Shown piece after piece: positions 1 through 64,000 of a stretch of 64,000 nucleotides of DNA. Origin of the DNA: Magnolia sinica (Eukaryota > Streptophyta > Magnoliopsida > Magnoliales > Magnoliaceae); contig NC_080573.1 of assembly GCF_029962835.1 (NCBI RefSeq), positions 39,425,001 through 39,489,000 of the forward strand, written 5' to 3'. Position numbers and translations under genes: made by a program. Position 1 is the first letter of the stretch, and every line of letters begins with the position of its first letter. The notes beneath the pieces were generated by a model. It saw nothing but the letters and a program-made list of their open reading frames with translations. It made no database searches and was not told the DNA's origin.

Positions 1-230
1 TACATCCCTTGTATAATAGATCGATAACTCGCCTTGCCCCATTTAAAAATCTTCTCCCATCCTACCTCAGAGAATATTTTAACAAGATCATATCGAGCGA
101 TGTGATCAACATTAACTGATCGCTTAATAATAATGCTCCGAGAGTGGAAATCCCATAAATTCTCCGGATCATCCTCTGGTGCGCGAATGGATCACACAAC
201 CCGATGAATGAAGTGGGATGAGGAACTAGA
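1..230 (-). other. Possible extra 3' ORF of the copia fossil
   Basis: Downstream of RNase H in element orientation, the minus strand reads a segment containing RYDLVKIFSEVGWEKI. This resembles a domain that plant LTR elements often carry as an additional ORF (the 'putative plant transposon protein' type), written from memory as V-D-L-x-x-(18-20)-G-W-E-x-L. It fits a Sirevirus-like layout in which an ORF lies between pol and the 3' LTR. It is fragmentary and cut by the window start. Confidence 0.4.
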
Positions 231-660
231 ATGCATGTGGTCTACGAACCATGCTTTTAATCCGCTATTCCATGGAAGAAAGTGAACAAGGAATAGCAAA
301 GAGGGTGAAGGGTTTGAGTAGATCAGATTTTTAAAGAAAACCCACCATAATAAGGATTCTAGATTAAAAGAAAATACAAGATTTGCAAATAAAACTCACC
401 TAAGATCTTAAATCTAGAAGAAAATAGCAAATAAACCACTTACAAGATGACTATGGAGAAGGGTTGGCCGAAGGAAGCACCGGTGAGCCAAAGAAGAAGT
501 GAAAATGAGAAATTTGGAGTTTTTCTCCCTTTTTGTTCAATCCGTGCCCAATTCGGCTAGCTCGAGTGGGTGCTCGGCTGGCCGAAAGATCTCCAAAAAT
601 AAAGTTTTTATTCTTTTAAGGAAATATATAAAAGAAAGCTGAAAAAGAAATATAAACAAA
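231..660. other. Non-coding tail of the copia fossil
   Basis: This AT-rich stretch lies between the RNase H piece and the putative extra ORF. It holds a few GGCTGGCCGAAAG-type motifs near 440-590, similar in style to the short near-palindromes of the copia LTR at 17,540-17,770. I see no coding potential. Confidence 0.4.
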
Positions 661-3600
661 ATGCAATCAAGTAATGAAGTATAATCCAATATCATTTTGT
701 AAATTGGAGAATCTGACATTGTCTAGCGGTTTTGTCAGAATGTCTGCAAGCTGTTTCTCAGTGTTAATGTATTCTAGCATGACAATCTTATTTTCAATTA
801 ATTCTCGAGTATAATGATATCGTATGTCGATGTGTTTTATGCGAGAATGTTGAATAGGATTTTTGGATATGTTTATAGCACCGGAATTGTTACAGTATAA
901 ATTCATAGTATCTTGATCAATACTATAATATGCTAACATACGTTTCATCTACATTAGTTGCGTGCATGCATTCCTTGCCGCAATATATTCAACTTCTGCA
1001 GTGGATAATGATACTGATTTTTGCTTTTTCCTCATTCAAAAAACTAGGTAATTTCCAATGTAAAAGCATCCACCACTTGTGGATTTTCTGTCATCCACAT
1101 TACCTACCCAATCTGCATTAGGATATTCAGCAATTTGTAATGATGTATCATGAGGATACCATAACCCTAAGCCAGCCGTGCTAGCAACATATCTGATTAT
1201 TCTTTTAATCGTAGACAAATGAGTTTCTTTAGGATTAGATTGATATCTAGCACATAAGCCAACGCTGAAAGAAATATCAGGTTTGCTGGCAGTTAAATAT
1301 AATAGGCTACCAATCATGCTACGGTAAAGACGGGGATTAACACTTTTACCTGAATCATCTTTAGATAGTTTGAGTGTTGTAGTCATGGGTGTCTGAAAGT
1401 TTTTACTATTCTCAAAACCAAATCTTTTTATTAGATTTATAGCATATTTGGTTTGAGAGATAAATATCCTATCTTTGGGTTGTTTCACTTGAAGACCAAG
1501 AAAATAATTTAGCTCACCAACGCTACGCATTTTGAATTATGACATCATTAAATCTGCAAACTTAGAGGAGAGATCAGTACAAGTTGATCCATAAATAATA
1601 TCATCTACATATATCTGAACAATCAACTTGTCTTCATTACATTTTTTGATAAATGGAGTTTTATCGACACTCCTCATTTTAAAATTTTGACTAAGAAGAA
1701 ATTTAGTCAGTTTTTCATACTATGCTCTTGGGGCTTGTTTTAAACCATACAACCTTTTAAAGACAGTATACATTATTAGGAAGTTTGGGATCTTCAAAGC
1801 CCTTGGGTTGCTCAACATAAACTTCCTCGTTTAAGTCACCGTTTAAGAAGGCACTTTTAACATCCATTTGGTATATTTTGAAATTTTTATAACATGCAAT
1901 GTAAATAAAAAATTTGATAGACTCAGGGCAAGCGACTAGAGCAAAGGTCTCATCGTAGTCAATTCCTTCAATCTGTGTGTAACCTTGCACAACCAGTCGT
2001 GCCTTATTTCTAATAATATTTCCCAGTTCATCAGTATTATTTTTGAAAATCCATTTAGTTCCAATAACATTTTTATCAGAAGGTCTGGGAACTAGATACC
2101 CCACATCATTTCTTACCATTTTATTTAATTCATCTTGCATGGCTATAATCCGACTTTGATCTGCTAACGCTTCATTTACATTAGTCGATTCTATCTGAGA
2201 AGTGAAGCAAACATAATTACATATGTTTTTCAATCGTCTTCTGATTTGAACAGCAGTATGAGGGTTACCAAGTATTTGATTAGTTGGATGATCCTTGACT
2301 AATCTTAGCTCAGTTAAATCTGACTTTGATGATGGTTTAGATTGATTAATAACAGTTATTTCATCATCTTGATCAAATTTGGGTGTGACAGTTTGATCAT
2401 CAATAACAACATTTTTAGATTCTTGTATCACCCCAGTTCTTTTATTTTGGACACTATATCCTCGACTATTTAAAGCGTATCGTAAAAATATTCCCTCATC
2501 ACTTTTAGCTTCAAATTTTCCTAGATTTTTCCACTCTAGTAAAATGAAGCATTTGTTTCCAAAAGTGCGAAAATATTTAACAAATGGTTTTTTTTATCAA
2601 ACCAAAGTTCACAAGTTGTTTTATTTTTGCTCGCTCTTACGTAAACACGATTAATAGTATAGCGAGCAGTATCAATAGCTTCAACCTATAAAATTATAGC
2701 TAATTTTAAACTATTTAGTATAACACTAGCCATCTCTTGAAGAACTCTATTTTTCCTCTCAACAATGCCATTTTGCTGAGGAGTTTTAGGAGCAGAAAAC
2801 TCATGCAATATTCCATGGTCATTTCAGTACTTCTCAAAATTTCTATTTTCAAATTCAGTACCATGGTCACTTCTTATTCTTATTACATATAGTCTTTTTT
2901 CATTTGGATGAGTTTAATTAACCTTTTGATTTCGTTAAAGGCATCCGACTTTTTTCTTAAGAAGGTTACCCATGAATATCTAGTGTAGTCATTTAAGTCC
3001 ATATAGAGTAGTTGGTCCAACTAAGTCTATATGGAGTAGTTCAAGCGGTCTAGTAGTGGCTAAGGAATTCACTTTTTTGTGACTACTCTTAATTTGTTTA
3101 CCTCTTTGACAGTCACCACACACTTTATTTTCCACCTTTTTCAATTTGGGTAGACCACATAGATGATCTCTCTTGCTTAATTTATGTAAGTCTCTATAGT
3201 TTACATGTCCAAGACGTTGATGCTGAAGTTCAGTTTCATCCATTTGGACCATGTAACAAGAATGATTTGTAGAGCAAGAGTCATTAATGATATAACAATT
3301 TTCAGAGGTTCTTCGACCATTTAGTATTATATGACCTTAATTGTTGATTATCTCACATCCGTGATCTGAAAATTTTACACTATGACTATTATCACGGATT
3401 TGAGATATGCTCAGCAAATTATATTTTAAACTTTTAACATATAGTACAACTTTAAAGATAGATTTGAAAGTTTTACATTACCTTTTCCGATGATCTTGCG
3501 GTTGCTACCATCTCCAAATGTAACTGAGCCACCATCGATTTGATTGATGTCTGATAGAATCGCCTTATCACCTGTCATGTGTTTAGAACATCCACTATCC

Positions 3601-4576
3601 AAGTACCATCTCGAATGGCTACTTTCTTTGAAAGCTGTGTGGATAACAAGACGCTTATCTTTTGGAACCCGTTTCATTATGGTTTTGGAGTTTAAGAGGA
3701 TCTCTTACTATTTGTTGTGTTTGGGAGTAAGAGTTTTTCTTGTTTCTACGTACTCTGTTATTTGCAGAGTTGAATTTCAAGAGCTCTTTGAGCAAGTCCA
3801 CTATCTTATCTATTAGAGGAGGATTATTATTTCTCCTTTGATTTTTATGGTAGTTGGCATTAGGTTTTGAATTAGAATACTTTTGAAATGATTTTTCATT
3901 CTTCTTTACTTCCTTTATAATTTCTCCTTTAAACATTAAAGATCCACCTTTTACAAATACGGGAACAGAATTTCTAGATTTTTTTTATGCAACCATTGAT
4001 ATATCCCAAACTAGATTTGTCAATACTTCTGCGATATGCAGTTAGTAATATTTCAAGTTTTTGGTTTCCTTGTGTGTACATCTGTAATATCCCGAATTTT
4101 CGCGGCCCGAGTATATATACGTGCCCGAGAATTTCGAGTGTTAATAATGTAAAAATTGGATGCTTCAAAATCGCACATTTTTTTAAAAAGATAAATCACA
4201 TCTAGTTACATTCACGAATGTAACCATTCATGAGAATAAAATCAACTGTATTTATTATTCCATTCAAATAAAAAACGTACAAATACTTCTTTAATGCCCT
4301 CTCAATGGGAACTTATTACATTATCAAAGTTTGTAGTGGAAAATAAATAAAACAATTTGTTATGTTATCCTTCTTCTTTTCTTTTCGAAAGAATCTTTCA
4401 TAGAATGATTATTGACCATATCATCAACCTGTAATTCACCTGCAATATCTATATGGTTGGAGAGGGTCAATGCCCTACTTATAGTGATTATCCTTTAAGA
4501 TTAACGATAATTCAAGAGATTCAGAAGAATAATATGACGGATCTGATACGTCTCGTACTCCACCACTACGAGTGGT

Positions 4577-5105
4577 GTAAGACCCGACTCGAGTTCATGT
4601 GTGTGTGCATGTGTATGTGTGAGTATGCATTTCGTTCGTCTTGGTCCCGCGGTCCTATCGGTTGAATCCCAACGACCCGACTCGGATTATATTTGCTGTC
4701 ATTATTAAGTCCGGTCATATAGACTCGACTCAGATCAAGCCAAAACCTGTGCCATCTTGATCACATCGCCGTTGCGATTCCGATGACGCGTCTTGTGCAT
4801 CCATCCGGCGTGTAGATCATAAGTTGTGTGCATTTCATGTTTTAGCCCTTGATCATGGTCATGTGGCCCACCTAGGGATAGTGTGCATGGATTATTAGGT
4901 AGGTCCCATCTCTTGCTACTATTTCCAACACACACTATACACAAATACTACCTAGGCCCTATTTCTACACTACCTATCTCTAAACCACCACCCATAAACC
5001 TAAAAAGCCTACTAACCCTACCACATTGTTTCTAACTCCCTATTGCAATCATCACTCTTCTTTAACTAAGGTAAGAGAGAAATGATTGCTTGCCTTAAAA
5101 CCCTC

Positions 5106-5153
<48 letters not shown>

Positions 5154-8100
5154 CCTAGCAACTCCAAACCGTCCTACCTCCCTCCATTATTCCAGCCCCT
5201 CCTCCCTCTAATCCCCTTCCGTCTAGCCCTTATCACTTCATCTCATCCATTGATTCATCATCCTTGGAAAGCTAAGTGATACAAGTTTGGAAGAGATCTA
5301 AGGTGGGTGTACTCGTAGGATGTAGGATTTTCATTTCTATGTTCTTAGATATCTTTTTCTTTCATATGGGAAGTGTAGGACCCATCAATCAATGGTGAAG
5401 ATCCTACACCGTCCCTTAGATGTGGCCAAATGGCCTATTTGATGCATGCATGCTCATGCATGGGGTTTTCCCCTTATGGGCCCCATCATGGAGGATTCCT
5501 TGGATTTCATTGCATGATGGGTCATCTAGATCCTAGAATCATGGTTGAGATGACATCTCAACCATTGATCTTAATTCTAGGACATGCATGTGGTTGATCT
5601 ATGTTGTAATATGTGAATCAATGAAATGTGTGGTGTGATTGATGAAGGGAAGGGCCTCAATGTGATGGAGCCCCTCCTCTTGTAGCTGATCCTTGACTTT
5701 TCTTTGATATTAGCATTCTGATCATGTGTGTGTGGCCCACCTTGTGGACCAACAAAATCCAGACCATCCATGGAGCTTGGACACCCATAGCAGTCCATCC
5801 TTAGACATGTGACCCCAAGATCCACCGAAATGGGGCACATGCAAGGGGTTTTTGATGATAGGGAAGGTCTGGATATTTGTGGGGCCCACTGTGGTGGTCC
5901 ACAACATGATTTTTGGGAGTTGAATCATATTCTAAATAATGTCTACAATTAATTCTTTTCAATTACATGTTGCTGTCCAAATTTGTCTGGACAGATTTTT
6001 GGGCCAACTTGAGGCCAGAAATTGGGGCTTTTGGTGGGGAGTTTTGTACTAAGTGATATATGATTTTTGAGGGTACATGTCCCACTTATAAGCATGTCAA
6101 ATTTCAGCCTCAACTGACCTCATTTGGGCCCTCAAAAGAGTGAGCCAAGATGTGTACCTTACTGGATTTTCTGCTGTAATTCTAGCAACATTGCAGTCTG
6201 GAAACTTAAAAATATAAAATAATTTCTGATCAGGTGGGCCACTTAGGTGGACCCTACCTTGTACTATGCATATGTGGGAATGTTGAAATCAGTTTTTTCT
6301 AATTTTTGGAGACCCTGGGCCCACCCCATTGGGTGCTTAATCAGGGTCTATCCAGAATTCTGCACTTAACAGATTTTCTGGACAGCTTGTATTCCTAAAT
6401 TTAATTGAAATATTTTTGATTATCCAAAAATTCTAAAATTTTGCAGAGGTGTGACCCACTCATGGTGGGACCTACCTGTAGAGTTTTGGGGTCAACGGAC
6501 CTTCGTACCGGCCCACCAGGATAGGACGCTCAGGTTGGGGCGTCCAGCCATGGTTGGCCGTCTAAGGCACCTTGTGGGCCCACCTCGATATATTTTGTTG
6601 TCCCGCCATCCATCTAAGTGCGGTCCATGTGGGACATGATTATCCCCCTTCAGTTGCACCCATTTTCGGGACCATTTGGATGTGTTTTTAGGCCAATTGC
6701 CCAGGCTCATGACATCTTTCACTCTTGGGACATCCAGGCCCATTGGACCACTGTTGGACTTTCAGTCTAGCAGCATGGTCCACCTATTTTATGAGTTTAA
6801 TTCAGCCGTCCTATCTGGTGGGACCCACAGGGATATGTGTGGGTCACCAGGGAACTTATACCTAGTCTCTCATTAATTATTGCTGGGCCCCAGCAGGCCC
6901 AAAATATAGGCAGGCTGGAAATTCAGCAATGGGCCCAAAATGGTTGCCCCTAGTAGCCTATTATGGGGTAGCATGGCCCACCAGATCAAGGGTGGATTAT
7001 ACACATACAATTGCCATTTTCTGAGGTGTCTTTGGGCTTCATTTAGGTATGCTTAGAGGCCCACCTCCATTGGATTTTATTTTGGATCTATGTTCATAGT
7101 TTTGATTGGCCTTGGTAGACCCATTTATCTTAGAACCTTCTAGTTAGGTCCCTTAACCTTTGGGCCTGTATCTCACCGCTTATTGTGATGGGGTTTGTAG
7201 GCCATAATGTGTAAGTAGTTGGGCCCTTGAGTGCCCACCAAAATAACCTTGTACCTGTGCCAAGTTGTAAGGCCCAACTCACTTGGATCAAGCATAGAAA
7301 TTGCCCGCATGGTTGGATTACCGGGCTGCCCACTAAGCCCACCACAATATATAGATTTGTGACCTTCATGGTTGGGCCTAAACCTTACTTAAGGGCTCAC
7401 CATATTGCCTATGTGTTGGGCTTTGAGTATAGCCTACTAGGCCATGTATTTCCTTAGGCCTTGGGCCTTGTTTCATGATCGTGTAATAGTGGGCTGCCTT
7501 TTTAGGACCTAGTTGAGGTTAAATGTCCTCCTTGGTGGCCCTAGGGTAGGCCCATATGGTTGTTATAGGTGGTTGAAGGCCTACCTTAGACCGTTGCTAG
7601 GACCGCTTAATCCTTTTAAGACTTATGTCTAGTCTTTCTTAGCTTGTGGGCTACCCCAAAGTATCAAGCCCCCATTAGAGGATTGCTCCTTAGAGTACCT
7701 GTCTATATATCTAGACCTAGTCCCTCCTTGGGAGGGAGTGTATTCCATGTCATCATCGCCGTGTGGCGCACCTTTTTCACCCTCATGACCCATATACATC
7801 ATTTGCATGATTGGATTGCACTTGTGTGTGGTCATTGGGTTGATACGATAGAGGGGTGGAGTTTTCCCTCTTGTGCACATTGTGTGCTTGGAGCTAGTGC
7901 ATGATTGTTATGTGTGACTCATGCATCTGGCATCGCATCTCATGGATATTGTTGCCCTCGCTTCATCAGGGCCTTGCCTCCGCAGGGGTATTCCTGGATG
8001 GCCGTATGTGGACACCGAAAATGTTACTTGAGTATACGGGGTGCATAGGACATCCCTGGGTGAAAGCCCCTAAACCTTCAAGGTACCTAGAAGATGCCTC

Positions 8101-9046
8101 AACGTCGTGACCGAGTGGAAATCATGAGCGCCCGAGTGCCTTACACCGTTAGGCCGCCTCTCCCACTGTCGTGTAATCGGTTGAGATGGGATGTAGCCTT
8201 ATCCACCTGAGTGAGAGAGCATGACTAGGCTGAGTCTAACCAGCTCGTGAATGGGTCCGCTACCGTCGAGCCTTGCTTGTGGTTGGCTGTCCACAGGCGG
8301 GTAGTGTGGTCTCTTATGCTCGTTGACTATGCGGTCTTGAGAGTGGTAGTCATCCTGTAGTACATCAGACCCCGGTGATATTCCTTTTGATGGAACTGTA
8401 TGTGGTATATGGACCGGTTATAAGCATTGACATCACTTCGCATTGTATTTGCATCGGCTGTATAAGCCTTATATTGCATAGCCTTGGTATGACGCACAGT
8501 ACTCATTGCATTGTATAGCCTTGGTATGGCTTCTTGCATTTATGGCAGCCTTGGTTAGGCTTGTGGCATTAGCATTGATCATATTTCCCTTCTGTACCTC
8601 CTATTATTCTTCTGCACATCATTGCCACACACTTTCACCACCCTCTAAGCTTTTTATAAGCTTATGCACGATTGATGTGTGCAAGAGATTCTAGGTTGGC
8701 GTCTTAGCAGCGGAGCTTCGATAGGAGTTGAGTCGAGGACCCGGTGTTGCAGATCTTCTTCTTTCTTCCCCTTGTCATCAGATGTATTTCCCTTCAGCAG
8801 TGTATTAAAGCTCAAATTTATAGTGGATTTTGTGATGTGTGTCTTTGTTATTTTTGAGATGTACTCGCTGTGATCTTGGGTATGCTCGTATTAGAAATTG
8901 TTATGTGTTTATGAAAATCCTCCTTGTAGGATCCCAGGATCGGAACCTGCTTTAGGAGCCGAGAATGGGGTACTACGGAGGCTGTTGTGATCAGAACCGG
9001 CTATCGGATTTCTTGTGAGTCCGATAACCGAGTCTAGGGCGTGACA
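4577..9046 (+). mobile_element. Solo LTR (4.47 kb) with perfect 5-bp target duplication
   Basis: It starts TGTAAGACCCGACTCG and ends CGAGTCTAGGGCGTGACA, giving TG...CA ends with extended inverted similarity. It is flanked by AGTGG at 4,572-4,576 and 9,047-9,051. The partner LTR at 12,505-12,509 carries a single uninterrupted AGTGG in the same context, i.e. the empty site. No PBS, gag or pol is present, so this is a solo LTR formed by LTR-LTR recombination. The 5-bp duplication and the terminal sequence suggest Ty3/gypsy. The same family recurs at 22,414-27,108 and at 63,929. It is younger than the LTR it sits in. It is rich in GGGCCCAC-type words and holds no gene. Confidence 0.93.
5110..5151 (+). 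repeat. (CT)n microsatellite
   Basis: About 20 uninterrupted CT units inside the solo LTR. Confidence 0.98.
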
Positions 9047-10452
9047 AGTGGTATCGGTATGCGCAACCAATCTACATGAATGGATGCCTAGCATAGTGTG
9101 TGCGGCCCATCATACGTAGTGGTCATCACAATGTGGAATATAGTTCATAGAAAACCTGGCTCACCCCGCATCCCATACTATGGAGATTTGTCGGCGTGTC
9201 TAAATTTAAGTTGCAATTGACAGTGTAATATGGGTCAATTGGAAGGTCTAAATTTATGAAGAGTTGGTAAGCCTTAAAACGGTTAACTTCGCAGCTAAGT
9301 AAAAGCCTCATATTTCACACTTGGTCTATATGATGAAAAATCCAAGTCGCTCATATGAAGATAAATATCCTACTACGACTACCCATGACCTTTCTTCACT
9401 CGATGGACACCAAAATCAATAATTAAGGGGCAGATTTGTCAATTGAGCCACTTTTACAATGATCTAAAAGCTGAAATTCAACGTGTATGGTTAATTTATG
9501 ATAAATAGGCATGGTATAAAGTTTCACATGAAACGGATCATGAGAACTATGTGATCTAGAATTTAGGGGTATATGTTAATGACTTTAAGTATTTACGATT
9601 TTGTCATCTTTTATTTCTCCGTCTTCCACCGTTCGTAATGTCGAATTACGCCATTCAAATGCATTGAAATTTGACAGACATTATTTATTTTTTATTATCT
9701 TTCCATCGCCCCATTTTGGGCCTTGATCGCTTAAAGATGACCAAGATACCTTTTTAATGGGCTATACCACCTCAAGGTCTAAATTAACGCTTTCATATAT
9801 CTAATAGAGAATTCATCTGGTAGTTGTGGCATATACCATACAATATTTGAACTGAACAGTTTGTTATGATATTTAAGTAGCCCATTTGGCGGATCCAAAT
9901 ATAATAGATGATTTGATGACATGTTAAAAATAGGAAAACTTGATGATTAATACTCTGATCATGTATGTAGGTGGTTGTACGATTGATTTTGTAAATGGAT
10001 GAACACAAGTAAGCTTTTGGAGTGATCAAGAGGTAGAAAATATATACCATTATATTCGAATGAGTTGTTCACATGTATAAGGTTTTCAAATTGTAGTCCT
10101 GATGGTGGGTTAAACATATTCATAAGTGGTGATCAAGATGAACAAATCAACATCTTGATTCGATACGTGGACGAGCAGATATAGAGATCAGGTAGTTAGT
10201 TTACTATGATTGAGTGGTCCAAACTCAAAGTGGACGGTCCTAAATCTTTACCTAGTGGTGATTAGTTGATTGAATAGTTGGTTATGGTGAACAAGTGAGA
10301 ATACTAGAATATATAATGATCTTGTCCTAAGAATCAACGGTCGGATGACTTGATCTATGGATAAAGATTATTCCCAACGGTCAAATTCGGGTTAGAGAAT
10401 AGATGTAAGATTAAGATATGCTAAATTGGTAATATACACACACATAGACATG

Positions 10453-10457
<5 letters not shown>

Positions 10458-10484
<27 letters not shown>
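10458..10484 (+). repeat. (CA)n microsatellite
   Basis: A CA run preceded by GCGCGC, inside the old LTR. The corresponding place in the partner LTR (near 13,905) has only a short CACATG stretch. Confidence 0.95.
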
Positions 10485-10490
<6 letters not shown>

Positions 10491-10560
10491 CTAAATTAAA
10501 TTTCATGGTAACACTCGAGAATTTTCAATATTCGGGTTTTGAAATGTTTGGGGTGTTACA

Positions 10561-10576
10561 ATCTACCTCCCTTAAA
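10561..10576 (-). other. Polypurine tract next to the 3' LTR
   Basis: The minus strand reads TTTAAGGGAGGTAGAT immediately before TGTAACACCCC. A second, similar tract followed by TGTACCG lies about 150 bp further inside (10,712-10,735). A near-identical tract occurs on the plus strand just before 28,522. Confidence 0.75.
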
Positions 10577-11985
10577 TAAAATTTTATCCCCAAAATTTAA
10601 TTACTTCTACCATTTATATTGATTTATTATGTTTAATTTTTCAATGTATTCCTCATAATGTAGATATATATGTCTAGTGTGCATATAACTGGCTACATGA
10701 AATCAAGACGGTACAATCTACCCTCCTTAAATAAAAATGTCGACCCTGAGATTTATATGTGTATATTTATTTTATCTATTTAAGTATTAAATTTTATAGT
10801 AATTCACACATTATTTTCCCTCACATCCAGAATATTTTAAAATTTTTAATTTTTAATTTTTTTTAATTTTTTAATTTTTAATTTTTCTTTTTTGTTCTTA
10901 GTGTTTTAGAGTAACACAAAAAAGCGGTTATAGTATGACTAATATTGATATACTGAACTCTTACTTGGCCAGGGCAGTGAGTTCTTTGGTATCGTCTATT
11001 TCGGGTGAGTCTCGAACTTCTGCTAGATCAGGGCATTGAGTTCATTGGTAAGCATCCGAGATTTGGTATTCAGATCAAACCACTTATAACTTTCTTGAAT
11101 ATGATTCCGTAAGTCCATGGACCCGATTGTTCTCGATCCTTGAGAAATATTATGTACTTTTTTTTTCACCATAGAAGTACCTTAGGTATCATAAAGGATA
11201 AGCCTCAATGATCCATAACATGTCGAACCTAAGCTTTAGTGTTATCGTTTATATGAATAGTTGTAAATTCCCAAAATCGTTTTATATTGACAACCTATCA
11301 CTCCCAGAATTTTAATTTCTAAACCATATATCTGAATTATCTGAAATTTTAAATCTAAGTCTTTGACTTAGTCTTGAGACTCTAGAAAAACTTTTGAAGT
11401 AATATTCCATAGTTTGGTTAGTGTTTCACCCCTGTAAGTTGCAAAACGATTTGCTGTCCAACAGGAATTTTCACAAAAGGTTTCTACTGTTGGATTTTTC
11501 TAAACTTTTGTACAGCTCTAATCGAGATGAAATTTTAGATAAAGGTTTCTGGAGACCTAAGTGAGCTACTTGAAAAGTTTCAAAATTTTCTGATATGTCT
11601 ACCAGCTGAAACCAACAAAGGGTTTCTACCATGTTGGGTTTTCACCTAAACAACAAAAATTGTTAGGAAAATTTAAAAAATATCCAATTCCGATTTGAGA
11701 AGCTTGTTTTTCTTGCTTATAACTCCATTTAAGGAAGAATTTCAGTCCATAATAAATTTATTTGGGAGTTTGGAAATTTGTTTTGAACATACCTAAATTC
11801 ATTCTCTAAATTCCACGTCTAACTTCACAAGTTCAATGGGGAACGTAAATATGGTTTCTAATTCCTTAACTTACTAATTGCATAAGGAAATCACCTAAGT
11901 GTAAGTATCTAAGTCATGATCCTATCCGAGTTGTGTAATACTTATGATGGTCCATTCCCTCAGGCTCAATTAATCTTATTCTCAT
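10577..11985. other. Non-coding interior of the chromovirus-type remnant
   Basis: AT-rich, with a TTTTTAATTTTTAATT-like low-complexity patch near 10,835-10,890. I find no recognisable gag, protease, RT, RNase H, integrase or chromodomain signature on either strand. Confidence 0.6.
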
Positions 11986-11997
11986 GCTCTGATACCA
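11986..11997 (-). other. tRNA-iMet primer-binding site
   Basis: The minus strand reads TGGTATCAGAGC, the 12-base complement of the 3' end of initiator Met-tRNA. It lies 2 bp inside the 5' LTR that ends at 12,000. This fixes the element's orientation as minus. Confidence 0.9.
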
Positions 11998-11999
11998 AC

Positions 12000-13987
12000 T
12001 GTAGCATCCCGAATTTTCGTGGCCCAAGTATATACCCGTGCCCGAGAATTTTGAGTGTTGATAATATAAAAATTGGATGCTTCAAAATCACACTTTGTTT
12101 TTTTTTTTTTTTTAATTATTTATTTTTATAGATAAATCACATCCAGTTACATTTACAAAGGTAACTATTCATGATTTATTATTCCATTCGAATAAAAAAC
12201 GTACAAATAATTCTTTAATGTCTTCTCAATGGGAGCTTATTACATTATCAAAGGTTGTAGCGGAAAATAAATAAAACAATTCTTAGTGTTATCTTTTTTC
12301 TTTTCTTTTTTTCTTTTCGAAAGAATCTTCCATAGAATGATTATCGGCCGTATCATTAACCTGTAATTCACCTACAATATCATATGGTTGGAGATGGTCA
12401 ATGCCCTACTCATAGTGATGGTTATCCTTTAAGATTAACAATAATTCAAGAGATTCATAAGAATAATGTGAGGGTTCTGATACGTCTCATACTCCACCAC
12501 CACGAGTGGTATCAGTATGTGCAAGCAATCTACATGAATGGATGCCTAGCATAGTGTGTGTGGTCCATCATATGTAGTGGTTATCACAATGTGGAATATA
12601 GCTCATAGAAAACCTAGCTCACCCTGCATCCCATACTACGGACATTCGTCGGCGTGTTCAAATTTAAGTTACGATTGACGGTGTAATGTGGGTCAATTGG
12701 AAAGTCTAGCTTTAGGAAGAGTTGGTAAGCCTAAAACGGATAACTTTGCGGCTAAGTAAAAGCCTACCAAGGTGGGGTTGTCATATTTAACACTTGGTCT
12801 ATATGATGGAAAATTCAAGTCGTTCATACGAAGAGAAATATCATACTACGACTACCTATGACCTTTCTTCATTTGATGGATACCAAAATCAATGGTTAAG
12901 GGGTTGATTTGTCAATTGGGCCACTTTCACAATGATCTAAAGGCTGAAATTCAATGTGTATGGTTAATTTATGATAAATAGGCATGGTATAAAATTTTAC
13001 ATGAAACGGATCATGAAAACTATGTGATCTAGAATTCAAGGGTATAAGTTAATGACATTAAGTATTTACGATTTTGTCATCTTTTATTTCTGTGTCTTCC
13101 ACCGTCTGTAATGTCAGACTACACCATCCAAATGCATTGAAATTTGACAGACATTTTTTATTTTTCATTCTCTTTCTATCGCCCTATTTTGGGCCTTTAT
13201 CGCTTATAGATGACCAAGATGCCTTTTTAATGGGCTATACCGTTTTGAGGTCTAAATTAATGCTTTTATATATCTAATGAAGAATTCAGCCGGTAGTTGT
13301 GGTATATACCTTACGATCTTCGAACTGAGTAATTCATTCTGATATTTAGGCGGCCCATTTGGCGAATCCAAATATGATGAACGGTTAGATGATATGTTAA
13401 AAATAGAAAAACTTGATTATTAGTACTTTGATCATATATGTAGGTGGTTGTACGGTCGGTTTTGTAAATGGATGAATAGAAGTAGGCTTTTTGAGTGATC
13501 AAGTGGTAGAAAATGTATATCGTTACATTCGAGTGACTTGTTCACAAAAGTTCCTCAAATTGTAGTTCTAATGGTAGGTTAAACATATTCATAGGTGGTG
13601 ATCAAGATGAACGGATTAACATCTTGATTCGATACGTGTACGAATGGATGTAGAGATCAGGTAGTTAGTTTACCATAATTGGGTGGTCCAAAATCAAAGT
13701 GGACGGTCATAAATCTTTACCTAGTGGTGAATAGTTGATTGAACGGTTAGTTATGATGAACAAGTGAGAATACTTGGATATATAATGATCTTGTCTTAAA
13801 AATCAACGGTCGGGTGACTTGATCTATGGATGAAGATTATTCCCAACGGTCAAATTCAGGTTAGAGAATAGACGTAAGGTTAGGATATGCTAAATTGGTG
13901 ACATACACATGTACATACTAAATTAAATTTCATGAGAACACTTGATAATTTTCAATATTGCAATTTTGAGAAATATTGTAATGATCA
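12000..13987 (-). repeat. 5' LTR of the chromovirus-type remnant, with empty solo-LTR site
   Basis: In plus orientation it begins TGTAGCATCCCGAATTTTCG. It parallels the split LTR at 4,083-10,560 throughout and carries one AGTGG at 12,505-12,509 where the partner carries the 4.47-kb solo LTR. Its right end is degenerate and abuts a CACTA-like terminus, so the outer target duplication of the element cannot be read. Confidence 0.85.
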
Positions 13988-14030
13988 CACTACAAGAAAG
14001 AGGGTTTTTAGCGACGAAAAACACCCCAGT
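13988..14030 (+). mobile_element. CACTA-type transposon end fragment
   Basis: CACTACAAGAAAGAGGG followed by GTTTTTAGCGACGAAAA. The CACTACAAGAAA start is the hallmark terminal sequence of plant CACTA (En/Spm) elements, and short repeated words behind it are usual. Only about 43 bp remain before copia sequence begins. No partner end of this type was found nearby. Confidence 0.6.
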
Positions 14031-16259
14031 AAAATGGAATTGCTGAATGGAAGAATAGAGTGTTCTAAGAAATGGAAAGAGTAACGCTAAATGGTATGAA
14101 AGCGCCTAAATATATATGGGATGAAGCTGTGAATATTGCTTGCTATCTAATTAATTGTGTTTATATTAAAGGTGGAAAAAATAAAATAGTATATGAAATG
14201 TAGTTTAAGAAAAAGCGTAGTGTAAAATAATTTTGTACTTTCAGAAGCAAGTGTTACATTTTATGTGACTGTGAAAATTTGAAAAATTTTGATATAAAAA
14301 GTGATTAAGGAATATTCTTAGGATATGCGTTAAATAGTCGTGCATATCATGTTCAAAACAAAAGAATTAGGGTAATTCAAGAAACGATAATGTTGTAATT
14401 AATGATCATTCGATCAATCCCAAATTTCACCAAGATAATGGTGATAGTGATATCACTCTGATTACTCAAATCAACCACCATCCAAAACAAATACTATTGA
14501 TTTAAGTTTGGTAAAAGACCATCCAACCAATCAAATTTTTGGTCTCCTCTTTCTATTGTTCAGACCAGAAGGTAATTGGAAAATATTTGCAATCATGTAT
14601 GCTTTACTTCAAAAATTGATTCGGCAAACATAAATGAAGCACTGTTTGATGAAAGTTGGATTTTGGCAATGAAGGATGAACTGAATCAAATTGTAAGAAA
14701 TGATGTGTGGTATCTTATTCCTATATCATCTGATAAACATGTTAATGGAACTAATTGAATTTTTAAAAATAAATCAGATGAACTTGGAAATATTATCAGA
14801 AACAAGGCACGACTGGTTGTGCAAGGTTAAACTCAAATAGAAGGTATTAATTATGATGAAACCTTTGCACATGTTGCTCACCTTGAATCTATCAGACTAT
14901 TTATTTTTGTTCTTTATTATAAAATTTTTAAAACATATCAAGTGGATGTTAAGAGTGCATTTCTCAACGGTGACTTGAATGGGGAAGTATATGTTAAACG
15001 ACCTAAGTGTTTTGAAGATCTTAAATTTACCGATCATGTGTTTTATCTTAAGAAAGCCTTGTATGGTTTGAAACAAGCCCACGAGCATGGTATGAAAAGT
15101 TAACTAAATTTTTACTTAGCTATAACTTTCGGATGGAGAGAATTAATAAAACTCTGTTTGTTAAACAATCCAATGATGATATTTTGATTGTTCAAATATA
15201 TGTTGATGATATTATTAATGGATCTATATGTGCTAATCTATAATTTAAGTTTACAGAACTTATGAAGTCTGAATTGGAAATAAATATGGTTATAAAGCTA
15301 ACATATTTTCTTGGACTTCAAGTTAAGCAGCTCGAAGATGGAATTTTTATCACCCAAACCAAGTATGCACATAATTTAGTTAAAACATTTGGATTTGAAA
15401 GTGGTAGAAATTTCAATATTCCTATGAGTACAACACTCAGATTATTCAAGCATGAATCAGGTAAAAGTGTTGATTTTTGTCTTTATCAAAGCATGATTGG
15501 TAGCTTGCTTTATTTAACTACCAGTAGACCAGATGTATCATTTAGCGTTGGTATTTGTGTAAGATATCAATCTGATCCTAAAGAATCTCATCTGTCGGTT
15601 GTTAAACATATAATTAGATATATTGCAAGCACTACTAATCTTGGTTTATAGTATCCGCAGATACATCTATTCAAATAGCAGGATATACTTATGCAGGTCG
15701 GGCAAGAAACACTGATGACAAAAAATCTACTAGTGGTGGATGTTTCTACATTAAAAATTGTCTCATCTCTTGGATAAACAAAAAGAAAAACTCAGTATCC
15801 TTATATACTACAGAAGCGGAATATATTGCTACAAGAAATTCTTTTACTCCGCTAATGTGGATAAACCAAATGCTGGCTGATTATGACATAATTCAAGATA
15901 CAATGAATTTGTATTATGATAATGCTGGTCTAATTAATATATCTAAAAATCCTATCCAACACTATCGTACAAAACATATTGACATCAAATATCATTATAT
16001 ACGAGAGTTAGTTGAAGAAAAGACAATTATGCTGGAATACATTCAAAATGAAAAGCAGTTTACAAATATTCTAACTAATCCACTCGACAGTGTTAAAATT
16101 TAAATTTTAGGCAGAATATTGGCTTGTGTTTTGTATAATTATCTTCTTAAAACTAATATATTTTTTTCTTTATCTTTATTTTAGATTTTAAAAGAAAAAA
16201 AATAAAGAATTTTTTTTTTTTTTTAAACTTCCATTGTTTATCCAAGAGCCGGTAACAAA

Positions 16260-16823
16260 ACTGATGTTACTCCGTTCATAGTTTGTATCCTTCATGCGAT
16301 AACTACTAGAGTCAAACAAATTCTTCCGACTCTCATTTGTTACTCCATCATTCATTATCGGATGCACCTAAAGCATGGTTCTTTTCTATTCGGTTAGCTC
16401 ATGACATCTCCCCCGTTATCTTTCCATGTCCAAATTCCTTCCATTGAGGCACCAAAATCTAAGCTTCCTTTTAACTATTCAAATTTATATATGATGAAAT
16501 TAACTCATTTACCTTAGTAACAAGGCATACATGGAGATAGGCAGGAAGAGGAAGAAGATGTTAACATGGATGACATTTTCAACGAACTGGAAGAAGATTT
16601 GGCTAAAGATGAGGATGATTTTGATTATCATCATTCTAATTTTGATGAGAGATTATCTTCTTTAGAGCATAGGATGGATGTGTTGCATGTTTCTCAGGAA
16701 GCTCTGGCTTTAAATCAAAAGCTTAACATGAAGTACATGAAAAAGTACTTTCATCGTCTGAGCAAGAGCTTAAAGAATATTGATCTTGAGATGAAAGATC
16801 TGTCTTCTTCTGAATTTGAATGA
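16260..16823 (+). other. Extra ORF remnant between copia pol and its 3' LTR
   Basis: After RNase H, readable segments contain TPFIVCILHA and, at 16,566-16,823, an 85-residue open stretch. That stretch has an acidic start (MDDIFNELEEDLAKDEDD) and then a heptad-like coiled-coil part (LEHRMDVLHVSQEALALNQK). Sirevirus-type copia elements are known to carry an extra ORF here. The first part resembles the plant-transposon-protein domain also hinted at in the copy at 1-230. The fossil is broken and its function is unknown. Confidence 0.5.
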
Positions 16824-17259
16824 TTTTATTCTCTTAGGTTTCTGACTTAGATGTTTTTCTTTATATTTTTAGACTTATGATCATATATTGACCTGAAATA
16901 CTTGTTTAATATTTGAACCTTGATACGATTAATGTTTAATTTTTAATATTTGATTCTATTATATTTGATCATATTTCTACTTCTTATGTGTTTCTAATAT
17001 GTTTTCATCTTCCTTACAAGATTGTATTTAATATATTTTTTAGGCAGAGCAAAGGGAGCAAATAACATATTCTTCAAGAAATCTTGTGCTAAATGTTCCT
17101 AAATATTCATGATTTGATTCAAACTCTTCAGTATTCTGATTCTAGTTGTCGAGTCTATGTAATCATTAAGTATTTGTAATGTGATGAGTGTGATGAATGT
17201 GGAATGTGATGAATATATAATACGTTATATTTTGTTACGAAATTGACAAATGGAGAGAT

Positions 17260-18704
17260 TGCAAGCGCTAATGTTTTAAGCACACAAGTAGTTGTCAAAA
17301 TTTGTAGACAAATTGTATAAGGTATGGACCTTCAGCATACCTCATCTCTCTTCAATCAAGACTAGAGCGTGACTCAACATCTTAAGATTAGAAGGCTTGG
17401 AAAGATTTCAATAGAAGAATCATTTGTATGTCAACATAAAGGTAAAAGATGACCTTAGAAAAGACTCTAGGAAAAAGTGCATCTTTATGGTTTTCCAAGA
17501 TTTAAATTGTCAATTTTACTAGAAAAATTAAGGGTGTTCGGCCAACCCAACCATTCCTTCGACCAACTGAACCAGCTTGTTTCAGCCTGAGAGTGACTCA
17601 GGTTAAGTTTACAATGATGCAAAATTTCATATTTTACGAATTCTTAGGCCAGTCGAACCCTGTCTCTGACTAGTCGAAGCTATCTCCAGCCAGTCGAAGT
17701 TTGGCTTAGGCCAGCATAAGTTTGAATAAAATCAAATAGACGTTAGAACAATATCGAAAAACTCCGGCCAGCCGAAGGGATTCTTAAGTTGACCGAATAT
17801 CTATATCTTTGGCTATAAATAGAGATCATTTCCTATTATTTTAAAACACGAAAAAAATAGAGGAAACTCCTAGAAACGAGAGAAAGAAATCATATTCTTT
17901 TTAAGTTATTTGCATTAGCATTCTTATATTACTTTTGTAACTTATTTAATTCTCTTCTCAACTAGTGATAAATTCAATTGGAGAGTGCTCTATACTTGAG
18001 TTTACAGGATTAAATATGCAGCTTTTAAGGTTTTATTCTTTGAAAAATCATATCTCCTTAGATCCTTCTTGGTTATGCATACATTAGTTCATCTTTATCT
18101 AAGAAAATGGATTGCTGCATGTACTAAAGCAAAGGCTTCATCGATATATTCGCTTCGGCTTAACGTCTTTAAGAATATAAGTTCTTAATTTTAGTAAATT
18201 ATTTTCAGTTTGGGTTTGTTGATATTGCCCGAAAATCTCATCGGGCTGAGGAGTGATAAGCCCGTGAAAATCACTTGAGGTTTTGTTGTGATAAGGATAT
18301 AAAAGTTACAAAAAATATAAGAGGCTATTAAAGTTATCCTGTGAAAACTTTGAAAATAGTTAAAAGCCAAAATTACGTGGAATAATAATTTTAGGAGTAG
18401 AGTAGGTGTGTGTTAAACATCGAACCAATATAACTCAGTATATTGTGTTGATTGATAATCTTATTTGAATTTTTATCATCTTGAAATATTGATATCAAAG
18501 ACATCGTGAAATAAGGTTGTCCTACTTAAGATTTTAGGTTAAGGTTGTCGTACGACTCAATTGAAATCAACATTTCAAAATCTATTGATGTTGTGAATTT
18601 ATTTTCTACAATTGATTATCAAAAATTGGTTAAGTCCTATTCACCCCCATCTAGGACATCTATAGCTCAACTTACAATTCTTTATTTATATTTCCGTTCT
18701 CGAA
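17260..18704 (+). repeat. LTR of the plus-strand copia fossil
   Basis: It begins TGCAAGCGC after a purine-rich stretch. It contains a cluster of CCAGTCGAAG / GGCCAGCCGAAGG near-palindromes (17,540-17,770), a TATAAATAGAG box (about 17,815) and the late motif CCTATTCACCCCCATCTAGG that closes many copia LTRs. The end is set by the PBS at 18,705. Confidence 0.7.
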
Positions 18705-18715
18705 TGGTATCAGAG
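18705..18715 (+). other. PBS-like tRNA-iMet complement after an LTR
   Basis: TGGTATCAGAG directly follows the LTR, so this LTR also looks like the 5' LTR of a further element whose body is gone. That arrangement can arise by recombination between neighbouring copies. Confidence 0.65.
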
Positions 18716-18808
18716 TAAGGTTCGGACGTGATAAGACTTAGCCCTATCATATCCAAAATCTCTCCTTTGTCACTATCCTTTGTTTGAATTTAAATGCAAA
18801 TTAGAACC

Positions 18809-20095
<1,287 letters not shown>

Positions 20096-20645
20096 TTGTG
20101 CATTCACCCAGGAATATTTCAAGGAAAATCCATAAAAAATCACCAACTAAGCATTGCCCTCAAGTGGGCCCACAAGCACATATGCAACAAAAGGACGGGC
20201 CCAAATGTTTTTTCTTCAATTTCTATTAGTGGGGCTCATAGTTTCAAGAGCTCATCCGAAGGTCCTCACCATAGACCGCCAGTACACCCAAAAATCCTAC
20301 AGATTAGAAGAACCTACAGGTACATTAGTTGAATGTGAACTGCATTTGAATTTTCTCTTCACCGTCTATTGTTGACCATCCCTAGAAGGATGGGGGAATT
20401 CTTACAATCTAGGTACTTCTGGTGTAGTTTTTCATCCACGGTGGGTCCCACAATACAACTGTTTGGATCAGCAAACCGTGGATTCAGTTGGCTCATAACC
20501 TTTCAGACGTCATTGTACGATGATACTTGGGACAAAAGAGGTTTGCGTGTTTGTATTATTTCTTCACTTAACTTCCTAACCATCTCTTTGACATTTGTTT
20601 TGTTCAAATGAAAAAGAGTAAGAAGGTGAACTAACAACAAAAAAA
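20096..20645. other. Distal upstream region of gene 1
   Basis: No gene. It is similar to 39,120-39,690 and 57,420-57,970, with shared words such as CTTACAATCTAGG and GTTGGCTCATAACC. It represents the conserved upstream flank of the duplicated unit. Confidence 0.7.
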
Positions 20646-20829
20646 TACAACCAACCACAGAAATCTGCTTAATAACAAATGCAAAACCAACCAAGCAGAA
20701 CTCATTTTCTCACCCACACAATAATCTCTTCAGCTACTGTCCACACTATAAAAGACCCAAACCCTTCTCCTCATCATATCTTATTCATACATCTTAACTA
20801 GTTTAGTACCTCTTCCAACACTACCATTC
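20646..20829 (+). promoter_or_regulatory. Core promoter and 5' leader of proline-rich gene 1
   Basis: TATA box CTATAAAAGACCC (TATAAAA at 20,747-20,753), about 77 bp before the ATG. Two ACCAACC motifs lie at 20,650-20,656 and 20,686-20,692. ACCAACC resembles the AC elements bound by R2R3-MYB factors of phenylpropanoid genes. The TATA and both motifs recur at similar spacing in genes 2 and 3. The MYB link is inference. Confidence 0.7.
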
Positions 20830-21285
20830 ATGGCTTCAAAAACTTGCTTCTTCTTATCTGTGCTCATTTTTGTGTCACTAGGCTACCACACATGCCTTGC
20901 AGCCCGCCACTTGTTGGACACTCCCGAGCTGTCAGCCCCACCACCAGTGCCGACTATCCCAACCCTGCCGAAACCCACATTGCCAACGTTGCCTCCTTTG
21001 CCTGCGGTGCCGACTCTACCTCAGCCAACGTTACCACCATTGCTTAGTGCCCAATTACCGCCTTTGCCAGTCATGCCTACACTCCCAAAAGCAACATTGC
21101 CACCATTGCCTGCTACCCAATTGCCGCCTCTGCCTGTCATGCCGAGTCTGCCGAAGCCTACATTGCCGCCATTGCCTTCCATCACTTCTATTCCAACAAT
21201 CCCAACCATTCCCTCCATCCCAACTATCCCTTCAATACCAACCTTCCCTACAATCCCTTCCTTCTCTCCACCCCCTTCAAACTAG
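20830..21285 (+). CDS. Secreted proline-rich protein, PELPK1-like, copy 1
   Basis: A 151-residue, single-exon protein. Residues 1-24 form a signal peptide (hydrophobic core FFLSVLIFVSLGY, likely cleavage after TCLA), followed by a short ARHLLDTPE linker. The rest is Pro/Leu-rich: PTLPKPTLPTLPPLP and QLPPLPVMPTLPK blocks at about 40-115, then a PTIPSIPTIPSIP tract, ending SPPPSN. Family knowledge: PELPK1-like and related proline-rich proteins are exported to the cell wall, where they probably act structurally, and have been linked to defence and growth. There is no enzymatic domain. The ATG context is ACCATTCATGGCT, and the signal peptide fixes the start. It is the upstream member of a three-gene tandem family and its frame is intact. 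The family name rests on composition and the leader sequence, without a search. Confidence 0.88.
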   Translation: MASKTCFFLSVLIFVSLGYHTCLAARHLLDTPELSAPPPVPTIPTLPKPTLPTLPPLPAVPTLPQPTLPPLLSAQLPPLPVMPTLPKATLPPLPATQLPPLPVMPSLPKPTLPPLPSITSIPTIPTIPSIPTIPSIPTFPTIPSFSPPPSN

Positions 21286-21590
21286 CCCATGGTAGCTGTG
21301 GTCTGGCCCACTCATTGATACGAAGTCCTTGCATGTGACGGTGCACTCTATTTTCTGAAGATTAATTTTAGGGAGATTTATAGATCTGTGGATTGTACGC
21401 TTTTTGCCATCTTTTGGCACGTGTGGTTGTTCTGCATTCTTATTTTATTTTCGTGGGATTTGGGTTGTGTATGTTGGACTGTTTGTATTTTTATTTTTTA
21501 TTTTTTTTGGGGTCATTTGGGACCTCGACTATGTATTCGAATGTCATTTGCGATAATAAATTCTCATTCATTTGATGTGGATATCTTGTA
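21286..21590 (+). promoter_or_regulatory. 3' UTR and poly(A) signal of gene 1
   Basis: AATAAA at 21,555-21,560, within TTGCGATAATAAATTCTCATTCATTT, is preceded by a T-rich tract. The block is shared by all three gene copies. Confidence 0.75.
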
Positions 21591-21840
21591 ACCTGCCACT
21601 ATTCACAAGCTCGAGAAAGAGAAGTCCACGTAGGTGATCTAAACTATTGGTCGAACGTGCAAAGCCAGATGGTTAGAATCTCCTTCAACGTTAAGGCCCA
21701 CATTTCAGAAGGTCCGGACTATTTTATCTTTAGTCTCTTTGGTCCCTTGAAACTTGCTCACTTCCAAGTAAATAAAGCAAAACATGAAATGAGTATTGAG
21801 ACTTTGAAAAGTCCACCAAACATTCTATTTTATCCATAAG

Positions 21841-22373
21841 TAGAGCTGGGGATGGGACGACTCGACTAGGCTAACTCGACTCGTCTGACTCGATCCAAAC
21901 CGAGTGGTTGAGTCAATCCGAATCGAGTTGACTTCATCCAATCTGAACTCAAACTGAGTAGAGTTCGAGTCATCCAGTGACTCAACTTGACCCGACCCGA
22001 AATCCAACTCAGTACCGACTGGATTCGATCCGAAACTCAACTCGTACATATATATTAAAAAAATAAAATAAAACAATAATAATAATAAAAATGAGATATG
22101 ACATTTCAAATATAAGATGTCGTGTAGCTGATGGAGAGGTTGCAATTCTGGCAAGTGAATCTAGTTTTGAGTTGTGATTTCATCCCGTGGATACCAACTG
22201 CACCTGACCCGACTTGGTACTTATGACCGAGTTGGACTCAGTCCGGTGGCCAGACCCAGACTAATGCTGGACTCAGTATCGAGTTGAGTCAAGTTCGGGT
22301 CAGGCTTATTTTAAAAACGAATCGAGTCTAGTCAACCGTAACTCAGTCCGACTCAACTCGATGCCCAACTCTA
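21841..22373. mobile_element. hAT-type non-autonomous element (533 bp)
   Basis: Ends TAGAGCTGGG...CCCAACTCTA are inverted with one mismatch. The 8-bp flanks are TCCATAAG (21,833-21,840) and TCCATTAG (22,374-22,381), one mismatch apart. Short TIRs with an 8-bp duplication are the hAT signature. The body is full of GACTCGACTC / CGAGTTGAGTC words and holds no transposase. It interrupts the downstream flank of gene 1, as the uninterrupted parallel at 56,940-56,960 shows. Confidence 0.85.
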
Positions 22374-22413
22374 TCCATTAGGTTGAAAAGTTTGGACAGA
22401 TAAGCGCATAGGA

Positions 22414-23587
22414 TGTAATGCCCGTATCCTAGTCTGTACCATTTCGTAGACTCGATGTATGCCCATCTTGTAGACTTGAGTCGACTCAACTTGAGACTTG
22501 TACCCCAACGACCACGCCGTCTCTGCGGTTCCAACGCCGCGACTTTCGCACCGATGCGATACCCAGATTAGGAGTTGTGAGCCTGTGTTTATTCCCAGGA
22601 AAATGCCGTGCATTGCGAATCTTGAGAGAGTCTCTACCCAATCCATCACATCAATCAATCAATACTAGTCAAGTACACACCCATCCCTCTCTCACCCAAA
22701 AGTTAACACAACCCATGCCTCCCATGTCACTCTCTTACACAACCCATACCACCCATCACTCACCCATCCCTTTCATCCCATCACCTTCTCTCTCCATCTC
22801 ATTCTCTCCACCATTCCAAGCTACCAAAGGAGTGGACATCCAAGCTATTCCAAGAGAGCCAAGTGTGGCTCACTTACTACCCCCTCATCTCCCATCCTAG
22901 CCTTTCAATCTTCATCACCCGCCATCAAAGTTGGAGCCAAGGAGCCTAACATTCCAAAGAGCCTAGAAGATTAGCCATCGGTGGGTGTTTTGTAGGAATA
23001 GATTTATGTTTTGATGATGGACCAAGTAAGGCCTACCGATTGATGGTATGGATCTCACTTCAGACCCTAGGTGTGGCCGATGGCCCACCATGATTCACAT
23101 GATCATCCCATGATGGGGCCATTCTCCATGGACCCCATCATGATGTTTATTTTTCCTTGTGAAAGGTCATTTAGACCTTGCATTTTGTTTGGTGAAAAGG
23201 GATCTCCACCGTTGATTTTCATGATTTAAGGACCACATGATTTGGGACCCATTTTGATGTATGTATTGTATTTGCATGGCCCACCTAAGGAGGGCTCATA
23301 GTGGCGGAGTCCCTCCCCTCCATCGTCATCTCTCTCTCCTTCTCTCTCTCCCCTTTTCGTATGATGGCCCACCTTGATGTATGATCCACGTTGTCCAACC
23401 AAGTGGACCAAACTGGGCCCACGTTGCAGCCACCTCGCTGCTCATTTGGGCAACCCCTGTTTTGAAGGAAAACATAAATATTAGCTTGATCTAATAGCTG
23501 GTGGGCCACATTGATGTGGACCCCATCAGCTTGATCCATACAGTCGAGCCTTAGGAGGATTTTAATAATGGATATATAACAATTTTA

Positions 23588-23678
<91 letters not shown>

Positions 23679-26600
23679 CAATGATCAGCCTGGTCCAAAA
23701 CTTTTATGGCCCCCAAAAAGGTTTTAATGATTTACGCTCATTCTACACTGTTTCCTGTAATGTGGGTCTGATCATGAGGTGTGTGTTATATCCTAACCAT
23801 CCATCTGTGTGGGACGCACCCCACACGTGTTGCACGTGTGGGGGTGGGGCCTACCTTGCTGTATTTGTTCTATCCTCACCGTCCATCCCTGGACAGTGAG
23901 ATCCACCCAGTATGTAGGTGTTGTCCAGCACCGTCCACACGTGGATGGTGGGACCCACATGATGTATGTTTTGTATAACCACGCCGTTTGCCCATTTGCC
24001 GAGCGTGTAAGGGCACCTGCTGCTGTAATGAGGTCCATTTGCTATTGATATGTGACCCATTTGTTGCTGATATGTAGCCCATTGTGATGCATATGAGGCC
24101 CATGAGATGCGGCCTGTCATGATATATGTGAGGCCCATGGGATGAGGCCCATTATATTCACACCATTCATCCATTTCTCTAAGGCCGTGGGTCCCATTGC
24201 CTTGAGAGGCCCACCGTGATTTATGGATTATATGCCCACCATGGGGCTACCTTATGCAGGCTCACCATGTGTGAGTGATGGGCACGTGCTGTCCATCCAT
24301 TTCCGAGATAATAGAAGGGTCGAGAGTCCCGCTATGATTCCGATTCCGATCCCAAATGGATCGCACCTTGGGAGTAATGGTGGTTAAATGTCCACATTGT
24401 AAGAGCAATGATTGTTAAATGTCCACATTGTAATCCTCCCTAGGGCCCGTTGTTAGGTCCATTTTCATCTCTTCTTAATGGGCTAACCCAATTCGTTGGG
24501 CCCCCATTGATGATACCCATCTCACCTTACCGGGTTAACCCAAACCATTGGGCCCCATTAATGTTAGTGATACTCATCTTTCCCTTATTGGGCTATCCCA
24601 ATCCATTGGGCCCCCATTTGATAATAATGCTTTCCACCATACCCTGTAGGACCACCCAAGCCTTGGAGCCCATCTCGTGTTTGTATCGGGCATCCCATAG
24701 TAATGTGACCCATCTAGATGCATGTCTTGCCCAAGTTTAGTAACCTTACCCAAAGCCTACTTAGGTGTTGAGTGGGCTATCCAATCCATTGAAAGGACAC
24801 AATCCTAGATGTATGAACTCCATCGAGCCCACTTTGTGTATGTATTGGGCTCCATAAGGAAGCCTAATTTATTTATGATAAGAGATTGAGAAAGCCCAAT
24901 TGTTCACCTGGTTAGCTCACCCTGTGAACTCATCTTGTTGTATACCCACTTCACTCCCCATGAGGGATGTATCCTACCCTTGTACCCCATTTGCTAGGAC
25001 CTTGTCACATGTACATATCATCCACACCGTCCATCTCCTTGTTGAGACAAGTGTGAGGTCCATCCTTGACATTAGTGCATCATCACCCCTTGCTGTAGAC
25101 GGAAGGTTACGTGGTATCAGATTTGGTATATCCACTGTCAAGGACCTATCCTCATGTTATGAATTAGATCTGTTATCCTTTTATAGACCCCACTATATAA
25201 ATATATATATATATATATAGGCTGATTATTGATTACCACTATGTTAGTATACGCACTGAGTATGTGTTAACATAGCATTACGATTGTATCAGGCCCATTA
25301 TGATTATATGAGGCCCATTGTGATTATATGAGGCTCATTATGATTGTATGAGACCCATCATGATGGTATGAGGCCCATTGTGATTGTAAGAGGCTCATTG
25401 TGACTGTATGAGACCCCATTATATGCGTGAGGCCCAATTTTGATGCGTGAGGCCACCATGTGTGGGTGACTATGTGCACACCACCCATTCGCTTATACGG
25501 GCCATGAGCCATCTCATACCGGCCCACCATGATGTATGTGATTATAATCATGCTTAGTATACTTCATGATACATGCCCATATGCATCATCTGCATGCTTG
25601 TTGTAAGGAGTGATTGAGCATAGGATGTGCCATTGGGCTAATTGTTTATGGGACTCCCTGAGAGGCGGAGTTGCCCCGCATGAGCGCGTGATATGCGCAG
25701 GTTTGATGTATGACTGGATGGTATGACTCATACATCTCACATTTCGTGATAAAACCACCGTACGTCTTAGCGACATCAGGGCCATGGCCTCCACAGACAT
25801 ATCATGGATGGCCAGATGGGATACTGGAAATCTTTTTTTTACATGGGGTGCGATAGATGTCCCTGGGTGAAATTTTCTAAACCCTCATGGTACCTGGGAT
25901 GCTCCAACATGTAGACCAAGTGGAAATACAAGAGCACATGAGGGTCGTATACCAGTAGGCCGCGTCTCCCACTGTGTCATGGTCAGTTGGAAGGGAGTGT
26001 GGCCTTACCCGCCTGAGGGAGTAAGCAATGTTAGGCTGAGTCTGGCCAGCTCATAAATGGGTCCGCTATCGACGAGCCGGGCTGATATTGGTAGGCGGAT
26101 AATGAGATCTCTTACACTTACCCAGTTGTGCGCTTGATGGGGTGGCAGGTGGCGTAGAGTATACTAGACCCCTATAATGATCCTGGAGATGTACGGTACT
26201 GATATATGGACCTACTGAGTAGGAGTTGCGTACTCAGCATTTGATTGATTTATTCATTCACTATCCACTCAGGCTGGTGGTGCGTAATCAAATCATTGTG
26301 TGTACCCTCGCAATGACTAGGATTTTGGTTAGGCACGCGACCAACCTGAGATCAGGAGTTTACCACATTGAGTCTTGCTATCCAAATTTAGGTATGAGAC
26401 TGGTTTGGATAGAAGTCCCTTGTGATGGACCCCACAACCTGCGATACTATGTGTTATCATCACAACTTCACACTCTAACTTGGTCATTTCTTTCATACCG
26501 CATATTGCATTGCATCCCCAGCACATGGCATTTGGTATACCATGACCCCGCATTACATAACCGATCTGTATTGCATACTCTGATATTGTATGACTCATGG

Positions 26601-27108
26601 ACTTGTCAGTATTTTCACTTACTCTGATATCGTATGACTCATGAACTTGCCAGTATTTCCGATATTGTATGAATTGTGGACTAGTATTGTATACTTGGCA
26701 CCTGCGTTGCGCACACACGTAAACCACCCTCTAAGCTTTCTATAAGCTTATGTATGACCATTGCGTGCAGGTGATGTTAGGTTGCAGTAACATTGAGGCA
26801 GGAGCGTGCGTCGAGCTTGTGGAGATTTTGTTATTCATGTATTTCCTTTTTCAGCACTGTAATCAAATGTTCATATTAGTGGATATGTGATGATGATTTT
26901 GCCTTTGTGATTTGGGTACACTTATGGTTATGCTCCTTTACAAAAAAAAAAAAAAAAATCACACTGAAAATCCTCCTTGCAGGATCCCAGGATCAGAATC
27001 TGACATATGGGCATTGAAAATTGAGAATGGGGTACTATGAAGGTTGTCGGAGCCGGATTCGGCGATCGGGAATTCTGTGAGCCCGGTTTCCGAGTTTGGG
27101 GCGTGGCA
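22414..27108 (+). mobile_element. Solo LTR (4.7 kb), same family as 4,577-9,046
   Basis: It begins TGTAATGCCCGTATCC and ends CCGAGTTTGGGGCGTGGCA. The perfect target duplication TAGGA lies at 22,409-22,413 and 27,109-27,113. Internal similarity to the first solo LTR includes the stretch near 25,910-26,080 against 8,110-8,270 (GGCCGCGTCTCCCACTGT, AATGGGTCCGCTA) and the terminal GGATCCCAGGATC block. No internal retroelement domain is present. It separates two blocks that are continuous upstream of gene 3. The open frames inside come from GGGCCCAC-rich text and look like no known protein. Confidence 0.93.
23592..23676 (+). repeat. (AT)n-(GT)n compound microsatellite
   Basis: A TA run to 23,620 followed by about 28 GT units, inside the solo LTR. 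Confidence 0.98.
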
Positions 27109-27353
27109 TAGGATCTAACTGTATCTATACAATCTATGGGACCTTTTGACAAAGCCGAATATGAGCAATCCACATCCAACAATTCGCTTAACTACTATAG
27201 GAATTGAAAGGAGAAAAAATCACCCCTCTAATCCTACGATAAGAAGAGCTACCAAACACGAACAACCTTTTGATTTACAAAAGGTAGCTTAATATAGAAC
27301 TGATATTCTCTTGCTTTTCTTCTTGAATTTCTAAGGAATTACTGTAATGCATG

Positions 27354-27665
27354 TAGGGTTGTCAATGGGTTGAGCTGGCCTGATGGGCTTCTTAGCCTAG
27401 CCCGCCTCAACCCGAGCTTGGGCTGGAAGATCTAGCCTTTAGGGCCAAGATCTGGCTTAAAATCCAAGCCCATTTCTTAGGCTAGCCGGGCTTCGACTTA
27501 GCTATCCAAAGCCCATCAGCCCGAGCATATTATATTTTTATTTAAATTAAAAAATAAAAAATTACCTTTTCTTCCTCTTGAAAATTCAAATTCAAAAAAT
27601 CCAATTGAAAATGTAAAAGAAAAATCAGGAAAATGATTTTGTTTTTGTTGGCACCAAAATCTCTT

Positions 27666-27696
<31 letters not shown>

Positions 27697-28133
27697 GATA
27701 AAACAAACAAAATCCCAAAAGCTAAAACTAAAGTTGCTCTCTCTCATGGTGGAAACTCTCTTCAAATCACATCGATCACATCCCATTTCTCTCAACCTTA
27801 CCTCATTCCTCTCTTCAATCTCAGATCTCCATCTACATTTTTTTGTCTACACATCAATGAATTTATGATTGTTATTTCAAATTTCCACTCTTTCAATCAG
27901 ATAATCAAACTCCTCTTTCTCTAAAGCCCCACCAGCATGTCGAAGGAAACCATTGGAAGAAGAAATGATGGGGCCGAGATTTGATCAATGCGCTTGGCCC
28001 ACCAATGACTAGTCGGTCTTATTTTTGGGTTCCCACTACTCCCGAGGTGGGCTCCTCCACTGGAGAAGGTTGTGTTACGTTGGGGCTGGTGTGCTGGCCA
28101 GGTGGCCCACCAGCCATGCTGGATTCTTGTAAG

Positions 28134-28184
<51 letters not shown>

Positions 28185-28360
28185 ATGGAATGGTCGTATT
28201 CAGGCACGGGTCAGGCAGTGCATATGCTTCATGGACCAGGCTCAGGCTAGACTATTTTGGCCCATCATCAACCAGGGCCAAGTTTGGGCATGCCTGGAAG
28301 AAGACAGATCAAGATTGGACAGAGGTTGGCCCAGCCCTAACTTGACCCGTTGACACCCTG
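27354..28360. mobile_element. hAT-like element (1.0 kb)
   Basis: The left end TAGGGTTGTCAATGGGT mirrors the right end ACCCGTTGACACCCTG. This TAGGGNTGTCAA style is common among plant hAT elements. I see no matching 8-bp duplication (AATGCATG left, TGACAACC right), possibly because the right flank is a later junction. It contains CT/GT microsatellites near 27,660-27,690 and 28,136-28,184 and no transposase. Confidence 0.6.
28136..28184 (+). repeat. (CT)n-(GT)n microsatellite
   Basis: About 17 CT units followed by about 7 GT units. Confidence 0.97.
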
Positions 28361-28587
28361 TGACAACCCCAGTTTTGATGGTTGTTGCATACATTTGTAG
28401 ATATATGCCTAACAAGGAAAGTAGTGAATGATTAGAAATACTATAAAATGGATATTCTCTCTTTTATTCATAGTAGAAGTGTTGAATTTTGGGGAAGAAA
28501 TTCTATTTAAGAGAGGTAGATTGTTACACTCCTTATTTTCAGTACTAAGGTGTTAACTTGAACACCTAACCTATTGAATTACGTACT

Positions 28588-28945
28588 TGGAAGTCAAATC
28601 CCGGGATTGGCCTGGCGTGCCAAACAGAGTCGGTGATCTGATCCCAATCCCATGTATCTCAAGACAATCCGCTGACAACACCATCATTACATTTAAATCC
28701 CATCAAATCCACCCTAATCCTTCAAATTTGCCTGGGACGTGTTTGGTTTGAGGGATTAGAAGGGATGAGAAGGTTTAATACCGGGATTGGCCGGGCGCGC
28801 CAAACAGACTGGATATAGCAATCCAGGGATATATCAATCCCATGGATCTCCAGACAATCCACTGACAACACCATCATTACCTAGAAATCCATGCCATCCA
28901 CCCTAATACCATTCAATCCCTTCCAATCCACCCGGCCAAACGGGC
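28588..28945. mobile_element. Tandem pair of MITE-like units
   Basis: Two related units start CCCGGGATTGGCCTGGCG (28,602) and CCGGGATTGGCCGGGCG (28,783). Both share GACAATCC...CTGACAACACCATCATTAC, and the second ends CCACCCGGCCAAACGGG. An identical 23-bp direct repeat flanks the pair (28,565-28,587 and 28,946-28,968). No coding. Confidence 0.65.
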
Positions 28946-28968
28946 CCTAACCTATTGAATTACGTACT

Positions 28969-30013
28969 CACCTTTCTTATAGTTTAAATTTGACTATTAG
29001 TTTCAAATTTATTAAACATTAAATTCTGAGGTTGATCATGTAATTGCCACTAATCATTATGATTGTCGATCTAACGGACTAAATTGTACATCACAAGCAT
29101 CGGGAACACCTCTAGACCATTGAGCTTTTATTTAAAGGTCATTCGTTTGTTGGATCACAAGATCTACCCGTAAAAGTAGAAAGTGACCTCTTATCACCGT
29201 CTAATCTTAGATAATTAACTTGACTGTCAACCTTTAATAAATCCAAACCACTCAGAAGGTGGGCCACTGAAGGCCTTGATACTTATCTAGTTAGATTTGA
29301 ATCCTCAATCTATTAGGACGATTCAAGACATCCATCGAGATGGACCCCATGAAGATTTTCACGGTAATATTTTCTACGCCATTCCCGAATCACGACCCAC
29401 CTGAGTTTTTGATCGGTCCTCTAACAATTTATCATGGACCATGGAGTATCCTGATCATCCATATAATCCTCAGTAGACCCCACCCTAGAGACATGATAAC
29501 ATAAATGATTGTTTGTCAAGAATCTGACCGCCAAATTCTATTAGCATGTCCCATTTGATTGATGGATTGGCCTTATCCTTATATCGAAGTTAATTTGAGA
29601 GTAACTTAAAATGAAGGACGGTGTGGATTCATTAAAAACATCACTGTGGACCCCAACTTTATCTCAAGTGTACACAGAAGAGTGTACACCCGCTAACCAC
29701 TGAACCTGGTCAAGCAGGTTTTGACCAAAAACCCGATCGCAAGAGCGGAAAATCCCTCCTTATTTTCTCGTCGCTCGCGGTTTAAACGGACAATGTCCGT
29801 TTAGGGTTGCTGTGGCCCATCATCGTCGACCGTATCCATGATCTGAACCGTCCATCCTGTTCGGACGATAATTCTGACCAAAACCCTAACTGTTTCAATA
29901 TATATTACGCACGCAAGGGCAAACAATACTGGCCACAAGCAGCGCTATGTGCGCACGGCTTGTTTTCGAAAATGGAGATCCGTTTTCCTCTGTGAGCTGG
30001 CAATTTCTGTGCG
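28969..30013. other. Non-coding LTR-like sequence
   Basis: No gene seen. GGACCCCA-type words are scattered. The part at 29,700-29,900 (CGGTTTAAACGGACAATGTCC) has a short palindromic core. Confidence 0.5.
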
Positions 30014-30551
30014 GGAAATCGGAATGCGTACTGAGTTACTCAATACGCTCTTATCGTACTGAGTAAACTCAGTTGGCCCACCTTGAATGTATGTGGTCTA
30101 TCCACGCCGTCCATCCGTTTTTCCATCTAATTTAAGGGGTTGATCCAAAAATTGAAGCATATTCAAGGATCAAGTGGATCATATCACTGGAAACAGTGGG
30201 GATAATGATTTCCACCGTTGAAACCTTTCTATGCCCCATATTTATGTTTACTTGTCATCCAACCTGTTCATAAGATCATACGGATATGGATGAAGGGAAA
30301 ACACAAATATAAACTTGATCTAAAACTTATGTGGACCCCAAGAATTTTTCAATGGTAGATGTTCAATTTAACTGTTTCATGTAATGTGGTCCATTTGAAC
30401 ATTAGATATCTCTGATTTTTGGGCTCAAGCCCTAAAATTATCTGGTAAAATGGATGGACTGAGCAGATAAAATACATAAATCATGGTGGACCTCACGGAG
30501 TTTACTCTATATGCTAAGCGTAGTGGGTTACTCACTACGCAATCCGCTTCC
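30014..30551. mobile_element. MULE-type MITE (538 bp)
   Basis: TIRs of about 38 bp: left GGAAATCGGAATGCGTACTG...; right, inverted, GGAAGCGGATTGCGTAGTG.... The 9-bp flanks are TTCTGTGCG (30,005-30,013) and TTGTGTGCG (30,552-30,560), one mismatch apart. Long TIRs with a 9-bp duplication are the Mutator signature. The body carries the GGCCCACCTTGAATGTATG / CCGTCCATCC phrases that recur across the window. A truncated relative lies at about 46,670-47,100. Confidence 0.85.
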
Positions 30552-31198
30552 TTGTGTGCGAGGGTGTCTCTCAATCCTAGCCCTTCGTGCACGAAAATCC
30601 GAGCCATCCATTCTCTCCGCATGGTTTAGGGATTTCATCGTCTAGCGAGAGTCGCCGCAACTCAGTGGACTCGAAACCCACTGAGATTTTGTGGGTTGGT
30701 GTCCAAATGGTGGGCCCCACAAGGTCTTTGTTACGCATCTGAGCCATCCGAAACCAGTAGATCCAAAGATCAACCAGCCATTAACACTTCGCCATTAATG
30801 GTGGAGTTATCCTCCATTAAATTGGAGGAACCCATCTTCTTGGATGAATCTCATCTTTTATCAAGATCATCCATCTAGTGGCCCATAACACTATATGACT
30901 ATTTACAACAATAGATGTCAACCCTGCATTCAAAATAGATCCTGATTAACCGATAATTTTCCACTGAATTCTCTCGGGTTAGCAATTGATTAATATGATT
31001 AATCCAAAGTTTGGATCCGAACCCTCTAGAATAGGAGAGCTTATAAAGGCTACTTTTAGGGATTTCTTTTCCAAAATAGAAAATAAGAGAGAGAGTGAGC
31101 GACGAGCGCCGCACTGCATTAAGTCAAGCTGAGTCACGGTTCTAGTTGTGAGCTTGGGCCAAGTTCAAACCGAGTCCAAAGCTCTTTAGGGTTTCAAT

Positions 31199-31242
<44 letters not shown>

Positions 31243-32880
31243 TCAATGCTGGTGTGCGGGTTGGCTTGACTCACTGAGTCGGCTTGCTGTGGATCGAGCT
31301 TTGAGTTTAGACATAATGTTGGTTGTCTGAGAGAAAGAGAGAAAGCAAGAAGGAAGAGGTGGAAGAAGAAAGAGAGAGGGGAGGTGCGGTTCGAGTTGCT
31401 GTCGAGTCTGGGCGATCCGATTGGTTGTAGCAACTCGGTGAGTCATGTTGTTTCAAGTAGCTGGTTTGATCCCATATTGTGTGTCAATCTTCCAAAGAAA
31501 GAGGAGAGAAGAAGAAGAGGAGGAGGGAGAGAGAAAGAAGGAAGAAAAAGAAAGAAAGAAGCAGAGAGAAGAGTGAGAAACCCATTGCACTACTAAGTCA
31601 CCGAGTCGACTCAGTCCAATCGAACCGAGTCTTGGACTAGGTGGTGGTCTAGTATATCCAGAGGTGTTGTTGAGCATGGCTACAGAAAAATAAAGAGAAA
31701 GAAAAGTGAAGGAGAAGAACAATTAGGGGAGGCATTCTAAGCTGGTTTAGTTAGTACCTTCGAGTCAACTCGTGAGTTTCACCAAGTTCAACTTGACTCT
31801 AACTCCTTTTTAGGACGTTTTTAGTCTAGCAATTCAAGGAGGTCTTGCTAGAGGGATCTCGACTTCACCAGGTTATAGAGGACTTGGTTTGGGTCCGAGT
31901 TATGTCAAGCCGATTCGTTGCTGCCTTGCATGGAGTCAACCCTAATGGGTAAGTCAGGTTTTGATAAATGTTAGTTTCTAATTGAGTAATTATATATAAA
32001 TGATTGATGATTGGATTAAATTCAAGTATTTGAACATGCTATGGAACTTGAATATTTCTATTCTAGGCTAAGATGAACGTTTTACATGTGAAAGTGTTAT
32101 CGATATTGTATGTGGCTTATTCGCCACTTGTAATTACTTGATGAAATGTTTGGAGGTCCTCGAACTAGTGGCTTTTTTATTTAATAAATTAAATGAAATT
32201 ATATCGTGGACTTACCATCTTATGGATCATTTGTGCCTATGTAACTTATGAGGATAATTCTTTTTTATCACATCCTTGAATAGAATATTTGCCCATGCGG
32301 CTTTCATGGAATAATTACCCTATGTGGCTTTGTTGGATTATTTTTGTACAACCTTACGATGGTAAGTTCCACTTATTGAAGTACGATTGAGCATTAATTG
32401 AAGAGGTTACCATTAAACATCTTAGTCGTTGAAGTCCCATGAGCCAGGGACAGTGGTATAGGACATTATGCCTGAGTTGTTGACCTATGCTAGGTGACGA
32501 GCCCTCCATAGTGACATTTGAGCTTTCTTTAAATGACTATTTATAATTGAAATAATAATGGTTAGGCTAATCATGCATTTCATGGCATGTGGACTTTACC
32601 AGATGATTAATATAAGACGTGAGGTTTTCTTGGGTCACTATAGTTGTACCGTAGAGTATTTTACCTAGTGATTCTAAGTTATCGTCACATGCATTTGACT
32701 ACTATGGGTTGTCCTTTATTCATGGACTTTTTCGGGTGCCTACTTCTCCTTGGGTGTATCGTAGAATACTCTTCCGGGAGGTTAGATTACCTCGGGTGTC
32801 CTCGTTGCATGGTCTTTACCGGGTGACTAGTACCCCTTGGACGTATCTTGAGTACTTTTGCGGGTGGCTAGTTTTCCTTG
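30552..32880. other. Non-coding LTR-like sequence
   Basis: It contains a (GA)n tract at 31,202-31,241, purine-rich AGAGAAAGAAGG text to about 31,590, and repeated GAGTCAACTCG / CGAGTCGACTC words. The frames over the purine tract are low-complexity. I recognise no gene. Confidence 0.55.
31202..31241 (+). repeat. (GA)n microsatellite
   Basis: About 19 uninterrupted GA units. Confidence 0.98.
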
Positions 32881-35800
32881 GATCTCCCTCCACCATATGA
32901 ATGTGAAAAAATCTCATTGTCCCCATGTCATCTACATGTTTGTGAATATACCTCTGAAACTTCAGAGGGACTTGAGAACCACCATCACGATGTCATTGCG
33001 AGGCAAACCCCCATACAGTCCTATTTTGAGGTCCTAGGTAACCAAAATCCCCTCAACTCTAACCAAATTGCCCTAACACCCCCACTTGTCCCTCTTGTCC
33101 ACACCCAAAAGGATTTCACCCATAATCTTAATTATCTCACCCATCTACCTCCTAGCTGCCTTAAGCCGCATCACCAGAATCTTTTCTCGCTAGTCATGCT
33201 ATCAGCTATCTATGCCAAATAGATAGAACCACCTCCCGTCACTCCCTCCTACCCTCCCAGTCCAAGCATCGACATATAGCCTTTAGCTGGGGGCCCCTCA
33301 TGGTCAGGCAGTAGAGACCAGTAATAGTTAGCCCTTGAAGTCACCTCCTAGAGGTAGATCAGTTCAGAAGGCCCTGTCGGAGGGCCACTTTCCTCTCAAG
33401 ATAGGTTCAGCATCTGATGAGTTAGAGGAAAACTGAAATGCCACGACCTGAATTTCCTCTTCGCACCATCCAATCCGTATGATAGAGGCAGCAAGGGATG
33501 TTCAACTGATTGTTGATCTATCCCCCCTTTTTCAAAAATCTTCTCCTCCTCACACTAGCCCTCACACTCTCACTACGCGCGCAAGTCCCGTAATTCTAGA
33601 CCTACTGTATCCTTGCTCCCCTTCAGATCTCACCCACTGTCAAAAGCTACTATGAATAAGGAGTTGAATCTCCTTACTCAATCGTCAACTTCCAGAGACA
33701 GTTCTGCCTTAGGTGAAGCTCACCTCCAGGGGTTGCGTACTTCAATAGAAAATATTTCAATCCCTGAGAATGGGACTAAAACTGATGACTCAGGTGAGAA
33801 GCAAAGAACATACCACAGGAGAACAAACAAGAAAACGTCGCGCTCAGCTCAAGTCGGGGATATCATGCATGGCCAAGAACCCAGAAGAAACCTGGGACAA
33901 AAGATTAAGGAGACTCAAACGTCGTAGCTCTGTGTCTAAGTAATCCTTTAATGGATAGTTCTCTAATATGGAATGCCCGCGGGGTGGGGAACAAACCTAC
34001 TATCTCGTCTCTCAAACGTCTGATCAAGAAAACCAAACTGAAAATTGTTTCTATCTTAGAACCTATGGTGAGGGACGACGGGCGAGCTCGCATTGGTCTC
34101 AGTTTAGGATTCCACTCTTCTGTTTCAAATGTGGACAAAGGGGTAAGGTTTGGATTTTTTTAGATTCCTCTGTAGCCATTGATGTGGTGGCATCTTCCTC
34201 ACAGATGCTCTCCATCAAGGTAGCTGCCAGGGGCAGCATAGACTGGTCCTTAGCCTCAGTGGTCTATGCCAAGTGCTCGAGAACCAGGCGCAGATCACTA
34301 TGGGACCAACTCGTAGTACTGGCAGTGGGTTCTTCTATTCCTTGGCTGGTTGCGGGTGATTTTAATGTGATCTTGCCCTCCACTGAAAGAAGAGGGACTG
34401 GCCCTTTTGACTCGTCGAGCGCTTTAGATTTTACAGATGGCCTGGACAGGGCTGGCCTTTTTTATGCTAGTTTCTCTGGAAGCAAGTTTACATGGTGCAA
34501 CAATCAAAGCGGTAGAGCAAGGGTGTGGGCAAGATTGGATCGTGTTTGCTGCAATAACTCTTGGTTGTCCATGTTTCCCTCTTTTCAGGTCAACCATCTA
34601 GCCAGACTCAATTCAGATCACGCCCCACTTCATATTTCTTGCCCATCATGAACCACTACATTCCCTAAACCCTTCAGGTTCCAACATATGTGCATGGCTC
34701 ACGCCTCTTTCCAAGAGGTGGTTAAAGAGGCCTAGAAATCTGACATTGTGAGGGATCCCATGTTGGTTCTTCATAACAAGCTGAGGAACATGAAGAGGGC
34801 TTTAAAAATTTGGAACAAGGAAGTCTTCGAGAATATTTTCTAGAATATTATTAGGGCTGAGCAGGAGCTTGCAACAGCTGAGGAGGCAACCCAAACCTCT
34901 TCTTCTCAAGAGAACAATCATAGTCTTCAACTTGCAAAAGATAATGTGGCCCATCTGAAACTTTGTGAGGAGATCTACTGGAAACAGAAATCTAGATTGC
35001 ACTGGCTCCAAGAAGGAGATTGAAATATAAAGTTCTTCCATAACATGGAATCCGATCGAGCTAGGAGGTGGAACATTGATGAGATCCTCTTGGAGGATGG
35101 CTCTATAGTTGTGGATCAGGGGTCGATTAAGAAAGCGGCCTCTGATTATTTCTCTTCCCTCATGTCGGTGAATGCCACTACTCTCGAGGGTGATATGCTC
35201 CATGCTATCCCACACGCTATCTCCTCGGCCGACAATAAATCCTTGATGCAATTACCACTGTATGACAAGGTCATGGTAGCGGTGAAGGGCCTCATGCCGG
35301 ATGGGGCACCCGGCCCGGATGGCTTCACAGGCAATTTTTTTCTAGGTTGTTAGGATGTAGTGGGAGTTGATATTCTCCAAGCAGCTAAGTCCCTATTCAG
35401 AGGGGGAGCAATTCCATGGGCTTTTACTGCGACCTTGACGCCCTGTTAGCTTGTGCAAATGTGTTTATAAAAAAAATTCCAAATTTATTGCTGACAGGCT
35501 TAGCAGGTTCCTTCCAAAGATCATGTTGTCTAAACAAGGGCTTTCGTTCAAGGGAGGCCTATAGCCAAGAACTACGCTCTCACACAGGAAGTCTTCAGAA
35601 ATATTGACAGGAAAGCTAGAGGAGGGAATATTCTTATCAGGCTAGACATGGAGAAGGCATATGACTAGCTGGACTGGGGCTTTCTCAAGGCGGTCCTTCA
35701 TCGTTTCGATTTTACGAATACCCGGATTGCTATGGTAGAAAGGTGTTGATGTAATTCCTGGTTCTCAGTTCTTGTCAACGGTGAACCTTATGGCTTCTTC

Positions 35801-38165
35801 CGCTCAACAAGAGGTCTTCGCCAGGGAGAGCCCATTTCTCCGGCCCTTTTCATACTTATTTCCAAGGTTCTAAGCAGAGGTTTTCAAAGATTGATCAACA
35901 GTGGTTCCTACCACCCGTTTCTCACTAGCAAAAACTGTCTAGTGATTTTCCACCATCTTTTTACGGATGAATGATACTTTTCTTTTTGCCAACAGGGGTA
36001 GCTGCTCCCTCTCCCAAATCGCTTCCGTCCTTACCCAGTACCAAAGAATCTCATGCCAAAAGATCAACAATCAAAAGAGTGTTTTCATCCTAGCGGCAAA
36101 CCAATCAGCGGCCCGCATCAAGTTAGCCTAAAGAATCCTCGGCTTCAACCAGGGGAGTTCTCCATTCACCTATCTGGGGGTTCCCATCTTCAAAGGGAAA
36201 GCCAAGAAGGCCTATTTCCGTTCCCTAGTCGAGAAATTTTTAAGCAGAATCTCAGGTTGAAAAAGTAAGATCCTCTCCCAAGTGGGTCGTGTGACGTTGA
36301 TCAACCATGTGCTGAATAGCATCCCAGTTCATGCTATGGCTGAAACAGACATCCCTTCCACCCTTCTTGCTGATTTAAAAAAGGCCTGTGCTGATTTCTT
36401 CTGGGGTTGGGATAGGGATAAAAAAAAATGACACTAGCTGATCAGCTGGAAGCATATTGCAGCCCCAAGGGTAGAAGGGGGGCTGGGTATCAAAAACCTG
36501 TTGAACGTAATGCAGGCCTTTAGAATCAAGATGGCCTGGACCATCACTTGCAAAGGAGTTGGTAGCTACTGGGCTACTTTCTTCAAGGTTAACTACATGT
36601 CCGACATTGGCAATTTGAGTGGGGCAAGTCTCTCCATCCATGCTTCACCCATTTGGAAGAAGATTTGCAATTAGTTTCAGCTGGTGGCTGACCATTGCCA
36701 CCGGATTATTAGGCGTGGCCACTACAGTTTTTGGAACGCCAATTGGTCCGGGTTGGGGAAGCTCTCTGATTGGTGTCTTTAGCCTATTCAAACTCCCAAC
36801 AACTACATTGATCATTTCATCAGGCCCAACGGCTGGCGCAACCCTGCTGGGACTCGGCTATTTCTTCCACAGCTGGTCATGGACCACGTTCATGATCAGG
36901 GCTTTTGCACCTCTCTAGTTGAGGACAGGCAGATTTGGATGCCCTCCTTGTCAGGGGAATTCGAGTTAAAATCAACATGGGAGATCTCCAGGAATGCAAG
37001 TGATAGGAAGTCTTGGGTGAAATGGGTGTGGCACCCCAAACTCCCTCCAAAAATATCACTCCTGGCCTAGAAGATTATCCACAAAGCAATCCCAGTGGAG
37101 ATCAGAACTTAAGAACCCCCCCCCCCCCCTTTGGTTGGAGGTGGAATCCATCGACCACGTCTTCTCTAAAGGTTATTCGGCTAAGAAGATTTGGAACCAC
37201 TTTTAGCCCCTGCTTAACGTCTCCATCTCTTCTCACATCTCAGCAGTGGGCAGAGCTGCTAAGAGGTGGGCGGCTGTTGCCCAAAAGGACCGGCTATATA
37301 TTCTGAGGGGCATTACCCTCATGCTAATTTTCTAGGAAATATGGTTGGCCAGGAATAGTGTGCGTTATGATAACTTAGGTTTCCACTCAAACAAGGTGAT
37401 TGCAAAGGTCCACCACTGGCTCTCATGGATAACCCCTCTCCTTCCTCTCCCCAAGGTCGTTAGGCGCTCCTCGGCGGTCGCTCTCTTTCCTTGGATTGGA
37501 TGGAGCTACCTCGACTAGTAAGAAGACCCAAGTTGTGAAATGGATCAGGCCGAGGAAAGACTGCATTAAAATTAATATGGATAGTTCTTCCATTGGGAAC
37601 CCGGACCCTTTTGGAGGAGGCGGCGTGGGTAGATGCAGTGAAGGCAATTTTCTACTTTCTTTCTCTTCAACCTATGGTTTAGGCTCCAATACCCGCGCCG
37701 AATTCAAGGTGATCTGGGAAAGCCTATCTCGTTGCGCAGATTTGGGTTTCTCAAAAGTGGAAGTGGCAAGTGACTCTAAATCCATTATTATGATTCTCTC
37801 CAAGGATTTGGATGCGGCATGGTCCGTTTCCTATTGGAAAATAAGGGTTAAAGCTCTTATGGGAGCTCTAGAGGTTACTTTCGCTCATATGCCTAAGGAA
37901 GCAAATGCAGTGGCTGACGATCTAGCTTGGAGGGGTAGTGCGACTCAGACCAACAGTTTCTTCCAGACTATAACTTCGCTTCCTAGATCCATTAGGGGTC
38001 TAATTTTTCTAGATAAAATGGGCCTGGGTAACATGAGAGACATGTAATTACCCTTTATTTTGTTGTCCCTTTCCTTTTTGGTTTTCCTTCTTATGATAAG
38101 CGGCCCTGTCTATTTTTGTTGATTGGGCTGCCCAAATCCATCAATAGAATTGATTTTTTTTTTTT
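32881..38165 (+). mobile_element. L1-type LINE, degenerate
   Basis: The end of ORF1 lies at about 33,610-33,927. ORF2 starts near 33,951. The APE-type endonuclease (33,960-34,650) shows WNARGVGN, GDFN, FTW, RLDR and SDHAPL. The reverse transcriptase (about 35,250-36,250) shows GAPGPDGF, LDMEKAYD and LRQGEPISPALF, but the catalytic YADD position reads FTDE. A zf-RVT stretch (WVWHPKLPPKISLL) lies near 37,010-37,070. An RNase H domain at 37,496-38,047 shows NMDSS, RAEFKV and ASDSKS. The 3' end is T/A-rich (38,150-38,165). ORF2 is split by several frame changes and stops, so it is inactive. It sits inside the LTR-like block. The target duplication is unclear (GTTTTCC / TTTTTCC at best). Confidence 0.88.
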
Positions 38166-38783
38166 AAGTTAATAAAAAAATATTTTTCCAGCTGGATGAG
38201 CATCCCCAGGTCTGTGAACATGTGCATGCATTTATGCATTTAAACAAGAATATCATTGTGAATTTTATTTAAGATTTGCATATCTGATAAACTCTGTCAT
38301 ATTATTATGATGGTCATTGTAAAATATTTCTTATAGACTATTCCTAATAACTATGCTTAATTATCGTAATGTTTTGATAAAATCTTAGGGATTATACCTC
38401 ACTGGGATAGTCATTGACACTATCAAAACATATTCAGTGGATGTAGGATATGTGAATGATGTACATGTTAACTATGGTGTGGAGCATGGAGAGCGTGATG
38501 ATTATGCAACTCTAAATTCTAGTTTCCTATTAGTATTTAGTGGTTTCAATTTTTAGTCTTCAGAATTTGTTTGTATAAGCCTTCAAGCAACCATTTGAAT
38601 ATTTGGATATGTATATTTGGACTTTCGTTTATGCTTGATTTATTTCTCCCCCGCTGAAATGCTCGCTCTGAAAAGTGTATACACACACACACACACATGA
38701 AATTTGGACTATCTTTAAAGGTTAGCATATAAGTTTTTGAAAAATGAGTAGTATACTCGAGTTATGAGAACCAAAGTGTTACA
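38166..38783. other. Distal end of the LTR-like block
   Basis: Non-coding. It carries a short (AC)n at 38,678-38,697 and ends in CCAAAGTGTTACA at 38,783, the inferred LTR end. Confidence 0.5.
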
Positions 38784-39692
38784 CGCCCCTAAATACATGC
38801 ATTTATTGAGGAAATGCCTCCCTTTATATAAGGGAATGAACTAAGAAATTTTAAAAGGGTTCTATTAGGCAAAGACATTTGATTGTTTTCGTTTTTATAT
38901 ATAAAGAGATTTTTACCATTCCACATCTTAATTAGATATCCAATTTATTTTCCTTATAATCTATAAATACATTATGTTGCAAAAAGTTTCATGTTAAATA
39001 AATTCAATTCTTTATTTATATTTCCATTATTGTAAGGTTTCGGTCCAAACTCTCTCCATTGTTACTATCCTCTTTGAATTTGATTCCAAATTAGACCGGA
39101 TGGATAATGAAATATATATTCACCCAAAAATGTTCCAAGGAAAAACCTTTAAGGACTCACCTACGTACTAATAGTTGTCCACTAGTGGACCCATAAGTCC
39201 ATATCCAATTCAAAGACGAGGTATTATCGTACACATGCCCAAAGTTTCTCTTCAATTTGTATAGGTGGGTCCATAGTTCCACGATCTCATATAACGGTCC
39301 TCAGCATGGACTGCCTATGCACCCAAAAATCCTACATATTAAAATAACCTATATGTACAATATTTACCCTTTCTTAGTTGAATGTGAACTGCTATTGAAT
39401 TTTCTCTTAACCGACTGTTGTTGACCATCGATGGAAGGACAGAGAATTCTTACAATCCAGGCACTTCCGGTGTACTTTGCAATTCAGTCGCACGATATCA
39501 ACAGTTTGACCGGCAAAGCATCGACTTAGTTGGCTCATAACCTTTCAGCCGTCCATTGTACGATGATATACCTAGGATAAGACAGATTTGCGTGTTTGTA
39601 TTATTTCTTCAATTATCTACCTTACCATCTCTGACTTTCTTTTTCTTCAAATGAAAAAGAGTAAGAAGGTGAACTAACAACAAAATAATACA

Positions 39693-39878
39693 ACCAACCA
39701 CAAAAATCTCCCTATAAACAACTGCTAAACCAACCAAACAAAACTCATTTTCTCACCCACACACTGCTCTCTTCCGCTACTATCCTCCCTATAAAAGACC
39801 CAAACCCTCAGCTTCTTCTCATCACATCTCATTCATGTATCTTTAACTAGTTTAGTACCTTTTCTCACACCATCATTC
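39693..39878 (+). promoter_or_regulatory. Core promoter and leader of proline-rich gene 2
   Basis: TATAAAA at 39,790-39,796, with ACCAACC at 39,693-39,699 and 39,729-39,735: the same architecture as genes 1 and 3. Confidence 0.7.
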
Positions 39879-40304
39879 ATGGCTTCAAAAACTTACTTAT
39901 TTTTATGTGTGCTCATTTGTGTGTCACTGGGCCACCACACATGCCTTGCAGTGCGCCACTTGTTGGACACTCCTGAGCCGTCAGCCCCTCCACCAGTGCC
40001 GACCATCCCGACCCTGCCGAAACCCACATTGCCAACGTTGCCTCCTTTGCCTGCGATGCCGACTCTACCAATGCCAACGTTACCACCATTGCCTAGTGCC
40101 CAATTGCCACCACTGCCGGTCGTGCCTACACTCCCAAAGGCGACATTGCCACCATTACCCACTACCCAATTACCACCTCTGACTGTCATGCCCAGTCTGC
40201 CGAAGCCTACATTGCCGCCATTCCAACAATCCCAACCATTCCCTCCATCCCAACCATCCCTACACTCCCTTCCCTCTCCCCACCTCCTTCAAACTAGGCC
40301 ATGA
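39879..40304 (+). CDS. Secreted proline-rich protein, PELPK1-like, copy 2 with altered C-terminus
   Basis: A 141-residue, single-exon paralogue of the proteins at 20,830 and 58,170. The signal peptide (MASKTYLFLCVLICVSLGHH, cleavage after TCLA) and the PTLPKPTLPTLPPLP / QLPPLPVVPTLPK blocks are kept to about residue 113. There, relative to copy 1, 19 bp are missing near 40,223. The downstream sequence is therefore read in another frame and the SIPTIP...SPPPSN tail is replaced by a Gln/Ser-rich one (FQQSQPFPPSQPSLHSLPSP) that stops a few bases past the old stop position. Promoter and poly(A) signal remain, so it may be expressed with a changed tail or be an early pseudogene. A sequencing error cannot be excluded from the sequence alone. 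Confidence 0.8.
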   Translation: MASKTYLFLCVLICVSLGHHTCLAVRHLLDTPEPSAPPPVPTIPTLPKPTLPTLPPLPAMPTLPMPTLPPLPSAQLPPLPVVPTLPKATLPPLPTTQLPPLTVMPSLPKPTLPPFQQSQPFPPSQPSLHSLPSPHLLQTRP

Positions 40305-40563
40305 TATGTGGTCTGGCCCACTCATTGATATAAAGTCCTTGCATGTGAGGGCGCACTCTATTTTGTGAAGATTGTTTTTATTTAGTCTGTGGATAGTACG
40401 CTTTGTGTCATCTTTTGGCATGTGTGGTTGGTCTGTATTTTTATTTTATTTTTGTGGGATTTGGATTGTGTGTGTGAGTGCATGTATTACTTTTAATTGG
40501 TCATTTGGTACCTGGACTATGTATTGGAATGTCTTTTGCGTTAATAAATTCTCATTCATTTGA
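40305..40563 (+). promoter_or_regulatory. 3' UTR and poly(A) signal of gene 2
   Basis: AATAAA at 40,543-40,548 in GCGTTAATAAATTCTCATTC, as in the other two copies. Confidence 0.75.
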
Positions 40564-40565
40564 TG

Positions 40566-41459
40566 TGCACAGAGACCAAGACTTACCCAAATCTCTCAAC
40601 TTTGCTAGAATGTCCTTGCTCATTAAAGTAACATAGCTAATGTCCAATGTCCGACAAATAATCTTCACATGAGCAAATAAAAAAGTATAGCATAAAAATA
40701 CATTTAATTCCAAAGGGAGCAGTCCAGCCAAACAACCAGTTGTTCTATTAATTGGTCAATACATTTCATTATAAAATAAATAAGAACCCCAATACTAACA
40801 ATGAAGTTGGATAAGTACATTATGCCAAAAAAAAAAAAAAGACATGAAAGGGAAAGGGATTGAAAGACAAACAATGGGATCCACAGATTTTTCTATTCCA
40901 ATCCAAGAACCACTCTAAAATTCCAATCATCATGACGATCTAATAAAAATAAATAAATAAATAAATAAACAAATACCTTAAGATATAGCCAAGGGGGAAA
41001 AAACATTCATATGCTTAAAGATTCACGGCAACATAATATACAAAACAATCAGCACCTGATCTAATTGAAAAGCTATTACAGTAACATGTTGATGTTGGAT
41101 GTCCCATCTCCACTGTTCACTGCGATGTGGCCCACATATGCTTTGGATTGGCTTGATTACTACGTTTAAGTCCTAACAAGACCTATTGCAATTGACGGAC
41201 TGCACAACTGTCACTAAAACATCACGGTGGCCCAAAGAAAAATTAATCAACTGAACCAACAACCTTGTACATTTTGATCTGGATATTAAATAGGTTGGGT
41301 CTGAATATCAATTCCCCATACTTAGATGCATACTTGCATGTCATTGCCTACCCAGTTGATAAATAAACCCAATTTTCTAATTCTATAGATACATGTGTGT
41401 GTCGTTACCTACCCAGGTTGCTTAATACACCCATTTTTCTAATTCTATCCTACTAATAG
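40566..41459. other. Non-coding spacer
   Basis: AT-rich with (AATA)n near 40,945. No gene, RNA gene or clear terminal repeat seen. It may be the body of the CACTA element whose right end is at 42,812. Confidence 0.5.
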
Positions 41460-41464
41460 ATACA

Positions 41465-41660
41465 TGCATGTGTGTCAGAGGTTGGCCTGCTGGTGCAGAA
41501 GCAGTCGCACCACTACCGGCAACACCAACTCCACCAGTAGAGCCATATCCAACAGGAGATCGGTTGTTCCATGGGCTTCTTGGAGCACTATGTGGGCCAC
41601 CTACGTAACCAGCATTAGGGGCATTTGGGTTTCCATAGGCTCCAGCAGGCCTGCAAATTT
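41465..41660 (-). pseudogene. Fragment of a Gly/Asn-rich RNA-binding protein (hnRNP-like)
   Basis: The minus strand reads about 63 open residues including AYGNPNAPNAGYVGG, PRSPWNNRSPVGYGS and GVGVAGSGA. This is the low-complexity Gly/Tyr/Asn/Pro C-terminal style of plant hnRNP1-like (two-RRM) proteins. No RRM is present, so only a tail piece was captured. The assignment is by composition and resemblance. Confidence 0.45.
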
Positions 41661-42129
41661 GGTAGAATTGCTAATGAAAATAGTCAGAACCACTCTGTCT
41701 GCTATGGCCTGGAAATTTGCTTCATTTGAAATTCTAAAGAGGAAAAAAGGAGTTGATCTGCTGTTGGCCTAGTGTGTTGGGAGTGTTTAGTTTCAAGTAC
41801 AGGGATGAGCTTGAGCTTTGAAGGTTGTTCCTGTTTTGGATTTTTGGTAGCAGGTTCTGGCCCAAATTGGTCCAACTGCTTGGTCTTGTCTGGTTTTGAA
41901 ACCACTAATTTGGACCTTCAATTTGAGCATGTGGCTCCTTCTGTTTTCCGATGAAAGCAAAGATGATTAATGAAATCTATTCAGAGGCAGAGAAGAACCT
42001 TGGGCTGCGGCCAATCAAAACAGCAGGAAGATCAATCATAGCCAGGAAATTATACAGTTATGAGATTCCAGGCCAAGAACCAATAGAAATGTTGCCCAAA
42101 AACTATTGAATCCCACTCCATTCACAACA

Positions 42130-42344
42130 ATTAACAAATCATGGAATTCAATCATGGAATTCCATGACATAAGATCCTTGTGGGGCATACCTTCAAACAC
42201 ATGAAAAGCTTCCTCCATGCTCCCACATTTACCAGACATCGAGATCAGAGCATTGGCAACATGAATGTACCAATCAAAACACATCCGAACCGTCTGGCAG
42301 TGTGATGTTTTCCCAAGGCTGAGAGAACCACCAACTGCGCACAA
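42130..42344 (-). pseudogene. Pentatricopeptide-repeat (PPR) protein fragment
   Basis: The minus strand encodes VANALISMSGKCGSMEEAF then HVFEGMPHKDLMSWNSMI, a textbook PLS-class PPR stretch (VxNALIxMYxKCGxxxxAxxVFxxMxxxDxxSWNxMI). Only about two repeats remain, with no start or DYW/E region. PPR proteins bind organellar RNA. This is a non-functional piece, probably carried by the CACTA element. Confidence 0.85.
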
Positions 42345-42927
42345 GGTCAGGAGGCTCGCAAATGTGAGAGATGGGGACTGCCAGGATGGGGGTTATGAGA
42401 GATGAGGATTGTGAGAGATAGGGGCTGCCAAGATGGGTGGGAGCATACCAGATGTTGTCGATGGTGATGGTGAGAGAGAGAGAAGAGTTATAATGCTGTC
42501 GATGGCAATGGTGAGAGAGAGAAGGCATACCAGATGTTGTCGACGATGATGGTGGGAGGGAGAGAGAGGGGGGGTTGGTTTTTGTAGGGAGGAGAGAAGA
42601 GAAGATAAGGGTTTTGAAAGAGGAGAGGAGGAGATCGCACGAACTGATGTGGGAGCTAAAATAAGGACTTTAAATAGGTTTAGAATCACCGGCGATTAAT
42701 CATTCAAATCACCGGCAGCCACATCAAAATGCTGCTGATTCACATATACACTGGCGGTTTGTGTTGGCCACCAGTGAAAAATGCGCCGGTACTAGACGTA
42801 TTTCTTGTAGTGATATGCAAGTATGCATCAACTGTCTTGGTACGGTTATCAGTAGAACATCAAGAGCTTGTTTCATCCCATCAGCCTACACTATTAATCA
42901 CATATATGTTGGTCTACATAGTGTTAT

Positions 42928-43270
42928 TTTGCACACACTTGGGTACTCACCCAACTGGCCACAACCAACCCCACTTATCTGCATAGCAGTCTTTTGTAGG
43001 GTGCTCACCAAACCAGCCACAACCATCTCAATGGTCTACAAAGCAGTCTTTTGCAGTCTCAACCAACCGACCACAATCAAACAGTATGTCCACCGGCCTG
43101 TATAGCGGTCTTCTGCATAGTGCTCACCCAACGAGCAACAATCAACATTGTGGTCTACGTAGTGGTCTTTTACACACACTTGGTTGCTCACCCTACTGGA
43201 CACAACCAATGATGAGATCTGTATAGCGATCTTTTGCACTATGCTCACCCTACCAGCCACAATAGGTGGA
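42928..43270. repeat. Degenerate tandem repeat, about 57-65 bp unit, about 6 copies
   Basis: Units begin TTTTGCA and carry GCTCACCCAACCAGCCACAA then ...GTCTRCATAGCRGTC. Starts lie near 42,928, 42,993, 43,049, 43,111, 43,168 and 43,232. Open frames over this stretch are by-products of the repeat. Confidence 0.75.
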
Positions 43271-43590
43271 GGATGTAATTTATCATGCATACAGGGCACT
43301 CAATCACAGAAGTTCACATGGACTGTTGAACACACTTGGTTGCTCACCATAAAGTCACAATATCACTAGAGTTCTCATTCATGTAATGCATGATTCAATC
43401 TCAATCCTTTTTTTTTTTTTCTAAACAAAGAATATAGCTTTCCAACTTTTCGCAAGGCATAAAATTTCAATCATATTCTCAAGTAACCACGTGATATCCA
43501 CAACATGCAATGTTAATTAGCAAAATTCACATGATTTATCAAAACCAGTGCAAACCACATCCTTCAAGGATCAACTTTGAAATCGAACAA
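43271..43590. other. Non-coding spacer
   Basis: No gene or structured repeat recognised. There is a T-rich tract near 43,408. Confidence 0.5.
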
Positions 43591-43790
43591 TGTAACTACA
43601 CTAAAATTCCTATTTAGGAACGGTTGAAAACTGTTCCTGAACCATTTAGGAACGGTCCTCAACAGTACCTAAATAGGGCTCGCAAAAAATTAGAGACGGT
43701 TGACAACCGTCGCAAATTTTCAATTTCCAGCCTGCATCCTTAATTTTTGGAAACGGTATTTATTTTCTTATTTAGGAATGGTTTAAAACC
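43591..43790. mobile_element. Possible CACTA subterminal region
   Basis: It starts near ACTACACTAAAATTCC and carries four or more copies of an inverted 10-mer (TTTAGGAACGG / CCGTTCCTAAA-like), e.g. TTAGGAACGGTTGAAAACTG, then GAGACGGTTGACAACCGTCG. Repeated short inverted words just inside a CACTA terminus are characteristic, but the terminus is not canonical and no partner was found. Confidence 0.4.
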
Positions 43791-44569
43791 AAAAAACCAT
43801 GCAACTACGAACAAAAGCCAATAAAATTGTAGCATCACATTATACAAAAGTCAATAAAATGTACCGATCTAAAATTCCATAAATCGAATCGCCAACCTTG
43901 GAGACGAGCAACATCCAAAACATACTAATCCTCAGAGAGTTTGATTGTGAGGAGGGCTAGGATTTGCAATATCTCGGAAGGAAAGCATACAATATCTCAG
44001 CAATTCTTGCAACAGGTAAAGAAAACTACACATGAACTGGTATAACTGTTTTTAGAATGTTCAAGAGCTCTTTTCAAAGACCATGTTTATTCCCAAGTTC
44101 CACTCATTCAAATAATGAAAACTTGCCAAGTTTGATGACTCAGTTTGGACTTGGTATTTAGGCTGCTGAACTAAGTTAACTTGAACTCCGATTTGGTGGA
44201 TGAGTCAATAAAGAGAATACACAATTATGAGGATTAATTACAATACTACCCTAAGTGCCAAGCAAAATTCTCAAATGTTGCTACTGAAGATTTCAAGAAA
44301 GCATAGAAGTAATGACTTCAATTTTTACAAGGTCAGAAATTGGACTAGGAATTTAGACCCAGGCCTAACAAATCCATCTATAAGTTTTTGACCATTGAGT
44401 TCTACATATTCATTATTTTATAATGCAGTGCCTCAATTGATTTCTCATCATGAGATAAGAATTGAAAACAACATTAACTGTTAACTATTGTGATGGAATT
44501 GATGACAAAGCACTATCATCTGAAAAGGGAGGGCAGAGAGAAAAATGTTGTAATAAGCTTAGAGGTTAC
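43791..44569. other. Non-coding spacer
   Basis: No gene recognised. It lies downstream, on the minus strand, of the HD-ZIP III fragment. No further HD-ZIP exon was found here. Confidence 0.5.
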
Positions 44570-44957
44570 CTGGAGTAACATGGAGGCCTTTGCACAGAGA
44601 ATGCCTTCAGGCAGTGGGAGAGAATTTGCATTAGTGACATGGGTGCACATATTCTTGGTTGAATTAATTGCAATTATTACATCTTCGACTCCATCTGAAT
44701 CCAACATTGACCAGCCATCATCATGGAATCCATTGATGGCATCATTGAAACCCCTGCCAAAGTTAAAAAAGAAAAAAGAAACCAAGGTGTACACCCATAA
44801 TAGAAAATAGAAATATATTGATAACAAGAAAAAATTGAACGTGCACACAAGCAATATAATACATTTATTTATTTTGAAAGACCAATATAAATACATTTAT
44901 AATAAGTATAGAAATTACCTTCTCAATCTTTGGCTAAAAGTTTGCAGAACAGCAGGC
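44570..44957 (-). pseudogene. HD-ZIP III transcription-factor fragment (two exons, REVOLUTA-type)
   Basis: Two consecutive exon pieces lie on the minus strand. Exon a (about 44,957-44,919) encodes PAVLQTFSQRLR. After an intron, exon b (44,753-44,570) encodes GFNDAINGFHDDGWS, DGVEDVIIAINSTKN and GILCAKASMLLQ. It is bounded by TTTGGCAG at its start and CAG|GTAACC at its end. This matches the region behind the START domain of class III homeodomain-leucine-zipper proteins, and the EDVIIAINSTK wording is closest to REVOLUTA from memory. Homeodomain, zipper, START and C-terminal MEKHLA parts are absent, so it is a captured or stranded gene piece with its intron, not a working regulator. Confidence 0.85.
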
Positions 44958-45422
44958 TGAAGTATAGAAATTACCTGCTCAATCTTAACTGGCTGAAAAT
45001 AATCAAAATGCATTTAACCCAAAACCTTGAAATGTTCACTAAGTCTAGCAAACAAGGGCATAAAAACTCTCTATAGATGCTTTCTAATCAATTTAAAATT
45101 TTCAAAAGTGGTCATTGCTATTTTATTTTTATTTTTTTGAAGGGCTTTCCTTGATGTGATGCAGTCCCACTTTATTCATTTTTGTAATATGTGCAGGCTT
45201 GTCAATGTTCATAATTTTATTTTTTTTAATCAATGTTCACAATTGCTAGCATGGCCATCCATTATATATATATCAAGTAATCTTTCAATTAAGTTGTCGT
45301 TTCGGTATAACTATCATTAGATAGACCAACTAAATTGGGGCCCACAATCTGGACAGTCTAATTTGAATTACACGTACACTCACACGTGCACTTATTGAAT
45401 GCGTACGTATCATCCATCCACA
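44958..45422. other. Non-coding spacer left of the MULE composite
   Basis: A decayed partial repeat of exon-a-flanking sequence appears near 44,960-44,995 (AGTATAGAAATTACCTGCTCAATCTTAA). Nothing else is recognised. Confidence 0.45.
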
Positions 45423-45431
45423 TTTCCTTGC

Positions 45432-46275
45432 GAGAAATTTATGACTATGGACCCCACCTTTTATCCAATGGTTTTTACGAAGCAATACAAACTTAACATA
45501 TGCACTTAGACCTCCTCATATGGACACCAAATTTGAGGATGAAAATACCCCTGCCTTCCTCATGCTGGCGTGTAGAAATGAGCACTGATGGACAGTCCGA
45601 CGATGGGAACTCAGGTGGGGCCCACTGTGATGTTTGTGAGAAATCCTCCCCATCTAAGTTCATTCATAGGGTCACAAAGACCTGGATGAAGAGGAAAAAC
45701 AAATTTCATAATGATCGAAAACTTCTGTAACCCCTAAAAGGGTTTCAATGGTAGACGTTCAATTCCCCACTGCCTTTTACAATGTGGTCCACTAGATAGT
45801 TAGATCTATCTTATTTTTTGTCTTAAGCCTTAATATGAGCTCGCCAAATAGATGGACGGTTTGGATATAACACAGACCTCATGATGACCCATGAAAGCAA
45901 CCTAGCAAAAAAAAGCACAGATAGCAGCGGCACTACCGCCGGTTCGGCGGCAGTGTCGCGGCTATTTGGCAGCTTTTTTATTATTATTTATTATTTATTA
46001 TTTTTTATTTATTTTACAGAGAGAAATTTTTCTCTCTTACATTTTTCTCTAATACATAATTATGTAAATATGTATATATAAGTATATAAAAATATTTTTC
46101 TATCTTTTAATTCATTTCTTTGTCTATTTATTTAACAAGCATATCTCTTAAATTAGAATGTTTTTTTTCTTTTTTTCTTTTTACACACGCACTCACACTA
46201 GTGGAATTTCACCATGTATGGATACTCGAACGCTTGACCAGGTGTTAAAACTCCTAAGAGTCTACCACCCGAGCA
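45432..46275 (+). repeat. MULE terminal repeat R1 (left outer)
   Basis: It contains CACTGTGATGTTTGTGAGAAA, GTGGTCCACTAGATAGTTAG and TATGAGCTCGCCAAATAG, then TTTACAGAGAGAAATTTTTC, and ends in CTAAGAGTCTACCACCCGAG. R2, R3 and R4 share this order. Open frames in it (e.g. 45,500-45,730) recur in R4 only because the DNA is shared. Confidence 0.88.
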
Positions 46276-46359
46276 AGAGTAAGAATCCTAAACTAGAATG
46301 ATATACTTATAGGGAGTAAGGATCCTAAGAGTCTACCACCCGAACAAGAGTATGCATGA

Positions 46360-47440
46360 AAATGAGTGAGGCAAGCATGAAAATGAGCGGGGTAAGCATG
46401 AAAATAAGCGGGGCAAGCATGATATGGAAAATTGGATGGACCGCATGGACAAAACACATGTATTATAATGGGCCACAGAGCACCTCTAATGCGGTATTAA
46501 TGACACTACCGAATCTGAGTCTTGTTTTTTAAAGTTTCACGTCCAATGGTTTGAAAATTAGCAGGGCAAACATGAAATTGAGCGGGGAAAACTAGAAAAT
46601 GAGCGGGGCAAACTAGAAAATGAGCGGGGCAAACATGAAAATGAGCGGTGCAAACTTAATAAATAATTTCATGGCTTGAGCTGAAAAATCTAAACATATC
46701 CAATGTTCAAATGGACCACACCACATGAAATTTTGAATTGAACTTCTAATGTTGATCATTTCTTAGGGGCCATAGAAGTTTTGGATCAAGCTTATAATTG
46801 TGTTTTCTATTAATCCATGTCTGTATGATCTTATGAATAGGTTTGATTACAAACAAACATCATTGTTGGGCCGACTATGGTTTCAATGGTGGAAATCATT
46901 ATGCCCACTGTTTCCCATGGTATGATCCACTTGATCTTTTGATATGCTTCAATTTAGGGCTAAACCCCTTAAAATAGATGGAAAAACGGATGGATAACGT
47001 GGATATACTACATACATTCAATGTAGGCCCAACTGAGTTTACTTAGTACAATGGGAGCGTACTGACTAACTCAGTACCCAATCCGATTACACTTGCTACG
47101 CCCCACAATGATGTTTTATTTGTAATACATCATATTCATCAGATTATGTAAAACCCCTCCGTTTTCATCGGAATATGTATACACCAAAACCCTATATGTG
47201 GAATGGAACCTAGACATTAAGCGGGACAAACATGAAATTGAACGGAGCAAACATGAAATTCAGCAGGGGAAACATTAAATTCAGCAGGGAAAACAAGAAA
47301 TTGATCAGGGCAAACTTGATTTTCAGCGAGGGAAACATGAAATTTAGCAGGGCAAATCATGAAATTTAGCGAGGCAAACATGGAATTAAGCGGGGTAAAC
47401 TGAAAATTGAGCGGGGCAAACATGAAATTCAGCGGGTCTT
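46360..47440 (+). repeat. 21-bp minisatellite, outer type, interrupted by a MITE remnant
   Basis: Repeats of the form ATGAAAATGAGCGGGGCAAAC occur at about 46,360-46,660 and 47,217-47,440. This variant is the one beside R4 too, and differs from the alternating variant beside R2 and R3. Confidence 0.85.
46670..47100. mobile_element. Truncated relative of the 30,014 MULE-MITE
   Basis: The right end ATGGGAGCGTACTGACTAAC, then TCAGTACCCAATCCGATTACA, and the body phrases (ACTGTTTCCCATGGTATGATCC, AAAACGGATGGATAACGTGG) match the element at 30,014-30,551 in inverse orientation. The left TIR is missing. It lies inside the minisatellite. Confidence 0.7.
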
Positions 47441-47454
47441 ATGAAGTGAGTTTG

Positions 47455-47640
47455 GCGAAGTGTTGCTCCTTTTGGACTCATGTACTTAAAAATAACCAGG
47501 CTGCCTTCCTAGACTGCCTCTGGCGATGGAATTTGGTTAGTAGAGAAGGATAAGCTCTTTATACCAGATGACCTACAACTGAGAAAAATGTTAATGGAAG
47601 CTAGCGAAGATGGTATTCTATTTGTTTGGTACCCGCAGTC
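47455..47640 (+). pseudogene. Unidentified captured exon, copy 1
   Basis: Almost the same 190-bp sequence lies inverted at 54,700-54,890. The better copy reads FWTHVLENNEAALLNYLWRW and, in another frame, LFIPDDLQLMKMFMEASED, so it looks like decayed coding sequence. I do not recognise the gene. It sits just inside the minisatellite on both outer arms, making it part of the long terminal inverted repeat. Confidence 0.6.
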
Positions 47641-47783
47641 CAGCTTACAGACCATTTTAGGATGAAAACCACCTCAGGGCAGTAACGATGCCAACTACTC
47701 ATCTCTTGGTCTCGAGAAAGTGTGTAATTGAAGCGATAGAAATCATCAACTACCAAATGTTTCACATTCATCACCCCACCTTT

Positions 47784-47915
47784 GTAGCTTTCCTTCGCAC
47801 ACGGATAAAAGTGACTGCTAAATGATGAAGATTTAATGCATATCTTGGCTACCCAAATCGTCCAATGACCCAACAACAATGATAGAAGCCCAAAGAGCAT
47901 TAGCTCTGCTTGCAA
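47784..47915 (-). pseudogene. MLO-family gene fragment
   Basis: The minus strand encodes about 44 residues: AELMLFGLLSLLL, then VAKICIKSSSFSSHFYPCAK. This matches the second transmembrane segment and start of the first loop of plant MLO proteins (ELMLLGFISLLL...ISxIC(V/I)xSSxFxxxFxPC). A plausible 3' splice site (TTTTTGCAAGCAG) precedes it, so one exon start was copied. MLO proteins are seven-transmembrane plasma-membrane proteins involved in powdery-mildew susceptibility. The rest is absent and the open frame runs on into unrelated sequence. It is a captured fragment without function of its own as far as can be seen. Confidence 0.8.
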
Positions 47916-47940
47916 AAAGGAAGGAAGAAAAAAAAAACTC

Positions 47941-48560
47941 CCTCAATTAATGTCAGAATTAAAAAAGAAGAGTATTGTAGATCATACTCAAAATACAAGT
48001 CTACCCTGTATGTAGTGTATATGGACATAAATCCTGACCATCTAAATTGTGGGCCTCAGTTTAGATGGGAATTGCCCAAGATTGCACTTCTTAGATGGTC
48101 CCTCCATTCGATGGGGAGACACCAAATAGGTGGTTCTTATTTGTAAGAAAAGTAATGATCACATACAATCCATTGTTGCTTAACTTAAGATACAACTAAT
48201 CACATGTGCCAATATGTCACGTATAGGATATTTGAACCATGAAGAAATGTGACCCACCATGTAGGTCAGCTGCCACAAAAATCATCCCTACTCATTTATC
48301 AGGTGGGCCAAATGAGTACATGGAAGCACACTGTCAGCATCTCTGATTTAAACTCTCTATTTTTTTTCATGCACAATGGCTTGGTTTTTTCACCAAATGA
48401 TTCTTCAAGGTGAGTCCCTCCTTTAGCATGGTGCTCATGTCCTAGGCAGATGATAGGTTTACAGGTTAGATGGACTGTATTGTAAGCTATCCAACAACCG
48501 GTTATAGGAGATCATTACTCTCAAAGAAAAGATGTTCAAAGTTCCAAATTCATTACCAAA
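47941..48560. other. Non-coding interior of the MULE composite
   Basis: No recognisable gene. Some GGCCCACC-style repeat text occurs near 48,240-48,320. Confidence 0.45.
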
Positions 48561-48569
48561 ATCAGATAG

Positions 48570-48957
48570 TTTGCCCCGCTCATATTTCAGTTTGTCCAGC
48601 TATTTTTCTAGTTTACCCCGCTCATATTTCAGTTTTCCCCGCTATTTTTCTAGTTTGCCCCACTCATATTTCAGTTTGCCCCATTGTTTTGCTTGTTTGC
48701 CCCGCTGTTTTTCTAGTTTGCCCCGCAGTTTTTTTAGTTTGCCCCACTCATATTTCAGTTTGCCTTGCGGTTTTTCTAATTTGCCCCGCTCATATTTCAG
48801 TTTTCCCCGCTGTTTTTCTAATTTACTCCGCTCATATTTTAGTTTGCCCCGCTGTTTTTCTAGTTTGCCCCACTATTTTTCTTGTTTGCCCCGCTGTTTT
48901 TCTAGTTTGCCCCGCTCATATTTCAGTTTGCCCCGCTGTTTTTCTAGTTTGCCCCGA
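48570..48957 (-). repeat. 21-bp minisatellite, inner type (about 18 units), beside R2
   Basis: GTTTGCCCCGCTCATATTTCA alternates with GTTTGCCCCGCTGTTTTTCTA, giving a 42-bp higher-order period. It is the inverse of the array at 50,938-51,377. Long open frames over it (48,470-49,014) are repeat artefacts. Confidence 0.92.
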
Positions 48958-49917
48958 TCGGGTGGTAGACTATTAGGAGTTTCAACACCCGGTCAAGCGT
49001 TCGAGTATCCATAGGTGGTGAAATTCCACTAGTGTGAGTGTGTGTGTGTGTGTAAAAAAATAAAAAAATAAAAAAATCATTCTAGTTTAGGAGATATGCT
49101 TGTTAAATACATAGACAAAAAAAATGAATTAAAAGATAGGAAAATATTTTTATATACTTATATATACATATTTACATAATTATGTATTAGAGAAAAATGT
49201 AAGGGATAAAAAGTTCTCCCTGTAAAAAAAAATAATAAATAAATAAATAATAAAATAAAATCGGCAGTTTGTAGATTTTATTTTATTTTTTTATTTTTTT
49301 GCTATGTTGCTTTTGTGGGTCCCATCATGAGATCTGTGTTATATCCAAACCGTCCATCTATTTGACGAGCTCATATTAAGGCTTGAGACGAAAAATAAGA
49401 TAGATTTAACTATCAAGGCAGTGGGGAATTGAACGTCTACCATTGAAACCGATTTAGGGGTTACAGAAGTTTTGGATCATTATGAAATTTGTGTTTCCTC
49501 TTCATCTAGGTCTTTGTGACCCTATGAATGAACTTATACGGGGAGGATTTCTCACAAACATCACAGTGGGCTCCACCTGAGTTTCTAATGGTTGACGCTC
49601 ATTCAACACTATTTCCTGTAATGTGGTACACTTGAGATTTGGATATACCTCATTTTTGGTCTCATACCATAAAATGATCTGGAAGAATATATGGACAGCA
49701 TGGATGAAAATAATACATCATGGTGGGGCCCACAAACCACCGACGATCTGCCATTGGTCGGTGGTAGGAGTACCCGATCCGTTTCCTTGAAAAGGAGGGG
49801 TATTTTCATCCTGGAATTTGTCGTCCGTATGCGGAGGTCTAATTTCGTATGTTAAGTTTGTATTGCTTCAAGAAAATCCAATGGACAAAAGGTGGGGTCC
49901 ACAGTCGTAAATTTCTC
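48958..49917 (-). repeat. MULE terminal repeat R2 (inner, terminus pointing right)
   Basis: Inverse copy of R1, running from GGGTGGTAGACTATTAGGAG to the terminus ACAGTCGTAAATTTCTC at 49,917. Confidence 0.88.
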
Positions 49918-49953
49918 TTTTTTAATTCTACTAATTATCTTCCCAAAAAAATA
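49918..49953. other. 36-bp spacer between inward-facing MULE termini
   Basis: AT-rich and T-run to A-run in form. Its flanking 9-mers (TTTTTTAAT, AAAAAAATA) match neither each other nor the outer target duplications. Confidence 0.7.
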
Positions 49954-50940
49954 GAGAAAATTACAACTGTGGACCCCACCTTTTATCCATTGGATATTCT
50001 TGAAGCAATACAAACTTAATATATGCACTTAAACCTCCTCGTACGGACGACAAATTCCAGGACAAAAATACCCCTCCTTTTCAAGGAAACAGATTGGGTA
50101 CTCCTACCACCCGCCAATGGCGGATCGTCGGTGGTCCGTGGGCCCTACCATGATGTTTTCTTTTCATCCATGCCCTCCATATATTTTTCCAGATCATTTT
50201 ATGGTATGAGAGCAAAAATGAGGTATATCCAAATCTCAAGTGTACCACATTACAGAAACAGTGTTGAATGAGTGTCAACCATTAGAAACTCAGGTGGAGC
50301 CCACTGTGATGTTTGTGAGAAATCCTCCCCATCTAAGTTCATTCATAGGGTCACAAAGACCTGGATGAAGAGGAAAAACAAATTTCATAATGATCCAAAA
50401 CTTCTGTAAACCCTAAAAGGGTTTCAATGGTAGACGATCAATTCCCCTCTGCCTTTTACACTGTGGTCCACTTGATAGTTAGATCTATCTTATTTTTCAT
50501 CTCAAGCCTTAATATGAGCTCGCCAAATAGATGGACGGTATGGATATAACACAGACCTCATGATGGGACCCACAAAAGTAACATAGCAAAAAAATAAAAA
50601 TAAAAAAAAACACAGACTGCGCCGGTTCAGTGGCAGTGTCGTGGCAGTCTGGCAGATTTATTTATTTTTTTTTATAGGGAGAACTTTTTCTCCCTTACAT
50701 TTTTCTCTAATACATAATTATGTAAATATGTATATATAAGTATAAAAATATTTTCCTATCTTTTAATTCATTTCTTTGTCTACGTATTTAACAAGCATAT
50801 CTCCTAAACTAGAATGAATTTTTATTTTTTTTTTACACATGCAAACACACCCCCACACACTCACACTAGTGGAATTTCACCACCTACGGATACTCAAACG
50901 CTTGACCGGGTGTTGAAATTCCTAAGAGTCTACCACCCAA
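49954..50940 (+). repeat. MULE terminal repeat R3 (inner, terminus pointing left)
   Basis: It starts GAGAAAATTACAACTGTGG and follows R1 through to the GAGTCTACCACCCAAG end, then runs into the minisatellite. Confidence 0.88.
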
Positions 50941-51377
50941 GCGGGGCAAACTGAAAAATAGCCGGGCAAACTAGAAAAACAGCGGGACAAGCTGAAGTAT
51001 GAGCAAGACAAATTAGAAAAATAGCAGGGCCACTGAAATATGAGCGGGGCAAACTAGAAAAACAGTGGGGCAAACTGAAATATGAGCGGGGCAAACTTAA
51101 GTATGAGCGAGGCAAACTAGAAAAACAGCGGGGCAAACTTAAGTGTGAGTGGGGCAAACTAGAAAAATAGCATGACAAACTAAAATATGAGCGGGGCAAA
51201 CTAGAAAAACAGCGGGGCAAACTGCATTATGAGCGGGGCAAACTAGAAAAATAGCGGGGCAAACTAGAAAAACAGTGGGGCAAACTGAATTATGAACGGG
51301 GCAAACTAGAAAAACAGCGGGGCAAACTAGAAAAACAGTGGGGCAAACTAGAAAAACAGCAGGGCAAACTTAAGTAT
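50938..51377 (+). repeat. 21-bp minisatellite, inner type (about 21 units), beside R3
   Basis: CTAGAAAAACAGCGGGGCAAA alternates with CTGAAATATGAGCGGGGCAAA. It mirrors 48,570-48,957. Confidence 0.92.
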
Positions 51378-51927
51378 GAGTCTCAAGGAAATTCTCCTTT
51401 TTACAATTCAGGTAACGTTGTTACTTCCATGTTATGGAGTTATCTGATCAATGGTCATCATGTGGTGATCCAGACCCATTGATCTGATCCAGTCTACCAT
51501 GGATGTGAATTTCCTTGAAAATCTCCCTGATTGGATGATAACAACCATCCAAATATTTGTTCCAGTTTTTACACACGTGGTGAATTTCTGTGTTTTTTTC
51601 TCAGCCGTCTATTTGTGGGCCGCGTATTGATGACCTATTGCATTCTGATTGGAGAGGTTTTTGGATAATCTAGATTGATAATGTAGGCCCCATAGTATCA
51701 ATAGCAAAGATTGGTCGACCATGGGCTCAAATGTATGGACCATGGTACAATGCATGGATGAGATAATTCCTCCCGTCTTCTTGATACTAAAAAAAATAAA
51801 AAATATATAAAAAATAAAAAAAATAAGAAGAAGAAAAAACACTATGTGATCAATCAGCAATTGCAATAAGATTCTGATCTTTTTTTAAAAAAAAAAAACT
51901 AAAAATAAAATCTATTTATGTTTTCAG
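51378..51927. other. Interior of the MULE composite upstream of the BAHD exon
   Basis: It ends in TATTTATGTTTTCAG at 51,927, a good 3' splice site, so its last part may be the captured intron of the acyltransferase gene. No first exon was found. Confidence 0.5.
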
Positions 51928-52828
51928 GTCACAAGATTCAAGTGTGAAGGATTCTCAATTGGTTTGTGATCAACCACAGCATACTTGATGGGAAATCAGA
52001 GCCTGAGATGTTCCACAACCTAGCCTCCATTTGCAGGGGTGAAGGCCTCAAGACCCATGTTCTCAACAATGACAGGACATGTATCAAAGCAAGAATCCCT
52101 CCTCAGATCAAATACCCACACAAAGAATACACAAAGCTAACTGAAATAACTAACATTCCTTCCTCATTCACATCACCCAACCAACCTTCCCCACCCCAAT
52201 CCCTCTTAAAAGTATCACACAATCACAGCTACAAACTTTTCCACTTCACACCTGAAATGATCACCACCCTAAAAAACAAGGCCATGATCAAGTGCTCAAC
52301 TTTTGAGGCCATGGTGGCCCACCTGTGGAAATCAAGGACAAGGGCTATCTTTGAAGACCCATGTGGGGTTTCATTAGTACTCTTTGCTATGGACATTATG
52401 AGCAAGATAACTCCACCCTTGCCACATGGGTTTGTTGGGAATGCTGTTGTAACAGCTTGTGCAAGTGCAAAGGTGGTGGATTTGAATAAGGAGTCTTTAG
52501 GGTTTTGTGTTGACAAGTGAAGGAAGCAATAGAGATGGTGACAGATGAGTATGTGAAATCAGTAGTGGATTGGTTGGAGGTTTATAGAGGGGTCCCTTCC
52601 ACTTTAGATGGGAATTTTTATGAGTCAACTTGGTGGAAGCTGCCCTTCCATGAGCTAGATTTTGGGTATGAGAGGCCCACCTATGGTGGCCCAGTTGTGA
52701 GTGGAATGGATGAGTTTGTGTTATTGTTCTCTGATGGTACTGGGGTGAGGAGAGGTGGAGGTGTCAATGTATGGATGGCCATAGAACAAGAGATGGAGAA
52801 ATTCATGATGCATGTGTTTGAGATGTAG
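51928..52828 (+). pseudogene. BAHD acyltransferase, captured second exon
   Basis: Begins right after TTTTCAG at the classic BAHD intron position (VTRFKCEGFSIG). The catalytic HXXXD reads NHSILDG. Then come LASICRGEGL, RIPPQIKYPHKEY, TFEAMVAHLWKSRTRA and PPLPHGFVGNAV. After one frame change come WWKLPFHELDFGYERPTYGG (the DFGWG-motif region) and FVLLFSDG, with the stop at 52,828. BAHD enzymes move acyl groups from CoA thioesters to alcohols or amines. The wording is nearest the fatty-alcohol/hydroxy-acid (HHT/GLAUCE-like) clade, from memory. Exon 1 (about 130-150 residues) is missing. One base appears lost near 51,974 and one near 52,516. Both catalytic motifs survive as sequence, but this is a fragment inside the MULE composite. 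Confidence 0.9.
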
Positions 52829-53796
52829 TCCTTTCCTTATATATTAGATGTTGGTATACACGTGAAATAGGGTAATATCCTTATCATGTGTATGAGTTGT
52901 ACTGTGGTGAAAAGAGGACAAACTATAGTGTTTGACTATCAACTTTTTTGGTGTCCTTGTACAATGGTTTGATTACAGTGGTCCACATCTTTGCACAGAA
53001 TGCATAGTTTTTAATTTTCACAAGTGGGAGACATTTTTGGGTGATGCAGAACAATTCATTGGTCAGTTGACTTCCACTGAGGATGTATCATGGCACAAAT
53101 CGACATATATTCACTTTAAAAGAATAAAATTACAAGAGATAGAGATTACCCAATTCGAACAAGTCTTGAATCACCTAAGTTATAAGCTTGAAACCCTACA
53201 AACAAATTAGAAAGCTCTTGATACCCCCTATTCCCGATTACACCCATATATATGCATGGCATCTAGGTGAATCACAATCGAAATAGGAAATAAATCCTGC
53301 ACTTATGCAATTTTGTGTAACTTTGTATGATCGTTCGATGAAACATTCGATGACACTTCGATGGCATCGAACATCTTCGATGTTATCGAACTAACCAAAA
53401 TGTTCTAGCAACTAAACATGTATTTTTCAGATATACTTGATGGCACTTCGATGGGACTTTGATGTCATCGACGGTTCGTCGATGGCATCAAACCTCTTTT
53501 GATAGCTTTGAGCAGGACACCAAAAGTGTCCAGTAACAAAGCATGAGATTTTCGTATTTTTTCGATGGCATTGAATAACTGACAATGGCATTGAATAGCT
53601 CTTGATGGCATCAAATGGTCAGTCGATGGCATCGACAGACCCTATTGTTGAAAGATTTGAGACATCAACAACATATGTCGCCTTGTATCAGGCTTTTCAG
53701 GATGATATGGGATGATATGAGCCGTATGGTTGATGGATGACATTAGAAGACAATACTTTAAAGCTTAAACTCATTTTTTAGTTTAGAAGAATGGGC
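52829..53796. other. Sequence downstream of the BAHD exon, with TCGATGGCATCGA-type repeats
   Basis: 52,829-53,220 may be captured 3' flank. Between 53,330 and 53,640 the near-palindrome TTCGATGGCATCGA and variants (CGATGTTATCGA, TGATGTCATCGA, CGATGGCATTGA) occur about a dozen times at irregular spacing. No gene recognised. Confidence 0.55.
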
Positions 53797-54400
53797 CTAG
53801 TTTAGAAAAACAGTGGGGCAAGCTTAAGTATGAGCGGGGCAAACTAGAAAAACAGCGGGGCAAATTGAAATATGAGTGAGGCAAATTAGAAAAACAGCGA
53901 AGCAAACTGAAATATGAGCAGGGCAAACTAGAAAAACAGCGGGGCAAACTGAAATATGAGCGAGACAAACTAGAAAAACAGCGGGGCAAACTGTATTATG
54001 AGCGGGGCAAACTAGAAAAACAGCGAGACAAACTGAAATATGAGATGGGCAAACTAGAAAAACAGCGGGGCAAACTTAATTATGAGCGGGGCAAACTGCA
54101 TTATGAGCGAAGCAAACTAAAAAAACAGCGGGACTAACTGAAATATGAGCGGGGCAAACTAGAAAAACAGCGGGGTAAACTGAAAATGAGCGGGGCAAAC
54201 TAGAAAAACAGCAGAGCAAACTGAAGTATGAGTGGAGCAAACTAGAAAAACAGTGGGGCAAACTGAAATATGAGCGGGGCAAACTAGAAAATCAACGGGG
54301 GAAACATGAAATTGAGCAGGGCAAACTAGGAATTCAGTGGTGAAAACATGAAAATGAGCGGGCCAAACTAGAAATGCAGCAGGGCAAACTAGAAATTAGA
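53797..54400 (+). repeat. 21-bp minisatellite, transitional array (about 28 units)
   Basis: Starts with the inner-type alternation (CTAGAAAAACAGCGGGGCAAA / CTGAAATATGAGCGGGGCAAA) and changes near 54,280 to the outer type (CATGAAATTGAGC, CATGAAAATGAGC). Confidence 0.9.
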
Positions 54401-54699
54401 AAAGTATGTTATACCCAAAGTAGAAAGTTGATTTCATCATCCACTAAGATTACAAAGTATGTTATATATCAAAATAGTAAATTAAATTACAAAGTATGCT
54501 ATTTTTCAGATATAGGAAACTTGCACTTCCCATTTGAACGTCGATATTATCAGCCCTTTTGCAATCAACCCATCCATCGGTTCAACCCTCCCAAGGTTAT
54601 AATGATTAGAAAAAGAACTCAGACTGAAATGCACAGACTTGAAAATTTGTTGCACTCTAAGATTATAGTAAAGCTCTTACAATTTACTTGAATCAATGG
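54401..54699. other. Interior of the composite, unexplained
   Basis: AT-rich, with three copies of a TACAAAGTATG(T/C)TAT-like word at 54,400-54,500. No gene recognised. Confidence 0.4.
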
Positions 54700-54890
54700 T
54701 CTGAAACCTGGACTGTGGATACCAAACAAATAGAATACCATCTTCGCTAGCTTCCATAAACATTTTCATTAGTTGTAGGTCATCTGGTATAAAGAGCTTA
54801 TCCTTCTCTACTAACCAAATTCCATCGCCAGAGGTAGTTTAGGAGGGCAGCCTCGTTATTTTCAAGTACATGAGTCCAAAAGGAGCAACA
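54700..54890 (-). pseudogene. Unidentified captured exon, copy 2 (inverted)
   Basis: Inverse of 47,455-47,640. The minus strand reads WTHVLENNEAALLNYLWRWN and, in a second frame, LFIPDDLQLMKMFMEASED then ILFVWYPQSRFQTID. The two frames may be two joined exons or one frame change. The source gene is not recognised. Confidence 0.6.
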
Positions 54891-54960
54891 CTTCATGCTT
54901 GCCCCGCTCATTTTCATGTTTGCCCCCCTCATTTTCATGCTTGCCCCCCTCATTTTCAAA
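54891..54960 (-). repeat. 21-bp minisatellite, outer type, short array
   Basis: Three to four units of GCCCCGCTCATTTTCATGTTT / GCCCCCCTCATTTTCATGCTT, the inverse of the array beside R1. Confidence 0.85.
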
Positions 54961-55587
54961 GAGCCTGAAACTGGTATGGATTCCTTCATTGCAGTTCGAA
55001 TGCTACAAATCGTTCATGTCATTAGCTGGCGTTTGAACTACACAAACCTAACTTGGAAAGGCTAGTTATGTGCAAACCTTAGCATTTGGTTGAATATTTA
55101 GTTGTGGGCACTTTCCAAATTCAGTGGGTGTTTGGAAGGACCTTGAGAAAGAAACCCAACTAAGAAGCTTTTTGTTACCTGAGGTTACACCTCAAATAAT
55201 AACTCTCATTGTTCTAATTGTTTTAACCAATTATAGAATCCATTAAAATAGCAACTTCTGGAAATTCAACTTAAGGGCCAAATGCAGGGCTGAGAATACA
55301 TGAATAAAGCTTCCATGGAACTTCCATTCTATAAACATATCTGAAAATATATTTGAGACTATATCATATAAGCCTTTTTAATATGTATGGTGATCTATTT
55401 AGCCTTTTAAGCATGATAGGCTATCCTTAGGTAACTGTTGCATTAGCTATATACTCTGTACTAATATTTCTCTTTATGGTAGTGTAATAGTGCTAGAGGA
55501 ACTACTTATGGATCTTGAAAAATAACTAGGTTGGTTGGCTAAATTAGCTTCTCCTACCCCAAAATCATATGTGGTACGTTAAGTAAA
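54961..55587. other. Interior of the composite between array and R4
   Basis: No counterpart beside R1. Probably an insertion or leftover flank. No gene recognised. Confidence 0.45.
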
Positions 55588-56265
55588 TCATTCTAGTTTA
55601 GGAGATATGCTTGTTAAATAAATAGGCAAAGAAATGAATTAAAAGATAGAAAAATATTTTTATATACTTATATATACATATTTACATAATTATGTATTAG
55701 AGAAAAATGTAAGGGAGAAAAAGTTCTCCCTATAAAATGCTGCCATTTTCGACACACCGTGTTAGACTGCAGCAAGCTTGTTTTTTTTACTACATTGCTT
55801 TTGTGGGTCCCATCATGAGGTCTGTGTTATATCCAAACCGTCCATCTATTTGGCGAGCTCATATTAAGGCTTGAGATGAAAAATAAGATAGATCTAACTA
55901 TCAAGTGGACCACACTGTAAAAGGCAGTGGGGAATTGAACGTCTACCATTGAAACCCTTTTAGGGGTTACAGAAGTTTTGGATCATTATGAAATTTGTTT
56001 TTCCTCTTCATCCAGGTCTTTGTGACCCTATGAAAGAACTTAGACGGGGAGGATTTCTCACAAACATCACAGTGGGCCCCACCTGAGTTCCCATCATCGG
56101 ACCGTCCGTCAGCGCTCGTCTCTGCACGCCAGCCAGAGGAAGGCAGGGGTATTTTCGTCCTCAAATTCGGTGTCCGTACGAGGAGGTCCAAGTGCGTATG
56201 TTAAGTTTGTATTGCTTCATAAAAACCACTGGATAAAAGGTGGGGCCCACAGTCGTAAATTTCCC
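55588..56265 (-). repeat. MULE terminal repeat R4 (right outer)
   Basis: Inverse of R1 from CATTCTAGTTTAGGAG to the terminus CAGTCGTAAATTTCCC at 56,265. It lacks the distal CTACCACCCGAG part present in R1-R3. Confidence 0.88.
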
Positions 56266-56274
56266 TTTCCCTGC

Positions 56275-56744
56275 TTGCGGAAGACTAAAATTTTAAAAAC
56301 CATCTAAGTTTGAAGAAAATGCTGCCCGGGCGCACTGTAAGCTGTAGTGCTCCTAGCTGAATTGATTACTTAGACAGTCCAATCAACCAATCTGTACCGT
56401 CTATCAAGTTCATAATACATTGATACATTCTAATGCAAAAATTGAATGGATGAGATGATTCAATCCATCCTTGATTTAGCCTTTTTAACTAGTCTTCCTT
56501 TTTATCTATAGGTCAATCACCAATGTTTTAGGGTGATATTACCATGGAGGAAAATTCACATCTAATGTGCAAGCAGGTGCAAGCTCCTCCAAGGATTCAA
56601 CTAGTTTGCTTTTTCACCTTGTACTTGTGATATTGATTTGCTCCAAGCAGGACAGATCATGAAGGTTTACCAGCTAAAATGCATCCCAACCTATTGTTAT
56701 TTATATATCATAACTTGGGACTATAGCCCTTGGATCTGCTGTCA
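56275..56744. other. Non-coding spacer right of the MULE composite
   Basis: No gene, repeat or terminal structure recognised. Confidence 0.5.
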
Positions 56745-57978
56745 TCTTTGGTGTACAAACCATTGGTCGACCGTGTCAAGCTAGATGGTTAGGATATCCT
56801 TGAGGCCCACAACTCAGAAAGTCCGGACTGTTTACACTCTACTCTCTTTGGTCCTGTAAAATGGGCCCACTTCCAAGCAAATAGGCATCTTATGAAATGA
56901 GTGTATGTACTTTGAAAAGTCCACCAAACATTCAGTTTTATATATAAGATTGTAAGTTTAGATGAGCGACCCTACAGAAGCTGACAGTGTCTACGCATTC
57001 TTTGGAGCCTTTGCACAAAGTCAAAGATGGATAGTCTACATCTAACAATCCACTTACAACTACAGAAATTGAAAAGAGGTAATCACTGATCTAATCCTAA
57101 GCTTAAGAGGGTCACCTGACACGCAACAACAATTTAGAACATGATCTAAAGATAACCTAATATGCAGCTGATATTCTCTAGCTATTCTTCTCAATTTTCT
57201 TGTTTCATTCTCCTATATAAGTGAAGCCATTTCCTAAAGATCTTTACTAGGAAATGCCATCATTTATATAGGAGACTGAAACAAGAAAATTCAGAAGCGT
57301 TTGGATATTGGAGGACTTTTCCTTATCAGTTCCAAAAGCTCTCACTTGTCACTATTCTCTATTTGAATTTGAATACAAATTAGAACTCCGTGCAAGTGAA
57401 AAAAGAAATATTCACTTAAAAATATTCCAAGAAAAAACAATGAGGACTCATCCTCTAGTACCTACCCACAAGTGGGCCATAGGCCCATACCCAACATAGA
57501 TGAGGTATTATAATACACATAATTAACCCAGGCCCAAAGGTTTTATGTTTTCAATTAGAAAGGTGGGGCCCATAGTTCCATGATCTCATCTCACGGTCTT
57601 ATATACCATGGATTTCTGATTCACCCATAAAATCCTCCAGATTAGAAGAACCTATATGTACAATACTTTGCCTTTTTCTTAGTTGAATGTGAACTGCTGT
57701 TGTATTTTCTCTCTTAACCGTCTATAGTTGATAATATATAGAAAGATGGGGAGTGCTTACAATCTAGGTATTTCTTGTGCACCTTTTCCACCACATTGGG
57801 TCCCACAATATCAACTGTTTGGATTACCAAACCGTGGACTCGGTTGGCTCGTAACCTTTCAGCTGACCATTCTACGATGATAACGAGGATAAGAGAGGTT
57901 TGCGTGTTTTGTATTATTTCTTCACTTAACTTCCTACCTTAGCTTCTCTTTAAGGTGAACTAACAACAAAATAATACA

Positions 57979-58169
57979 ACCAACCACAGAAATTTCCCTA
58001 ACAAAAAATGCAAAACCAACCAACCAAAACTCATTTTCTCACCCCCAAACATTGCTCTCTTCTGCTACTATATATCCTCCCTATAAAAGACCCAAACCAC
58101 TAGCTTCTCCCCATCATATCTCATTCATACATCTTAACTAGTTTAGTACCTCTTCCTACACAACCATTC
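57979..58169 (+). promoter_or_regulatory. Core promoter and leader of proline-rich gene 3
   Basis: TATAAAA at 58,082-58,088, with ACCAACC at 57,979-57,985 and 58,015-58,021 (the latter extended to ACCAACCAACC). Confidence 0.7.
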
Positions 58170-58634
58170 ATGGCTTCAAAAACTTGCTTCTTCTTATGTC
58201 TACTCATTTTCGTGTCACTGGGCTACCACACATGCCTTGCAGCCCGCCACTTGTTGGACACTCCGGTGCCGGCTGCTCCACCGCCAGTGCCAACTATTCC
58301 GACCCTACCGAAACCCACATTACCAACATTGCCTCCAATGCCTGCAGTGCCAACTCTACCTAAGCCAACATTACCACCATTGCCTAGTGCCCAATTGCCA
58401 CCATTGCCCGTTGTGCCAACACTCCCAAAGGTAACATTGCCACCATTGCCATCTACCCAATTGCCGCCTGTGCCTGTCATGCCGAGTTTACCAAAGCCTA
58501 CATTGCCGCCCCTGCCGACCATGCCTACCATCCCCTCCATTCCAACAATCCCAACCCTTCCCTCCAGCCCAACCATCCCTTCAATCCCAACCATTCCTAC
58601 CATCCCTTCCCTCTCTCCACCCCCTTCAAACTAG
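58170..58634 (+). CDS. Secreted proline-rich protein, PELPK1-like, copy 3
   Basis: A 154-residue, single-exon protein with an intact frame. The signal peptide (MASKTCFFLCLLIFVSLGYH, cleavage after TCLA) is followed by ARHLLDTPVPAAPPP. Then come PTLPKPTLPTLPPMP, QLPPLPVVPTLPKVTLPPLP and QLPPVPVMPSLPKPTLPPLP blocks, and a TIPSIPTIPTLPSSPTIPSIP tail ending SPPPSN. Copies 1 and 3 agree closely in leader and tail, so this is the family's standard form. It is probably a cell-wall protein like its paralogues. The leader and poly(A) signal match the other copies, suggesting shared expression. No catalytic domain. Confidence 0.88.
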   Translation: MASKTCFFLCLLIFVSLGYHTCLAARHLLDTPVPAAPPPVPTIPTLPKPTLPTLPPMPAVPTLPKPTLPPLPSAQLPPLPVVPTLPKVTLPPLPSTQLPPVPVMPSLPKPTLPPLPTMPTIPSIPTIPTLPSSPTIPSIPTIPTIPSLSPPPSN

Positions 58635-58920
58635 CCCATGATAGCTATGTGGAGTACTATGGCCCATCGTCGATATGAAATCCTTGCATGTGATGGCACA
58701 CTCTTATCTCTTGAAGACTATTTATGTGGCTGATTTGTAGGTCTGTGGATTGTACACTTCCTGCCTTCTTTTGGCACTTGTTATTCTATATTCTTATTTT
58801 ATTTTTGTGGGATTTGGTTTGTGTATGTTGTTGTACTTGTATTTGTTTTTAGTGGTCATTTGAGACCTGGACTATGTATTGGAATATCTTTTGCGTTAAT
58901 AAATTCTCATTCATGTAGTC
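58635..58920 (+). promoter_or_regulatory. 3' UTR and poly(A) signal of gene 3
   Basis: AATAAA at 58,898-58,903 in GCGTTAATAAATTCTCATTC. Confidence 0.75.
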
Positions 58921-59108
58921 TGGATATCATGAACTTGTCACCATTCACAATATTGATAAAGAGAGAGAAGTCCACACGTTTGGACTGGTTTGAGCCTGGA
59001 TTTTTTAACTGTTTCAATCCGGTGGGCCAGCCCAAATGACTTTATGGAATGGGCCCAGCATAATGACCTCCTTAGAGAGTGTTGGCGTGTGTTCATAGTA
59101 GCATTTGT

Positions 59109-59438
59109 TGGGGATGTACTTGGGATGGATTGGATCGGGTTGAGGGTCGACCTAAGCCCGACCTGACCTCATGAGGACCCAACCTGCAACCCCACCCGAC
59201 TTTAATTCCAACCCAAGCTGCACAACCGGTGTTCATCTGTGATCAACCCTAAGCTGGCCAGCTCGACATGACCGATCGAACCCAATCCATATATATGCGA
59301 TTATTCCCAACCCGAACTATCCTGACCCAAATTTTCTCAACCTGAACCTAATCCTATTTCAAATCGAGTTGGAGTTTTTCAACCCTAACCCGTGCCAAGG
59401 ATGGTAACAACCCGACCCAAACCCAAGTAGCAGCCCTA
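59109..59438. mobile_element. hAT-type MITE (330 bp)
   Basis: Ends TGGGGATGTACTTGGG and (inverted) TAGGGCTGCTACTTGGG. The 8-bp flanks are GCATTTGT (59,101-59,108) and GCATTCAT (59,439-59,446), six of eight identical. The body is full of AACCCGACC / CCCGACCC words and has no coding. Confidence 0.65.
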
Positions 59439-59446
59439 GCATTCAT

Positions 59447-59888
59447 ATTAACAAGGTTAGAGAGCAATGTATAGAACTCTTCCTGTTAAGTTCATGAACA
59501 CTGAGTTTCAATCAAGAGAGTTGTATGTATAGACATCCTCTTTTTTTTTTTTCAAAGGAGCTGTTTGGATATGGTTATAATCGGTTCAGTTAAAATTTTA
59601 AGTGCTTATTAAAAAAATTAAACATGCACGGTAAATTCATAGGAAGTCAGAAAAATTTTAACCCTAAGAAGTCCATTTTGTTAAAATATTTAAAAAGTGG
59701 TTTTTTTATGTAACCGGTTATTCAATTAACCACTTTCTCCCTCCCCTCAACCTTAATACCACCACCATTCTTCAACCACCAGAGATCACGCCTCAACATC
59801 CAGTACCGATCAATATTATGGTTAATATGGACTGATGATGCTGAGATCTCGTCGATTTTACCTCACCTCCTATCAGTCACTGAGTACC
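59447..59888. other. Non-coding spacer
   Basis: No gene seen. It includes AACCGGTTATTCAATTAACC near 59,720, an imperfect palindrome. Confidence 0.5.
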
Positions 59889-60479
59889 TGCAATTAATGG
59901 AGGTACAAGAGAATACACGGTACAAGAGAATACACGGGGGCACTAATTAAATCTGGGGACCCTCCGATGCCTAAGTCAGGCACAGCAGGTGTAGTAGAAT
60001 TGGTATATTTGTATGTACCTTTACCCATGGCAGGGGATGTATTTATAGGCTTCTAGGCAGTCTGTGTATCTGAGTTGATTGGAGGGGCTAGTATTTGAAT
60101 CGAATTCTAATTCCAAGAATATCTCCAACTTTAATTCAATCAGCCTGATTTTCGGCGGAGATCTTGGGAGGTAATCCCACCCGTATACGAAGAGGATTCT
60201 TCTTTCTATTCTGAGACTGTAGTCGGTATCTGATGTCGAGGTTGGTACCTGAGGCCGAGGTCGGTATCCGAGACTGACCTCCGAGGTCAAAGTCGTCCCT
60301 TAAAGCTAAGGTCAGTACCTGAGGTTGAGGTCATCTTTTGACGTTGGCGAATAAGGCCGACTTCCAAAGTCATTAGTCGACACCTGAGGCCGAGTCGATA
60401 CTCCGCCCTTCTCTAGGGTTTCCTATGATCCCTCTGTTTTATTCTTGGTCGTCAGGTCAGTCCGATTTTACCTATTACA
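59889..60479 (-). repeat. 3' LTR of the gypsy fossil
   Basis: The minus strand starts TGTAATAGGTAAAATCGG right after the PPT and has a TATAAATACATCCCC box. It is rich in GACCTCGG / GAGGTCGG words. The far end (TTAATTGCA) is approximate. Confidence 0.65.
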
Positions 60480-60495
60480 GTTGTCCCCTACTTCC

Positions 60496-61046
60496 AAGCG
60501 CTATCTCCAAGGGCTCAGGAAGTAAGTAGGTTTGGACTGACGTGACCTTGATCTGTCATGCGAGTAAGAGGCTTCAAGTATGTGGGGGGTCGAGCATGTA
60601 GATTTATAGTCGATAGTCGAGCATATAGTGATAGGTCATGCACCGTAGAATCAATATGTCAACCACATAGTAGTAAGCCGAGCACTTGGTAGAAGGACTT
60701 TTCTCACTTAAATTGAGGGAAGTCTTTGTCGTTGATCATATAGATCGGATAGTCGGGATAATAATATTAAAAGAAATTCCCTTCCCCTGATCTAGATAAG
60801 ATCTTTTATTGTAAAATTTATAAAACAGTAGAGGAGAAACGGTAGCAGTATCACGAGTATCTTTTTCCCTCTTACAAAGGGAGGTCACTCACAGTCGAAC
60901 ATGTAGATAAAAATGGTAGATAAAATAGTATAAATAAAGGAGAAAAACTTCTTCCCTTTAACTAAGGGAGGTTTCTCATAGTCGAACACGAGTAGCTTCT
61001 ATCGAGGTGATCAGTCGAGCACAGTCATTTTACCTGTCGGAGTTCC
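60496..61046 (-). other. Untranslated stretch between pol end and LTR of the gypsy fossil
   Basis: Repeated TCTTTTTCCCTCTTACAAAGGGAGG / CTTCCCTTTAACTAAGGGAGG words (60,690-60,990). No gene. Confidence 0.5.
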
Positions 61047-61270
61047 TCATGGGTAGTAGATCTTTAGATGCTCGACGTTCCATGGATGAGGTAAGAACTT
61101 ACCCTCTATATCTTTTAGTCGATACGTCCCTCACTACTTAAGGTCGAGGTTTGGATTGACCGATGAGCCTTATTACTGAGCTTGGTTGACTGTTTTAGCT
61201 CAGTCATCAGGTTTCCTTACTAAGCCCAGCTTTCATAAGTACCTACTCTAGCTTGGCATTCAAGGGAGTG

Positions 61271-63248
61271 TGAAAAGGCCGATCTAAGAGTCCTAGAGGG
61301 GGGGTGAATAGGACTATGCTAAAATAAAAATTAAATGCAGAATTTAATAAATATAAATAAAGATAGCACTTAAACAATCTCACAATGCAGAAAAGAAAAG
61401 CAACCTCAAATGTACAAGTATTGAGAGGTTGATATAGATGTTGTTCTAAGGACAACCTTACACTAAAAACCAATAGTTTATGGTATGACAAACTGATTCC
61501 TAGAAAGGTCTGTGTATCAAAATCTCAAACTGATATAGAGGAATAAATAAATAAATAAATAAATAGCAAAGAATTAAACTAAGCTATTACAACATTCCCA
61601 CACTTGCATAAAAAGAAATTACAACATTCTTCCACAATTGCATAAAAGGAAATTACAACATCCACACAATTCCACAATCAATCATCCACCACAAGACCAG
61701 AAATTATAGTGGTTCACTTGTGTGTACACCAACTGTTTAGAAAAACAGCCATATAACTACTTCATTACTAATATCCTCACACAATGGATATTAGCGTTCA
61801 CTATGCAATAGGTTTTTCACGGTTCACCTAAAACCTTCATAATTGTGTCTTTCAAGTGGGCTTACACAATTCAAAAACCCCACACTCTGAGTTTTCTAGA
61901 TCACCTCAGACAAACCAAGAGAAAGAGATTTTTCTGGCACAATATCAAAGAAACCAAAAGAAAGAGATTTACAAAACTGTAACTGTAAAATATTTATCTG
62001 GATGTTCTCCTTTGATGCAGTCCGGTAGAACCGATTCGGAGTAGAAGTTCAACATTGATGTTCAATGTCCACACTCACTTATGAAAAAGGTTCTAAGTTC
62101 TAAATGAGTTTTAGATTAAATCACTTTGGGCTAGCTTGATTTGATTTTGATTCCAAGAAAAGAGAAAACAAAAAATCCCTTCTTCAAATAAGATTGGAAT
62201 GTAGAATACAAAATTAAATACAAAAAGTTAATTAAAGAGAATATTAAATGAGCACTAAATAGCTTAAGAATATCACTAACTTATCTCTCAGAGTGATGTC
62301 TTGATTTTGCTTGAATTGAATGAAAAACTCTGAAAATTGTGCTCTATTTATAAGTGTAGAAACCGTTCACTCGACTGGCCCAGAGGTCAGCTCGACTGGT
62401 TGAAGGACCAACAAACTTTTGAAAATTCGGGCACGATAATATAAAGTCATTCTACGATGGTCGAAGGGCCTGCTCGACCAGTCGAGTGGCTTCCACGACC
62501 GGTCGAGACCTGTCCACGAATGGTTATGCGTGACCCAATTTAGTTGCTAGACTTTGAGTCGAGCACTGTTCACTCAATTGGTCGAAGCTATAACAAAAAA
62601 TTCTAAAAATTAGTAATACACCTTAGACTGGTCGAGGAATTTCTTTGACTGGTCGAGCCAGTACTAGGACTAGTCGAACATAGGCTAAGACTAGTCAAGA
62701 AACAATCTATATACTTATGTAATGACCCAATTAAATATGCAATCAAAAAGTTACCTAACCTATGGTCAATGTAGGGTCTTACATACCTTATAAGTGATGT
62801 TTGAACATTGAAACATCTTTTACTTCAATTGATAGTTGATCTTGAAGTATATGAAGCTTAACATCTTGAAGTATGTTCAAGCTTGAACTTGTAACTCATT
62901 GAAGCTTGAATTTGAAACACTTTGAAGTTTGAACTTGAAGTACTTGACTTGTATTTCATCTTGATCTTTGAGGTTCAAAGCAAAGAACTTTTTCTTGACT
63001 TAGATGAAGCTTTGAAATCATGAACTACTGAAGCTTGAAAGAATGAACTATCACTTAGTGTTGTACTTGAACTTGAACTTATATATCTCTTGATCTTGCA
63101 TTGAAGTTCTTGAGGTACAAATCTTTGTTCTTGTACATGAGATGCATGATCTTGAATATGTAGATGAGCTACACAAAACACAAATTCCAAGAGGTTTTGG
63201 CACTACAAAATTTGATAATCATAGGAGCTAGAAAACATAGCACTTACA
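61271..63248 (-). mobile_element. Copia-type solo LTR (1,978 bp) nested in the gypsy fossil
   Basis: TG...CA ends (TGAAAAGGCC ... CACTTACA) are flanked by a perfect 5-bp duplication, GAGTG, at 61,266-61,270 and 63,249-63,253. Inverse orientation is shown by CCTAGAGGGGGGGTGAATAGG near the left end, the reverse of the CCTATTCACCCCC(C)TCTAGG motif at copia LTR ends. A cluster of GACTGGTCGAG-type near-palindromes lies at 62,380-62,700. No internal domains, so it is a solo LTR and younger than the gypsy gag it splits. Confidence 0.85.
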
Positions 63249-63928
63249 GAGTGTACCAATGGAAGTGACTTTTCTGATATCGGTTGGTATGATGGCCTCT
63301 GTTTTTTTTGGGGGGGCGTTAGCAGCAAAGGACTCCCCTTCTTCATTTTGCTTCCTATCCTTAACCGAGCTGTCTCCTCCTCGAGTAGCTATTCGTGAAC
63401 TAAAGAGTTCCTCGGCATTGAAATATTTTTTAGCTCAGTTAAGTAGGTCGGTGAGGGTAGTCAAGGGGTTCTTACCAATAGAGAAGAAGAACTTTCCTTA
63501 TTTAAGGATGGCTACCATCGTGATCAGAGCTATCTGGTCAAAGTAATCATTGACCTACACTGCTTCTGCCTTGAATCAGATGATAAAATCCCTTAATAGC
63601 TTGTCCTCCCTCTGTGCGATTGTGAGAAAATGAGCTAATGGCTTTTCTTTGTCTTTCCCACCGATGAACTGTGTGACGGAGACTTTGCTAAGTTGAGTGA
63701 AGAAGTTGATGGACTTCAGCTTTAATTGCATGTACCATTTTCGTGCAGTCCCCAACAAAGTCAGGGAAAATGCTATGCACATCACAAACTCAAAGGCGTC
63801 GTAAAGTTCCATTCAAGCCCTAAAGGATTTCACGTGTGCGGCCGAGTGCCCGGATCTGGAGTAGGGGGTGATTTGGGGCATCTAAAACTTGATATCTCAT
63901 GATTTTGTTAGTAAATAGGGGCCCAACT

Positions 63929-64000
63929 TGTCACGCCTCAAACTCGAAAAACGGGCTCACAAAATTTTCGATCGCCGAATCCGGCGCCGACAGCCTCCGT
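63929..64000 (-). mobile_element. Start of another LTR of the 4.5-kb gypsy family, cut by the window end
   Basis: TGTCACGCCTCAAACTCG, then CGGGCTCAC and CGATCGCCGAATCCGG, is the inverse of the 3' ends at 27,050-27,108 and 8,990-9,046. It directly adjoins gypsy gag sequence without a PBS, so it probably inserted into the older element. Confidence 0.8.

Follow-up and report, generated by a model that had tools for sequence, protein, structure and literature searches.

Two tail-to-tail Mutator-like elements in Magnolia sinica that may have moved together as a macrotransposon

The window, the whole 64,000-nucleotide stretch of Magnolia sinica DNA analysed here, holds a 10.8-kb unit made up of two complete elements, A and B, which lie tail to tail with a gap of 36 bp (Table 1). 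A is oriented from a type I end to a type II end and B from a type II end to a type I end, and the outer ends of the pair are both type I. These outer ends are inverted, as the initial annotation had described, reading inward as GAGAAATTTATGAC from 45432 and GGGAAATTTACGAC from 56265, and the outer arms (45434-45886 and 55811-56263) are 94% complementary. Two more full ends, R2 and R3, lie within the unit with their tips opposed across the 36 bp, forming central inverted arms of ~1.4 kb that are 83% alike around a loop of ~36 bp. The arms of A, B and the rest of the family measure ~0.7-1 kb, above the 100 bp that marks long terminal inverted repeats. The terminal repeats had been described as running into tandem arrays, which holds directly for R1, R2 and R3, whereas ~620 bp of other sequence precedes a small array at R4. 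An empty-site search with the unit's 1-kb flanks found no site-spanning copy elsewhere in the 64-kb window.

Table 1. Features of the two-element unit, in window coordinates.
Feature	Positions	Strand	Evidence
Left 9-bp target-site duplication copy of the whole unit (TTTCCTTGC)	45423..45431	.	8/9 match to 56266-56274
Element A, complete family member, type I to type II end	45432..49917	+	Four-end alignment, A-versus-B comparison, end-type tree, interior pieces common to L036, L039, L040
R1, type I terminal arm of A	45432..46275	+	Arm comparison, end alignment, genome matches, tree
21-bp tandem arrays (46354-46422, 46553-46655) in A	46354..46655	+	
Internal repeat segment of A	46663..47088	.	82% to window 30017-30441; also in several other members
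21-bp tandem array in A	47216..47436	+	
Internal segment of A	47457..47656	+	Inverted copy in B at 54695-54894, 94%
Open frame with Mlo-family gene fragment, in A	47604..47942	-	PF03094, E 2.2e-10; residues 11-55 = profile positions 53-96
21-bp tandem array adjoining R2	48567..48956	-	
R2, type II terminal arm of A, including extra segment of ~150 bp (left limit approximate)	48960..49917	-	End alignment, site patterns, tree
36-bp spacer, A to B	49918..49953	.	One other genome place, C8:7035878-7035913 (-), <=3 mismatches
Element B, complete family member, left end type II, right end type I	49954..56265	-	A-versus-B comparison, end alignment, tree; L032 shares plan and BAHD piece
R3, type II terminal arm of B, A at tip base 7 (right limit approximate)	49954..50940	+	End alignment, site patterns, tree, exact tip pattern counts
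21-bp tandem array adjoining R3	50940..51370	+	
BAHD acyltransferase gene fragment, two frames meeting near 52517, in B	51948..52825	+	PF02458, E 6.5e-22 and 1.9e-12; best solved chain 6dd2_A
21-bp tandem array in B	53815..54396	+	
Internal segment of B, inverted copy of 47457-47656	54695..54894	-	
21-bp tandem array in B	54892..54958	-	
R4, type I terminal arm of B	55582..56265	-	End alignment, site patterns, tree
Right 9-bp target-site duplication copy (TTTCCCTGC)	56266..56274	.	Flank comparison

The interiors of A and B differ. A Pfam scan identified a piece of an Mlo gene (PF03094) in A and a piece of a BAHD acyltransferase gene (PF02458), spread over two frames, in B. Eight other frames had no Pfam match at E up to 1, and no transposase was found among the scanned frames of A and B. 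Within these frames, both elements thus show the Pack-MULE combination of host gene fragments and no transposase. At least three captured host genes had been proposed; two are recognisable, and a third was not found among the scanned frames. Nor were these exons captured by the unit itself: the bulk of the BAHD piece also sits within another single element (L032) and the piece recurs in the genome (98 first-look candidates, the best 40 of which were scored). An inverted duplication of one element is disfavoured by these differing gene pieces inside A and B and by outer flanks that are direct rather than inverted.

Both elements belong to an abundant family, whose 28-bp end occurs at 499 places in the 1.84-Gb genome in an exact pattern search. 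Thirteen complete members were taken from 10-kb stretches chosen via a type I end, and each of them combines a single type I end with a single type II end and contains 21-bp arrays. A tree of 52 termini separates 12 type II ends, along with R2 and R3, from 36 type I ends, along with R1 and R4, with a support of 1.000. Likewise, 28 alignment columns group R1 with R4 and R2 with R3, against 4 and 2 for the alternative groupings. Against an inverted duplication of one element also speaks the placement of R1 and R4 apart within type I, where support is weak. Copies of R1 with a terminus elsewhere, which the initial annotation had named as evidence against its reading, did not occur: of 40 long matches that the first 471 bp of R1 give in the genome, two within the window itself, 39 start within bases 1-3 and one at base 21. 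Interior pieces are also shared, by A with L036, L039 and L040 and by B with L032. A and B each follow the plan of a complete member with one end of either type.

The Mutator-like assignment of A, B and their family, in line with the original classification, fits their long inverted ends, their captured gene pieces and their 9-bp duplications, a length within the 9-11 bp of such elements. The minisatellite-bearing, foldback-like arms, first taken as a trait of this locus, are instead shared by all 13 complete members read. Foldback elements have terminal arms of tandem repeats; here, the arrays start inside arms of unique sequence. The mix of Mutator and foldback traits, thought to be new, has published counterparts: Tm1 is called a Mutator/Foldback family in the title of its paper (PMC3169594), and the terms Mutator-like, foldback and tandem repeat all occur there and in the paper on MuTAnT (PMC4486113). 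By description, the present family differs in its 0.7-1 kb arms of unique sequence enclosing the arrays. The literature searched yielded no printed maize Mu end sequence.

The earlier view of the locus as one element with inverted arms would make R2 and R3 internal duplicates of that element's own ends. Mutator-like elements with multiple terminal inverted repeats (TIRs) are described from tomato, Arabidopsis, rice and maize, and the tomato examples carry extra internal ends without inner duplications (PMC3310237). The likeness includes duplications only around the outer ends, a mostly non-autonomous nature and, in some, gene fragments. Their extra ends mostly form tandems close to the termini (PMC3310237), whereas the present unit consists of two complete tail-to-tail elements around a spacer also found elsewhere in the genome. 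Its internal ends R2 and R3 point at each other centrally, are parts of complete elements, and are of type II rather than copies of R1 or R4. Moreover, each half has the ordinary plan, with an interior matching either L032 or L036, L039 and L040, and no other genome copy of the R1-R4 unit carries the spacer at <=3 mismatches. A single element of this kind is therefore very improbable.

The 9-bp flanks of the whole unit are near-duplicates, as first noted, with eight of nine bases equal in direct orientation. Only 53 of 200,000 random 9-mer pairs drawn from the window reach such a match, and in a looser control allowing any length of 8-11 and <=1 mismatch, 54 of 50,000 draws do so. In contrast, the own flanks of A agree at 4/9 bases and those of B at 0/9. 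When ends are shifted by <=3 at lengths of 8-11, the best result is 3 mismatches in 8 for A and 6 in 11 for B. The pair thus has an outer but not an inner target duplication, the pattern that characterises a macrotransposon. Among the complete members, the flanking 9-mers agree at 7-9 of 9 bases in 10 of 13, including four at 9/9. The bare inner flanks of A and B are only moderate evidence, because three of the 13 single members (L036, L047 and L048) also lack a good duplication.

Two independent insertions at the present site (C1:39470423-39481274) at different times, with a chance match of the outer flanks, would dispense with joint movement. The family is abundant, a clear duplication is missing from three of 13 single members, and some members have inserted next to relatives, as in L035/L042 and in two facing ends ~360 bp apart (C1:101975402/101975789). 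In L035, a large element 2-3 bp from a small relative retains its own 8/9 duplication, matching what independent insertion predicts and contrasting with the A/B pair, where neither element has one. Apart from the 53/200,000 odds of the outer match, the spacer would need to be C1 sequence, yet it is shared with another contig, C8, and the outer flanks are not. Independent insertion is accordingly improbable. By exact tip pattern, facing pairs with consensus tips have one place in the genome at gaps of 1-31 bp, C11:18434084, which was hit on both strands and where a type I-like end (82%) meets a divergent one, and none at gaps of 32-62 bp. The window's own pair escapes this pattern because the R3 tip differs.

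At <=3 mismatches, the 36-bp spacer occurs at two places in 1.84 Gb, its own site and C8:7035878-7035913 (-), whereas a reversed control occurs at none. The C8 copy is identical except for one A. No family end touches it, no match was found between the window's outer flanks and the 3,036 bp of C8 compared, and no other match among the 43 listed, with the best 40 of 722 candidates scored, covers this C8 region. No occupied donor site, with A and B around the spacer, was found. The C8 site may be the source of the unit's spacer.

The two spacer borders differ. On the A side, the C8 match starts exactly beyond a tip of ordinary form for the family. On the B side, the likeness has no clean stop: C8 reads the MULE-like GGAAAATTAC a few bases on, and the BLAST match runs 11 bases into the B tip. 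The B tip, GAGAAAATTAC, departs from the family's GAGAAATTTAC by an A at base 7; its exact pattern occurs at one place only, against 499 for the usual tip, and the A brings it closer to C8. A second type II family end lies on C8, 1,271 bp from the spacer site and 86.5% identical to the B end over 230 bp.

Break repair in plants copies short fillers. A break between two element ends could have been filled with 36 bp from C8, and the spacer would be filler DNA that need not mark where A and B first met. The shortness of the spacer, the MULE-like letters just past the C8 copy and the departure of the B tip towards them all favour templated repair. The match entering the B tip and the unique base there add weight to repair and take some from the macrotransposon. 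On the other hand, repair alone does not explain the outer 8/9 duplication, the A tip is of ordinary form with the match beginning exactly beyond it, and the single changed base in B may be chance. Repair is on balance unlikely.

The best explanation, with a probability of about 0.62, is a macrotransposon in which two non-autonomous Mutator-like (Pack-MULE) elements of one family moved together as A, spacer and B. For this reading speak the 28 columns and the tree support of 1.000, the one-of-each ends of all 13 complete members with 7-9 of 9 flanking bases equal in 10, the contrast of 8/9 for the unit with 4/9 and 0/9 for its parts, and the presence on C8 of the spacer but not of the outer flanks. 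Against it count the imperfect outer duplication (8/9, not 9/9), the likeness extending into the B tip, the unusual base of that tip, and the type II end near the C8 site. Under the macrotransposon model, A and B would have inserted into a C8-like site, type II end towards type II end across 36 bp, and the sequence of that original site would survive on C8; duplications of TTTTTTAAT and AAAAAAATA would be expected around A and B at this donor. A transposase supplied in trans would then have paired the two outer type I ends, and A, spacer and B would have moved to the present site, duplicating the 9-bp target TTTCCYTGC. We infer the event order, the transposase, C8 as source, and transposition rather than repair. 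The original proposal of one mobilised non-autonomous unit survives in the outer duplication and in the spacer's occurrence on another contig, but the unit comprises two elements, not one.

The unit is built from known parts. Like Pack-MULEs, A and B have long ends, 9-bp duplications and captured host gene pieces (here Mlo and BAHD); each looks ordinary singly, and the pair is the unusual thing. Maize Ac and Ds belong to the hAT family. In Ac/Ds macrotransposons, the outer ends of neighbours are likewise used jointly, everything between them moves, and a target duplication marks the site (PMC9910405, PMC3260210). Their duplications are 8 bp and the structure described has Ac 5' and 3' ends as its termini, unlike the same-type outer ends here (PMC9910405, PMC3260210). 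No paper on a MULE macrotransposon was found in the literature searched, a coverage mostly outside subscription journals. Maize Mu killer is also a Mutator derivative with both outer ends from the same element end and an internal inverted duplication (PMC3440606). Its repeats are part of a transposase gene and it silences MuDR, whereas here the halves have different interiors and no transposase sequence was seen. For Mu killer silencing, a hairpin RNA has been proposed and short antisense transcripts have also been argued for (PMC3440606).

If the macrotransposon reading is true, the sequence preserves a record of Mutator-like elements moving as a composite, with an outer duplication, missing inner ones and a spacer of identifiable likely origin. 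Set against the 13 members read, all with one end of each type, the pair of type I outer ends would be a natural exception that is informative about the end requirements of a MULE transposase. More speculatively, and with rather long odds, two type I ends may be a competent pair for a transposase that does not need a type II end, and the ~1.4-kb arms of the composite might give hairpin RNA that silences the family in trans, by analogy with the proposal for Mu killer. Transcription of the inverted pair would make the unit a possible natural counterpart of Mu killer.

The 10.8-kb unit described in the initial annotation is present in the window with the limits proposed for it. Its outer arms are inverted (453 bp complementary at 94% in a self-comparison of the window), 21-bp arrays occur within it, and its outer 9-bp flanks, TTTCCTTGC and TTTCCCTGC, match at eight of nine positions, an agreement reached by 53 of 200,000 random 9-mer pairs drawn from the window. 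A looser control, in which flanks of 8 to 11 bases with no more than one mismatch counted, gave 54 of 50,000 random pairs. While the outer limits stand, the reading as a single element does not: two complete elements with four ends were found. A four-end alignment identifies the terminal arms R1, R2, R3, and R4 as versions of one terminus, and the tips of R2 and R3 point toward each other, 36 bp apart. Inverted arms within the unit run for about 1.4 kb and are 83% alike.

Coordinates of the unit, its parts, and related features in the window and on other contigs (C1, C2, C8, C15) of the genome
Feature	Sequence	Coordinates
Whole unit	Window	45432-56265
Element A	Window	45432-49917
Spacer	Window	49918-49953
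Element B	Window	49954-56265
R1 (A, outer)	Window	45432 on
R2 (A, inner)	Window	reverse from 49917
R3 (B, inner)	Window	49954 on
R4 (B, outer)	Window	reverse from 56265
Segment common to A and B	Window	47457-47656; 54695-54894
Repeat segment	Window	46663-47088 (inside A); 30017-30441
Proline-rich frames	Window	20830-21285; 39879-40304; 58170-58634
Copia-like inverted copies	Window	716-2853; 13950-16093
Spacer-like site (L051)	C8	7035878-7035913
Paired terminal 28-mers	C2	2990097-2990292
L013; L016	C1	120589357; 120599839
L035	C15	4908120-4918119
L042/L043	C15	4755698-4769000

An extra segment of about 150 bp is common to R2 and R3 (type II) and absent from R1 and R4 (type I). Informative columns joining R1 with R4 and R2 with R3 number 28, versus 4 and 2 for the other pairings. 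The genome explains this split, since complete members of this Mutator-like (MULE) family combine a type I end with a type II end. This holds for 13 of 13 elements with both ends in view, from 18 stretches of 10 kb and one of 3.3 kb covering part of the genome matches (the partner end is out of view in L031, L038, L045, L046, and L049). Because sampling relied on a type I end, elements bearing type II ends on both sides would have been missed. The number of independent members is 12 rather than 13, as L035 and L042 resemble inverted copies of a single locus. Pairs of like ends exist among relatives: a 1.5-kb relative adjoining the large L035 element has both ends alike, each with the extra segment. 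A tree built from 52 termini, of which 36 are type I, 12 are type II, and four come from the window, splits the types with support 1.000, R1 and R4 falling within type I and R2 and R3 within type II; for these four ends, placement inside each type is weakly supported. Judged by sequence, the unit is two elements, A being organized like a complete I-to-II member and B like a II-to-I member. On C15, L035 and L042/L043 are mirror-image copies of one locus, separated by about 145 kb; in both, a gap of 2-3 bp divides a large family element from one of 1.5 kb that carries the type II segment at both ends.

The genome search with R1 suggested by the initial annotation returned copies sharing its terminus. 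With the first 471 bp as query against the 1.84-Gb genome, 40 of 6,117 first-look candidates were scored; 39 of these long matches start within bases 1-3 and one at base 21. The terminal 28 bases have 499 exact genomic copies (reversed control, none). Arrays lie inside the ends of all 13 complete members and are thus a family trait, not a peculiarity of this unit. Two same-direction copies of the terminal 28-mer on C2, 168 bp apart, resemble a tandem-TIR MULE. Two very similar same-direction elements on C1 lie 10.5 kb apart; both hold the BAHD piece that is also in B, and their left flanks share about the last 22 bases and differ beyond.

A and B share an internal segment at 94% identity, and captured genes differ, with Mlo in A and a BAHD acyltransferase in B. 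Interior pieces of A recur in L036, L039, and L040, and L032, a single element on contig C4, is organized like B, its BAHD piece 93-94% identical to B's with the middle (about 217 bp) missing. A search with the 901-bp BAHD piece gave 98 candidates; among the 40 scored, at least eight places, the window included, match 900 or 901 bp at 92-100%. Gene pieces are present as first noted; given this recurrence, BAHD capture most likely predates the unit rather than being its own doing. Also inside A is a repeat segment found elsewhere in the window (82%) and within several other members, distantly resembling the middle of a terminal arm. By eye, L047 (about 5.7-6.2 kb, minus strand) holds a 157-codon frame that looks captured from a different plant gene. 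Elsewhere in the window, three copies of a small proline-rich protein frame, which by eye looks secreted, are spaced about 18-19 kb apart; each lies in a block of about 1.5 kb that aligns with the others at 76-80% identity, and together they form a tandem gene array. Two inverted copies (73%) of another stretch carry frames resembling, by eye, Ty1/copia reverse transcriptase.

Flanks of the 13 complete members match at 9/9 in four, 8/9 in three (including L040, with T- and A-rich flanks), and 7/9 in three, and poorly in L036 (5/9 after correction of the end by eye), L047 (in which the first 20 bases of the type I end are unmatched), and L048. In the window, the match is 4/9 for A alone, 0/9 for B alone, and 8/9 for the pair. 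By contrast, the large L035 element, 2-3 bp from its small relative, retains its own 8/9 duplication. Together with the two end types and the spacer, these flanks suggest, with a probability of roughly 0.6, that A, spacer, and B moved as one composite, a MULE macrotransposon, although the outer duplication has one mismatch.

The spacer is the strongest evidence for paired movement. With up to three mismatches, its 36 bases occur at two genomic places, the window and C8 (reversed control, none); the C8 copy is complete except for a single A of the A-run. That copy is touched by no family end, and no match to the window's outer flanks was found in the 3,036 bp compared. Such sharing would follow had A and B originally been located 36 bp apart at a C8-like site and then departed together; no occupied donor site was found. 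A 440-bp query around the C8 copy had no other genome match over its first 273 bases, spacer included, in a non-exhaustive first look that left the window's own 36 bp unreturned too; the remainder is repeat, starting about 37 bp beyond the spacer. The family is also represented in the C8 region: another of its ends lies 1,271 bp from the site and shares 86.5% identity with B's end across 230 bp.

Counting against paired movement, likeness to C8 runs past the spacer on the B side: where B starts with GAGAAAATTAC, C8 reads CGTAGGAAAATTAC, and the BLAST match reaches 49964. B's tip has A at base 7, against the usual GAGAAATTTAC; none of 48 family tips in the set shares it, and the exact pattern occurs once in the genome, in B. 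Repair of the spacer templated from C8, with base 7 borrowed, would explain this, but on the A side the match starts exactly beyond A's tip. A single chance mutation, next to MULE-like sequence on C8, would also account for the odd base. The sequence GGAAAATTACGGTACTCC, close past the spacer-like site on C8, resembles the tip of a further MULE-like element, to which no corresponding far end turned up within L051.

As to rarity, an exact pattern for facing consensus tips found one place with gaps of 1-31 bp (on contig C11, where a type I-like end faces a divergent one) and none in the genome at 32-62 bp, a pattern that misses mutated tips, the window's pair included. The spacer lies between family ends only once (up to three mismatches); by this measure the pair has therefore not multiplied. 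A limited literature search found no published MULE macrotransposon; mixed Mutator/foldback families are already published (MuTAnT, PMC4486113; Tm1, PMC3169594). MULEs that carry additional ends, mostly in tandem, but lack inner duplications are described in tomato and other plants (PMC3310237), and neighboring Ac/Ds elements move as macrotransposons (PMC9910405, PMC3260210). Mu killer contains an inverted duplication and has both outer ends from the same MuDR end; for its action, a hairpin RNA or, in another model, short antisense transcripts are proposed (PMC3440606). Compared with these accounts, the present unit combines such traits: two MULEs, outer ends of the same type, and inverted arms.
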